Of a stretch of DNA of 36,310 bases, positions 1 to 36,310 are shown piece after piece. How positions within the stretch are numbered: the first letter of the stretch is position 1; every line of letters begins with the position of its first letter. The notes beneath the pieces were generated by a model, which saw only the letters and a list, made by a program, of their open reading frames with translations, was not told where the DNA came from and searched no databases. The stretch is taken from the IMG/VR virus record IMGVR_UViG_3300042305_002206, positions 1 through 36,310 of that record. The stretch is one strand, 5' to 3'. The translations under genes were made by a program, and so were the position numbers. The DNA comes from a virus.

Positions 1-17
1 CAAGGGGAGGGGGGAGG

Positions 18-40
18 GGGGTCGACCGGAGATCGACCCC
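18..40. other. Inverted repeat near the left end
   Basis: GGGGTCGA (18-25) and TCGACCCC (33-40) form a perfect 8-bp stem with a 7-base loop, set in an extremely G-rich stretch (1-50) just past the stop of the last early gene. No T-tract follows on either strand, so it is not a classical intrinsic terminator. It could be a transcription-end hairpin for the early operon or part of the packaging (cos/pac) region. Bases 1-60 hold no gene. Confidence 0.4.
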
Positions 41-60
41 GGGGGTGGGGTCATGTCACC

Positions 61-561
61 TCATGCGCGCCGAGGTGCGGCGGGTCGCCCCGCTCGCAGC
101 AGGTACTTGCTGACGGTGTTTGCGTGCACGCCTAGGCGCTCGGCGATGACCACCCTCGGCAAGCCCTCGGCCTCGAGCTCGAGGATGGAGCGCTCGAGCT
201 GGGCGCTGATGGCGTTCGCGCGGCGCCGCTTGCGCCGCACGCGCGCGGGTCTCGCCATTCGGTGCACGTACCTGTACCAGCTGCGCTGGTCGACACCGAG
301 GCGCTGGCAGATCTCCTCGATGGTCGCGCCCTCGCGCAGCATGCGCTCACCCTCGGCACCGAGCTCGGGTGTGACTGCAGGTGGTCGCCCCGTGCGCTGA
401 GGCGCACCGAGACTCTCACGCACGCGGGCCGTGGCCAGGCGCACGAACCGCCCCGAGGTGCGTGCGCGCTTCATCGGCTTAACCTCGGCCAAACTCCGTG
501 TGAGAAGCGCATCGCTCACCGGGCGAGAGCGCACCTGCGGTCTCGAGTAGGGCCTCTTCAC
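61..561 (-). CDS. Double helix-turn-helix DNA-binding protein, last gene of early operon
   Basis: 166-residue basic protein with two HTH-like segments. The first is at about residues 79-102 (EGATIEEICQRLGV...) and the second at about 127-155 (EGLPRVVIAERLGVHANTVSKYL), separated by a very basic linker (RRKRRR near 109-114). I chose a GTG start at 561 because GGAGG lies 5 bases upstream and the GTG overlaps the methyltransferase stop as GTGA, the coupling style used throughout this operon. It is the last early gene and, across the joined ends of the window, the gene just before the small terminase. That position suits a late-gene activator or a packaging helper, but this is inference; resolvase- or transposase-like HTH proteins look similar. 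No catalytic domain is visible. Confidence 0.75.
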   Translation of the reverse strand: MKRPYSRPQVRSRPVSDALLTRSLAEVKPMKRARTSGRFVRLATARVRESLGAPQRTGRPPAVTPELGAEGERMLREGATIEEICQRLGVDQRSWYRYVHRMARPARVRRKRRRANAISAQLERSILELEAEGLPRVVIAERLGVHANTVSKYLLRAGRPAAPRRA

Positions 562-1103
562 GCGTGCCTCCACACGAGCAACACGCACGAGAACGGCGGC
601 GACCCAACGCCCACGGCGTCGCGGTTGCCCGGGTGGCCGAAGGCGATGCGCCCAGGCAAGAAGTGCGTGGTGAGCACGTGATGGCAGGCCCTCGCCACGG
701 TGCTCGGGTAGCCCACCTCGAGCTTCAGCATGGCCCGGTCACGATTCGGCTCAACCACCTGCTGCCACCACGGCTGTTCGGTTCTCGTGCTCGGCAGCAG
801 CATCGCAACGAGCTCGGCGTTGCCGGCGTGCACCGAGTAGTGCGCGCGGCGCACCCACGGCTCGATGTCGCTGTAGGGCGGGTTGCACCACACGCGCCCC
901 TGCCACGGCTGCCTGAGACCGTCGTCCTGGATGCCGTACCAGCGCTCGGCCCAGTGGCTCTCCTCGTCTGCAGCCACATCGAGGTCCCACCCATCGACCC
1001 CAGCCAGGCGCATGCACAGGTCCATTGTCGTGCGTGTCGTGTAGCGACGGTCGATGTCCTCGGTCGGGTCGACGCGCGCCTCAGGGAACAGGTCGCCCGT
1101 CAT
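558..1103 (-). CDS. Phage Dam-family N6-adenine DNA methyltransferase
   Basis: 181 residues. The catalytic DPPY-type motif reads NPPYS (74-78), preceded by the family-typical DLDVAADEES (40-49) and WQGRVWCNPPYS (67-78), and followed by the hydrophobic strand AELVAMLLPS (96-105). This is the pattern of phage DNA N-6-adenine-methyltransferases (Dam, PF05869), which transfer methyl from SAM to adenine in DNA, often to escape host restriction. The ATG at 1103 overlaps the stop of the preceding small ORF as ATGA. An upstream in-frame extension to 1298 exists but would cover that small gene and is low complexity. Its GTGA overlap with the downstream HTH gene suggests translational coupling. No cognate restriction enzyme is nearby, so it is a solitary methyltransferase. 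Confidence 0.9.
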   Translation of the reverse strand: MTGDLFPEARVDPTEDIDRRYTTRTTMDLCMRLAGVDGWDLDVAADEESHWAERWYGIQDDGLRQPWQGRVWCNPPYSDIEPWVRRAHYSVHAGNAELVAMLLPSTRTEQPWWQQVVEPNRDRAMLKLEVGYPSTVARACHHVLTTHFLPGRIAFGHPGNRDAVGVGSPPFSCVLLVWRHA

Positions 1104-1231
1104 CGCGTCGAGTTCCAGTTTCGGCCGGCCTTGATGCGCCAGATGGCGCGCACGTCGTCGACAGTGAGGGAGAGCCCGACGCGCTGCCCGCACTCGGGGC
1201 ATCGGCGGGCATGGCTCGTCGGGCGCTTCAT
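1100..1231 (-). CDS. Very small Cys-pair (half zinc-ribbon) protein
   Basis: A 43-residue ORF fills the gap between the 194-residue coiled-coil gene and the methyltransferase. It starts at an ATG sharing one base with the upstream stop (TGATG) and ends in a stop overlapping the methyltransferase ATG (ATGA). It begins MKRPTSHARRCPECGQRVGL, so one CPxCG knuckle is present but no second Cys pair; it might dimerise around zinc or use His6. The remainder (SLTVDDVRAIWRIKAG) looks like a helix. The perfect coupling on both sides is the main argument that it is a gene. Function unknown. Confidence 0.6.
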   Translation of the reverse strand: MKRPTSHARRCPECGQRVGLSLTVDDVRAIWRIKAGRNWNSTR

Positions 1232-1815
1232 CAGTCGCGCCCCCCATCGCGGATGACGTCGTCGAGTTCAGGACCGCGAGGAGCGCCGGCCTCGGCAACA
1301 GGGCTGCCGTTCGCGTCGAAGCCGTAGACCTTCTCGAGCGCGAGCTCGACCGACGGCTTCACCTCGGGCGCGACGGCTCGCTTAGCGGCAAGCCACGCCA
1401 CGCGCATGTGGTGGCGTAGCATGAAGCATTCTGGGGAACTGTCCCGCACGCAGTCCCCCTCGATGATCACGACTTCCAGCGCTTCCCGCAGCCGCGCTTG
1501 CTCTCTCGCCGCAGCCGCCGATGACTCGGCCAGCGCCTCGAGGGCGCGCTCGTAGCGGTGCTGCGCCTCGTCACGCTCGCGCTCGAGCTCGGTCACACGC
1601 TCCCGATGCGTGTCCCAACTCGGCCCGGATTGGTAGTCGAGCGTGGAGCGCACCTTGTCGAGCAGCTCTCTGTGGAGCTCGAGCGAGATGGAGCCTCCGT
1701 CGAGGATCTCGAGGAGCGCCTCACACAAGTCGGTGATCGCCTCGTTGCTGAGGATGGTCCCTCGTCGCCTGACCTCTGCTGCAAACCTCGCCCTCTCGAT
1801 TCGTTCGGTGTCCAT
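1231..1815 (-). CDS. Coiled-coil hypothetical protein
   Basis: 194 residues, family not recognised. The N-terminal half is helical (SNEAITDLCEALLEILD). Residues about 70-115 are a heptad-like, charged coiled coil (RVTELERERDEAQHRYERALEALAE...). A Cys-containing helix follows (EGDCVRDSSPECFMLRHHM) and then an acidic tail. Start and stop overlap the neighbouring genes as TGATG, so it belongs to the early operon between the RusA-like nuclease and the methyltransferase. It is probably a small structural or regulatory partner. No enzymatic motif is visible. Confidence 0.7.
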   Translation of the reverse strand: MDTERIERARFAAEVRRRGTILSNEAITDLCEALLEILDGGSISLELHRELLDKVRSTLDYQSGPSWDTHRERVTELERERDEAQHRYERALEALAESSAAAAREQARLREALEVVIIEGDCVRDSSPECFMLRHHMRVAWLAAKRAVAPEVKPSVELALEKVYGFDANGSPVAEAGAPRGPELDDVIRDGGRD

Positions 1816-2246
1816 CAGCTGTCCCCCTCGTAGAACTCAACGCGGGCGCCCCATGCGCCCACCTCAGCGTCAGGGACGAACGCAACGCGCTCATCCCGGT
1901 CATCGACACCCAGCACCGCGGCGACGCCGTCGGTGAGGGCCTTCGTCGCCATGCCCAGGTTGTCGTGGCTGTCGAGCTGCCGAGGCCCGATGCGCACGAG
2001 CCGCACGACCAGCCCTCGGAGCTTGAGCACCTTGCGCAGCTTGAGGCGGTACGACGCTAGGACCAGTGCGGCCGCGGTGCGGTGCGCCTTGCTCGTCTTC
2101 GCTCGCCCCGCCCAGTGCAGCGAGCGGTGGTCGTTCGCGCGCGACTCGAGGCGAAGGCCGGGCAGGGCGACCGCGACGAAGGGCTCGTCGCTCGCGAGGA
2201 TCTCCAGCGCCGCGAGGCGCTTCATGGCGGATGCAGAGAGGCTCAT
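1815..2246 (-). CDS. rusA: RusA-like Holliday-junction resolvase
   Basis: 143 residues. The C-terminal half carries the RusA signature: QLDSHDNLGMATKALTDGVA with D92, D95-N96, K102 and D106, followed by GVDDRDERV (D115/D116). In RusA-family endonucleases this Asp-Asp-Lys constellation binds Mg2+ and cleaves Holliday junctions, as an aid to phage replication and recombination before packaging. I place the start at the ATG at 2246, which overlaps the upstream stop as ATGA; the longer in-frame extension to 2615 is out of register with the preceding gene and looks non-protein. The N-terminal part (EPFVAVALPGLRLESRANDH) fits the first strand of the fold. The gene symbol is by family similarity only. 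Confidence 0.72.
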   Translation of the reverse strand: MSLSASAMKRLAALEILASDEPFVAVALPGLRLESRANDHRSLHWAGRAKTSKAHRTAAALVLASYRLKLRKVLKLRGLVVRLVRIGPRQLDSHDNLGMATKALTDGVAAVLGVDDRDERVAFVPDAEVGAWGARVEFYEGDS

Positions 2247-2581
2247 CGGCGCACCGCCTGACGGTCGGCGGCCTCGACTTGGTCCATGCGCCTCATCGCC
2301 CACGCGCGGTGCTCGGCGACGTACTGCATCGGCTCGCGGAGGTTCGCCCAGGCGTAGCCGTATGTCGGGTTCAGCGCCTGCCCGGTGGCGCCGCTGAAGT
2401 GCATGCGGCCCTTCGGATCGTAGAGCGCCCACGGCCAGTGCGCGGTGGGGTGACCGCAGTGACGTAGCTCCCAGCCATCGGGACCAGCCCAGCGAGCCGC
2501 CAGCTCGCCCCACGGCTTCGGGTCTGTCCGAATCCACCCGAGCGCGGCAGCCTCCTTGTGCGAGATGGGAGCGGGCTTCAT
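2243..2581 (-). CDS. Hypothetical early protein rich in Trp and Tyr
   Basis: 112 residues, family not recognised. The sequence is aromatic-rich (WGELAARWAGPDGWELRHCGHPTAHWPWALYDPKG, split here as visible motifs WGELAARW, GWELRHCGHP and HWPWALYD) with a tyrosine-rich segment (LNPTYGYAWANLREPMQYV) and a basic C-terminus. A short strand plus HCGH resembles phage proteins that sit beside replication genes. ATGA overlaps on both sides place it in the early operon between the replication protein and the RusA-like nuclease. Confidence 0.65.
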   Translation of the reverse strand: MKPAPISHKEAAALGWIRTDPKPWGELAARWAGPDGWELRHCGHPTAHWPWALYDPKGRMHFSGATGQALNPTYGYAWANLREPMQYVAEHRAWAMRRMDQVEAADRQAVRR

Positions 2582-3597
2582 GCCGCGGCCTCCCGTTGCT
2601 CGACCCCTGGCTCAAGCTCGACGCGCACGCCCATCACGCGCAGCTCCGGCCAGTTCGCGGCCCACCACTCGACCCTGAACGGGTCCGTGGTGCGCCCGAC
2701 GAGCAGCTCGCCCCATCGCTCCCATCGGCACTCGGCGAGCAGGCTCGGGAGTTGTGCGTTCATCGGCGCCGCGACACGGCAGGCCGCATCGAGGGCCTCC
2801 TGGTCGTCGCGGGACGGCCCCGCCGATGCCCCGGCCTGCCCCGCACGCGCACGGAAGCGGTCGACCCGGCTGGCGTCCCGGCAGATAAGCTCGAGGTCGT
2901 CGTAGCGCTCGCCCCGGTCGTTCTGGCCCATGTTGTGGGGCGTGAGGGTGCATCCGTCGACCGCCTGGCAGAGCTCCTCGACGCTGTACCCGTCGCGCAG
3001 CCGTCCCTCGACGGCCTTGCGGCGCTTGGCGTCGAAGACCGTCGTCGAGCGCTTCCCCATGACGCGCCGCCAGTGCTCAAACACCCGCTCAGGCCGCGGG
3101 TCGACCTCAGGCGCAGCCTGAGTCGACAGAGGTAGTTGTTCTTTCTTCTGCGTCTGCGTCTGCGTCTGCGTCTGACGTGTTTCGTCCGTGGTCTGTCCGA
3201 TGGACGTCCGGCGGACATCCTCAGGACGTCCGAGCAGTCTGGCCGCCTCTTTCCTTTCGCGGTCTTGCGCGCGCTTGGAGAGCTGCTCCCGGTAGCGATC
3301 GAGCCCCTTGACCCTCAAGACCTGGGCTCCGTCCTCGGTGATTAGCCCCAGCTCGATGAGGGCCTCGACGAACTCCCCGCGAGTCCCTCGCCAACGAGCT
3401 CCGGCCTCGACTTGGGCGACGGCCGTCTGACCCTGCACGATTCCGCTCAGCTCGAGGTCCGCGGGACGGGAGAGTGACCAGCGCCAAAGGAACACGAGGT
3501 GTCCCATCGCCCGGGCCTCTTCGATGCCGAGCACGGCGGCGAGTTCGACGGCCCGCTCGAAAGCGTCCTGGTCAACCTGCAGCCATGGGAGCCTCAC
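2578..3597 (-). CDS. Phage replication initiator (replisome organiser, lambda O-like role)
   Basis: 339 residues. Residues about 1-100 look like a winged-helix DNA-binding domain (MGHLVFLWRWSLSR..., FVEALIELGLITEDGAQVLRVKG). A charged linker with a Gln/Thr repeat (TQTQTQTQ, about 143-150) leads to a C-terminal domain (VFEHWRRVMGKRST at 172-185, SVEELCQAVDGCTLTPHNMG at 205-224, YDDLELICRD at 232-241). This C-terminal pattern recurs in phage replication proteins that follow an origin-binding domain. The GTG at 3597 is chosen because it overlaps the upstream stop (GTGA); earlier in-frame residues would overlap that gene. No phage helicase or loader is present, so host DnaB is presumably recruited. 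The linker-coding region contains a phased repeat array that may be the origin. Confidence 0.82.
   Translation of the reverse strand: MRLPWLQVDQDAFERAVELAAVLGIEEARAMGHLVFLWRWSLSRPADLELSGIVQGQTAVAQVEAGARWRGTRGEFVEALIELGLITEDGAQVLRVKGLDRYREQLSKRAQDRERKEAARLLGRPEDVRRTSIGQTTDETRQTQTQTQTQKKEQLPLSTQAAPEVDPRPERVFEHWRRVMGKRSTTVFDAKRRKAVEGRLRDGYSVEELCQAVDGCTLTPHNMGQNDRGERYDDLELICRDASRVDRFRARAGQAGASAGPSRDDQEALDAACRVAAPMNAQLPSLLAECRWERWGELLVGRTTDPFRVEWWAANWPELRVMGVRVELEPGVEQREAAA
3147..3231. other. Candidate replication origin: hexamer repeats plus 11-bp-phased iterons inside the initiator gene
   Basis: Within the linker-coding part of the replication gene, TCTGCG repeats four and two-thirds times (3147-3174). 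Then GTCC/ATCC recurs every 11 bp at 3184, 3195, 3206, 3217 and 3228. The last three units are near-palindromes: GGACGTCC (3202-3209), GGACATCC (3213-3220) and GGACGTCC (3224-3231). A pyrimidine-rich, locally AT-richer stretch (about 3131-3150) lies beside them and could be an unwinding element. Lambda's origin likewise sits in the middle of gene O as phased iterons next to an AT-rich segment. Origin function is inferred; the repeats are seen directly. Confidence 0.5.
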
Positions 3598-3863
3598 GCG
3601 CCACCTCCCAACCTCTCCAGGAGCGACGTGAAGCGGCCCTTGAGCTTCGCCCACTCGATCCACACGAGGTTGCGCTCAGCGACCGCGACGTCGCGCTCCT
3701 TCTCGGCGACGTTGCGGAGCAGGCGCTCCACCTCGAGCTCCTTCCTCAGGTGGTCGATGTGCAGCTCAGAGGCCGTCGGGCCCTGCTCTCCACCCCGAGC
3801 CTCCTCGCGGTCGAGCGCGCACTGAGCGCAGCCCCAGCCGTCGCAGTTCAGGCACGGGGTCAC
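3594..3863 (-). CDS. Small zinc-knuckle plus coiled-coil protein
   Basis: 89 residues from a GTG at 3863 that overlaps the upstream stop (GTGA). The N-terminus VTPCLNCDGWGCAQC holds four cysteines in a CxxC...GxGCxxC arrangement, like one repeat of a DnaJ-type zinc-binding motif. The rest is a charged helix with coiled-coil character (LRKELEVERLLRNVAEKERDVAVAERN). It lies immediately upstream of the replication initiator in the early operon. It might act as a nucleic-acid-binding or partner protein for replication; function unknown. Confidence 0.65.
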   Translation of the reverse strand: MTPCLNCDGWGCAQCALDREEARGGEQGPTASELHIDHLRKELEVERLLRNVAEKERDVAVAERNLVWIEWAKLKGRFTSLLERLGGGA

Positions 3864-4174
3864 GACTCGCCCCCCTCGGTGAGCTTTTGGCGGAGCCCGT
3901 CGAGCCAAGCCTGAGCGAAGACCTCGAGCTCCTGGTCGGCGTCGATGCTCAGCGCCGCGCACACCGCGCGGAAGCGCTCGAGGGCCACCCCCTCGGTCGA
4001 CTCCTTCGGCGCGGCGACCGCCTTGCGCGCGGCGCCTCCGCGCACGCCGATCGCCTGTGCGGCGGCAGGAGCCTCAGACGAGCGGCAGCCCGTGGCGCAC
4101 CTGCCGGTGGTGTTCGTTCGGCGCAGCGTCTTGTCGCAGCCGGCCCGGCTGCAGGTTCTTGTGGTGTCGGTCAT
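3860..4174 (-). CDS. Small Cys-rich hypothetical protein
   Basis: 104 residues. The N-terminus has a probable zinc-binding cluster: CSRAGCDKTLRRTNTTGRC followed by ATGC (Cys near 8, 13, 26 and 30). A helical acidic C-terminal half follows (FRAVCAALSIDADQELEVFAQAWLDGLRQKL). The second part resembles the short helical domains of phage replication accessory proteins, but I cannot assign a family. Its stop overlaps the next GTG. Four bases separate it from the upstream gene. Confidence 0.6.
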   Translation of the reverse strand: MTDTTRTCSRAGCDKTLRRTNTTGRCATGCRSSEAPAAAQAIGVRGGAARKAVAAPKESTEGVALERFRAVCAALSIDADQELEVFAQAWLDGLRQKLTEGGES

Positions 4175-4178
4175 GGTG

Positions 4179-4586
4179 TCAGGGCGTCAGGTCGACGGGG
4201 TTGGAGTGACGGGCGCCGGCAGCGCGCTCGAGGTCGGACCGGCCCGAGAACTCGGTCTGCCCGGGGGCGGCGGTGAGGGTGAAGGCGCCGCGCTCGTGCC
4301 GGTGCGGCTGGTCGACGCGGTGCTCGGGGAGGCGGCAGCGGCGGCCCGTGACGGCGCACACCGCCTGGCATGCCCCGCGCCAGCCCGGCCTGATGGCAGG
4401 CGGTGGCGCGGAAGGTGTCGGCAGCTTGGGCGGAGGGAGCACAAGCACCTCCGGCTGAGCCCGAGCAGAGGGCGCAAACAACGACCCCCTCGGCCTGCGT
4501 CGGGGCGGGGAGGGCTTGACGACGATGACTGTGGGGCCCAGCTGCAGGCCGAGCCGTCGGGCGACGACGCTCTTCGCGAGGCTCAT
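4179..4586 (-). CDS. Pro-rich early protein with C/H cluster
   Basis: 135 residues. The N-terminal half is low complexity and proline-rich (LPPPKLPTPSAPPPAIRP). The C-terminal half holds a Cys/His cluster (CQAVCAVTGRRCRLPEH, then PHRHERGAF), a plausible zinc site that I have seen in small phage proteins of unknown role. The ATG at 4586 overlaps the upstream stop as ATGA. Together with the two downstream genes it makes a run of three consecutive small Cys-rich proteins. Function unknown. Confidence 0.55.
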   Translation of the reverse strand: MSLAKSVVARRLGLQLGPTVIVVKPSPPRRRPRGSLFAPSARAQPEVLVLPPPKLPTPSAPPPAIRPGWRGACQAVCAVTGRRCRLPEHRVDQPHRHERGAFTLTAAPGQTEFSGRSDLERAAGARHSNPVDLTP

Positions 4587-4894
4587 GCCTCCCTCCTGAG
4601 TTCAGCGAGCTCTGCGGCTCGACGTGCCTTCACCTTCGCGGCCCAGCCGGCGCCGTTGCGGTTGCCCTTCGGCGCGCCAGGGCTGCGGGGGTGGTCGCGG
4701 TCGAGCCAGGCGCGGGCGGCGTCGACGAGCTGCTCGGCGTCAGCCTCGATGCCGGCGTAGATGAGCCCGTTGAAGTTCCCGAGGATGACCAGCGAGTAGC
4801 CGGCGACGTAGCGCTTGAGCGAGACTCCAAAGCCCCGCTTGCGGCAGCAGGAGCGGAGTCGCTTCAACGCGGCCGCGTGAGCGGGGGTGCTCAT
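4583..4894 (-). CDS. Hypothetical early protein
   Basis: 103 residues, not recognised. A helical N-terminus with CCRKRGF is followed by a beta-rich stretch (VSLKRYVAGYSLVILGNFNGLIYAGIEADAEQLV) and a basic C-terminus with PRSPGAPKGNRNGAGW, a segment like the nucleic-acid-contacting loops of small phage proteins. ATGA couplings on both sides place it in the early operon after the LexA-like protein. Confidence 0.6.
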   Translation of the reverse strand: MSTPAHAAALKRLRSCCRKRGFGVSLKRYVAGYSLVILGNFNGLIYAGIEADAEQLVDAARAWLDRDHPRSPGAPKGNRNGAGWAAKVKARRAAELAELRREA

Positions 4895-5211
4895 GCAGCC
4901 CTCCGTGCGCGGCGAGCTGCCTGCTCCATGCGCAACATCCGCATCTGGCGCTCGAGCTCGACAGCACCGACCTTGAGCCAGCGCTGCCCCGCGTCGGTGA
5001 CCGACAGGGTGCGGCCCTTGCCGACCGACCAGGTGACGAACTCCTTCGTCTTCAAGGCCTCGAGGTGACAGGCCACGGTGTGCGTGCTGCTGACGCCGGT
5101 GGCGTCGGCGAGCTCGCGAATGGTGGGCGGGTAGCCGTGGCTTCGGCGGCTCGCCTCGATGAGCTCCATCACCCGGAGCTGGGCGAGGGTGGGGGTGGGC
5201 GCGTCAGCCAT
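4891..5211 (-). CDS. LexA-type winged-helix DNA-binding protein lacking the autoprotease domain
   Basis: 106 residues. Residues about 8-72 match the LexA DNA-binding fold step by step: LAQLRVMELIEAS, then YPPTIRELADATGVSS (the LexA PPT-x-x-E-I-A helix), a recognition helix with HLEALKTKEFV, and a wing (KGRTLSVT). The protein stops after a short basic helix (about 83-106), so the S24 Ser-Lys autocleavage domain is missing. It sits early in an operon preceded by two LexA-box-like operators, so it could autoregulate the operon or compete with host LexA at those boxes. What it binds is inferred; the fold assignment is confident. Confidence 0.8.
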   Translation of the reverse strand: MADAPTPTLAQLRVMELIEASRRSHGYPPTIRELADATGVSSTHTVACHLEALKTKEFVTWSVGKGRTLSVTDAGQRWLKVGAVELERQMRMLRMEQAARRARRAA

Positions 5212-5572
5212 GAGCGGGCGCCCCCTCGGCGTTCATCTCGCGGAGCAACTCCTCGATGCGCCGCTTCAGCTCGGCGTTCTCGCGCGCCAGCTGTTCGATT
5301 CGCTCGCGCGCACCCTGCTTGCGCTTGGGCGGGTCGAGCGGCAGGCAGCCCTGGACGTTGAAGACCAGGCGGTACTCGAACTCGCCGTCGGCGATGCAGC
5401 GGTTCTCGATGGTGACGTGGTGCTCGCGGCGGATCTCGAGGAGCCGCGCGCCGTAGCGCCAGCCACCAACGGCGCGCAGCTCGCTCATGTGGTGCCACAG
5501 ACCGTCTGCGAGGAGCGCGCGCAGCGCCTCGCGCTTGCTGGGGGCGGTCGTGGGGATGTCGGCAGCACTCAC
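5204..5572 (-). CDS. Winged-helix protein with C-terminal coiled coil
   Basis: 122 residues. The N-terminal about 70 residues look like a winged helix (SKREALRALLADGLWHHMSEL, then WRYGARLLEIRREHHVTIENR and a wing with GEFEYRLV). The C-terminus is a coiled coil (RERIEQLARENAELKRRIEELLREM, about 88-112), so it probably dimerises. Similar small phage proteins lie beside replication genes. It overlaps the LexA-like gene by 8 bp and the upstream gene by ATGA. The role may be a regulator or origin accessory factor; not assigned. Confidence 0.65.
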   Translation of the reverse strand: MSAADIPTTAPSKREALRALLADGLWHHMSELRAVGGWRYGARLLEIRREHHVTIENRCIADGEFEYRLVFNVQGCLPLDPPKRKQGARERIEQLARENAELKRRIEELLREMNAEGAPAHG

Positions 5573-5784
5573 GGCTCGCCCTCCACGTCCCGGTCGGTGC
5601 GCTCGGCGATCTCCACCACGGCCTTGAGCTCGGCGATGCGCTCACCCAGCCCGAATCCGCGACGCACTTCCCACGCCTCGACGACAGCACGCCCGGCGCG
5701 CGCGAGCTCTTCGGCGAGCGCGAGCGCGGCCTGAACCTCCGGCACGTCGCGCACGCTGATGGTCATCACAACGGCATCGCTCAT
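5569..5784 (-). CDS. First gene of the early operon, small hypothetical protein
   Basis: 71 residues. A hydrophobic strand (AVVMTISVRDV) is followed by an amphipathic helix (AALALAEELARAGRAVVEAWEVRRGF) and an acidic tail; family unknown. The ATG at 5784 has a strong GGGAGGGG ribosome-binding site 6 bases upstream (minus strand). Two LexA-box-like operators lie 43-130 bp upstream of the start, so it would be the first gene released when those operators are cleared. That position is typical of anti-repressor or early regulatory peptides, but the sequence shows no diagnostic motif. Confidence 0.65.
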   Translation of the reverse strand: MSDAVVMTISVRDVPEVQAALALAEELARAGRAVVEAWEVRRGFGLGERIAELKAVVEIAERTDRDVEGEP

Positions 5785-5826
5785 CTTGCAGCCCCTCCCG
5801 AGGAGTCAGAGAAGCCGCCAAGGTGC

Positions 5827-5844
5827 ACTGAACTTGGGTTCAGG
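5827..5844. promoter_or_regulatory. Operator 1 upstream of early operon (LexA-box-like)
   Basis: ACTGAACTTGGGTTCAGG contains the inverted repeat TGAAC-N4-GTTCA. It matches 15 of 17 positions of the Myxococcus xanthus LexA consensus as I remember it (CTRHAMRYBYGTTCAGS) and the GAAC-N4-GTTC core of Gram-positive SOS boxes. It sits 43-60 bp upstream of the first early gene, where a bound repressor would block the early promoter. The binder could be host LexA or the phage LexA-like protein. Confidence 0.65.
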
Positions 5845-5862
5845 ACCATTAGGGCTCTTCTG

Positions 5863-5891
5863 TGCCCGGTTTGTGCTCAACGAGTGAGCAC
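5863..5891. repeat. Left arm-type repeat of attP (P arm)
   Basis: This 29-bp sequence recurs directly at 6127-6155 with 24 of 29 positions identical (shared blocks CGGTTTGTG and GAGTGAGCAC). The pair brackets the attP core, one copy on each side, in the geometry of integrase arm-type sites. The left copy also contains a hairpin-like inverted repeat GTGCTCA-N5-TGAGCAC (5873-5891). Confidence 0.6.
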
Positions 5892-5895
5892 GTAC

Positions 5896-5913
5896 AGTGA
5901 ACAGTGGTTCAGT
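5896..5913. promoter_or_regulatory. Operator 2 upstream of early operon (LexA-box-like)
   Basis: AGTGAACAGTGGTTCAGT holds a second TGAAC-N4-GTTCA inverted repeat, centred 69 bp from operator 1. It matches about 13 of 17 positions of the recalled Myxococcus LexA consensus. Two sites about 6.5 helical turns apart could allow cooperative repression of the early operon. It lies between the left arm repeat and the attP core, so repressor binding could also affect integration. Confidence 0.6.
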
Positions 5914-5929
5914 GATGGACCGAAACGCT

Positions 5930-5973
5930 GTGCGTAGGTCCACGGATTCACGTCAGTAGCGACGACTACGCAC
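5930..5973. repeat. 8-bp inverted repeat beside the attP core
   Basis: GTGCGTAG (5930-5937) and CTACGCAC (5966-5973) are perfect inverted copies with a 28-base spacer, just left of the tRNA-derived core. They may be additional integrase or excisionase binding sites, or a cruciform-capable element. Apart from these sites and the two operators, the 320-bp stretch 5785-6104 contains no credible gene. Confidence 0.4.
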
Positions 5974-5997
5974 GTCTGGGACTGATGCGAGTGAGGG

Positions 5998-6042
5998 TTG
6001 ACACGGTGGGGGTCGCTGGTTCGAGACCAGCAGGACGCACTC
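5998..6042 (+). other. attP: attP core: 3' half of a tRNA-Val(GAC) gene
   Basis: TTGACAC (5998-6004) is an anticodon loop with GAC in positions 34-36. It is followed in exact tRNA numbering by the 3' anticodon stem GGTGG (6005-6009), variable loop GGGTC (6010-6014), T arm GCTGG-TTCGAGA-CCAGC (6015-6031), acceptor strand AGGACGC (6032-6038) and discriminator A (6039), then CTC instead of an encoded CCA. The preceding bases do not complete the 5' anticodon stem and no D arm exists, so this is not a functional tRNA. It is the piece that restores the host tRNA gene on integration. The integrase gene ends 63 bp away. Confidence 0.85.
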
Positions 6043-6045
6043 ACG

Positions 6046-6070
6046 AAACCCACCGTAACCCGGTGGGTTT
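6046..6070 (+). terminator. Intrinsic terminator carried with the tRNA-Val fragment
   Basis: AAACCCACCG (6046-6055) pairs perfectly with CGGTGGGTTT (6061-6070) around a TAACC loop, and the 3' arm runs into TTTTT. This is a rho-independent terminator in the plus direction, placed right after the tRNA 3' end. It was probably captured from, and is restored to, the host tRNA-Val transcription unit. In the minus direction it follows the integrase stop and may weakly terminate that transcript too. Confidence 0.75.
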
Positions 6071-6104
6071 TTCGTTTCTGGCGACCCCACCACCTCACGC
6101 GCGT

Positions 6105-7346
6105 TCAGTCCTGCACCTCCTTGGTGTGCTCGGTTTGTGTCCGAGGAGTGAGCACTCGATGTGACGACTGGGACTCGCCGACCTGCTCAACGGCGCCGCG
6201 GAGGTCCTCGACCTCGAGGTGGCCGTAGATGTCGGCGGTGATGCGGATGGAGCTGTGCCGGAGGATGCGGCTCACGTGCGCCAGGGGAACGCCGGCGCGC
6301 ATGAGGTTGGTGGCGCAGCTGTGCCGGAGCCCGTGGAAGGTGATGCGCAGCGGGCGGTGCACGCGCACCCGGCGCATGTGGCCGTCGACGGTGCAGCGGG
6401 CCGGCTGGGGGAGCTCGGCGTGGATGCGCTCGTGGGGGCGCCCCGCGCGCTTGCACGTCAGGCAGTAGCTCAGCCAGCTCTGCGCCCACCCCATGCGGCC
6501 GCACGCGCGCCGCAGCACCAGGTGAGGGTCGGCCTCGCGGGTGCGCTGGTTCCCGAGCTCGTCGGGGAACAGGAAGAAGCCAGGCGTGCGACGTGCCTTC
6601 TCGAGGTACGGCCGGAGGATGCTCGGCACGGGGAGGGTGTCGTGGCGGCCGCCCTTCGTCGTGTCGCGCTGGTGCGAGGCGGCGACCCGCAGGGTCTGGT
6701 GCTCGCGGTCGTAGTCGGTCTTCTTGAGCGCGAAGATCTCCCCGCGGCGCAGCCCCAGGAACGCAGCCACCGCCATCACCCCGCGCCACGACTCCGAGAC
6801 GACCGGCAGCACGGCGTTCACCTGCTCCGGGCTGAGGGTGACCTTCGACTTCTTGGGCACCGTGCGCACGCGCACATCGGCGGCGGGGTTGCCCCCGCTC
6901 CACTTCTTCGGCGGCTGCCGGGCCGCCTCGAAGGCGCTCGAGAGGTAGCCGCGGACCTTGTTCAGGGTGGCCGGGGCGCTCCTGGCCTTCTCCATGGGGA
7001 GGAAGACCTTCGCCTCGAGCTCGTCGGCGGTGACCATCGCGAGCGGGTAGTCGGCGAGCTCGGTCTTGAGCACGTGCTTGCCGACCTGCATGCGGGCCAT
7101 GTCGCGGGAGGCCTCAGGACAGCGCTCAGCGACCCACCAAGCGAAGAGCTGCTTGAGGGTGAGCCTCGTCTCGATCGGGGCCGCTTCGAGGCCCAGGCGG
7201 ACGCGCTGGGCCTGTCCGCTGAGCTCGGCGAGGAGCCCGAGGGCCTCACGTCGGGTCGTTGCGCTCGTCGCCTTGCGGCGGGCGCGACCGAGGCCGTCGC
7301 GCCAGCGGACGTACCACACGCCGCCTCGCTGGTAGACGCTGGCCAC
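6105..7346 (-). CDS. int: Tyrosine recombinase integrase with Cys-rich insertion
   Basis: 413 residues. The N-terminal arm-binding region (SVYQRGGVWYVRWRDG) and a SAM-like core domain (about 63-145) precede the catalytic domain. Catalytic residues are R200 (FLGLRRGEI), the likely beta-hairpin K231 (TTKGGRHD), H338 and R341 (FHGLRHS), H364 (ILRHSSI) and the nucleophile Y374 (ADIYGHL). Between the first Arg and HxxR lies an insertion with C295-x2-C298, C318 and nearby His, a probable zinc site typical, to my knowledge, of myxobacterial prophage integrases. It should catalyse attP-attB recombination at a tRNA-Val gene. It follows the excisionase gene by 3 bases, and its 3' end contains the right arm-type repeat. 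Confidence 0.95.
   Translation of the reverse strand: MASVYQRGGVWYVRWRDGLGRARRKATSATTRREALGLLAELSGQAQRVRLGLEAAPIETRLTLKQLFAWWVAERCPEASRDMARMQVGKHVLKTELADYPLAMVTADELEAKVFLPMEKARSAPATLNKVRGYLSSAFEAARQPPKKWSGGNPAADVRVRTVPKKSKVTLSPEQVNAVLPVVSESWRGVMAVAAFLGLRRGEIFALKKTDYDREHQTLRVAASHQRDTTKGGRHDTLPVPSILRPYLEKARRTPGFFLFPDELGNQRTREADPHLVLRRACGRMGWAQSWLSYCLTCKRAGRPHERIHAELPQPARCTVDGHMRRVRVHRPLRITFHGLRHSCATNLMRAGVPLAHVSRILRHSSIRITADIYGHLEVEDLRGAVEQVGESQSSHRVLTPRTQTEHTKEVQD
6127..6155. repeat. Right arm-type repeat of attP (P' arm), inside the end of int
   Basis: Direct repeat of 5863-5891 (24 of 29 identical) lying in the last codons of the integrase gene. Both copies share orientation and stand 107 bp left and 85 bp right of the tRNA-derived core. 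This supports an arm-site role and implies that the integrase C-terminus coding sequence is partly constrained by DNA-site function. Confidence 0.6.
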
Positions 7347-7349
7347 GGC

Positions 7350-7565
7350 TCAGGTCCCCGCCTTGAGGGTCGCCGCCCCCGTCCGCTGCGTCGTCTTGCT
7401 GGCCAGCCAGCGGTCGAGCTCCTCCCGGCTGAACCTGAGGTCGCGCCCGATGCGCTTGGTCGGCAACTCGCCCCGCGAGGCCGCGCCGTACACCCAGCTC
7501 TTGCTCTTGCGGAGGTACGTCGCCACCTCCGTAGGGGTCATGAGGCTCTCGCAGCTCAAGCTCAT
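7350..7565 (-). CDS. xis: Excisionase-like AlpA/MerR-type HTH protein
   Basis: 71 residues. The sequence MTPTEVATYLRKSKSWVYGA, then GELPTKRIGRDLRFSREELDRWL is the classic HTH_17/excisionase-family winged helix: recognition helix with SWVY, wing with RDLRF and final EELDRWL. Such proteins bend attachment-site DNA to favour excision, and some also regulate transcription. It lies directly upstream of int (3-base gap), so the two are co-transcribed. The third LexA-box-like operator sits about 180 bp upstream. Function is inferred from family and position. Confidence 0.85.
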   Translation of the reverse strand: MSLSCESLMTPTEVATYLRKSKSWVYGAASRGELPTKRIGRDLRFSREELDRWLASKTTQRTGAATLKAGT

Positions 7566-7795
7566 CGCGCACCCCCACCGCCGCCAACGCCAGCCGCGTC
7601 ACGCGCAGCACTTCCGCGGGAGTCGCCCTCGCAGGGAAGAACCAGGTCAGCCTCACGTCGCCCCTCGTGCACCTCGGCGCCCTGATGGGTCGCCGCCGAC
7701 GGCTTGCCAGCCGTACCAGCGTGAGTAGCACCGTGGACTGACACTGAACAATTGGTCAGTGAAAGTGGCCGAAAGAACAGCGGGTCGAGGTTCAT
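7562..7795 (-). CDS. Doubtful small ORF ahead of the excisionase gene
   Basis: 77-residue ORF whose stop overlaps the excisionase ATG (ATGA); GGAG lies 8 bases before its ATG. Those two facts argue for a gene. Against it, the sequence is low complexity (ending GVGGGGGAR), has no recognisable fold, and operator 3 lies inside it. The alternative is that 7566-7819 is simply the leader of the xis-int transcript. A different minus-strand frame here also has a protein-like stretch (LTWFFPARATPAEVLRV) but does not stop before xis. Confidence 0.3.
   Translation of the reverse strand: MNLDPLFFRPLSLTNCSVSVHGATHAGTAGKPSAATHQGAEVHEGRREADLVLPCEGDSRGSAARDAAGVGGGGGAR
7743..7760. promoter_or_regulatory. Operator 3 upstream of xis-int (LexA-box-like)
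   Basis: ACTGAACAATTGGTCAGT is an imperfect inverted repeat (TGAAC-N4-GGTCA) with a palindromic AATT centre. It shares the half-site and spacing of operators 1 and 2 and matches about 14 of 17 positions of the recalled Myxococcus LexA consensus. It would place excision/integration genes under the same repressor as the early operon. Confidence 0.55.
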
Positions 7796-7819
7796 GACCA
7801 GGTCTCCGTCGGTTGATGG

Positions 7820-8167
7820 CTACTGCTTGGTGAGGAGCTGCTCGCGCAGCTTCTCGAGGTTCCGCGCCGCCAGGCGCTTCACGTACTCACGGCGCTCGGC
7901 CGGGCCTGAGGGAACAGCACCGTTCTCGCGGAGCCAGCTCGCGACGTACTCATCGAGCGCCTCGCTCACGATGTCGCTGAGGCTCTTCTTCGACTCGCCG
8001 CCCATCGCGACGTAGGCCTCGTTCTCCAGTCCCTGAATCTCGTCGATGAGATCGACGATGTGCACCGGGACCTGGACACCGTTCAGCCGCTTCCTTGGAG
8101 CGCTTGCCTTCGCCATCGCCCCACTCCGCGTAGTCGAGCCACCATCTGTGTTCAACGCCATGTCCAT
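7820..8167 (-). CDS. Ribbon-helix-helix-like regulator in the immunity region
   Basis: 115 residues. After a basic N-terminus (about 20-29), NGVQVPVHIVDLIDEIQGLENE reads like an RHH beta strand and first helix, and KKSLSDIVSEALDEYVASW (61-79) like the second helix with the S-x-S/D-x-x-x-x-A-L-x-x-Y pattern. The C-terminus is a charged helix that may oligomerise. I prefer the ATG at 8167 because GGGG lies about 7 bases upstream; ATGs at 8161 and 8116 are alternatives. It diverges from the plus-strand operon across an AT-rich region with two palindromes. It could be the lysogeny regulator or a partition/antitoxin-like protein; the RHH call is moderate. Confidence 0.65.
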   Translation of the reverse strand: MDMALNTDGGSTTRSGAMAKASAPRKRLNGVQVPVHIVDLIDEIQGLENEAYVAMGGESKKSLSDIVSEALDEYVASWLRENGAVPSGPAERREYVKRLAARNLEKLREQLLTKQ

Positions 8168-8178
8168 ATCGTGCCCCA

Positions 8179-8229
8179 GTATTGGTAACACGAACAATAC
8201 TTGAAATGGAACAAATTTGTGTCTAAAAG
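8179..8229 (+). promoter_or_regulatory. AT-rich divergent promoter/operator region
   Basis: This is the most AT-rich stretch noticed. It contains GTATTG-N10-CAATAC (8179-8200) and the perfect palindrome ACAAATTTGT (8211-8220). A sigma70-like plus-strand promoter, TTGAAA (8201-8206), 17-base spacer, TAAAAG (8224-8229), overlaps the second palindrome. It would drive the operon starting at 8418 and be blocked by a protein bound to the palindrome, plausibly the divergent RHH-like protein. The leader 8230-8417 has no convincing gene; only a 22-codon ORF (8238-8306) is present. Confidence 0.55.
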
Positions 8230-8417
8230 TGCTGACGATGCTGGCGACGGCGTTGAAGTTGGTGCGGGCGACGGACAGGGCGGTGGGAGTCATCCCTCGC
8301 GGATGAAGTGCCGAGAGCAGTGAGCTGAGCAGGGCAGGGACCAGGAGCGGGGAAGCACACCAGGACCAACCATCACGAACGGCGCGTCGACCGACGCGGC
8401 CGTGACGGGAGAGCTGC

Positions 8418-9350
8418 ATGCCGAGCATGAGGAAGCCGCGAGCGAAGAAGACCCCGGAGACGTGCGCCGAGCTGGTGCGGGACATCGATGAGCGCCTTGA
8501 AGGCGGCGACGCGCTGAGCGACGTCTGGCTGCCGCACGAGGACTGGGCGGCGCTGGTGCACGCCTCGCTCGACGAGCTCGAGCCGAGCTCTACGGAAGCG
8601 AACCCTACGGAAGTGGCGCCGGCGAAGTGGTCGGTCCGCGAGACGTTCGATCGGGCCGCGCTCATCAAGGTGCTCGACTGCGGCGTCGACTCGACCTGGG
8701 AGGACCTCATCGAGGTCGCCCGCGGCTACGTCATGGCGCTCGAGGCTGAGCGGGCGAGCCTGCTCTGGCAGTCGTTGGAGATCGCCGCGGCTCGCGTGCG
8801 CCGCGTGCCGGTGGCGTCGCCCCCGTCCGAGGGCGGCTACGCGGTGAAGGTCGGCTCGCTGTGGGCGGGGTGGGCGGGCGAGCTCGTGCGCGAGAGCGAG
8901 CGCCTGGTCGTCGCGCTCGCGTCCGAAGCAGAACGCATCGCGCTTGCCTACTCGAGCGACTACCCAGCGGCGAAGGCGGTGCAGCTCAAGACGCTCAAGC
9001 GCGCGACCGTGACGGAGCCGGCAGTGACGGTCGACGTCGAGCTCGGCGCCCAGGCCGGTGGTACCGAGCTGCAAGCGGAGTGCGCCCCGGGTGACCCCGA
9101 CTGCCCCTCGTGCGGAGCCGGCGAGGAGCGCGAGCCCCCCGAGTGCCCGACCTGCGGCGAGGCCGACGGCCACAAGCCCGAGGACTGCGCGATGCGGGAG
9201 CCCGAGGAGCAGCCCAAGAAGAAGCGCTCGAAGAGGAAGGCCCAGGCGGAGCTGCTCACTGAGCCCGCTCCGGGCGAGGCGAGCCGGCGTCTCCGCCCGA
9301 ACAAGGTGAAGATGACCGACTTCGAGGCCGAGGAAGGAGCGCCGTTCTGA
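8418..9350 (+). CDS. Hypothetical protein with Cys knuckles and SSB-like C-terminal tip
   Basis: 310 residues, first gene of the rightward operon; GGGAGAG lies 5 bases before the ATG. The N-terminal about 200 residues are helical and acidic, with no recognised family. Two CPxCG knuckles follow (DCPSCGAGE and ECPTCGEAD, about 225-250), then a very basic stretch (KKKRSKRKA) and a tail ending MTDFEAEEGAPF. That acidic tail with terminal Pro-Phe resembles the tip of bacterial SSB (DDDIPF), which docks partner proteins. The phage shows no other SSB candidate. Nucleic-acid binding is inferred from the Cys and Lys/Arg content; it lacks an evident OB fold. Confidence 0.7.
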   Translation: MPSMRKPRAKKTPETCAELVRDIDERLEGGDALSDVWLPHEDWAALVHASLDELEPSSTEANPTEVAPAKWSVRETFDRAALIKVLDCGVDSTWEDLIEVARGYVMALEAERASLLWQSLEIAAARVRRVPVASPPSEGGYAVKVGSLWAGWAGELVRESERLVVALASEAERIALAYSSDYPAAKAVQLKTLKRATVTEPAVTVDVELGAQAGGTELQAECAPGDPDCPSCGAGEEREPPECPTCGEADGHKPEDCAMREPEEQPKKKRSKRKAQAELLTEPAPGEASRRLRPNKVKMTDFEAEEGAPF

Positions 9351-9493
9351 TGCGCGCCCTCCTCGAGCTGCTCTGCTCAGTTGTCGGCCACCGCACGCCG
9401 CCTGGCGTGCGTCGTGAGATGAGCATCGCGTTCCACTGTGACCGCTGCGGGTGCATTGCCCGCGGCGCCTTCGTCCCCGGGAGACGGGCGTGA
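9350..9493 (+). CDS. Small DUF1660-like zinc-ribbon phage protein
   Basis: 47-residue ORF whose ATG shares a base with the previous stop (TGATG). The pattern LLCSVVGHRTP at the N-terminus and HCDRCGCIARG near the C-terminus resembles the small prophage family DUF1660 (Cys, then Gly-His, then CxxCG), which probably folds around one zinc ion. Role unknown. It ends 2 bases from the stop of the convergent lipoprotein gene. Confidence 0.65.
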   Translation: MRALLELLCSVVGHRTPPGVRREMSIAFHCDRCGCIARGAFVPGRRA

Positions 9494-9495
9494 GC

Positions 9496-10110
9496 TCAGG
9501 GGGCTGCAGCCGGAGCCGCGGGAGCGCGGCAGCGATCGAGCAACGCCTTCTTCTCGGCGGCGCTCGCGCCCTGCCACTCGGGCAGTTCGGAGGCGATGCA
9601 CGTCTGGCCAGCGGGCACGGGAACCGGGGCAGGGGCGGGCGGAGGCTCGTCGCTGTCCTGGATGGTGTTGAGCGGGACGCCGATCGCTGCGGCGTAGCGC
9701 TCGAGCTCATCCTTCTGGTTCTTGTCCATCAGGTAGCGATCATCGAGCGAGCCCGAGGCGTTCATCGGGATGATCGTGGCCGACTCGGGGCCGGTACACT
9801 GGACGTTGTAGAAGGCCACCACGGCAAGGAGCTTGCCCTTCGGTACCTTCGGGGCACGCTTCTTCTCCTCGAACTGGGCGAAGGAGTTCTTCGCCGAGAC
9901 GCGGAAGAAGCCCATCTCCTTGTCGACGGTCTGCTCGATGTAGCCCGTCATCCGAGAGCGCCCCAGAAGCCGCTCGACGCACGTGCTCGTTCCAGCTGCG
10001 GGCGAGGAAATGCCCAAGGGGCCAGCCGGGTAGAGCTTCTGCCGCGCAGCGCACCCGACGCCGCCCATCACCACCGCACCCAACACCATCACCATCACCA
10101 GAGTTCGCAT
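9496..10110 (-). CDS. Predicted lipoprotein, likely lysogenic-conversion (moron) gene
   Basis: 204 residues. The N-terminus MRTLVMVMVLGAVVMGGVGC is a signal peptide ending in a lipobox with Cys20 as the lipidation site. A mature domain follows with paired cysteines (TSTCVERLL, VQCTGPES, TCIASELP) and a Pro/Ala-rich tail (PPPAPAPVPVPAG, PAAPAAAP). It lies on the minus strand inside a plus-strand operon, with its own upstream gap, the usual layout of a moron expressed from the prophage. An exported envelope protein suggests superinfection exclusion, surface change or host benefit. No specific function is visible. A hairpin (CGGCCGC-GT-GCGGCCG, 10148-10163) sits in the divergent gap. Confidence 0.8.
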   Translation of the reverse strand: MRTLVMVMVLGAVVMGGVGCAARQKLYPAGPLGISSPAAGTSTCVERLLGRSRMTGYIEQTVDKEMGFFRVSAKNSFAQFEEKKRAPKVPKGKLLAVVAFYNVQCTGPESATIIPMNASGSLDDRYLMDKNQKDELERYAAAIGVPLNTIQDSDEPPPAPAPVPVPAGQTCIASELPEWQGASAAEKKALLDRCRAPAAPAAAP

Positions 10111-10204
10111 GGCGCCGCACGAGAGCGCCTGGCGGGCGACTCGTCAACGGCCGCGTGCGGCCGCAGCACCACCCTGACCTGAGACGTCCGAGAGGAGACC
10201 TCAC

Positions 10205-10480
10205 ATGACACACCGTTCAACCCCGCCCCGTCCTCGCCAGCGCCGTCGCGGTGAGCTCACCCGCATCAACGCCGACGCCTCGAAGCACGAGCTCAGCGTC
10301 GGGCCCTTCAAGGGCCGCCCGGTCGGCGCCCTCGAGGCTGCCGTGCTCGAGGACCAGCTCGACCTCCTGGCGGCGCTGCTCAAGCAGACGCAGCCGGAGC
10401 CGGTGCGGAAGGCGCTCGAGGCCGACCAGCGAGCCATCAACGAGGAGCGCGAGCGCCGGTGGCTCGCCTTCACCTCCTGA
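10205..10480 (+). CDS. Small hypothetical protein
   Basis: 91 residues, preceded by AGGAG 8 bases upstream of the ATG. A basic N-terminus (RPRQRRR) is followed by LSVGPFKGRPVGALEAAVLEDQLDLLAALLKQ, where FKG(R/K) resembles the short strand of many small phage proteins, and a charged helix. It restarts the plus-strand operon after the lipoprotein interruption. No family assigned. Confidence 0.6.
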   Translation: MTHRSTPPRPRQRRRGELTRINADASKHELSVGPFKGRPVGALEAAVLEDQLDLLAALLKQTQPEPVRKALEADQRAINEERERRWLAFTS

Positions 10481-10597
10481 CCTTCACGAGCTCGCTCCCC
10501 CCGCAGCACCAAGGGCGAGCTCCCTCGACCCGCGCCTTCCCCCCGCCGGCGCGGTCTCGAGGTCTTCACGCAGCACGAGCGGGCGAAGGAGCGCAGC

Positions 10598-11098
10598 ATG
10601 AAGTGTCTGACGGTGTGGCAGCCCTGGGCGTGGGCCATCAGCGCGGGGCTGAAGTTGGTGGAGAACCGCGACTGGTTCCCCTCGTGGAAGCAGCTCAAGC
10701 CGGGCGACGAGCTCGCCATCCATGGGGGCATGCACGAGCCCACGCGCGAGGACTTGTACGCCGTGCGCGACGCCGCTCGGAAGATCGGCCGGGAGAGCGA
10801 GGTGCCGGGGCTCGGCGGGCAGGAGTTCTCCGTCACCTACGGCCGTGGCCGCGTCCTGGCGGTGGCTCGGTTCGAGGGATTCGTCGACTCGTCGGAGAAG
10901 CTCACCGCGGTCGAGGCGCCCTGGTTCGTCGGCAGGTACGGCTGGCGGCTCGCCGACGTGCGGCAGCTGAACCTCGGCACCGCCCCTCAGGTGAAGGGCG
11001 CCCAGGGACTCTGGGAGCTGCCCGCTGGCGTCGAGGACATGGTGCGGCGGCAGCTGGTGGCACACCACGAGGGGCAGCTTTGGCGGAGGACGGCATGA
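10598..11098 (+). CDS. ASCH-domain protein
   Basis: 166 residues. It opens with the ASCH signature MKCLTVWQPWAWAISAGLK, then LVENRDWFP, a PGDELAIHGG strand and GRGRVLAVARFEGFV, all matching the PUA-like ASCH beta barrel (strand-helix-strand with ENR...W). ASCH domains bind RNA or modified nucleosides, and some act as amidohydrolases on acetylcytidine. Family members are frequent in phages, usually of unknown target. The Shine-Dalgarno is GAAGGAG about 7 bases upstream. The 117-bp gap before it holds no gene. Its stop overlaps the next ATG (ATGA). Confidence 0.85.
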   Translation: MKCLTVWQPWAWAISAGLKLVENRDWFPSWKQLKPGDELAIHGGMHEPTREDLYAVRDAARKIGRESEVPGLGGQEFSVTYGRGRVLAVARFEGFVDSSEKLTAVEAPWFVGRYGWRLADVRQLNLGTAPQVKGAQGLWELPAGVEDMVRRQLVAHHEGQLWRRTA

Positions 11099-11298
11099 AG
11101 CGATCCCCGACTGCTGAGGAAGTCGCCGCGATGCTCGAGAGCGTGCGGCGCGTCATGGTGGCGAACCCGGAGCTCACGCCGACGCAGCTCGGCGCTCGGC
11201 TGGAGCTGAGCCACGTGACGGTGAGGAAGTACCTCCGGCGTCTGGGCCTCTACCGGCCCCGCGGCGTAGCGCGCGAGCGCCTCGAGGTACGGTCATGA
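11095..11298 (+). CDS. Small helix-turn-helix protein
   Basis: 67 residues from an ATG overlapping the ASCH stop (ATGA). VMVANPELTPTQLGARLELSHVTVRKYLRRLGLY (about 19-52) is a clean HTH with LTPTQLGARLELS as helix-turn and HVTVRKYLRR as recognition helix. Nothing follows except a short basic tail. It is probably a DNA-binding accessory regulator of the plus-strand operon; its target is unknown. Confidence 0.7.
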   Translation: MKRSPTAEEVAAMLESVRRVMVANPELTPTQLGARLELSHVTVRKYLRRLGLYRPRGVARERLEVRS

Positions 11299-11573
11299 GC
11301 AGGCGAACGCCGGGGCCGTGGGAGTACGACTCCGAGACCGAAGAGGTCTTCCGCACGCTCGACGGGGGCGCGCGGGATGAGGGGATCTGCCTGGTCGACA
11401 CCTCGCACGAGGACGGCAAGCTGATCGCCGCCGCGCCCGAGTTGCTCGAGGCGCTGGAGGTCTGCGCCCGCGCTTTGACCATCGTGCATCCAGACTCCAC
11501 CGTTGACGCCGAAATGCATGAGGCGCTGTGCGTTGCTCGCGCCGCCATCGCGAAGGCGGAGGGCCGGTCATGA
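11295..11573 (+). CDS. Small phage protein with LIAAAPELLEALE motif
   Basis: 92 residues. GPWEYD at the N-terminus and KLIAAAPELLEALEVCARAL followed by a C-terminal helix (EALCVARAAIAKAEG) match a widespread uncharacterised phage protein type in which LIAAAPELLEAL is nearly invariant. The function of that family is unknown to me. It overlaps both neighbours by 4 bp (ATGA). Confidence 0.7.
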   Translation: MSRRTPGPWEYDSETEEVFRTLDGGARDEGICLVDTSHEDGKLIAAAPELLEALEVCARALTIVHPDSTVDAEMHEALCVARAAIAKAEGRS

Positions 11574-11575
11574 GC
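11554..11575 (+). repeat. Gene-junction repeat, copy 1
   Basis: The 22-bp run containing GGCGGAGGGCCGGTCATGAG is identical to 11985-12006. Each copy encodes the last residues of one gene (AEGRS-stop), a GGAGG Shine-Dalgarno and the ATGA start of the next. It is probably a duplicated coupling module or short homology allowing gene-cassette exchange. Confidence 0.7.
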
Positions 11576-12004
11576 TTCGACCTCGCAGACATCCTTTCGG
11601 AGTTCGCCGATGCTCAGGGCTACGGCGATGGCACCCGAGCCGAACTGTGGCGCGATGGCTGGCGCTTCATTCAGCGCACCGGCCGCGCAGCGCCCCGCAC
11701 CCGCGAGCAGGTAGCGGCGTACCTCGCCCAGTGGAAGCGCGATCACCCCGAGCGGCTGCGAGAGTACGCGCGCCGTCGTCGCGAGAGAAACCCGGAGCAC
11801 GTGCTTCGCCTCCAGCGTGAGGCCGCCGCACGCTACCGCGCCCGTCACCGCGAGGCCGTGCGTGCTCGGGACCGCGAGGCGGCGCGTCGGCGCTACGCGA
11901 TGAAGCGGCTCGACCCGGCCTTCATGGCTCGGCGGCGCGTTGAGCAGCTCGCCCGATACCACGCGCGGCGCGTGGCGACCGCCCAGGCGGAGGGCCGGTC
12001 ATGA
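11570..12004 (+). CDS. Arg-rich helical hypothetical protein
   Basis: 144 residues. The N-terminal 45 residues are ordinary (MSFDLADILSEFADAQGYGD). The rest is an extremely basic, long helix (REYARRRRERNPEH, AAARYRARHREAVRARDRE, RRYAMKRLD). A large block is built of Arg-rich heptads, so nucleic-acid binding is likely. It resembles basic phage proteins of the 'RDPEKVRERNRRWREANPEK' style, often called HNH-associated, but no HNH residues are seen. Both ends are ATGA overlaps, and the junction sequences at the two ends are identical over 22 bp. Confidence 0.65.
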   Translation: MSFDLADILSEFADAQGYGDGTRAELWRDGWRFIQRTGRAAPRTREQVAAYLAQWKRDHPERLREYARRRRERNPEHVLRLQREAAARYRARHREAVRARDREAARRRYAMKRLDPAFMARRRVEQLARYHARRVATAQAEGRS

Positions 12005-12006
12005 GC
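11985..12006 (+). repeat. Gene-junction repeat, copy 2
   Basis: Exact 22-bp copy of 11554-11575 at the next gene boundary, again encoding AEGRS-stop with the GGAGG-ATGA coupling. Copies flank the Arg-rich gene precisely, as if that gene were a cassette. Confidence 0.7.
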
Positions 12007-12504
12007 ATCACCAAGACGACCGACTGGCGGGCTGTGGCTGGCCGCGCCGAGACCTTCTGGAGCTGCGATGATGGCGCCGAGACGCTCTCATGCACTGAGC
12101 TCGAAGAGGCGGTCGAGGAGTACGTCGACGGCTTCCTCTCGCCGGGCTGCGACACCGAGGCGATCCTCCGAGAGAAGGTTTCGCCGCTCACCATCTACGG
12201 GTACACGCGCGTCGAGGTGCGCGACCGTGACCTCGACAACCTCGCCGAGTGGCTGTCGGAGCGCCTGGCAGAGCTGGTCGAAGAGGACGAGTGGGGCGAC
12301 CCGAACGGAAACTACCGCGTCATCAACGACGAGGGTGCGGCGGCGTTCACCGCGCGCTTCGCCGCCGTCCTGCGTGAGGAGCGGGCGCGCATCGTCCCGT
12401 GGACCTGCGAGGTGACGACCGAGGTGGAGATCGAGGGCGACGAGCTCGTGGCGATGGTGCGGGACTGCTGCCCGTACTGGTTCGAGAAGGAGGTCGGGTC
12501 GTGA
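12001..12504 (+). CDS. Acidic hypothetical protein
   Basis: 167 residues, strongly acidic, family unknown. Visible features are CTELEEAVEEYVDGFL, RDRDLDNLAEWLSERLAELVEEDEWGDPNGNYRV (helical), and a beta-rich tail (CEVTTEVEIEGDELVAMVRDCCPYWFEKE). The acidity (many Glu/Asp) is compatible with a DNA-mimic or inhibitor protein, but that is only a suggestion. Its ATG overlaps the upstream stop and its own stop overlaps a GTG. Confidence 0.6.
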   Translation: MSITKTTDWRAVAGRAETFWSCDDGAETLSCTELEEAVEEYVDGFLSPGCDTEAILREKVSPLTIYGYTRVEVRDRDLDNLAEWLSERLAELVEEDEWGDPNGNYRVINDEGAAAFTARFAAVLREERARIVPWTCEVTTEVEIEGDELVAMVRDCCPYWFEKEVGS

Positions 12505-12863
12505 GCGACTCCCTGAACGCTCCGCAGCCACTCCCGACGGCCGGCGAGGGGCCGGAGGTCTGGCCCCTCATCTACGACTCGACGCGGCTGGTGCTGCCCG
12601 ACTGGCTGCGCGCCGACATGCGCGAGCGGCACGAGCTCGGGCGCGCGAAGTACGGTGTCGGGCTGCGCGTGTGGAACGGCCGCGACTGCATCGTCGACGC
12701 CTACCAGGAGGCGCTCGACCTCGCCGTCTACCTCACCCAGGCGAAGGAGCGCGTCGCGCCGAAGTCGATGGTCGGCCTGAACCTCGCCCGTCACCACGCC
12801 CTGCAGCTCTGCGTCTGGCTCGGCGAACTCGCGAGGTCGGGAAAGGTGCCGGTCGAACCGTGA
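12501..12863 (+). CDS. MazG-like/dNTP pyrophosphohydrolase-type phage protein
   Basis: 120 residues from a GTG overlapping the previous stop (GTGA). RHELGRAKYGVGLRVWNGRDCIVDAYQEALDLAVYL (about 43-78) matches a common phage protein pattern (G-x-x-KYG-x-x-L, NGRD, DAYQEALDLAVYL) related to all-alpha NTP pyrophosphohydrolases, where the Glu/Asp in the EALDL helix bind Mg2+. It may clean or alter the nucleotide pool. The assignment is by motif only, and the full four-helix core is not certain. Confidence 0.6.
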   Translation: MSDSLNAPQPLPTAGEGPEVWPLIYDSTRLVLPDWLRADMRERHELGRAKYGVGLRVWNGRDCIVDAYQEALDLAVYLTQAKERVAPKSMVGLNLARHHALQLCVWLGELARSGKVPVEP

Positions 12864-13237
12864 GCACCTGGGCGGAGGTCGACAAGTGGGCGAGCGACCG
12901 GGCCGTCGCCTACTGGAGCGACGTCGAGCGCGGCGGCAGGGAGTGGCGGGCCTTCGCTGTCACCTCCGACAAGCTCTGGCGATTTCGCGGGCGCGCCCTC
13001 GACCAGCGCATCAAGTGCGAGCGGGCGTGCTTTCACGTGCCGGGGCGGTGGCGCTCGGCTGGGTATGCCCAGGTCGCGACCTTCACCGAGAGCGCGGAGG
13101 CGATCCGCCTCGCGGGCAAGATGAGCAGCTGGCCGCTCACGCGGGTGACCCTCGAGGCCGTTCTCATCGCGCGCGACGAGTGGCTAGAGGCCGGCGCGGT
13201 GCGGCTGGTGCGCCCGAAGGTCATCGAGGTCGGCTAG
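12860..13237 (+). CDS. Last gene of the plus-strand operon, hypothetical
   Basis: 125 residues from a GTG overlapping the previous stop (GTGA). STWAEVDKWASDRAVAYWSDV, REWRAFAVTSDKLWRFRGRALDQ and GYAQVATFTESAEAIRLAGKM suggest a small alpha/beta fold; I do not recognise it. Its stop codon is the palindrome CTAG shared with the stop of the convergent late gene, so the two coding regions overlap by 4 bp and leave no room for a terminator. Confidence 0.6.
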   Translation: MSTWAEVDKWASDRAVAYWSDVERGGREWRAFAVTSDKLWRFRGRALDQRIKCERACFHVPGRWRSAGYAQVATFTESAEAIRLAGKMSSWPLTRVTLEAVLIARDEWLEAGAVRLVRPKVIEVG

Positions 13238-13548
13238 CCCAGCTTCGGTGCGACGAGCACCTGCACGAAGCCGGCGGTCGGCACCGTCTCGACACCATCG
13301 GCGAAGGTGATGGCCGCCTCGAGGTCATAGCTCCCAGGCGTGTCGAGCTGCGTGCCGGTGAACTGGTAGCTCGCCGTCCCCGCGCCTGTGTCGAGCGTGC
13401 CCGCGGCGTTGACGATGAGCGCCCCACCGTCGCGGTTGCGCATGCGGAACGTCACCCCGAGGGCGGTGCTCAGGTTGATGTCGGTGAGGGTGAGGGTGAT
13501 GCGGCGGTGCTTGTCGCCGGCCTTCACGGTCCAGGTCGGGGTGCTCAT
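13234..13548 (-). CDS. Small beta-sandwich (BppU N-terminal-like) late protein
   Basis: 104 residues, last gene of the late operon. The strand pattern WTVKAGDKHRRITLTLTD, VTFRMRNRDGGALIVN, ASYQFTGTQLDTPGSYDLEAAITFADG, ETVPTAGFVQVLV matches the Ig-like BppU N-terminal domain found in baseplate or fibre attachment proteins. It probably contributes to the tail-fibre assembly encoded by the preceding genes. ATGA overlap with the repeat protein upstream. Confidence 0.65.
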   Translation of the reverse strand: MSTPTWTVKAGDKHRRITLTLTDINLSTALGVTFRMRNRDGGALIVNAAGTLDTGAGTASYQFTGTQLDTPGSYDLEAAITFADGVETVPTAGFVQVLVAPKLG

Positions 13549-14630
13549 GTGGTGACTCCTGCGTCGGGTGAGGTGACGGCGACGGTGACGGCGGTGCCGA
13601 CGGACACCCCGACATCATCAGCAGCGATGGACACGCCCGCCAGCCCGCCGAGGGTGACGCCTACGAACTCGCCGACGGCCGCGTAGTGCGGGACCAAGAG
13701 CACGATGGTCGTCGCAGTGAGGCTCGCCGAGGCCGTCAGGGCGGCCTGGAAAAGCGCGGGGGAAGAGACGGAAGCCGCGACGCTGGCGGAGCCGCTCAGC
13801 GAGGCGGCGAGGGGGATGCTCGTCGAGAGCGCCGCCGAGCTCGAGGCGCTCGCGGTGACGTTGCCGACTAGGCTGATGCTCGTCGAGAGCCCCGCGGAAG
13901 CCGTTGCCGAGGCCGTGAGGCTCGCCGAGAGGGCTGCGGCCGTGCTCGACAGTGTCGCGGAGGCCGTCGCGGCGCCCGTGAGGCTGGACGCGAGCCGGAT
14001 GCTCGTCGACAGGGCCGCAGAGACGCTCACCGAGGCCGCCGGAGCGGCTGTCATGGCGATGGAGGTGCTCAGGGCGGCCGAAACCGCGCCCGCTGCGCTC
14101 GCCGAGGCCGCCAAGGCGATGGAAGTGCTCAGCCCCGCGCTCGCGGAGGCCGTCGCCAGGGCCGCCGCAGCAGCCGTGATGCTGGTCGAGAGCCCCGCCG
14201 AGCTCGTCGCGGCGCCCGTGAGGCTCGACGCGAGTCGGATGCTCGTCGACGGGGTCGCGGAGACGGTCGCCGAGGCCGTGAGGCTCGCCGAGAGCTGGGC
14301 GACGGGGTTCGTGAGGGTGCCGGAGAGTGCCGCAGAGGCCGCCGGAGCAGCCGCCAGGGCGATGGAGGTGCTGAGGGTGGCCGAAACCGAGCCCGAGGCG
14401 CTCGCCGAGGCCGCAGCGGTGATGCTCGTCGAGAGCGCGCCGGTGACCGAGGCGCTCCCGGCGACCGCTGCAGCTACAGCGATGCTCGTCGAAAGGGCCG
14501 CGGAGACGGTCGCCGAGGCCGCCGGCGCGGCCGCGAGCTGGGCCGCAGGCGCTGAGGCCGCCTCCTCGAGCAGCAGCGTCCCGTCCTCGAGGAGGAGTCG
14601 GTCAACGCCTCCTTCGAGCAGGAGCGCCAC
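13545..14630 (-). CDS. Ala/Ser/Thr-rich tandem-repeat tail protein
   Basis: 361 residues from a GTG at 14630 with GAGG just upstream. The N-terminus repeats LLLEGGVDRLLLEDGTLLLEE, a start seen on some GC-phage tail proteins. Residues about 26-310 consist of about 14 tandem 20-residue units, each ending near a LSTSI-like motif (46-50, 66-70, 86-90, 147-151, 167-171 and so on; two units are 21 long). The C-terminal 50 residues are a distinct beta segment (VIVLLVPHYAAVG-like, then VAVTSPDAGVTT). It is probably a fibrous adhesin or fibre extension of the tail tip, lying next to other fibre genes. Repeat number could change by slippage without breaking the frame. Confidence 0.7.
   Translation of the reverse strand: MALLLEGGVDRLLLEDGTLLLEEAASAPAAQLAAAPAASATVSAALSTSIAVAAAVAGSASVTGALSTSITAAASASASGSVSATLSTSIALAAAPAASAALSGTLTNPVAQLSASLTASATVSATPSTSIRLASSLTGAATSSAGLSTSITAAAAALATASASAGLSTSIALAASASAAGAVSAALSTSIAMTAAPAASVSVSAALSTSIRLASSLTGAATASATLSSTAAALSASLTASATASAGLSTSISLVGNVTASASSSAALSTSIPLAASLSGSASVAASVSSPALFQAALTASASLTATTIVLLVPHYAAVGEFVGVTLGGLAGVSIAADDVGVSVGTAVTVAVTSPDAGVTT
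13700..14555. repeat. Tandem ~60-bp coding repeats
   Basis: The repeat protein's DNA is a degenerate tandem array of about 60-bp units. On the plus strand the phrase ATGCTCGTCGAGAG recurs near the same place in many units (for example 13818, 13878, 14420 and 14480 regions). Divergence between units is visible, so the array is not freshly expanded. A 960-bp antisense reading frame is open across it because of the repeat composition. Confidence 0.75.
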
Positions 14631-14638
14631 GGGTCACC

Positions 14639-14869
14639 TCAGTCGAACAGGTCGCCGGGGATGAGCCCGCCGGCCGGAATCTCGAGCCAGCCCGTCGTGG
14701 TGCCGTCCTCGACGAGCCAGTGCGTCGCCTGGGCCCGCGCCGGCCCCTCGGGCAAGTGCACGGCCAGCAGAGGCGCCTCCCCCTCGCGCACGACGACCGC
14801 CGGGAAGGGGCCGCAGCGCGCGTCGAGGTCGAGGAACCAAACCGTCTGTCCGATGGTCGCGGAGGGCAT
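14639..14869 (-). CDS. Small hypothetical late protein
   Basis: 76 residues: VWFLDLDARCGPFPAVVVREGEAPLLAVHLPE and THWLVEDGTTTGWLEIP suggest a compact SH3-like or OB-like beta barrel of the type common near tail-fibre genes. No family assigned. Its start overlaps the stop of the fibre gene (TGATG). Confidence 0.6.
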   Translation of the reverse strand: MPSATIGQTVWFLDLDARCGPFPAVVVREGEAPLLAVHLPEGPARAQATHWLVEDGTTTGWLEIPAGGLIPGDLFD

Positions 14870-15879
14870 CAGTTGTCGGTCTCGATGTAGAGAGAGAACA
14901 GAGTCAGTCCGATTACCGAAGAGGTCCCACCGACAGAGCAGTAGGCCCAGGGATTGAGCGCAGTCGTGGACGACGGGAGGTCACCCGAGGCGGAGACCGT
15001 CCCGGTGGCCACCGAGCCAGTCGCGAGGTCCGTTACCTGCCACTCGACGGCCGAGCCGTTCGGCGGACAGAACATCGCGAGCTCGAAGACCTTCGCGCGG
15101 TCGGTCGAGCTGACCGCGAACGCCGCGCCGAGGTTGGTCTTCGTGGCAGTGCCCGTGCCGTCGTTCCCGATGAATTGCCAGTTGGCGTCGGCCGCGTCCT
15201 TTCCCATTCCGAGGACGTTCAGGAGCGAGCTCGGGTTGACGTCAGTCGGGGCCGCAGTTGAGGCTGCAAGCCCGCAAAATGCGCGCTTTGTCGAGGTCGC
15301 TTGGCCTGTCGCGGGCGCCCACCTGCACACGAAGTAGAATCCGCCGAGCCCGGCGGCATTGCCGCGCCAGAACTGCTGGGCCGCGCCGCGAAACCCAGCG
15401 ACCGCCGTGGTCGAGGCGGGCGTCACCAGGTAGTCGATTCGCCTCATGGACGTGTGGAGGTTCGTGGCGGCCCAGTTCGCTGCGGTCGCGGTTCCCGTCG
15501 CAGTGAGGGCGAGGCCCACGCTCGAGACCGTCGTCCCGTTCCCGTTCGGGCGGACGAAGGCGACGCAGTTCGAGCCAAAGAAGGGCTGGAGCGTCGCGTC
15601 GAGGCCAGAGGGGCCGACCATCGCGGCGAGGCGACGCCCGCCCTTTTTCCTCGCGTAGAGCTTCACCCCGGACGCGGGAGCGCTCGGGTCGGTCGAGGCG
15701 AACTCCGGTAGGGGCCGCTCAAAAACAGCGGCCGAGAGGTCCGCGACCGAGATGGCCTTCGTCGTCCCGCTGGCGGCCATCGTCGTGTCGCTGACGTCCA
15801 CGATGGGCAGCTCATCGCCGTCGGCCGTCGAGCCGGCGCCGGTGAGCGACGTGAGGGCTGAGATTTTCGTGTCAGCCAC
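14869..15879 (-). CDS. Tail fibre / receptor-binding protein
   Basis: 336 residues. The N-terminus MADTKISALTSLTG, then DELPIVDVSDTTMAASGTTKAISVADL is a recurrent phage fibre attachment sequence. The middle and C-terminal parts (about 80-336) are Gly/Ala/Thr-rich beta structure with conserved-looking aromatic positions (FWRGNAAGLGGFYFVCRWAP, ANWQFIGNDGTGT, WQVTDLATGS), consistent with a trimeric fibre head that binds the host surface. It sits among fibre genes after the lysis cassette. The exact receptor is unknown. Confidence 0.75.
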   Translation of the reverse strand: MADTKISALTSLTGAGSTADGDELPIVDVSDTTMAASGTTKAISVADLSAAVFERPLPEFASTDPSAPASGVKLYARKKGGRRLAAMVGPSGLDATLQPFFGSNCVAFVRPNGNGTTVSSVGLALTATGTATAANWAATNLHTSMRRIDYLVTPASTTAVAGFRGAAQQFWRGNAAGLGGFYFVCRWAPATGQATSTKRAFCGLAASTAAPTDVNPSSLLNVLGMGKDAADANWQFIGNDGTGTATKTNLGAAFAVSSTDRAKVFELAMFCPPNGSAVEWQVTDLATGSVATGTVSASGDLPSSTTALNPWAYCSVGGTSSVIGLTLFSLYIETDN

Positions 15880-15890
15880 GGGACGTCACC

Positions 15891-16331
15891 TCAGGCGAAG
15901 GTGATGCTGAGCGCGTCGATGGCGAAGCTCGGGCCCGGGTCGCCGTTGTTCACGGTCTTCGAGGCGCTCAGCGCGGCCCAGAAGAGCAGGTTCCCGCCCG
16001 ACGCGGCGTCGAAGATGCCGATGTGCGAGATGGAGCCCCAGTTGCCCGAGGGCGTGTTGAAGGTGAGCGCGCCCGGGTTCGAGGTGGCGCCGCCCGTGCC
16101 CGAGCTCGCAGCCGTAGGCGTGCCGCCCTGCGTCGCCTTCCAGGCGGTGTCGGAGTTCACGCCGGGCGTCGCGCGGGCGTAGTTGCCGCCCGAGACCTCG
16201 GTGCCGCCGCCGGTGTCGCTCGGCGCAGCGGTGAAGAGGCCCACCCAGACCTGGCTGGGGGCGGTGAAGCTGCGGCCGCGGAACAGGTGGTCGATGAGCT
16301 TGTTCTCGAGGTAGTCGGTCATGTTCGACAT
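15891..16331 (-). CDS. Tail fibre-associated structural protein
   Basis: 146 residues with AAAGGAG upstream of the ATG. TDYLENKLIDHLFRGRSF, then VWVGLFTAAPSDTGGGTEVSGGNYAR, then ISHIGIFDAASGGNLLFWAALSASKTVNNGD is the hallmark of a widespread phage tail-fibre family (LENKL..HL, GLFTxxPxDxGGGtEVsGg-YaR). Such proteins form a beta-sandwich near the tail tip. The strong Shine-Dalgarno suggests abundant expression. Confidence 0.8.
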   Translation of the reverse strand: MSNMTDYLENKLIDHLFRGRSFTAPSQVWVGLFTAAPSDTGGGTEVSGGNYARATPGVNSDTAWKATQGGTPTAASSGTGGATSNPGALTFNTPSGNWGSISHIGIFDAASGGNLLFWAALSASKTVNNGDPGPSFAIDALSITFA

Positions 16332-16343
16332 TGGAGGTCTCCT

Positions 16344-16739
16344 TTACGGGCGGGGCAGCAGGTAGCCGACGCCGACGCCGAGCCCGAGAGCGAGCACGAC
16401 GACGAGCGTCACGATGGGGGCAGGGGGAGGCGGAGGAGCCTTGCGGAGCTCGGCGTTCTCGACGGTGAGGCGCTCGATGTCCTGCGCCCGTGCGATGGCC
16501 GTCTCGGTGGACAGCCAGACGCCGCCGTCGAGCTCGAGCTCGCGGCCGTCGTCAAGGACGGCCGAGGCCCGACGGATGGACGCCACGCGCGGCGCGTCTC
16601 CGGCGTCGGCGGCTCCTGACGCCCCCTCCGACGTCAGGAGCACCGCCGCCAGCACGAAAGAGGCAGCGGTTCGGCGCGCTGGAGGCCCACGACGGCCGCG
16701 CCATCTTGACGGACACCGCTGCTGGTCCGTGAAGCTCAT
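16344..16739 (-). CDS. Membrane protein of the lysis cassette (spanin-like candidate)
   Basis: 131 residues with a hydrophobic N-terminal segment (RRTAASFVLAAVLLTSEGASG, about 23-43), a middle helical part (TETAIARAQDIERLTVENAELRK) and a C-terminal transmembrane helix (IVTLVVVLALGLGVGVGYLL) after a PPPPPAP hinge. Location directly after the holin-like gene (ATGA overlap) and the predicted coiled coil fit a spanin or a second holin/antiholin, but no Rz/Rz1 motif proves it. It could also be a superinfection-exclusion membrane protein. Confidence 0.55.
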   Translation of the reverse strand: MSFTDQQRCPSRWRGRRGPPARRTAASFVLAAVLLTSEGASGAADAGDAPRVASIRRASAVLDDGRELELDGGVWLSTETAIARAQDIERLTVENAELRKAPPPPPAPIVTLVVVLALGLGVGVGYLLPRP

Positions 16740-17254
16740 GGCGCGGGAGGACCCTTCTCGAGCAGGTTGGCCGCCTCGGTCTTCGTGTCGATGACCGCGG
16801 CCGCGGACTCACCCTTCGCGGCGGCGTCCTTCTGGAGCTCGACGATGCCCGCGGCACCGAGTGAGGCGAGGAGCGCCCCGCCGATGATGTTCACCGCGAC
16901 GCCGACCGAGAGCGCACCGCCCCCCATGAGCACCGCGGCGAAGCCAGCCGAGAGCGCGGTCACGAGGTTGAGCGCCCAACCGCCCCACTTCGAGAGCAGC
17001 CAGTCGCGCACCTTCCCCTCGGGCAGCTTGCCGACGAACTTCCGCAGCACGAACACCAGGGCGAACACCACCAGGGCGACGAGCGGGCCCCAGCGCCCCT
17101 GCTGCCCGAGCTGCACGAGGAGCGCGGCGAACTGCATCGGGGAGTCCTCGACTGAGGGCACGCCGGGCACGGCGACGGGGGCCGGCGCCGCGGGAACGTC
17201 CTGGGCGAGGGCAGGGAGGGCGGAGAGCGAGAGCAGCAGCGCGAGGCGGAGCAT
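16736..17254 (-). CDS. Holin-like membrane protein
   Basis: 172 residues from the ATG at 17254, with GAGG about 8 bases upstream. It has a signal-like N-terminus (MLRLALLLSLSALPALAQ) and then three hydrophobic helices: WGPLVALVVFALVFVLRKF (about 54-72), NLVTALSAGFAAVLMGGGAL (about 95-114) and VAVNIIGGALLASLGAAGIVEL (about 118-139). The C-terminal tail is charged. Position between endolysin and another membrane protein supports a holin that opens the inner membrane at lysis. Longer in-frame extension upstream is out of the coupled start. Confidence 0.7.
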   Translation of the reverse strand: MLRLALLLSLSALPALAQDVPAAPAPVAVPGVPSVEDSPMQFAALLVQLGQQGRWGPLVALVVFALVFVLRKFVGKLPEGKVRDWLLSKWGGWALNLVTALSAGFAAVLMGGGALSVGVAVNIIGGALLASLGAAGIVELQKDAAAKGESAAAVIDTKTEAANLLEKGPPAP

Positions 17255-17262
17255 GGGTGTCC

Positions 17263-17775
17263 TCAGGGGTGGGCGAAGTACGAGACGGGGACGGCGCCGA
17301 AGCCCGACGCGACGGTGCTGCGGGTGAAGTTCGACTTGCCGGCCTGAGCGCACCAGGTGCCGGCCTCGCCGAGCGAGGGCACGAGCACGGCGATGTGGCC
17401 GGTGGCGCCGTTGCGGTTGTACCAGGCGGCGACGGCCAGCTGCCCCTCGTCGGCCATCCGCTGTGCGGTGTGCTCCTCGACGGGCTCCCAGCCGAGCTCT
17501 CGCGCTTCCGCAGCCGACGAGAGCCAGCGCACGAGGTCGTTCGCGCGCATGTTCCGCGGTAGCACGACGCTCATCGCCTCGCAGATGTCCTGGGCGAAGA
17601 GGTTGCAGAAGGTGTCGGCGAGCCCGTCTCCGCTGACGTCGCGCGGGGTGTAGCGGGCGTGGCCGCGGAAGTGGTGCTCGGCGACGATGGACGCCAAGCG
17701 CGCCGGAGAGCGGTTCTGCGGCGTCGAAGTGAGGCGTTTTCCGGGCGAGTCAAGCCCGAGAGGGAAGGGAGTCAC
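17263..17775 (-). CDS. Endolysin with Cys/His peptidase (CHAP- or NlpC/P60-like)
   Basis: 170 residues from a GTG overlapping the upstream stop (GTGA). DTFCNLFAQDICEAM places Cys57 at a helix start, the expected nucleophile position, and GATGHIAVLVPS places His127 at a strand start. An acidic/polar third residue probably follows in TWCAQAGKSNF. This arrangement is the papain-like CHAP or NlpC/P60 amidase pattern that cleaves peptidoglycan peptides. There is no signal peptide, so release needs the neighbouring holin. A muramidase or transglycosylase motif is absent. Family subtype uncertain. Confidence 0.75.
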   Translation of the reverse strand: MTPFPLGLDSPGKRLTSTPQNRSPARLASIVAEHHFRGHARYTPRDVSGDGLADTFCNLFAQDICEAMSVVLPRNMRANDLVRWLSSAAEARELGWEPVEEHTAQRMADEGQLAVAAWYNRNGATGHIAVLVPSLGEAGTWCAQAGKSNFTRSTVASGFGAVPVSYFAHP

Positions 17776-18143
17776 GGGTTCACCCCGCGAGCGCGGCCGG
17801 CGACCTCAAAGCGCTCGACACGGTCGGCGATCTGGTCGAGCCGCTCCTCGAGGCGGATGACCCGCGCATCGAGCAACGTCGACGCTTTCTGGTAGTCGGC
17901 CAAGTGAAGGCGCATGCCCTCGAGGTCGCTGTTCGTCCGTGTCAGCCGGTCGGTCATCACTGCGATCTGCTGACCGAGCTCCTGCTGCGCCTTGATGACG
18001 AGGTCGAGCTTGGCGGTGAGCGCCCCTGTGTCTCGGTCGGAGCGGTCGAGGAGCCGCGACAAGAGCCACATCAGCCCCGCGCCGACACCGGCTCCACCGC
18101 CGCCGACTTTCACCATTTCTGTCGGGTCCAGACCGTCAGCCAT
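17772..18143 (-). CDS. Membrane-anchored coiled-coil protein of the lysis module
   Basis: 123 residues. A Gly-rich N-terminal transmembrane segment (VGGGGAGVGAGLMWLLSRLL, about 12-31) is followed by a long coiled coil (ALTAKLDLVIKAQQELGQQIAVMTDRLTRTNSDL... to DQIADRVERFE). This architecture resembles haemolysin XhlA-type or i-spanin proteins placed next to endolysins. The ATG at 18143 is favoured because the repeated 26-bp element lies 23 bases upstream of it; an in-frame GTG/ATG at 18173 would overlap that element. Its stop overlaps the endolysin start. Confidence 0.65.
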   Translation of the reverse strand: MADGLDPTEMVKVGGGGAGVGAGLMWLLSRLLDRSDRDTGALTAKLDLVIKAQQELGQQIAVMTDRLTRTNSDLEGMRLHLADYQKASTLLDARVIRLEERLDQIADRVERFEVAGRARGVNP

Positions 18144-18166
18144 GCCTCGCACCCTGCCCCGAGGCA

Positions 18167-18192
18167 CGCACACGATTCGGCGCGCCGTCAGC
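18167..18192 (-). promoter_or_regulatory. Repeated 26-bp stop-codon element, copy C (ahead of lysis module)
   Basis: On the minus strand this reads GCTGACGGC, five variable bases, GA, ATCGTGTG, CG. The TGA in its first block is the stop codon of the large tail-tip gene. The same element occurs at 25983-26008 and 32565-32590 in the same orientation, always carrying the upstream stop and always just ahead of a new gene. Function unknown: internal late promoter, RNA processing site or recombination joint. Confidence 0.7.
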
Positions 18193-20845
18193 GAGTGTCG
18201 AAGTGCACGCCGTCGAGAGTGATGCCCGACTGCGCGTCGGCAAGCACTCCACCCCCCGAGCCCGCGTAGTGCACCGAGCCATCGGTGCGGATCTCGAGGT
18301 ACGAGAGCGCGTTGGTGCCCGTGCGTACCGGGTATTGAAGGATGGCGCTCGGCCGGTAGCCAGTAGGCAGCGTGAAGATGAGCGTCGTCAGGGTCGCAGT
18401 GGTGACCTTCACCAAGCCCCTGAGCTGAACGAAGCCGCGCTGGTCACGTAGGTAGCCGGCCGTCTGCCAGGAGCCTCCGACGTTGCCCCAGTTGGTCGCG
18501 AAGGTGGGTGCGTTCCACGGCTCGATGGCCGGGACGACAGCGGGCAGTAGCTCCACGCTGGCGACGCTGAACGAGTAGGCCGAGCTCGCGGTCGACTTGT
18601 AGAGCTTCACCCGGCAGTAGTTCGCTCCAGCAGGCACGTAGACCACATCAGAGAACTCGCCCCAGGTGCTCTCGGCGGTGAAGTTGTAGAGCGCCTCGGA
18701 GATGTGACTGCCGAGGGAGGTGGTGAGCGTCTCCTCGGTGAAGAACTCGAGCTCCACCTTGAGGTTTCGCCCTGCCGTCATCGTGCCCTGCGGCCTCAGC
18801 ACGGCGACGACTTTCGCCAACGCCATGCCCCGAGGCACTGGCCAGCCTCCCGAGCGCAGCACGCCCACCACGCCTGTCTGGCGGAACTCGATGAATCGGC
18901 CGTTGCTGGTCGAGGTCCCAGAGTAGATGTCCTTCGATGCTCCCCACTCGCCAGCGGTGACCGACCAATGGTCCGGCGGCGCAGTGGTGAGTGAGTCGAA
19001 CGAGGTCTGGAACTTACCGTTCGGTGGTCCGAGGGGAACGACCAGCGCGTCGAGGTGGCCCGCCTGCGCACGCCCAGCGACGAAACTGAAGACAGCCGAG
19101 GGCTCGCCCCGCACCAGCCGGCTCGCATTGTACCCGTAGGGCACCCAGCGCCCGTAGTACGTCTTCCCAGGCACGAGGTGCGCGAGCTCGAACGACGTCG
19201 CTGCGCCGTGCGCAGCCAGCGTTGCCGAGCTCGGCGTGAAGACACTCGATTCGCTGATGTGCAGCTCGGCCGCCGGCGGGAGCGAGTCTTTAGAGGTGGT
19301 GATGGCGCGGGTGAAGCGCGTCCCACCGACGACCGTCGAGACCGTCGTCGACACGGAGAGGTCGTTCGACAGCGACAGCTGGTGCACGTCGCTCGGGTTG
19401 ACGCGCCCCTCCTTGTCGAGCCACGCAGAGAAGCGCGCCGCCGGCTTGCCGCGGAGCGTGACCGAGGTGCGCGCACCATCCTCGCCGAAGGTGTGCTTCA
19501 GGCTCTGCACCGCGAGCGTCTGGGCCGTCGTGAATCGCAGCCCGTCGGCGGGGATGAGGAGCAGGTCGCCCAGCTCGAGGTACGGGTCGATGCTGAATGA
19601 AACCGCCGCTCCGATGACCGGCAAGGCCAGGTCGGAGAGGATGGCGTTTGCTAGGCGAGTGGCCTCAGAGGCGGTGTCGATGGCGGAGGAGTCAGCCTCT
19701 GCCACCTCCATGAAGCGCCGCCCGTAGAGCGCAATGGAGGCCGCGTCGCTCACCTCGATGGCAATGCGCGTCGGTGTCCCCTGAGGCGAGCGCGAGCTCG
19801 AGTCGCCGTAGATGACTCGCACGACGTTCCGAATCGACCAGACGTCGAGACCCAGCGAGGAGCACTGAACTTCGTCATCCTCCGCGAGGGTCTTGTTGAC
19901 GACGATGGAGCTGCGGCCCGGGTCGCCCAGGCGCCACACGTAGGCCGATGAGGCGGTCGACCACTCGAAGCGGATGTACCAGCCGAGCTGGTCGGCGAGG
20001 GTCTGGATGGCCTGCAACACCGTCTGCCGCTGTTGAATGTACGGGCGCACCACCCACGACGGACTAACCGGTACGGATAGCGTGATGCTGCTGAGTCCGT
20101 TGTCGTTCAGGATGAACTGGATGAGCGTCTCGAGTGCGATGCCCGTCTCGCTCGTCGCCCCCGACTCGGTGAGCGTCACGCCCCCGCTGACGACCGTGGC
20201 CCCGCTGCCCGTAGGCCAGGTGGGCTCCGCAGCCGACTGCGGGCTCGAGGCCGCCGTGACGCGGTAGAAGCGCCCGTTGCGGTTGTCTTTCGAGGGCAGC
20301 ACGAGGTCGCCGACCGCAAGCGCGGCCATGTCGTAGGCCCAGACGAGGCACCCCTTCGTCGCATAGACGCCGGTCGCGGCACCGTAGACCCGCTCGCGCT
20401 CGATCCACTTGTCGCGCGGGAGGACCGACTTGTCGGTGCAGACCAGCTCGAGGTCGTCAGTGGGCCACTGCAGCTCGTCGATGAAGCCGTCGAAGACGGT
20501 CTCGCGCAGCCCTGCAGGCGTGGCCGTGATGTCGGGCAGCACGAGTTCGACCTCGATGACGATGCGCCAGCTGATGGCGATGAGCGCGCCGAGCGGGTTG
20601 CCGGTGATGACCAACGGGGCGAGCGAGTAGGCGCCCTGCTGCCGTCGCAGCTTCACGCGAGCAGTGCGTGGGCCATCGAGGTCCTGCGCGATTTCGACGT
20701 CGAGCGTGGGCTCGACCATCCCCATCAGGCTCGTCTCGTCGAGCACCGTGGGCGTCCCGCCCGAGTTGTAGACCGTGACGATGGCCCGTGCGCTGTGCGC
20801 TGGGTTGGACAGAACGGCGCTTGCTTGGGCGCTCTTCGTCCGCAT
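18188..20845 (-). CDS. Large tail-tip / baseplate hub protein with receptor-binding C-terminus
   Basis: 885 residues. Residues about 1-130 look like the baseplate-hub N-terminal beta fold (TARVKLRRQQGAYSL, FDGFIDELQWPTDDLELVCTDKS). The stretch around 230-500 (LIQFILNDNGLSS, VLQAIQTLADQLGWYIRFEW, LANAILSDLALPVIGAAVSF, LELGDLLLIPADG) is typical of tail-associated GpD/Tal-like hubs. Residues about 510-600 look fibronectin-like (LPPAAELHISESS..., VPGKTYYGRWVPYG). The C-terminus (YLRDQRGFVQLRGLVKV, LIFTLPTGYRPS) is the short fibre-tip module seen in receptor-binding proteins. It follows the distal tail gene by 1 base, and its stop codon lies in the repeated element. Confidence 0.8.
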   Translation of the reverse strand: MRTKSAQASAVLSNPAHSARAIVTVYNSGGTPTVLDETSLMGMVEPTLDVEIAQDLDGPRTARVKLRRQQGAYSLAPLVITGNPLGALIAISWRIVIEVELVLPDITATPAGLRETVFDGFIDELQWPTDDLELVCTDKSVLPRDKWIERERVYGAATGVYATKGCLVWAYDMAALAVGDLVLPSKDNRNGRFYRVTAASSPQSAAEPTWPTGSGATVVSGGVTLTESGATSETGIALETLIQFILNDNGLSSITLSVPVSPSWVVRPYIQQRQTVLQAIQTLADQLGWYIRFEWSTASSAYVWRLGDPGRSSIVVNKTLAEDDEVQCSSLGLDVWSIRNVVRVIYGDSSSRSPQGTPTRIAIEVSDAASIALYGRRFMEVAEADSSAIDTASEATRLANAILSDLALPVIGAAVSFSIDPYLELGDLLLIPADGLRFTTAQTLAVQSLKHTFGEDGARTSVTLRGKPAARFSAWLDKEGRVNPSDVHQLSLSNDLSVSTTVSTVVGGTRFTRAITTSKDSLPPAAELHISESSVFTPSSATLAAHGAATSFELAHLVPGKTYYGRWVPYGYNASRLVRGEPSAVFSFVAGRAQAGHLDALVVPLGPPNGKFQTSFDSLTTAPPDHWSVTAGEWGASKDIYSGTSTSNGRFIEFRQTGVVGVLRSGGWPVPRGMALAKVVAVLRPQGTMTAGRNLKVELEFFTEETLTTSLGSHISEALYNFTAESTWGEFSDVVYVPAGANYCRVKLYKSTASSAYSFSVASVELLPAVVPAIEPWNAPTFATNWGNVGGSWQTAGYLRDQRGFVQLRGLVKVTTATLTTLIFTLPTGYRPSAILQYPVRTGTNALSYLEIRTDGSVHYAGSGGGVLADAQSGITLDGVHFDTR

Positions 20846-20846
20846 G

Positions 20847-21767
20847 TCAGACCTCGGTGAGCTTGCCGCTCAAAGTGCAGTCGGTCGTCTGCCAGGCGCC
20901 CGCTCGAGCAAGCGGCGTCACCTGCATCTCAGAAACCTCGCCCGTGCAGACCAGCGCCGACTGAGTCGAGCCGAAGGGGGTGGCCTTGAGCTGGTCTGAT
21001 GAGAGCAGGTCCGACGTGACGTAGACGCGGGGGAGCAGTGGCATCGGGTTGCGCACCAGCGCGAGGCCCTCGAGCAGCTGGTCGAGCTGCGCCACTGGCA
21101 GGAACCAGGGGATGAGCAGCAGGTTGCTCCAGCGCCATCCACCGCCCGAGCCTGGCGACGTGACGGTGAGCGTCCCCGAGCTCACGGCCAGCGTCTCCGT
21201 GCCAGTGTACGCCTGTGCGGCACCGCTCGACCCGATGGCGCCCACCTTCTCTCGCTTGTTCGGGACCGTCGTCTCACCGCCGCGCCAGCTCCAGGCGAAC
21301 AGCCGCCAGCTCGCAGCCCCCTCGTCGTAGCGCCACCCCGCGAGAGACGCCCCTCGGACGCCCGAGGACTGCCCGCCCACGGCGCTCTGGTCCGACAGCT
21401 TCCCGGGCACCACGAGGGTCTGCCCGATAGTGGTACGCCACACGCCGTTGCCGCTGCCCGCGACGGGGTTTCCGCCGCCGGCGCCCGTCCATGCTCCCGT
21501 GCCGGTGAGCGCGAGACCCTTGGCGCCGTAGGCCGAGCTCGCCGTCGACCAGAACTCGCCGTCGCCGAGGATGAGCGAGCGGTAGAGCATGGCCTCGTCG
21601 AGGGGGCACGGGCTCAAGGAGAAGTTGAACCCCCACTTCGAGGCGCGGCGCTCGAGCAGCCCGTGACCGCGCGTGTTCCTGGCGGCGGTGCCGATGGTCT
21701 CGAGGCTGAGGGAGAGGCTGTCGACCGTGACCGGCAGCTCGACGCCGGCGATGCTGAGCAGTGGCAT
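20847..21767 (-). CDS. Distal tail (Dit-like) protein
   Basis: 306 residues between tape measure and tail-tip hub, the canonical position of the distal tail protein. The sequence is beta-rich with no membrane segment: MPLLSIAGVELPVTVDSLSLSLETIG, then WGFNFSLSPCPLDEAMLYRSLILGDGEFW, then a long Gly/Ser-rich central loop and WSNLLLIPWFLPVAQLDQLLEGL. Primary sequence does not give a named family, so the role is mainly from order and length. It overlaps the tape-measure stop by one base (TAATG). Confidence 0.65.
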   Translation of the reverse strand: MPLLSIAGVELPVTVDSLSLSLETIGTAARNTRGHGLLERRASKWGFNFSLSPCPLDEAMLYRSLILGDGEFWSTASSAYGAKGLALTGTGAWTGAGGGNPVAGSGNGVWRTTIGQTLVVPGKLSDQSAVGGQSSGVRGASLAGWRYDEGAASWRLFAWSWRGGETTVPNKREKVGAIGSSGAAQAYTGTETLAVSSGTLTVTSPGSGGGWRWSNLLLIPWFLPVAQLDQLLEGLALVRNPMPLLPRVYVTSDLLSSDQLKATPFGSTQSALVCTGEVSEMQVTPLARAGAWQTTDCTLSGKLTEV

Positions 21768-24106
21768 TACCAGTCCCCTCTGTCGCGACGGGGGCGAGGG
21801 CTGCCGGTGCGTTGGCCGCGGTCTCGGTTGGCCTCTCGCTCGGCATCCGCGGCGAGTTCCTCCGCCGTCTTCGGGTCGCTCGTCACGTGGACACCGCCGT
21901 TGATGATGACGGTGCTCCCGCCACCTGCAGCTGCGGCAGCCATTGGCGACGCACCGATGCCGAGGTCAGCGTTGAATCGGCTGAGCGCGAGCTTGTAGCC
22001 CGAGGGGACGTTGCTCAGGCTCTCGGCGACCGCGCTGGCAGCCTCGGCAGCGGTATTCTGTGCGGCCGCGTTGCGCAACGCCGCGCCTGCGGCCTCGCCT
22101 TGGGCGATGGCGTTGTCTCCAGTGCGGGCCCACATCTTGTCCACGATGCCCTTGAGACGCGCTGACTCGGCCTTCGCCTTCTCGTCGCCGAACACACCCG
22201 CGAGCTCGTTGAGGCCGATGATGATGCCGAGGATGACAGTGGCGATGACCTTCAGCAGCCCGGCGACCAGGTCGAGGATGGGCTTGAGCGCGTCCATCAC
22301 CACGCCGAGCACGTTGCCGATGACCTCGAGGATGGGCGCGATGGCGAGCAGGATGTCGCCGATCGCATAGAGGATGGGCGAGAGGTACTTCACCAGCTTG
22401 GCGATCGCTTCAAAGAGTGGCTTCAGCGCCGCGAACACAGGCGCGATGATCTGCACGACGATGCCCAGCACGTCCGTGAGCGCATCGAAGATGGGCTTCA
22501 CCAGCGGCTCCACCATCTCGGCGAGCTGCTTGACGAACTCCATCGCGACGTCCAAGAACTTCAACGCGCTCTCGGTCTTCTTCGCGATCTCCATGAAGGC
22601 GGCGATGATTGCCCCCCAAACACCGCCCTGCTGAGCCCCCTCGACGATGGAGCCCACCAGGTCACCCACCGCCCCGAGGAGCTGCTTGCCGGCACTCGCT
22701 ACGAGCGGACCCATGCGCGAGCCCCATGCAGCCAGCTCCTCACCAAACGTCGCCGCGCGCCCGAGGCCTTCCTTCAGGGCAGTCAGCGCTCCGTCCCAGG
22801 AGGCGGCTCCGACTGCATCTGCCATGGCCTTCGCGCGCTTGTTGCCATCGGTCGACGCCGACATCCCCCCGCCAAACCGACGCGATGTAATCTTCGCATC
22901 GCTCAGGCTCACGCTCGCCAGGCCACCGCGCATCGTGGTCGTCGGCTCTTGGGCGATGCTCTTGAGCCAGGCTCGGATCTCCTGACCGATCTGAACATCC
23001 GCCATGCGCTTCTTGAAGGCATCGGCCTCGGCGGCCACTTCCTGCAGGTGATAGGCAGCGGCTTGCGCAGCCAGGCGCATCGACTCGTCCGCCATGAACT
23101 CATGGCCGCTTGGGTCCCGGGCCACGCTCTTGGCCGTACTACGACCTAGCCCGATGGTCTTGCCTCCTCCTCCGAACATCTTGTCCAGGCCGAGCTTCGC
23201 CATGAGCTCGGCCTTGATGACGGAGAGTTCCTCGACGAGCCCCTCGGCCATCTGCTGTCCGACGGTCTTCCCGAACTTGAAGGCGTCGCTGAAGAAGCTG
23301 CCGCTCTTCAGGTCCTTCCACAGCCCGGCGAAGCCCTCGCGCAGCCCCGCGGTGTCGACGACCTTCTTTCCGGTGAGTGCCTGCACCGCGTCGATGGCCC
23401 CGAGGATGGCTTCGACGAACCGCTCGGCACCGTTGATGATGAAGCTCCAGACCTTCCCCATGAAGTCGCCAAACTGGCTGAAGGCATCGCGCAGCCAGTT
23501 CACCACCTCCTGTGTCGCCTCCTGAATGCCGCCCCAGTTCTTGCGCCAGGCGCGGTGCAGCAGGACGACGACGGCGATGACCGCAGCCACGGCCAGAGCA
23601 ATCTCGAGGAGCGGTGCAAGCCCTACCGAGGCGAGCATCGAGAACGCGCTCTTCAGTACCCCAAACGCCGAGCTCGCCAGTCCCGAAAGCATCGAGAACG
23701 CCTTGGCCGCAAAGGCGACCTGCACAGCCATGACGGCGAACGTGCTGATCTGCCTCTTGAGCTCCGGATCGAGCGACGCGACTACGGTCGCTGCCTCCTT
23801 GAAGAGGGACGTCAGCTCATGCACCGCCGGCAAGAGCATGTCGGCGACCTGCACCGCGAGCAGCTTGGCGCTGTTCTCCAAGCCCGTCATGGCGGACTTG
23901 GTTGGCCCGTCGACGGTGCTCGCTAGCTTGAGCGCGCCGATGCCGATGGCTGACAGAGCGCCGGCGAACTGAGCGACGTCGGCTGAGACCTTCTTCGCCT
24001 CCCTGCTGAAGCGCTCGAGGGCGCCCATCGCGCCCGACATGCCCTTCGAGAATGCTGACGTGCGCGCGGTGAGCGACACGTAAAGCGAGCCCAACTTCAG
24101 CGCCAT
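21767..24106 (-). CDS. Tail tape measure protein
   Basis: 779 residues. The N-terminus MALKLGSLYVSLTARTSAFSKGM and the long helical, Ala/Lys-rich body are typical. Hydrophobic segments lie at about 165-185 (LLEIALAVAAVIAVVVLLHRAW) and in a long stretch at about 540-640 (ISPILYAIGDILLAIAPILEVI-like, VAGLLKVIATVILGIIIGL). These may insert into the host membrane during DNA entry. At about 1.5 angstrom per residue the length predicts a siphovirus tail of about 115 nm. It starts one base after the stop of the frameshifted chaperone, the classical order. Confidence 0.92.
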   Translation of the reverse strand: MALKLGSLYVSLTARTSAFSKGMSGAMGALERFSREAKKVSADVAQFAGALSAIGIGALKLASTVDGPTKSAMTGLENSAKLLAVQVADMLLPAVHELTSLFKEAATVVASLDPELKRQISTFAVMAVQVAFAAKAFSMLSGLASSAFGVLKSAFSMLASVGLAPLLEIALAVAAVIAVVVLLHRAWRKNWGGIQEATQEVVNWLRDAFSQFGDFMGKVWSFIINGAERFVEAILGAIDAVQALTGKKVVDTAGLREGFAGLWKDLKSGSFFSDAFKFGKTVGQQMAEGLVEELSVIKAELMAKLGLDKMFGGGGKTIGLGRSTAKSVARDPSGHEFMADESMRLAAQAAAYHLQEVAAEADAFKKRMADVQIGQEIRAWLKSIAQEPTTTMRGGLASVSLSDAKITSRRFGGGMSASTDGNKRAKAMADAVGAASWDGALTALKEGLGRAATFGEELAAWGSRMGPLVASAGKQLLGAVGDLVGSIVEGAQQGGVWGAIIAAFMEIAKKTESALKFLDVAMEFVKQLAEMVEPLVKPIFDALTDVLGIVVQIIAPVFAALKPLFEAIAKLVKYLSPILYAIGDILLAIAPILEVIGNVLGVVMDALKPILDLVAGLLKVIATVILGIIIGLNELAGVFGDEKAKAESARLKGIVDKMWARTGDNAIAQGEAAGAALRNAAAQNTAAEAASAVAESLSNVPSGYKLALSRFNADLGIGASPMAAAAAGGGSTVIINGGVHVTSDPKTAEELAADAEREANRDRGQRTGSPRPRRDRGDW

Positions 24107-24107
24107 G

Positions 24108-24847
24108 TCAGTGCCCCTTTCTCGAGCGCGGCTGCTTGCTCTTCGCCTCTCGCTGCGCCTTCTCGATGGACTTGCGCTCGGCCTCGGCCTTCAGCTTCCA
24201 GTAGGCCCGCCACTCGAGCAGCTCGAGCAGCGGGAGTTCCTCCTCAAGCTCGTAGACGGGACGACCGACGGCCTCAGCGCACTGAAAGAGCGAGAGCCGC
24301 AGGCCGTCCTGACTCAGTTTTTTTCGACCTCCTCCTCCTTGGCCGCGTTCATCAGGGGGTAGGCCACCTCGAAGATGTCGTCGACGAAGCCGCCGGCGAG
24401 CTGCGCGGCGAGCGCCGGCTTGTCCGCGTCGGTGAAGACCTTGATGTTCGTCCCTGGCTCATAGGTGAGCGCGACCACCGTCTCGACCTGGAGCGCAGCC
24501 ATGTCGATGGCCGCGCCCTCGCCGGTGACTCCGGCGGCGCGGAAGATGGCCGCGCGCTGCTTGAGCCCTGGCTCACGGACCTCGACGCAGGCCGCCGAGC
24601 CGTCATCCTTGAGGGCAGGCGGATGGCGGTAGCGCTTCACCTCGCGCATCATGGGAGCGCCCTGCTCATCGAAGAGCGGCTGCCGCTGCTCGTCGAGCAT
24701 CGGCTCGGACTTGGGCTTCCCCTCTTCGTCGACCTCGACCTCGAGCACACGGGGACGAGAGGCGTCGCGGATGGGGACGAGCTTCTTCCGCATCTGGCGC
24801 GGGGGCGCGCCGAGGGTGAGACGGCGCAGCAGTTCACGGTCGGACAT
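24108..24847 (-). CDS. Frameshifted tail assembly chaperone fusion (gpGT-like)
   Basis: Product of a programmed -1 shift at A AAA AAC (24323-24317). The 177 residues of the upstream chaperone are joined to 69 further residues encoded 24317-24111 (stop 24110-24108), giving 246 residues. The extension begins LSQDGLRLSLFQCAEAVGRP and continues with a charged helix (LLEWRAYWKLKAEAERKSIEKAQREA) and a Lys/Arg tail. It has no start codon of its own. As with lambda G/GT, the fusion should bind the tape measure and tail-tube proteins during assembly. The heptamer, frames and lengths were read directly from the sequence. Confidence 0.85.
24314..24847 (-). CDS. Tail assembly chaperone (gpG-like, unshifted product)
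   Basis: 177 residues, 0-frame product ending EEVEKN just after the slippery heptamer. Visible parts are MSDRELLRRLTLGAPPRQM, an acidic linker with duplicated-looking EPMLDEQRQPLFDEQGAPMM, and a helical domain (KQRAAIFRAAGVTGEGAAIDMAALQVETVVAL, FTDADKPALAAQLAGGFVDDIFEVAYPLMN) typical of siphovirus chaperones. It is expected in excess over the fusion. Its ATG overlaps the tail-tube stop (TGATG). Confidence 0.88.
   Translation of the reverse strand: MSDRELLRRLTLGAPPRQMRKKLVPIRDASRPRVLEVEVDEEGKPKSEPMLDEQRQPLFDEQGAPMMREVKRYRHPPALKDDGSAACVEVREPGLKQRAAIFRAAGVTGEGAAIDMAALQVETVVALTYEPGTNIKVFTDADKPALAAQLAGGFVDDIFEVAYPLMNAAKEEEVEKN
24317..24323 (-). promoter_or_regulatory. Programmed -1 ribosomal frameshift site A AAA AAC
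   Basis: The minus strand reads GAA AAA AAC TGA in the chaperone frame, so A-AAA-AAC is in the correct register and the 0-frame stop follows at once. After slipping back one base, reading continues CTG AGT CAG into a 69-codon frame that ends one base before the tape measure. This is the strongest class of bacterial slippery sequence. Confidence 0.9.
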
Positions 24848-25524
24848 CAGGCCTCCCAGGCGTATCCGGCGAGGCCGCTCGCGCGACCCGCGCCGGTGAA
24901 GTTAACGGTGCTGTTGATGAGGTCGGCTACGGCCCCGCCGCCCTCTGCGCTCTCGAGCAGCACCCAGGCGCGGAAGCGCTTTCCGCCTACGGCTACCTCG
25001 ATGAGCAGCGGGGTGCCGGTGTCGAGCAGAGTCTGCAGCACGAGGGCGCCGGCGCCGGGGTCGTGGTCGTACGAGAGCAGCTCGTTCAGCGTGAGCGAGC
25101 CCGAGACGTCACGGAGACCCAGCTTTTTCGATCGGACTCCCGTGCTGTTGTTGATGGTCGTGTCGTCGAGTACCTCGCGCGCCGCGGTGTAAGACCAGTC
25201 GGTGATTCCGACCAAGTCGATCACCGGGAGGTAGCTCCCGCTCACGCGCACGAGGGCATTCGCGCCCTGGTCCGCGGTGAATGTGATGATGCCGAAGAGG
25301 TAGTCCACCCTGTAGGTAGACGCGGCAGCCACGACGTATCCGCCGGCCCCAGGTCCGTCGGCGTCGACTTCGACGACGACGGGCACCGCAGGGTCGAGCA
25401 GCCGGCGCGCGTCGGTGGTGAGCTGGTAGACCGTGTTCGCCGTGAGCCTGGTCGTCGGCTCGGAGGTGAAGGCGGTCGACGTGCCCGGACCGCGGATGAC
25501 GCTGGTGTGGTTGGCGGTCGACAT
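24847..25524 (-). CDS. Tail tube protein, larger paralog
   Basis: 225 residues. After an N-terminal extra domain (about 1-100: TANTVYQLTTDARRLLDPAVPVVVEVDADG, YRVDYLFGIITFTADQG) comes a domain that aligns with the neighbouring 135-residue protein: AAREVLDDTTINNSTG, KKLGLRDVSGSLTL, ESAEGGGAVADLINSTVNFTG. The two genes are adjacent duplicates. The product is likely a tail-tube subunit or a tube-associated protein; the extra domain may be surface-exposed. It stops at the chaperone ATG. Confidence 0.75.
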   Translation of the reverse strand: MSTANHTSVIRGPGTSTAFTSEPTTRLTANTVYQLTTDARRLLDPAVPVVVEVDADGPGAGGYVVAAASTYRVDYLFGIITFTADQGANALVRVSGSYLPVIDLVGITDWSYTAAREVLDDTTINNSTGVRSKKLGLRDVSGSLTLNELLSYDHDPGAGALVLQTLLDTGTPLLIEVAVGGKRFRAWVLLESAEGGGAVADLINSTVNFTGAGRASGLAGYAWEA

Positions 25525-25533
25525 GCCAGCGCC

Positions 25534-25941
25534 TTACGGCCGCGAGATGGCGGCGCCGTTCTGGGTGATGTTGAACGTCGTGCTCACCAGGTCGCCCACG
25601 GCCCCGCCCACTTCGATGCTCTCGACGAGCACGGGATACGTGACGCCGTTGGTCCCATCGGGCAGGTCCGTCACGTAGACGGTCGTGCCGTTGATGTGAG
25701 CGTTCCGCAGGATGGTCTGGATGCTGTCGGTCGGCTCCCAGTCGCCGCTGATGGACCCGGAGCCGTCGCGGAGGCCGACCGTCTTGGTGCGCGTGTCGCC
25801 GTCCTTGAAGTCGGTGGTGTCCAGGACATCGCGGCTGTTGCTGAAGCTGAAGTCTTTGGCGCCGTCGAGCTCGTCGCCAGCGACGGGCGCGGCGCTGGTC
25901 GACTTCACGTAGAGCTTCCTGAGGTGTGCGGCGGTCGACAT
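25534..25941 (-). CDS. Major tail tube protein
   Basis: 135 residues from the ATG at 25941, with a perfect GAGGAGG Shine-Dalgarno 6 bases upstream, the strongest in the window, as expected for a high-copy structural protein. Features of siphovirus tube subunits: MSTAAHLRKLYVKSTSAAPV, SNSRDVLDTTDFKDGDTRTK, VGLRDGSGSISGDWEPTD, NGTTVYVTDL, VGDLVSTTFNITQNG. It shares its domain with the following gene. The 26-bp repeated element lies 42 bp upstream of its start. Confidence 0.85.
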   Translation of the reverse strand: MSTAAHLRKLYVKSTSAAPVAGDELDGAKDFSFSNSRDVLDTTDFKDGDTRTKTVGLRDGSGSISGDWEPTDSIQTILRNAHINGTTVYVTDLPDGTNGVTYPVLVESIEVGGAVGDLVSTTFNITQNGAAISRP

Positions 25942-25982
25942 GGTGTCCTCCTCGAGAGAGGACGCCAGCGTGCCCGCGCGCA

Positions 25983-26008
25983 CTCACACGATGCGAGCGG
26001 CCGTCAGC
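25983..26008 (-). promoter_or_regulatory. Repeated 26-bp stop-codon element, copy B (ahead of tail tube)
   Basis: On the minus strand: GCTGACGGC, CGCTC, GC, ATCGTGTG, AG. The TGA in its first block is the stop of the tail-terminator fusion gene. It lies in the 62-bp gap before the tail-tube gene; the rest of that gap (25942-25982) carries only the tube gene's Shine-Dalgarno. Confidence 0.75.
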
Positions 26009-26954
26009 CCAGCGAGGAGCGGTAGGCGCACTCGAGGTTGATGACCCACAGCCCGTGCTGCTTCCCGTCGTCGCCGAGGTAAACCGGCGCAGAGTCGCGC
26101 GCATCCCAGCTCACGTACCCGACTGGGACCTGCTGGTGGAGCCAGGCGTAGATGGCGCCGGCGATGGCCGCCCCCTCGGTGTCGTCCCCCGCGGGCCCGC
26201 GCACCATCACCTGCACCGTCGGGGTGAAGAGCGCGGTGCGGTGCCCGCCGATGTAGGCCGAGGGCGACGGGCCGCCGGTGCCCAGGACGAAGACGCCCGG
26301 CGCTGGCGTGCGGTCAATGGCCCGCATCTGCCCGATGAAGAGGTTCGTGCCCTCGGTCATCGTGAGCGAGCTCGCCGCCTTGCCGTTGAGGAAGGCCGCG
26401 ACGTCGGCCGCGGCGTCCTTCAGCGGGCCGGGCGATGGGGCAATCCACGGCTGGGACTCGACGCTGCCGGTGAGATACTCCGGGAAGGCTCCCGCTGGGG
26501 AGTCGAGCCTGAATGCGACGTCGACCTTGAGGTCTGCCGTCGATGGCACGACGGCGAATAGGTAGCTCGTGCCCCCGATGGCCAGCACCGAGGGCGGTGT
26601 CCGGGCGACGCCGGAGAAGTCGCGCCAGATGCCGACGGACGGGTTTGCTCCCACCCAGAGATCCCCCGCGACGTTCTCGAGGTGCCACGCGAGGAAAGGG
26701 TTGTTGGGCGTGTGGATGGCACCCGCGTAGCGCCGCGGCACCGAGCCGACACCGCAGTCGATGAGGAAGGCGACGCGCGTCGACTCGTCAGAGTCGGACG
26801 GGGTGAAGCCGTACTGCCCGCCGCCGAGCTCGGTGATGGCGGGAGGCGTGGGCGAGCCGCCTGTCGTCGTTCGGTACTGGACGAACGACGGCGTCGCGCC
26901 GGTGAGGGGCGCGCCGTTGACGTCCTGCAGACCGAACGAGATGCGGTCGGCCAT
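26004..26954 (-). CDS. Tail terminator fused to N-terminal beta domains
   Basis: 316 residues. The C-terminal about 140 residues (AADVAAFLNGKAASSLTMTEGTNLFIGQMRAIDRTPAPGVFVLGTGGPSPS as separate motifs, then FTPTVQVMVRGPAGDDTEGAAIAGAIYAWLHQQ, and APVYLGDDGKQHGLWVINLECAY) match the phage tail-terminator/minor capsid family. The first about 170 residues hold two similar beta units (DESTRVAFLIDCGVGSVPRRYAGAIHT and DLKVDVAFRLDSPAGAFPEYLTGSV), probably Ig-like decorations. This fusion is unusual. Its stop codon is inside the repeated element. Confidence 0.75.
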   Translation of the reverse strand: MADRISFGLQDVNGAPLTGATPSFVQYRTTTGGSPTPPAITELGGGQYGFTPSDSDESTRVAFLIDCGVGSVPRRYAGAIHTPNNPFLAWHLENVAGDLWVGANPSVGIWRDFSGVARTPPSVLAIGGTSYLFAVVPSTADLKVDVAFRLDSPAGAFPEYLTGSVESQPWIAPSPGPLKDAAADVAAFLNGKAASSLTMTEGTNLFIGQMRAIDRTPAPGVFVLGTGGPSPSAYIGGHRTALFTPTVQVMVRGPAGDDTEGAAIAGAIYAWLHQQVPVGYVSWDARDSAPVYLGDDGKQHGLWVINLECAYRSSLG

Positions 26955-26957
26955 GGC

Positions 26958-27203
26958 TCAGGGCACCGGGTCGTTGGGGTCGACGACGACGTCAGGCAGA
27001 GCGTCGACGAAAGCCGAGAACTGCGTGGGCTTGCTCGCCGCGAAGTCCGCCGCGGCCGACGCTTCCTGCGAATCGAACTTGGTCAGCCACTCCTGTGCAG
27101 CCGAGACAAGGTTTGCCACCTGCCGTCGTCGAGCGGAACGCCCTGAGACCTCGGCCTTGATGGTGTTGAGTGCGTCAATGAACTGCTCTCGTCCGAGGCT
27201 CAC
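26958..27203 (-). CDS. Small helical late protein
   Basis: 81 residues from a GTG with GGGAG upstream. Helical (REQFIDALNTIKAEVSGRS, QVANLVSAAQEWLTKFDSQ, AAADFAASKPTQFSAFVDALPD) with an acidic, Pro-ending tail. No family recognised. It lies between the fibre-like gene and the tail terminator in the connector module, so a head-tail joining or assembly role is possible. Confidence 0.6.
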   Translation of the reverse strand: MSLGREQFIDALNTIKAEVSGRSARRRQVANLVSAAQEWLTKFDSQEASAAADFAASKPTQFSAFVDALPDVVVDPNDPVP

Positions 27204-27218
27204 GATGAGCTCCCTTCG

Positions 27219-28148
27219 TTAACCGGTGGCGATGGTGACCCACGAGTAAGTGTCGGCCGCGCTCTTCAGGCAGATCTGCACGGTGTCGGCAGCGCCAGCC
27301 GCACTCTTCGAGTACCAGAGGCACCCTCGGTTCGCGGCGTTCGCAGTCGGCCGCGCAACGCCCCCTTCGTTGAACTGCTGAACCCCCGAGAGGACGACGA
27401 CCTGACTCGTGCGCTCGTAGAAACTCGAAGCACCCAACGAAAACAGGTTGTTCGTCGGCATGCTGATGGGTCCCTGATGGGACAGCACGCCCGTCGAGGT
27501 CCACTGCGTGCGGAACGTGCCGCCTGTCACCACGTTGATGGTGTTCGCGGCTGGGAACCAGAAGCCAGTGTCGTCGTCGCCGGCCGTGCCGAGGGCGACG
27601 TCAGAGCCGCTGCCTGCAGCGGGACGCAACCCGCCGCCCTTCCGCACGTGGAACGCCTCGACATAGGTGCCGCCCACGCCGGTGCCCACGCTGAGCGGCT
27701 TAGCTCCGGCGTTGACGCTGCCGTCGTCAGTCGAGAAGCCGACGACGACGCCGCGATCGCCGCTCGACGTGCCGTTCGTGTTGAACAGCGACGCGACCTG
27801 AATGCCCGCGCTGGCGATCAGCGTCGCGGCGAACGTCTTCGGGCCCGCAAAGGTCTGCGCCGCCGTCGTCATGATGCCCTGAACGGTGTCCGAAGCCGCG
27901 ACGAGCGTGAGCTTCAGTACTTGCCCGACGAGCGTGAGCCACGAGCTCGAGGCGCCATCGAGGCTGACGTTTCCGGTGTTCGTGCCGCTCACCGCGTCGA
28001 GCTTCGTCTTGTCGGCCGCGGACATCGCGCCGGCCGCGACCGTCGAGGCCGTCCCCATGGCGAGCATTCCGCTCGTGAGCGTGAGGCCGTTTGCCTGGGT
28101 GACCGCGCTGACAGCACCCTTCGACGGCGAGGGGATGATGCTGCTCAC
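27219..28148 (-). CDS. Fibre-like structural protein in the connector module
   Basis: 309 residues with phage fibre features: VTQANGLTLTSGMLAMGTASTVAAGAMSAADKTKLDAVSG (the AxxKTKLD segment recurs in fibre N-termini), repeated short beta motifs, and a C-terminal head (FSLGASSFYERTSQVV, RPTANAANRGCLWYSKSAAGAADTVQICLK) like fibre knobs ending in YSWVTIATG. It lies between the gp10-like protein and the tail terminator, not with the distal tail genes, so it may be a neck whisker, capsid or tail-shaft fibre. Confidence 0.7.
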   Translation of the reverse strand: MSSIIPSPSKGAVSAVTQANGLTLTSGMLAMGTASTVAAGAMSAADKTKLDAVSGTNTGNVSLDGASSSWLTLVGQVLKLTLVAASDTVQGIMTTAAQTFAGPKTFAATLIASAGIQVASLFNTNGTSSGDRGVVVGFSTDDGSVNAGAKPLSVGTGVGGTYVEAFHVRKGGGLRPAAGSGSDVALGTAGDDDTGFWFPAANTINVVTGGTFRTQWTSTGVLSHQGPISMPTNNLFSLGASSFYERTSQVVVLSGVQQFNEGGVARPTANAANRGCLWYSKSAAGAADTVQICLKSAADTYSWVTIATG

Positions 28149-28549
28149 TCGCCACCTCCCGTGAGTTGCTTGAGGTCCTGAGCGACTCGATCGACGAAGC
28201 CCTGCTCAAATTTGCTCGTCGCCCGCTCGAACCACTTGAAGCCGTTGGTGCCCTCGACGTGCTCGCCCCAGTGCACGCCCTCGTGCACGGCGGCGGCCTT
28301 CTCGTCGGTGTACGCAGCGGCCACGCGAACGACGCCTTTTGCCTCCTGCACGACGGACGTTACGACCGAGCTGCCGGCCAGAGTGCCGGTGCGCCGAGGG
28401 GCGGCCGCGTTTGCCGCGTTCATGAGCGCTTGGCCCTCCGCCGGAAGTCGCTGCGCCAAGAGCGCGAGGAACTCGCGCGGCTTCTTCTTGAGCGCCTTGA
28501 CCAGCTCGTTGCCGCCCTCGATAGACAAGATGACGTCTACGGAGGCCAT
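28145..28549 (-). CDS. HK97 gp10-like head-tail joining protein
   Basis: 134 residues from the ATG at 28549 (TGATG overlap with the previous gene). GGNELVKALKKKPREFLALLAQRLPAEGQALMNAANAAAPRRTGTLAGS, read as motifs KALKKKP, AAPRRTGTL and later YTDEKAAAVHEGVHW, is the HK97-gp10 signature (APxRTGxL, then HEGVHW with the His near the C-terminal third). These proteins help connect tail and head. The longer in-frame upstream extension overlaps the previous gene and is rejected. Confidence 0.85.
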   Translation of the reverse strand: MASVDVILSIEGGNELVKALKKKPREFLALLAQRLPAEGQALMNAANAAAPRRTGTLAGSSVVTSVVQEAKGVVRVAAAYTDEKAAAVHEGVHWGEHVEGTNGFKWFERATSKFEQGFVDRVAQDLKQLTGGGE

Positions 28550-28869
28550 CAGAGGTCCACCCTGTAGAGCGTGCGCGCGCCCGCGAAGTCGGCCGCGGCG
28601 GCGACGGAGATGGGCGCGTAGCTGTTCTCGGGGCTCGAGGTCGACGCGCCCGGCAGCCACACGCGGTCGGTGAGGGCGATGGTCTCGAGGCACCAGAGCC
28701 GGTGGTTGCTGGCGACCTCCTCACCCCTGGCGTTCCGCACCATGCGCCGCTGCTGCTCGACGCGCACAGCGCGCGCCGCGGGCGCCCCGTACACCGGGTT
28801 GCCCCTCGCGTCCGTGCCCGTGACCGAAGCGACGTAGGCCGTCGCGCTGAGGATGCGTGCAAGGCTCAC
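28549..28869 (-). CDS. Head-closure / head-tail connector protein
   Basis: 106 residues. A small beta barrel is suggested by ATAYVASVTGTDARGNPVYG, VRVEQQRRMVRNARGEEVASNHRLWCLETIALTDRVWLPG and a C-terminal strand (TLYRVDL). Size and position between the gp6-like adaptor and the gp10-like protein match phage head-closure (stopper) proteins. 4-bp overlap with the upstream gene. Confidence 0.7.
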   Translation of the reverse strand: MSLARILSATAYVASVTGTDARGNPVYGAPAARAVRVEQQRRMVRNARGEEVASNHRLWCLETIALTDRVWLPGASTSSPENSYAPISVAAAADFAGARTLYRVDL

Positions 28870-29525
28870 ATCACCCTCCGGTAGCGGTCGAGCTGCAGCA
28901 GGACGGCGTCAGGGAGGATGCCGCCCACGCCCACCAGGTTGCTCGGGAGCCGGTAGCTCACCGAGTAGTCGCCCAGGGACTCCGAAGCGACAGTCGGGTC
29001 CGTCCCCTGCTTGCGGTACAGGTGCGCGACGGTCTGGATGCAGGCCTCCTCGAGTTCGTAGGGGAGCGAGCGCGATGGCCCCGCCCAGACGCCGCTGGCC
29101 GCTTGGGCCGGCGTCACCCAACCGCCGGCGTACGTGGCGACGATGCTCTTCTCCTCCGTGCCAACCGCGGGCATGTCGTAGAGCAGGCCCGCGCGGATGC
29201 CGCCGGTGTACGGCCATCCGGCCGACCGGCAGAGCGCCGCCTCGTCCTCGAGGGTGAAGTCGCCCGAGCCAAGCACGGTGCCGTCGGGGAGCGAGACCGA
29301 GGCCACGCTCAGCACAGGCGTGACGCCCAGCCAGAGCCGAACCTGGCCCACGTAGCCCGCCAGGCGCTCGACGATGGCCGCCCCGTAGTGGAGGCGCGGT
29401 CGGCGGAGGTAGCCGGCAATAGCCTCCGAACTCGCGCCGATGAGGCGCGGTAGCTTCGGGTCCGCGGCGCTGACGCCGAGGGCCTCTGCCGCCGTCGCTG
29501 CGAGGGTGAGGTCGGAGTCAGCCAT
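28866..29525 (-). CDS. Head-tail connector/adaptor protein (gp6-like)
   Basis: 219 residues. Helical N-terminus (AATAAEALGVSAADPKLPRLIGASSEAIAGYL), a beta insertion (VTPVLSVASVSLPDGTVLGSGDFTLED..., SIVATYAGGWVTP) and a C-terminal helical bundle (PYELEEACIQTVAHLYRKQGTDPTVASESLGDYSVSY). This is the DnaA-like arrangement of HK97 gp6-type adaptor proteins, with PxxLxxAxxxxVxxxYxxr and a late YSVxY strand. It follows the portal/capsid genes in canonical order. Confidence 0.8.
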   Translation of the reverse strand: MADSDLTLAATAAEALGVSAADPKLPRLIGASSEAIAGYLRRPRLHYGAAIVERLAGYVGQVRLWLGVTPVLSVASVSLPDGTVLGSGDFTLEDEAALCRSAGWPYTGGIRAGLLYDMPAVGTEEKSIVATYAGGWVTPAQAASGVWAGPSRSLPYELEEACIQTVAHLYRKQGTDPTVASESLGDYSVSYRLPSNLVGVGGILPDAVLLQLDRYRRVM

Positions 29526-29575
29526 GGGTTACCTCGATTCGCGGCGGCTGGGCCGGCCCGCGAGGGCCGGGTGCT

Positions 29576-29854
29576 TCACTTCTTCGGCTCGGCTCGCTTC
29601 TCCGGCTTCGGGACCAGGTTGCCCGTCGCCTTGTTGTCGACGAGCTCAGGCTCCGCATCGACGATGAGGTCCTTCAGCTCGCCGTCGACCTCGCGCTGAA
29701 CGTGCAGTTGCTTGGCGGTGTCGATGGCGCCGATGAGCACCCCGCCACCGAACTTGATGATGTGCGCCGCGGTGTCGGCGGTGAAGCCGCCGACCTCACC
29801 CGCAGCGAGGTTGTTGAAGTGTTTCGTCAGACGGATGAGCTGCAGCTGCGCCAT
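29576..29854 (-). CDS. Small late protein of unknown function
   Basis: 92 residues with GAGG upstream of the ATG. IRLTKHFNNLAAGEVGGFTADTAAHIIKFGGGVLIG suggests a compact beta domain (GExxGF...A..L...G.A), similar to small phage proteins downstream of capsid genes that are sometimes annotated as head-fibre or decoration partners. The C-terminus is Lys-rich (PKPEKRAEPKK). Not assigned. Confidence 0.6.
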   Translation of the reverse strand: MAQLQLIRLTKHFNNLAAGEVGGFTADTAAHIIKFGGGVLIGAIDTAKQLHVQREVDGELKDLIVDAEPELVDNKATGNLVPKPEKRAEPKK

Positions 29855-29966
29855 GTGGAGCCTCAGGGAGAGAGAAGACCAGGGCGGCTCACGCCCCGGG
29901 TATTGCGCCCTCAGTGCCGGCGTCGACGTCCCCGGTGAGCCCGGATCGTCCGTCGACCGGGAGGCC

Positions 29967-30416
29967 TTACGCGTCGTCCGCGATGGGCAGGACGTCAGCG
30001 CCGCCGAGCACCAGGGCGGCCGCCGAGTTCAGCGTCGGGGTCGTGCCGCCGGTGAAGGCGGTGACGCAGACCACGCGGATGAACTGCTTCGCAGTCTTCA
30101 GGTCGATGCTGCGCTTCTTGATGGTCGACGCCGCGGCGATCTGCGCGAGCGCGCCCGTGCCGCCGGGCGCGGGCACCGAGGGCGTGTAGTCGGTGTACGT
30201 GCCGCCCAGCGCGTCTGAGTGCTGCAGCTTGAAGTCGGCGGTCTGCGCCGAGGGCGCTCCGGTGACGGCGCCCGTCTGGCCGACGAGGACGCACGAGTTG
30301 AAGCCCTGGCGGTCGATGCCGGTGCCGTTGGCAGTGCCGGCGGAGCGCGCCGAAGGGTCGAGGCCGATGCGCGTGGCGACTTCCGCGCCAACGCCGGTAA
30401 TGGTCTGAGCGGTCAT
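29967..30416 (-). CDS. Putative capsid decoration protein
   Basis: 149 residues directly after the major capsid gene, with a strong AGGAG Shine-Dalgarno. IDRQGFNSCVLVGQTGAVTGAPSAQTADFKLQHSDALGG (read as IDRQGFNS, VTGAPS, FKLQHSD) and a C-terminal TAKQFIRVVCVTAFTGGTTP, then AALVLGGADV match a common beta-rich phage structural protein (DRQGFxS, KLQxSD, RxVRVV). Such proteins are usually taken as capsid decoration or head stabilising; not proven here. The 112-bp gap after it (29855-29966) is GC-rich with small inverted CCGG motifs and no gene. Confidence 0.65.
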   Translation of the reverse strand: MTAQTITGVGAEVATRIGLDPSARSAGTANGTGIDRQGFNSCVLVGQTGAVTGAPSAQTADFKLQHSDALGGTYTDYTPSVPAPGGTGALAQIAAASTIKKRSIDLKTAKQFIRVVCVTAFTGGTTPTLNSAAALVLGGADVLPIADDA

Positions 30417-30462
30417 GGTTCAGTTCTCCTGGCTGCGAGGGTGAGGTCGGCTCAGGCTTCCC

Positions 30463-31746
30463 TTACGAGAGGGTGACCTGCTCCATGAGGGCGAACGAGT
30501 TGTCGTGGCGGGCCGCGACGTCGTGCGACTCGATGACGCGGATGGGCGTGGTGTCGTTGCTGAAGCCGGCGACGACGGCCGAGCCGTTCCAGTACGCGCC
30601 GTTCGGCTGTACCTCGACCTCGAGCGGGCGCGTGCTGTCTCGGCCGAGGATGACGTCGGAGTGCACGCCGAAGAAGACCTGGCTCTGCGAGCCCGAGATG
30701 TTCGTCGGGATCTGCGTGGTCTTGGCGAATCGGAACCCGAAGAGGTTGCCGGCCATCAGCATCGGCATGAAGACGAAGTTGCCGTTGCTGTCGAGGAGCT
30801 TGGCGAGCCCCCAGAAGGTGCGCGGCGCCATGACGTAGGCCGCCGAGTCCATCGGGATGTTCGACTCCTCGACGAGCTTCGCCAGGTTGCAGTAGTCCGC
30901 GACGACGTTCGCGAGCGTCGTGCCGGTCTGGTTGAACTTGTTGCCGGCCTTGATCCACGACTGCACGCCCTTGGGCTGCGTCTCGGCGCCGGTGCCGCGG
31001 TAGAACGAGAGGTCGCGGCGGAGCCCCATCGCCGTCAGGAGGTCGTCGCGCACCATCGCGTCAGCACCGACGGACGGCATGGCGAGGAGCTCGTTGGTGA
31101 TGGGCACGAGGCCCGCCGCCTTCTTGCCGGTCAGCTTGATGGCGCCGACGCCGGGCTGCGACGGGGTGATGTTCTGCTCCTCGCCGACGTAGCCGACGGT
31201 CGCGCCGCTGTTCAGGCGGCCGAGGGTGAGCGAACCCTGGAAGTCGAGCTCACGCGCGCCCAGGCTCGTGGCCACGGTCGCCGCGTAGAGCAGCTCGATG
31301 AACTCGGCCGACATCTGCTCCGGGATGAGCACGCCGGCGCCGGAGAGGGTGCCCGCCTCGAGGGCGCGCTTCTCGAAGCCGCTGAGTTCCTCGGCCACCT
31401 CGCGGTAGCCCTGGAAGCCACGCTTGGCCCACTCGCCCGCGATGTCCTGGGGCTTGGACCCGGAGCGCTTGGCGTGCGCGATGGCGCGGACGGAGCGGGC
31501 GAAGGCAAGGCCGGCGCCCTTGCGCGGGTCGATGCCCTGGCGGAACTGCGCGAGGCGGTCCTCGCGGGTGGGGGCCTGGCCCGAGGCGAGCTTGGCCACC
31601 TTCGCCATGAACTCGGGGTCGCCGCGCTTCATGGCGGCGTCGAAGGCGCCGCGCGCCTCCTGCTCGGCGCCGAGCATCTTGTCCGCGATGGCGGCGTCGA
31701 CGTTGTCCTTGATGATCTTGCCCAGGTCCTTGACGGTCATGCTCAC
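30463..31746 (-). CDS. Major capsid protein (HK97 fold) with N-terminal scaffold domain
   Basis: 427 residues from a GTG at 31746 overlapping the protease stop; AGGAG lies 7-8 bases upstream. The first about 110 residues are helical (MLGAEQEARGAFDAAMKRG...), like the HK97 delta domain removed by the protease. The mature part shows the HK97 pattern: AGVLIPEQMSAEFIELLYAATV, FQGSLTLGRLNSGATVGYVGE, VPITNELLAMPSVGADAMVRDDLLTAMGLRRDLSFYRGTGAETQPKGV, and near the end the FGFRFAKTTQIP and RVIESHDVAARHDNSFALME segments. Clear assignment; cleavage site not determined. Confidence 0.93.
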   Translation of the reverse strand: MSMTVKDLGKIIKDNVDAAIADKMLGAEQEARGAFDAAMKRGDPEFMAKVAKLASGQAPTREDRLAQFRQGIDPRKGAGLAFARSVRAIAHAKRSGSKPQDIAGEWAKRGFQGYREVAEELSGFEKRALEAGTLSGAGVLIPEQMSAEFIELLYAATVATSLGARELDFQGSLTLGRLNSGATVGYVGEEQNITPSQPGVGAIKLTGKKAAGLVPITNELLAMPSVGADAMVRDDLLTAMGLRRDLSFYRGTGAETQPKGVQSWIKAGNKFNQTGTTLANVVADYCNLAKLVEESNIPMDSAAYVMAPRTFWGLAKLLDSNGNFVFMPMLMAGNLFGFRFAKTTQIPTNISGSQSQVFFGVHSDVILGRDSTRPLEVEVQPNGAYWNGSAVVAGFSNDTTPIRVIESHDVAARHDNSFALMEQVTLS

Positions 31747-32540
31747 GGTGCAGCTCCTTCCGAGACTTCGAGTTCCCCACGGTTGCGGAGCTCGGCCGCC
31801 TTGGCCTTCTCCGAGACGACTTCGTTGACGGTGTCGCGCACGAGCTTCGCGAGCCCGTCGGCATCCAGCCCCTCAGGGAGCTCGACCAGCTCTTCCGTCG
31901 ACTGAGCCTGAGGCGCCGGCGGCGGCTGCGCCGCGGCCGCGCGCTTCGCGAGAGCGGCAGCGCGGAGCGCCTTCGCCTCCGGGCTCGGGCGCTGGTCAGC
32001 GGTCTGCGCCGCGCGAAATGCGACAGCCTGCGTCATGAGGCGGAGGTCGGCGAGCTCGGCGGTTCGCATCGGCAGCGCGTTCGCGTTACCGGGTACGGTG
32101 ACGATGCTCAGTTCGAGGAGCTCGGCGCGCGTGAAGTCGAGCGGCGGGTACGCCCAGTTCTGCCACTCGTCCTCGGACTCGCGCTCGAGGTTGTATTCCG
32201 ACTCGAGCACGCGGGCGCCGACCGAGATGCCGAGCACCCCCGCGTCCACCATGCCCATGATGCGGCTCGCGTCGGGGTGCAGGTCGTCGCTGAAGAACTC
32301 GACGTCGGCGACCAGCTTGCCGCCGGTTTTGGCCGTCGTCGCCTTGCCCACGGGGAGGCCGCGGCTGTCGTGGCACCAGAGCACCACGGGGTTCGCGCCG
32401 TACGCGTCGAGCTCCCAGCCGTCGAGCTTGAAGACCGTGTTGTAGCGGTCGACGCTCTCATCGCTCGCCACGAAGCGGCGAGTGCGGTCGCCCGTCACCT
32501 CTGCCCCAGCTGGCGCCTCGCGGCGGATCGGCGTCTTCAT
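31743..32540 (-). CDS. HK97-family prohead protease with C-terminal extension
   Basis: 265 residues. The protease domain (about 20-165) shows RRFVASDESVDRYNTVF, GANPVVLWCHDSRGLPVGK with His57, LVADVEFF, and AELLELSIVTVPGNANA with Ser145, matching the HK97 gp4/herpes assemblin-like serine protease. The remaining about 100 residues are Ala-rich and charged (ALRAAALAKRAAAAQ, PEGLDADGLAKLVRDTVNEVV), possibly a scaffolding extension. It follows the portal gene, with the repeated 26-bp element in the gap, and overlaps the capsid gene (GTGA). Confidence 0.9.
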   Translation of the reverse strand: MKTPIRREAPAGAEVTGDRTRRFVASDESVDRYNTVFKLDGWELDAYGANPVVLWCHDSRGLPVGKATTAKTGGKLVADVEFFSDDLHPDASRIMGMVDAGVLGISVGARVLESEYNLERESEDEWQNWAYPPLDFTRAELLELSIVTVPGNANALPMRTAELADLRLMTQAVAFRAAQTADQRPSPEAKALRAAALAKRAAAAQPPPAPQAQSTEELVELPEGLDADGLAKLVRDTVNEVVSEKAKAAELRNRGELEVSEGAAP

Positions 32541-32564
32541 GGAGCGAGAGACTCCGCGAGGGTG

Positions 32565-32590
32565 CTCACACGATGCGGGCCGCCGTCAGC
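32565..32590 (-). promoter_or_regulatory. Repeated 26-bp stop-codon element, copy A (ahead of protease-capsid)
   Basis: On the minus strand: GCTGACGGC, GGCCC, GC, ATCGTGTG, AG. The TGA in the first block is the portal stop. Copies A and B differ at only three or four positions. It sits 25-50 bp upstream of the protease ATG, in a gap otherwise holding only leader sequence. Confidence 0.75.
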
Positions 32591-34094
32591 GACGACGCAG
32601 GTGCTGCGCCCACGGCGGGTCCATGCGCGACGACTCGAGCTCGGGCGGCTCGAGCTCATCCTCGGGCGGCTCGGCTCCGTCGGCGGTGTCGTCCTCGGGC
32701 TCGACGTCGGCAGGTTTGGTGTCTGCCGGCGGCTTGGCGCCCGTTGGCGCTGCGCCAGGGACTCCGGCGGCGAACTCGCCCTCGAGCTCGAGGAGCGGCT
32801 CGTAGCCCGCCTCGATGCGGAACTCGTTGAGGAAGAAGCCTGCGGGCTGCGCTCTCATTACCTCGAGGCGTCGCGACTGGTCCTGCGGCGAGCTGAGCTC
32901 CACCTCGAGGAGCGCGCTCGCGCCGCCCTTGAACTTCGGGAGCAGCTGGTGCGCGAGCTCGGCGCGGAGAAACTCGCAGCGCGGGTGCTCGACGCCCACC
33001 GCGTACATGTGCGCGGCCGCGTCGATGGTGGCGCGGTTGCTGTTCTCGATGACGCCGACGCACTCAGGGGGAACGCCGAACACCTGGATGACGGTGTCGC
33101 GGTGCATGCGCCGGAGTTCGAGGAGCTGCTGGTCACGGAAGCTCGTGTCGAGCTTCACCGCGTTCATTTTCCCCGAGACGAAGTGGGCGCGATGGGCGTT
33201 GTGCACGCCGCGGTGCGCCGCCTCCCACTTCTCGCGCACCTGCTCGAGCGCGGCGGCGTTGAGGTTCCGCGCCTCCTCGAAGGCGACGATGATGCTCGGC
33301 GTGGCGTTGTTGAAGAACCACGCCTTGAGGTACTTGGCCGCGTACTCGTCGGTCTCGAGCTCGTCGCCCAGCGACTCCGCGACGCCGGCCCCGCGGCCGT
33401 ACGGGTTCTCGGGGTCGATGTCGCGCAGCCACAGCACCGCGCTCGGCTCGAGGCGCATCTGCACGGCGCCAGAGCTGAGCGTGAAGTAGGGCGCGGCCGC
33501 GTTCGGGCAGGACGTCACCCAGTGCGGCGGCACCGGCCACAGGCCGTTTGGCACTCCGGCGTCGTCGTAGCTCACGAGCCAGAACGCCTCGCCCTTGATG
33601 TCGAGCCACACCTGCGTCACCTGGATGGCGGTGTGCCCGGTCATCATCGGGTTCGGCCGCTGCAGGAGCTCGAGCATCGGGTGGTCGGTCACCTCGCGCA
33701 GAACGCCCGCGCGCTGGAGCTGGGCCATGCGCTTCGCGCGGCCTTCCCGAGACGGGGAGAGCAAGGCGACGTCGCGCACCGCGCGGTCAGTGCCCCAGCG
33801 CCACGGCGGCGCCATGCGCCCCGGGCTCGCCACGGGCTCAGCCGCGCGCACGTAGACGCCCCAGCGCACCGAGGCGACACCCCGCGCAATCCGGTTGGTG
33901 ACGGCGCGCAGCCAGGGCTGCTCCCGGTAGGCGGCGATGAGCTCGCGGGTGCCGCGCGCCGGAGGGCCTCGACCGCCAGCGCCTGGCGCGAGGAGCCCGC
34001 CCTCGAGGTCACCGCGGCCGACTACTCCACCGGCAGCGCGCGTCTCGACGCTGCGCCCGCGGAACCAGCTCGTCATCGAGTTGAGCAGACCCAT
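32586..34094 (-). CDS. Portal protein (HK97 family)
   Basis: 502 residues. Typical landmarks: TRELIAAYREQPWLRAVTNRIARGVASVRWGVY, HPMLELLQRPNPMMTGHTAIQVTQVWLDIKGEAFWLV, LWPVPPHWVT, VLWLRDIDPENPYGRGAGVAESLGDELETDEYAAKYLKAWFFNNATPSIIVAF, and VFGVPPECVGVIENSNRATIDAAAHMY (each cited as a short motif from the long sequence). This is the HK97 portal pattern (PNP, GrG, FF.NGa.P..i). The C-terminus is acidic and Pro-rich. It forms the dodecameric DNA gate. Its stop is in element A. Confidence 0.93.
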   Translation of the reverse strand: MGLLNSMTSWFRGRSVETRAAGGVVGRGDLEGGLLAPGAGGRGPPARGTRELIAAYREQPWLRAVTNRIARGVASVRWGVYVRAAEPVASPGRMAPPWRWGTDRAVRDVALLSPSREGRAKRMAQLQRAGVLREVTDHPMLELLQRPNPMMTGHTAIQVTQVWLDIKGEAFWLVSYDDAGVPNGLWPVPPHWVTSCPNAAAPYFTLSSGAVQMRLEPSAVLWLRDIDPENPYGRGAGVAESLGDELETDEYAAKYLKAWFFNNATPSIIVAFEEARNLNAAALEQVREKWEAAHRGVHNAHRAHFVSGKMNAVKLDTSFRDQQLLELRRMHRDTVIQVFGVPPECVGVIENSNRATIDAAAHMYAVGVEHPRCEFLRAELAHQLLPKFKGGASALLEVELSSPQDQSRRLEVMRAQPAGFFLNEFRIEAGYEPLLELEGEFAAGVPGAAPTGAKPPADTKPADVEPEDDTADGAEPPEDELEPPELESSRMDPPWAQHLRRR

Positions 34095-34118
34095 GCTTCT
34101 GGTCGTACGCCCACCCCG

Positions 34119-35438
34119 TCACACGAAGGCGAAGGCCGCGCCCAACATCAGCTCATGCAGGCCCCAGCACATCGCGTCGGTGCGGTCGTCGCGCCGGCCG
34201 TTGATGCCCGTGAAGGCTCGCATCTGCGCCTCGAGCTTCGGCAAGTCGCCGACCAGGTGCACCTTCCCTTGCTCGAAGAGTGCGGCGATCGGCTCGGCTC
34301 GCTTGGCCTTGCCACGCATCGCGCGGACGGTCTTCACCGGGAGGCTCGGGTCGACGGTGCGGAGAGTGAACTCGACCATCTCTCCGCCGACGTTCACCTC
34401 GGCGACGACGCAGTCGGCCTGCCACTTGTAGAACATCTGGGCGGCGCGATTGGCCCACTCGTCGGGCGTGCCCTTGAGCGTGGCGTCCTCGAGCACGTAG
34501 CCGTGGTCGGCCTCGTCGAGGCCCACGACCACGATGCCCGTCTCATCGACGCCGCGTTCCGAGTTTTGAGCCGGGTCGATGGCGACGACGATGCGGCGGA
34601 GCTCGGGCGCGCGAGCTCGGCGCGCGGCCTCGACCTTCGCCATGTCGAAGATGCCGGCGGCGGCCTCGAGGATCTCCCCGTAGATCTCCTGCTTGCCCAA
34701 GCGGCTGCTGCCGTAGAGGCGGCCGATGGTTTCGATGTAGTTGGCCGCGAGGTTCGCTGAGTTCTCGTAGGTGGCGCCCCGCGTCACGACCGTGCCCTTG
34801 TCCCTCACTAGCATCGTGATGAGCTCGACCGGCTTGGGCGTGCCGGTGATGATCGCTCTGGGTTTGCGGCCGAGGCGGAGCCCGAGCTGCAGCTGCGCCC
34901 ACGCCTCCATCGCGTCCGGCCACGACGCGGGCTCGTCACCCCACACCCAGTCGTGCTGCGGACCACGGAAGCGCTCTGGCTCCTCGGCGCTGAAGAGGGT
35001 CGCGCGCGCGACTTCGCGGCCATTGCGCTTCCACGTCACGCGCCGCTTGCTCGGCTCGTAGTGCGCCTTGAACCAGGGTGGGCACACGGCGAGGAGGCCG
35101 GACTCGCCCTCGACCATCGTGTCTCTCGCGTCGGCAGCGGTCGGCGCGACGAGAGCGATGCGCGTGGCGATGCCTCGCTCAACGGCGGCTCGAGTGGTCT
35201 CCGCACCCGTTCGCGTCTTGCCGAAGCCACGGCCTGCGAGGATGAGCCAGGTGTTCCAATCGTCGCCCGCTGGCAGCAGCTGCGAGTCTCGCGCGTGGAT
35301 GCCTTCCCAGTCGTAGAGGAAGGCCAGCACGGCGCTGTCAGGCAGCGAGCTGAGGAGGGTTGTCAGCTCATCCCGCGTCAGGAGCCGGAGGAGGTGGTGC
35401 AGCCGAGTCGTCGGCTGCAGCTCCATCCCCCGTTCCAT
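34119..35438 (-). CDS. terL: Terminase large subunit
   Basis: 439 residues from the ATG at 35438 (AGGA 8 bases upstream). ATPase: Walker A LILAGRGFGKT (K74, T75), Walker B WVWGDE (D168, E169), coupling motif ITGTP (about 197-201). Nuclease: IVVAIDPAQNSE with D288, VVAEVN with E347, and RRDDRTDAMCWGL with D418/D421. These define the packaging motor and headful or cos nuclease. It overlaps the small terminase by 71 bp. A longer in-frame reading to 35696 is low-complexity Arg/Ser sequence over the small subunit gene and is rejected. Confidence 0.95.
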   Translation of the reverse strand: MERGMELQPTTRLHHLLRLLTRDELTTLLSSLPDSAVLAFLYDWEGIHARDSQLLPAGDDWNTWLILAGRGFGKTRTGAETTRAAVERGIATRIALVAPTAADARDTMVEGESGLLAVCPPWFKAHYEPSKRRVTWKRNGREVARATLFSAEEPERFRGPQHDWVWGDEPASWPDAMEAWAQLQLGLRLGRKPRAIITGTPKPVELITMLVRDKGTVVTRGATYENSANLAANYIETIGRLYGSSRLGKQEIYGEILEAAAGIFDMAKVEAARRARAPELRRIVVAIDPAQNSERGVDETGIVVVGLDEADHGYVLEDATLKGTPDEWANRAAQMFYKWQADCVVAEVNVGGEMVEFTLRTVDPSLPVKTVRAMRGKAKRAEPIAALFEQGKVHLVGDLPKLEAQMRAFTGINGRRDDRTDAMCWGLHELMLGAAFAFV

Positions 35439-36228
35439 TGCTCGATCCTGCAGCGCCAGGCGGAGGCCCTGAGGGAGCCAGTCCTGAGAGCAGTCGGCCG
35501 AGCTTGTCGGCGAGTAACTTGCGAGCATCGGTGATCTCCATCGCGGGCGAGTCCGCGTTCTCGACGCTGAGGTGTTCCGTGCGAGCCCACTTCTCGTCGC
35601 CCTTGCTGAAGCGGCGCTCGAGGAAGCGCTGCGCCACCTGCGGGTCCTGTGAGGCGCCGGCCCAGTAGGCGCGCGTGAGCGCGAGCTCGGCGTCACCCTC
35701 CGCCAGCTCGAGGGCGAAGAGCAGCCGGCGGCGCGGGTCGGAGTCGTCCTTGAGGTCGCCAGCCTCGCGCAGCCAACCCTTGAACGTGTTCTCGCTCACG
35801 CCGACGTGACGCGCGGCCGCGCGTCGGGTCGCTCCCGTCTCGCGGATGAGGTCCGCGGCCGCGTCGATCATCTCCTCGGTGATGGCCAGAGCCGGAGCTC
35901 GAGCGCGTACGGAATTCTGAGGAGCACCCACACCCCCCTCCCGTGGGTGTTCAACGGCGATCGGAGCGGGCGGGGGAACTGCAGCCTGGGGGGCGCGGCC
36001 GCGCTCGCGATCCGCCTCGCGCTTGCACTGGCGGCAGTAGGGCGCGAGCCCGTCAGCGGTCGCGCGGTTGCGCGGGAACTCGGAGAGCGGTCGCTCCGGC
36101 GAGCGCCCGTAGCGCACGCACCTGGGGCAGAGCTTCGTCGGCTCGGCGCGAGCTCGCGGAGCTGGTCGCGCGCGCGGCGGCGGCGCCTTCTTGCGAGTTC
36201 GAGGCGGTGGTGATCGACGCGACGCCAT
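35368..36228 (-). CDS. terS: Terminase small subunit with N-terminal zinc module
   Basis: 286 residues from the ATG at 36228 (a GTG at 36237 is an alternative). After a basic tail there is a zinc module: LCPRCVRYG (C34, C37), LSEFPRNRATADGLAPYCRQC (C65, C68), the CxxC...DGL..YCxxC pattern common in HNH-associated phage proteins. Residues about 130-156 form an HTH (ATRRAAARHVGVSENTFKGWL), followed by a helical core (LAEGDAELALTRAYWAGASQDPQVAQRFLERRF) and a Pro/Ala/Asp tail. It recognises the packaging site that should lie in the gap just upstream. Zinc fusion to the DNA-recognition subunit is noteworthy. Confidence 0.82.
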   Translation of the reverse strand: MASRRSPPPRTRKKAPPPRARPAPRARAEPTKLCPRCVRYGRSPERPLSEFPRNRATADGLAPYCRQCKREADRERGRAPQAAVPPPAPIAVEHPREGGVGAPQNSVRARAPALAITEEMIDAAADLIRETGATRRAAARHVGVSENTFKGWLREAGDLKDDSDPRRRLLFALELAEGDAELALTRAYWAGASQDPQVAQRFLERRFSKGDEKWARTEHLSVENADSPAMEITDARKLLADKLGRLLSGLAPSGPPPGAAGSSNGTGDGAAADDSAAPPPPAPDAG

Positions 36229-36310
36229 GCGGGGCACGTTGGCCGAGGTCCGTCACTCGACGGGGCCGGCCGGAATTCCGGGGTTTTTCCGAACTAGCCC
36301 GCGCGAATTG
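36229..36310. other. Right-end intergenic region, candidate packaging site
   Basis: No gene. It contains the perfect 12-bp palindrome CCGGAATTCCGG (36270-36281), followed by GGTTTTTCC, and a repeat pair CGTCACTCGACG (36251-36262). Joined to bases 1-60 it forms a gap of about 140 bp between the double-HTH gene and the small terminase, the usual place of cos or pac. The two ends of the window show no obvious terminal repeat, so ends may be cohesive or the molecule circularly permuted; not decidable from the text. Confidence 0.4.

Follow-up and report, generated by a model that had tools for sequence, protein, structure and literature searches.

A short element repeated on the minus strand of the virus record IMGVR_UViG_3300042305_002206 most likely represents a set of phage-specific late promoters, at which a sigma70-type RNA polymerase would be served by a phage box at -30, which substitutes for a -35 element, and by a phage-encoded activator, giving mostly leaderless mRNAs. 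Sequence comparison makes a strong case for promoter activity of the element, and five matching promoters very probably turn on the virus-building late genes of a temperate phage together.

The stretch analysed as a whole (36,310 nucleotides, hereafter the window) is a viral contig of 36 kb. Its genes are those of a temperate phage and include an integrase, a LexA-type DNA-binding protein, a Dam-type methylase and a replication initiator. Its late block lies on the minus strand in the order terS, terL, portal, protease, capsid, connectors, tail tube, tape measure and hub. No close relative was found among named phages, the terL matches reaching no more than 49% across three quarters of the protein. 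Relatives were gathered from IMG/VR with the element and the portal and terL proteins as queries, which yielded the close relatives G004 (41 kb), G005 (24.6 kb), G002 and G006 (5 kb each). More distant relatives are G007, G011, G012, L113, L114 and L115 (terL 52-62% identical). Both ends of the contig lie in the gap separating the gene at 61-588 from terS and resemble the corresponding intergenic region of G004, so a circularly permuted genome that was cut at this point is probable.

Five copies of the element at late-module heads

The preliminary description had placed three copies of a 26-bp element on the minus strand, at 18167-18192, 25983-26008 and 32565-32590, and these coordinates are right, with 0 mismatches to the consensus then proposed. 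Searching the window with this consensus and allowing up to three mismatches gave no fourth copy (0.02 expected in shuffles). Two weaker copies, with boxes beginning at 36259 and 34125, had been missed. The element in fact extends beyond 26 bp and can be written as CGGC-N9-CG(T/A)GTG-N12-NANNN(T/C). This full pattern has exactly five matches in the window, all on the minus strand and all at the heads of late modules, against a mean of 0.1 and a maximum of 2 in 60 simulated genomes, and the pattern without CGGC but with an ATG at 6-8 nt has four matches against 0.03 expected, counts that demonstrate specificity and do not amount to a blind test, since some of the sites recovered had served to derive the pattern. 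Closer to a blind test is a matrix trained without the window, in which ranks 1 to 4 go to the post-hub, tail-tube, protease and portal sites. Two of these four scores are no higher than maxima reached in simulation (mean 12.5, highest 19.4), and the site before terS is absent from the top 20. The three copies described earlier are the strongest among the five.

Putative late promoter 1 (36236-36272, minus strand) precedes terS and is the weakest copy, its box differing by one base. It consists of CGGC (36272-36269), the box CGAGTG (36259-36254) and the -10 hexamer CAACGT (36241-36236), followed by 7 nt and the ATG at 36228; the same site is found in G004 (CGAGTG-N12-GAGCGT-N8-ATG) and in G011. 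Putative promoter 2 (34102-34138, minus), before the portal gene, has CGGC at 34138-34135, the box CGTGTG at 34125-34120, where it overlaps the terL stop codon, and TACGAC at 34107-34102, then 7 nt and the ATG at 34094, and recurs in G004, G005, G007, G011 and G012. The third (32549-32590, minus) lies before the protease and capsid genes and includes the copy at 32565-32590; CGGC (32585-32582), the box (32572-32567) and GAGTCT (32554-32549) are followed by 8 nt and the protease ATG at 32540. It is the most widely found, occurring in G004, G005, G006, G007, G011, G012, L113, L114 and L115. The fourth (25967-26008, minus), which includes the copy at 25983-26008, precedes the tail tube gene, with its box at 25990-25985 and CACGCT at 25972-25967; here a 25-nt leader with a GAGGAGG ribosome site separates the -10 hexamer from the ATG at 25941, and the site is shared with G002, G004, G005, G007, G011 and G012. 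The fifth (18151-18192, minus), after the hub gene, includes the copy at 18167-18192 and carries its box at 18174-18169 and CAGGGT at 18156-18151, then 7 nt and the ATG at 18143 of a small gene (17772-18143), the post-hub genes being putative lysis genes; it is also present in G004, G005, G007 and G011.

As noted in the preliminary description, the TGA at the start of each of the three strong copies is the stop codon of the upstream open reading frame (hub, 18188-20845; 26004-26954; portal, 32586-34094). Its emphasis on the element as the supplier of a stop codon did not stand, because the sequence preceding CGGC in relatives is TGA-A, TGA-G or GGT, the last without any stop. With its register shifted or the codon itself absent in close relatives, the stop codon is rejected as a functional part and is incidental.

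Conserved geometry and a sigma70-type -10 hexamer

Examination of the same junctions in related phages, the comparison to which the preliminary description had pointed, showed the element to be present. G004 and G005 carry it before the protease gene, before the tail tube gene and after the hub gene, and the two 5-kb fragments carry it at the single junction each covers; CGGC, a 9-nt spacer and CGTGTG are invariant among the window and these close relatives. The more distant relatives have their own repeated element at these junctions, in G011 at the same five as in the window. G007 has CGGGTG as its box, G011 and G012 have CGTGTG but in different surroundings, L113 has (C/T)GTGTG, L114 CTGTTG and L115 CGTGTA. 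Despite this change of box, the lineages keep the 12-nt spacing, A-11, T-7 and the step of 6-8 nt to the ATG. A box that varies by lineage within a constant layout and spacing suggests a regulator that co-evolves with it.

Outside the family, the raw pattern also has matches in L007, L009, L012-L014 and most of L047-L074; these share none of the window's structural proteins and appear to be chance occurrences or other phages, and matches to GGGTGAAAGCCTCGCG beyond G007 were likewise rejected as other phages and not family members. A 22-mer lying shortly upstream of an ATG was observed in L010/G003, which has no protein in common with the window and was excluded from the comparison. In still more distant prophages of similar gene order (terL 42-46%), other repeated elements, for example CACGCATTTA and GGAAAGCGTCCCCAT, end about 5-10 nt before the terS and protease starts. 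These do not fit the CGTGTG-N12 geometry; their presence suggests that phage-specific, start-proximal late promoters are a habit of the whole group.

Aligning the sites on CGTGTG revealed a hexamer 12 nt downstream with A at its second and T at its sixth position. Over 36 genome-weighted sites, those within a genome being mutually related, information was highest at the box and at two positions of the hexamer, A-11 with 2.25 bits and T-7 with 1.80 bits. As the sites had been aligned on the box, its peak is in part a product of the method, which the -10 peak is not. At this constant distance from the box the weighted frequencies are 0.94 for A-11 and 0.82 for T-7, with C at -7 in some portal copies, that of L115 included. 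A-11 and T-7 are the -10 bases most strongly recognised by sigma region 2, and their joint occurrence at a fixed distance from an upstream element is what a sigma70-type -10 calls for. The hexamers match TANNNT poorly (L115 excepted), and a consensus promoter scan of the window found no ordinary sigma70 promoter. Sigma54 (-24/-12) was also considered and rejected, as the GG-N10-GC signature fails and the invariant box is always followed by A or C, not by G.

The distance to the start codon is equally regular. At 26 sites the ATG lies 5-10 nt after the -10 hexamer, mostly 6-8 nt, and at four sites in the window 7-8 nt. A Shine-Dalgarno core is present at only one of these 26 sites, versus six in a set of ten further late genes of the window, made up of nine operon-internal genes and the tail tube gene. 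Relatives agree in where the proteins start (MG(L/F)... for the portal, M..RR for the protease), which makes the start codons credible. As a sigma70-type promoter would start transcription about 7 nt downstream of its -10, this step puts the expected start on the start codon, and we infer that most late-module heads are transcribed without leaders. At the tail tube gene the ATG lies at least 25 nt downstream wherever the site was seen.

Among the three explanations originally offered for the element, the internal late promoter is therefore the one supported, and strongly so, by the conserved junctions, the A-11/T-7 peak 12 nt from the box and the near-constant step of 6-8 nt to the ATG; the RNA-processing or antitermination site and the recombination joint are not. 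We propose that host RNA polymerase with a sigma70-type factor would read the weak -10 NANNN(T/C) through A-11 and T-7. A canonical -35 being absent, a phage-encoded DNA-binding protein would sit on the box, which spans -30 to -25 and is separated from the -10 hexamer by exactly 12 bp, and would recruit or stabilise the polymerase, CGGC at -43 to -40 serving in this lineage as a further contact for the activator. Transcription would begin at or adjacent to the A of the start codon for most module heads, yielding leaderless mRNAs, and the tail tube transcript would instead carry its 25-nt leader and strong ribosome site.

A candidate activator and the rival readings

The candidate late activator is encoded at 61-588 (minus strand), the last gene before the contig end. 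The 175-aa product has two helix-turn-helix (HTH) domains, at about residues 74-112 and 129-165, which match the Pfam families HTH_23 (6.6e-11) and Sigma70_r4_2 (5.7e-9), the second HTH resembling sigma70 region 4. PHROG comparison gave a DNA-binding family (5.5e-14) and, weakly, late activator 836 (6.3e-5); in NCBIfam the known late-regulator families were unmatched, and only sub-cutoff matches to transposase and sigma HTH domains appeared. A search for the regulator in IMG/VR returned G004 alone, whose homologue (63%) lies directly before terS in the order regulator-terS-terL. Just before terS, G007 and G012 encode the second HTH at the C-terminal end of a methyltransferase-like open reading frame, and G011 encodes it within a 102-aa protein; relatives of the candidate differ greatly in length and fusion partner. 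The extra CGGC box is known only in the lineage with the additional HTH (the window and G004), a single correlation. The AlphaFold model has a mean pLDDT of 69, mostly above 80 in the HTH parts, and its best structural match is to DNA-binding domains of bipartite build, for example the one in Tc3 transposase, with nothing significant. On the circumstantial evidence of gene position and domain type, this double-HTH protein probably reads the box.

The same five promoters could also be read by a host alternative sigma or a phage sigma-like protein that contacts the boxes itself, instead of by an activator and the primary sigma. The missing -35 hexamer and the likeness of the second HTH to sigma region 4 fit such a factor. 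We nevertheless regard it as rather unlikely, since A-11 with T-7 is the hallmark of a sigma70-type -10 and no full sigma factor was detected among the open reading frames scanned; moreover, a shared host factor does not explain a lineage-specific box, unless the hosts differ too.

The promoter reading has further to be weighed against a signal acting in the late transcript, be it a processing site, a nut/put-like antitermination element or a terminator. The copies are intergenic and on the sense strand, and the three strong ones start at a stop codon, as such a signal might. However, no consensus structure was found over 11 sites (-1.5 kcal/mol, covariation term -0.06), a consensus scan showed no terminator at the copies, and the constant step from -10 to ATG and the A-11/T-7 pattern would have no role in such sites, which makes an RNA-level signal very improbable. 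Still less credible is a recombination joint for exchange of late modules: the element does sit at module boundaries and is alike within a genome and unlike between lineages, but exchange driven by homology would not hold the 12-nt spacer, A-11/T-7 and the ATG distance while the box changes, and relatives keep the same gene order. A side role in module exchange is conceivable. A translation-initiation element near the starts, to which the downstream end lying 7-8 nt from the ATG at four of the five window sites might point, is hardly tenable, as a Shine-Dalgarno core is absent at 25 of the 26 such sites and the tail tube gene has the same element with its distant ATG behind a separate ribosome site.

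Comparison with known phage promoters

The start-associated sequences of cluster K mycobacteriophages, the precedent for such a translational element, carry AGGAG at the ribosome-site position and lie beside non-structural genes (PMC3203893). Both are short repeats a few bases before start codons within one phage group, but the element described here is without a Shine-Dalgarno sequence and heads structural modules.

In Gram-positive phages with RinA or Ltr, a small regulator that turns on the late genes is encoded just before terS, and Ltr of phi13 has been connected with a single promoter that bears four direct repeats (PMC13123087). As in the RinA/ArpU/Ltr systems, a gene for a small DNA-binding protein lies directly upstream of terS, which is seen in G004; unlike in those systems, the 61-588 product is without a family match, and five promoters carry one box each.

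At the late promoters of Mu, the site of the activator C lies upstream of the -35 site (PMC4461284). The arrangement proposed here resembles that of Mu in having several coordinated late promoters, one per module head, and one phage activator (here a candidate), and differs in that the asymmetric box abuts the -30 region. Phage P2 likewise has coordinated late promoters at module heads, served by Ogr, which binds further upstream as a dyad, again unlike the asymmetric box abutting the -30 region.

The closest plan is that of the T4 middle promoters, where a MotA box centred at -30 lies 12±1 bp from the -10 and sigma appropriation takes place (PMC2988021). Here too a phage box near -30 replaces the -35 element, 12 nt from a host-type -10 at all aligned sites. 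The box, by contrast, is CGTGTG or a lineage variant of it and not TGCTTtA, and the -10 is a weak NANNN(T/C) as opposed to the near-consensus TAtaaT of T4. No Pfam match to the MotA or AsiA families was found among the open reading frames scanned. Because of these differences, we do not file the element under the T4 middle class, although it would work like that class; moreover, the genes headed are late, not middle, and their heads presumably leaderless.

It is conceivable, though we put it forward only tentatively, that the whole constitutes a previously undescribed system, in which a bipartite transposase- or paired-like double-HTH protein acts in a MotA-like manner at the -30 box, places its N-terminal HTH on CGGC at -43 and drives mostly leaderless structural mRNAs, box and reader changing together in sister lineages. 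The scheme offers a concrete plan of late transcription for a temperate phage family known almost only from metagenomes, predicts leaderless mRNAs for its major virion genes, and provides a pattern with which transcription units can be annotated in relatives. It also implies that a constant geometry allows the box to drift from one lineage to the next, and that phages remote from T4 may follow the MotA-like plan of a phage box at -30 with 12 bp between it and the -10.

Regulator-type HTH domains and the form of the genome

In three more distant relatives, an HTH of the type found in the regulator, the candidate late activator, lies in each case just upstream of terS. In G007 (L043, 9335-10414) and G012 (L112, 7980-9161) it is the C-terminus of an ORF resembling a DNA methyltransferase, whereas in G011 (L111, 7051-7359) it belongs to a separate protein of 102 aa whose tail is rich in cysteine. 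Both ends of the window (1-70 and 36230-36310) are similar to the intergenic sequence between the regulator gene and terS of the close relative G004, a likeness suggesting that the contig probably represents almost all of a circularly permuted genome, opened at the regulator-terS gap. The N-terminal part of the window's terS ORF (35368-36228, minus strand) matches endonuclease VII/HNH-type families, besides the terS region.

LexA-type gene and further repeats

A protein with a LexA-type DNA-binding domain (4891-5211, minus strand; domain match 2.8e-16) may link DNA damage to prophage induction. A near-identical pair of 41-nt repeats, GGCGGAGGGCCGGTCATGAGC, was located on the plus strand at two gene starts (11538-11578 and 11969-12009), both of which, in contrast to the late genes, combine a stop/start overlap with a good ribosome site. 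Long, imperfect direct repeats, comprising a 96-nt family of five copies and related families, cluster at 13700-14620 within two overlapping ORFs (13545-14630, minus strand, and 13705-14664, plus strand).

Start-proximal elements in other phages

L196 carries GTGTGTTTGCCTCGCGGAAGGTT at 11584 (minus strand), followed by ATG after 7 nt, which closely resembles the predicted late promoters of G004 and G011. This contig shares no structural proteins with the window, and the element could represent the same predicted promoter type in an unrelated phage or a chance resemblance. The distant prophages L118, L119, L122, L153, L155 and L162 each possess their own multi-copy element (CACGCATTTA, CACACATTTA or GGAAAGCGTCCCCAT), located 5-10 nt upstream of the terS and protease starts, and represent another box system within the same gene order.
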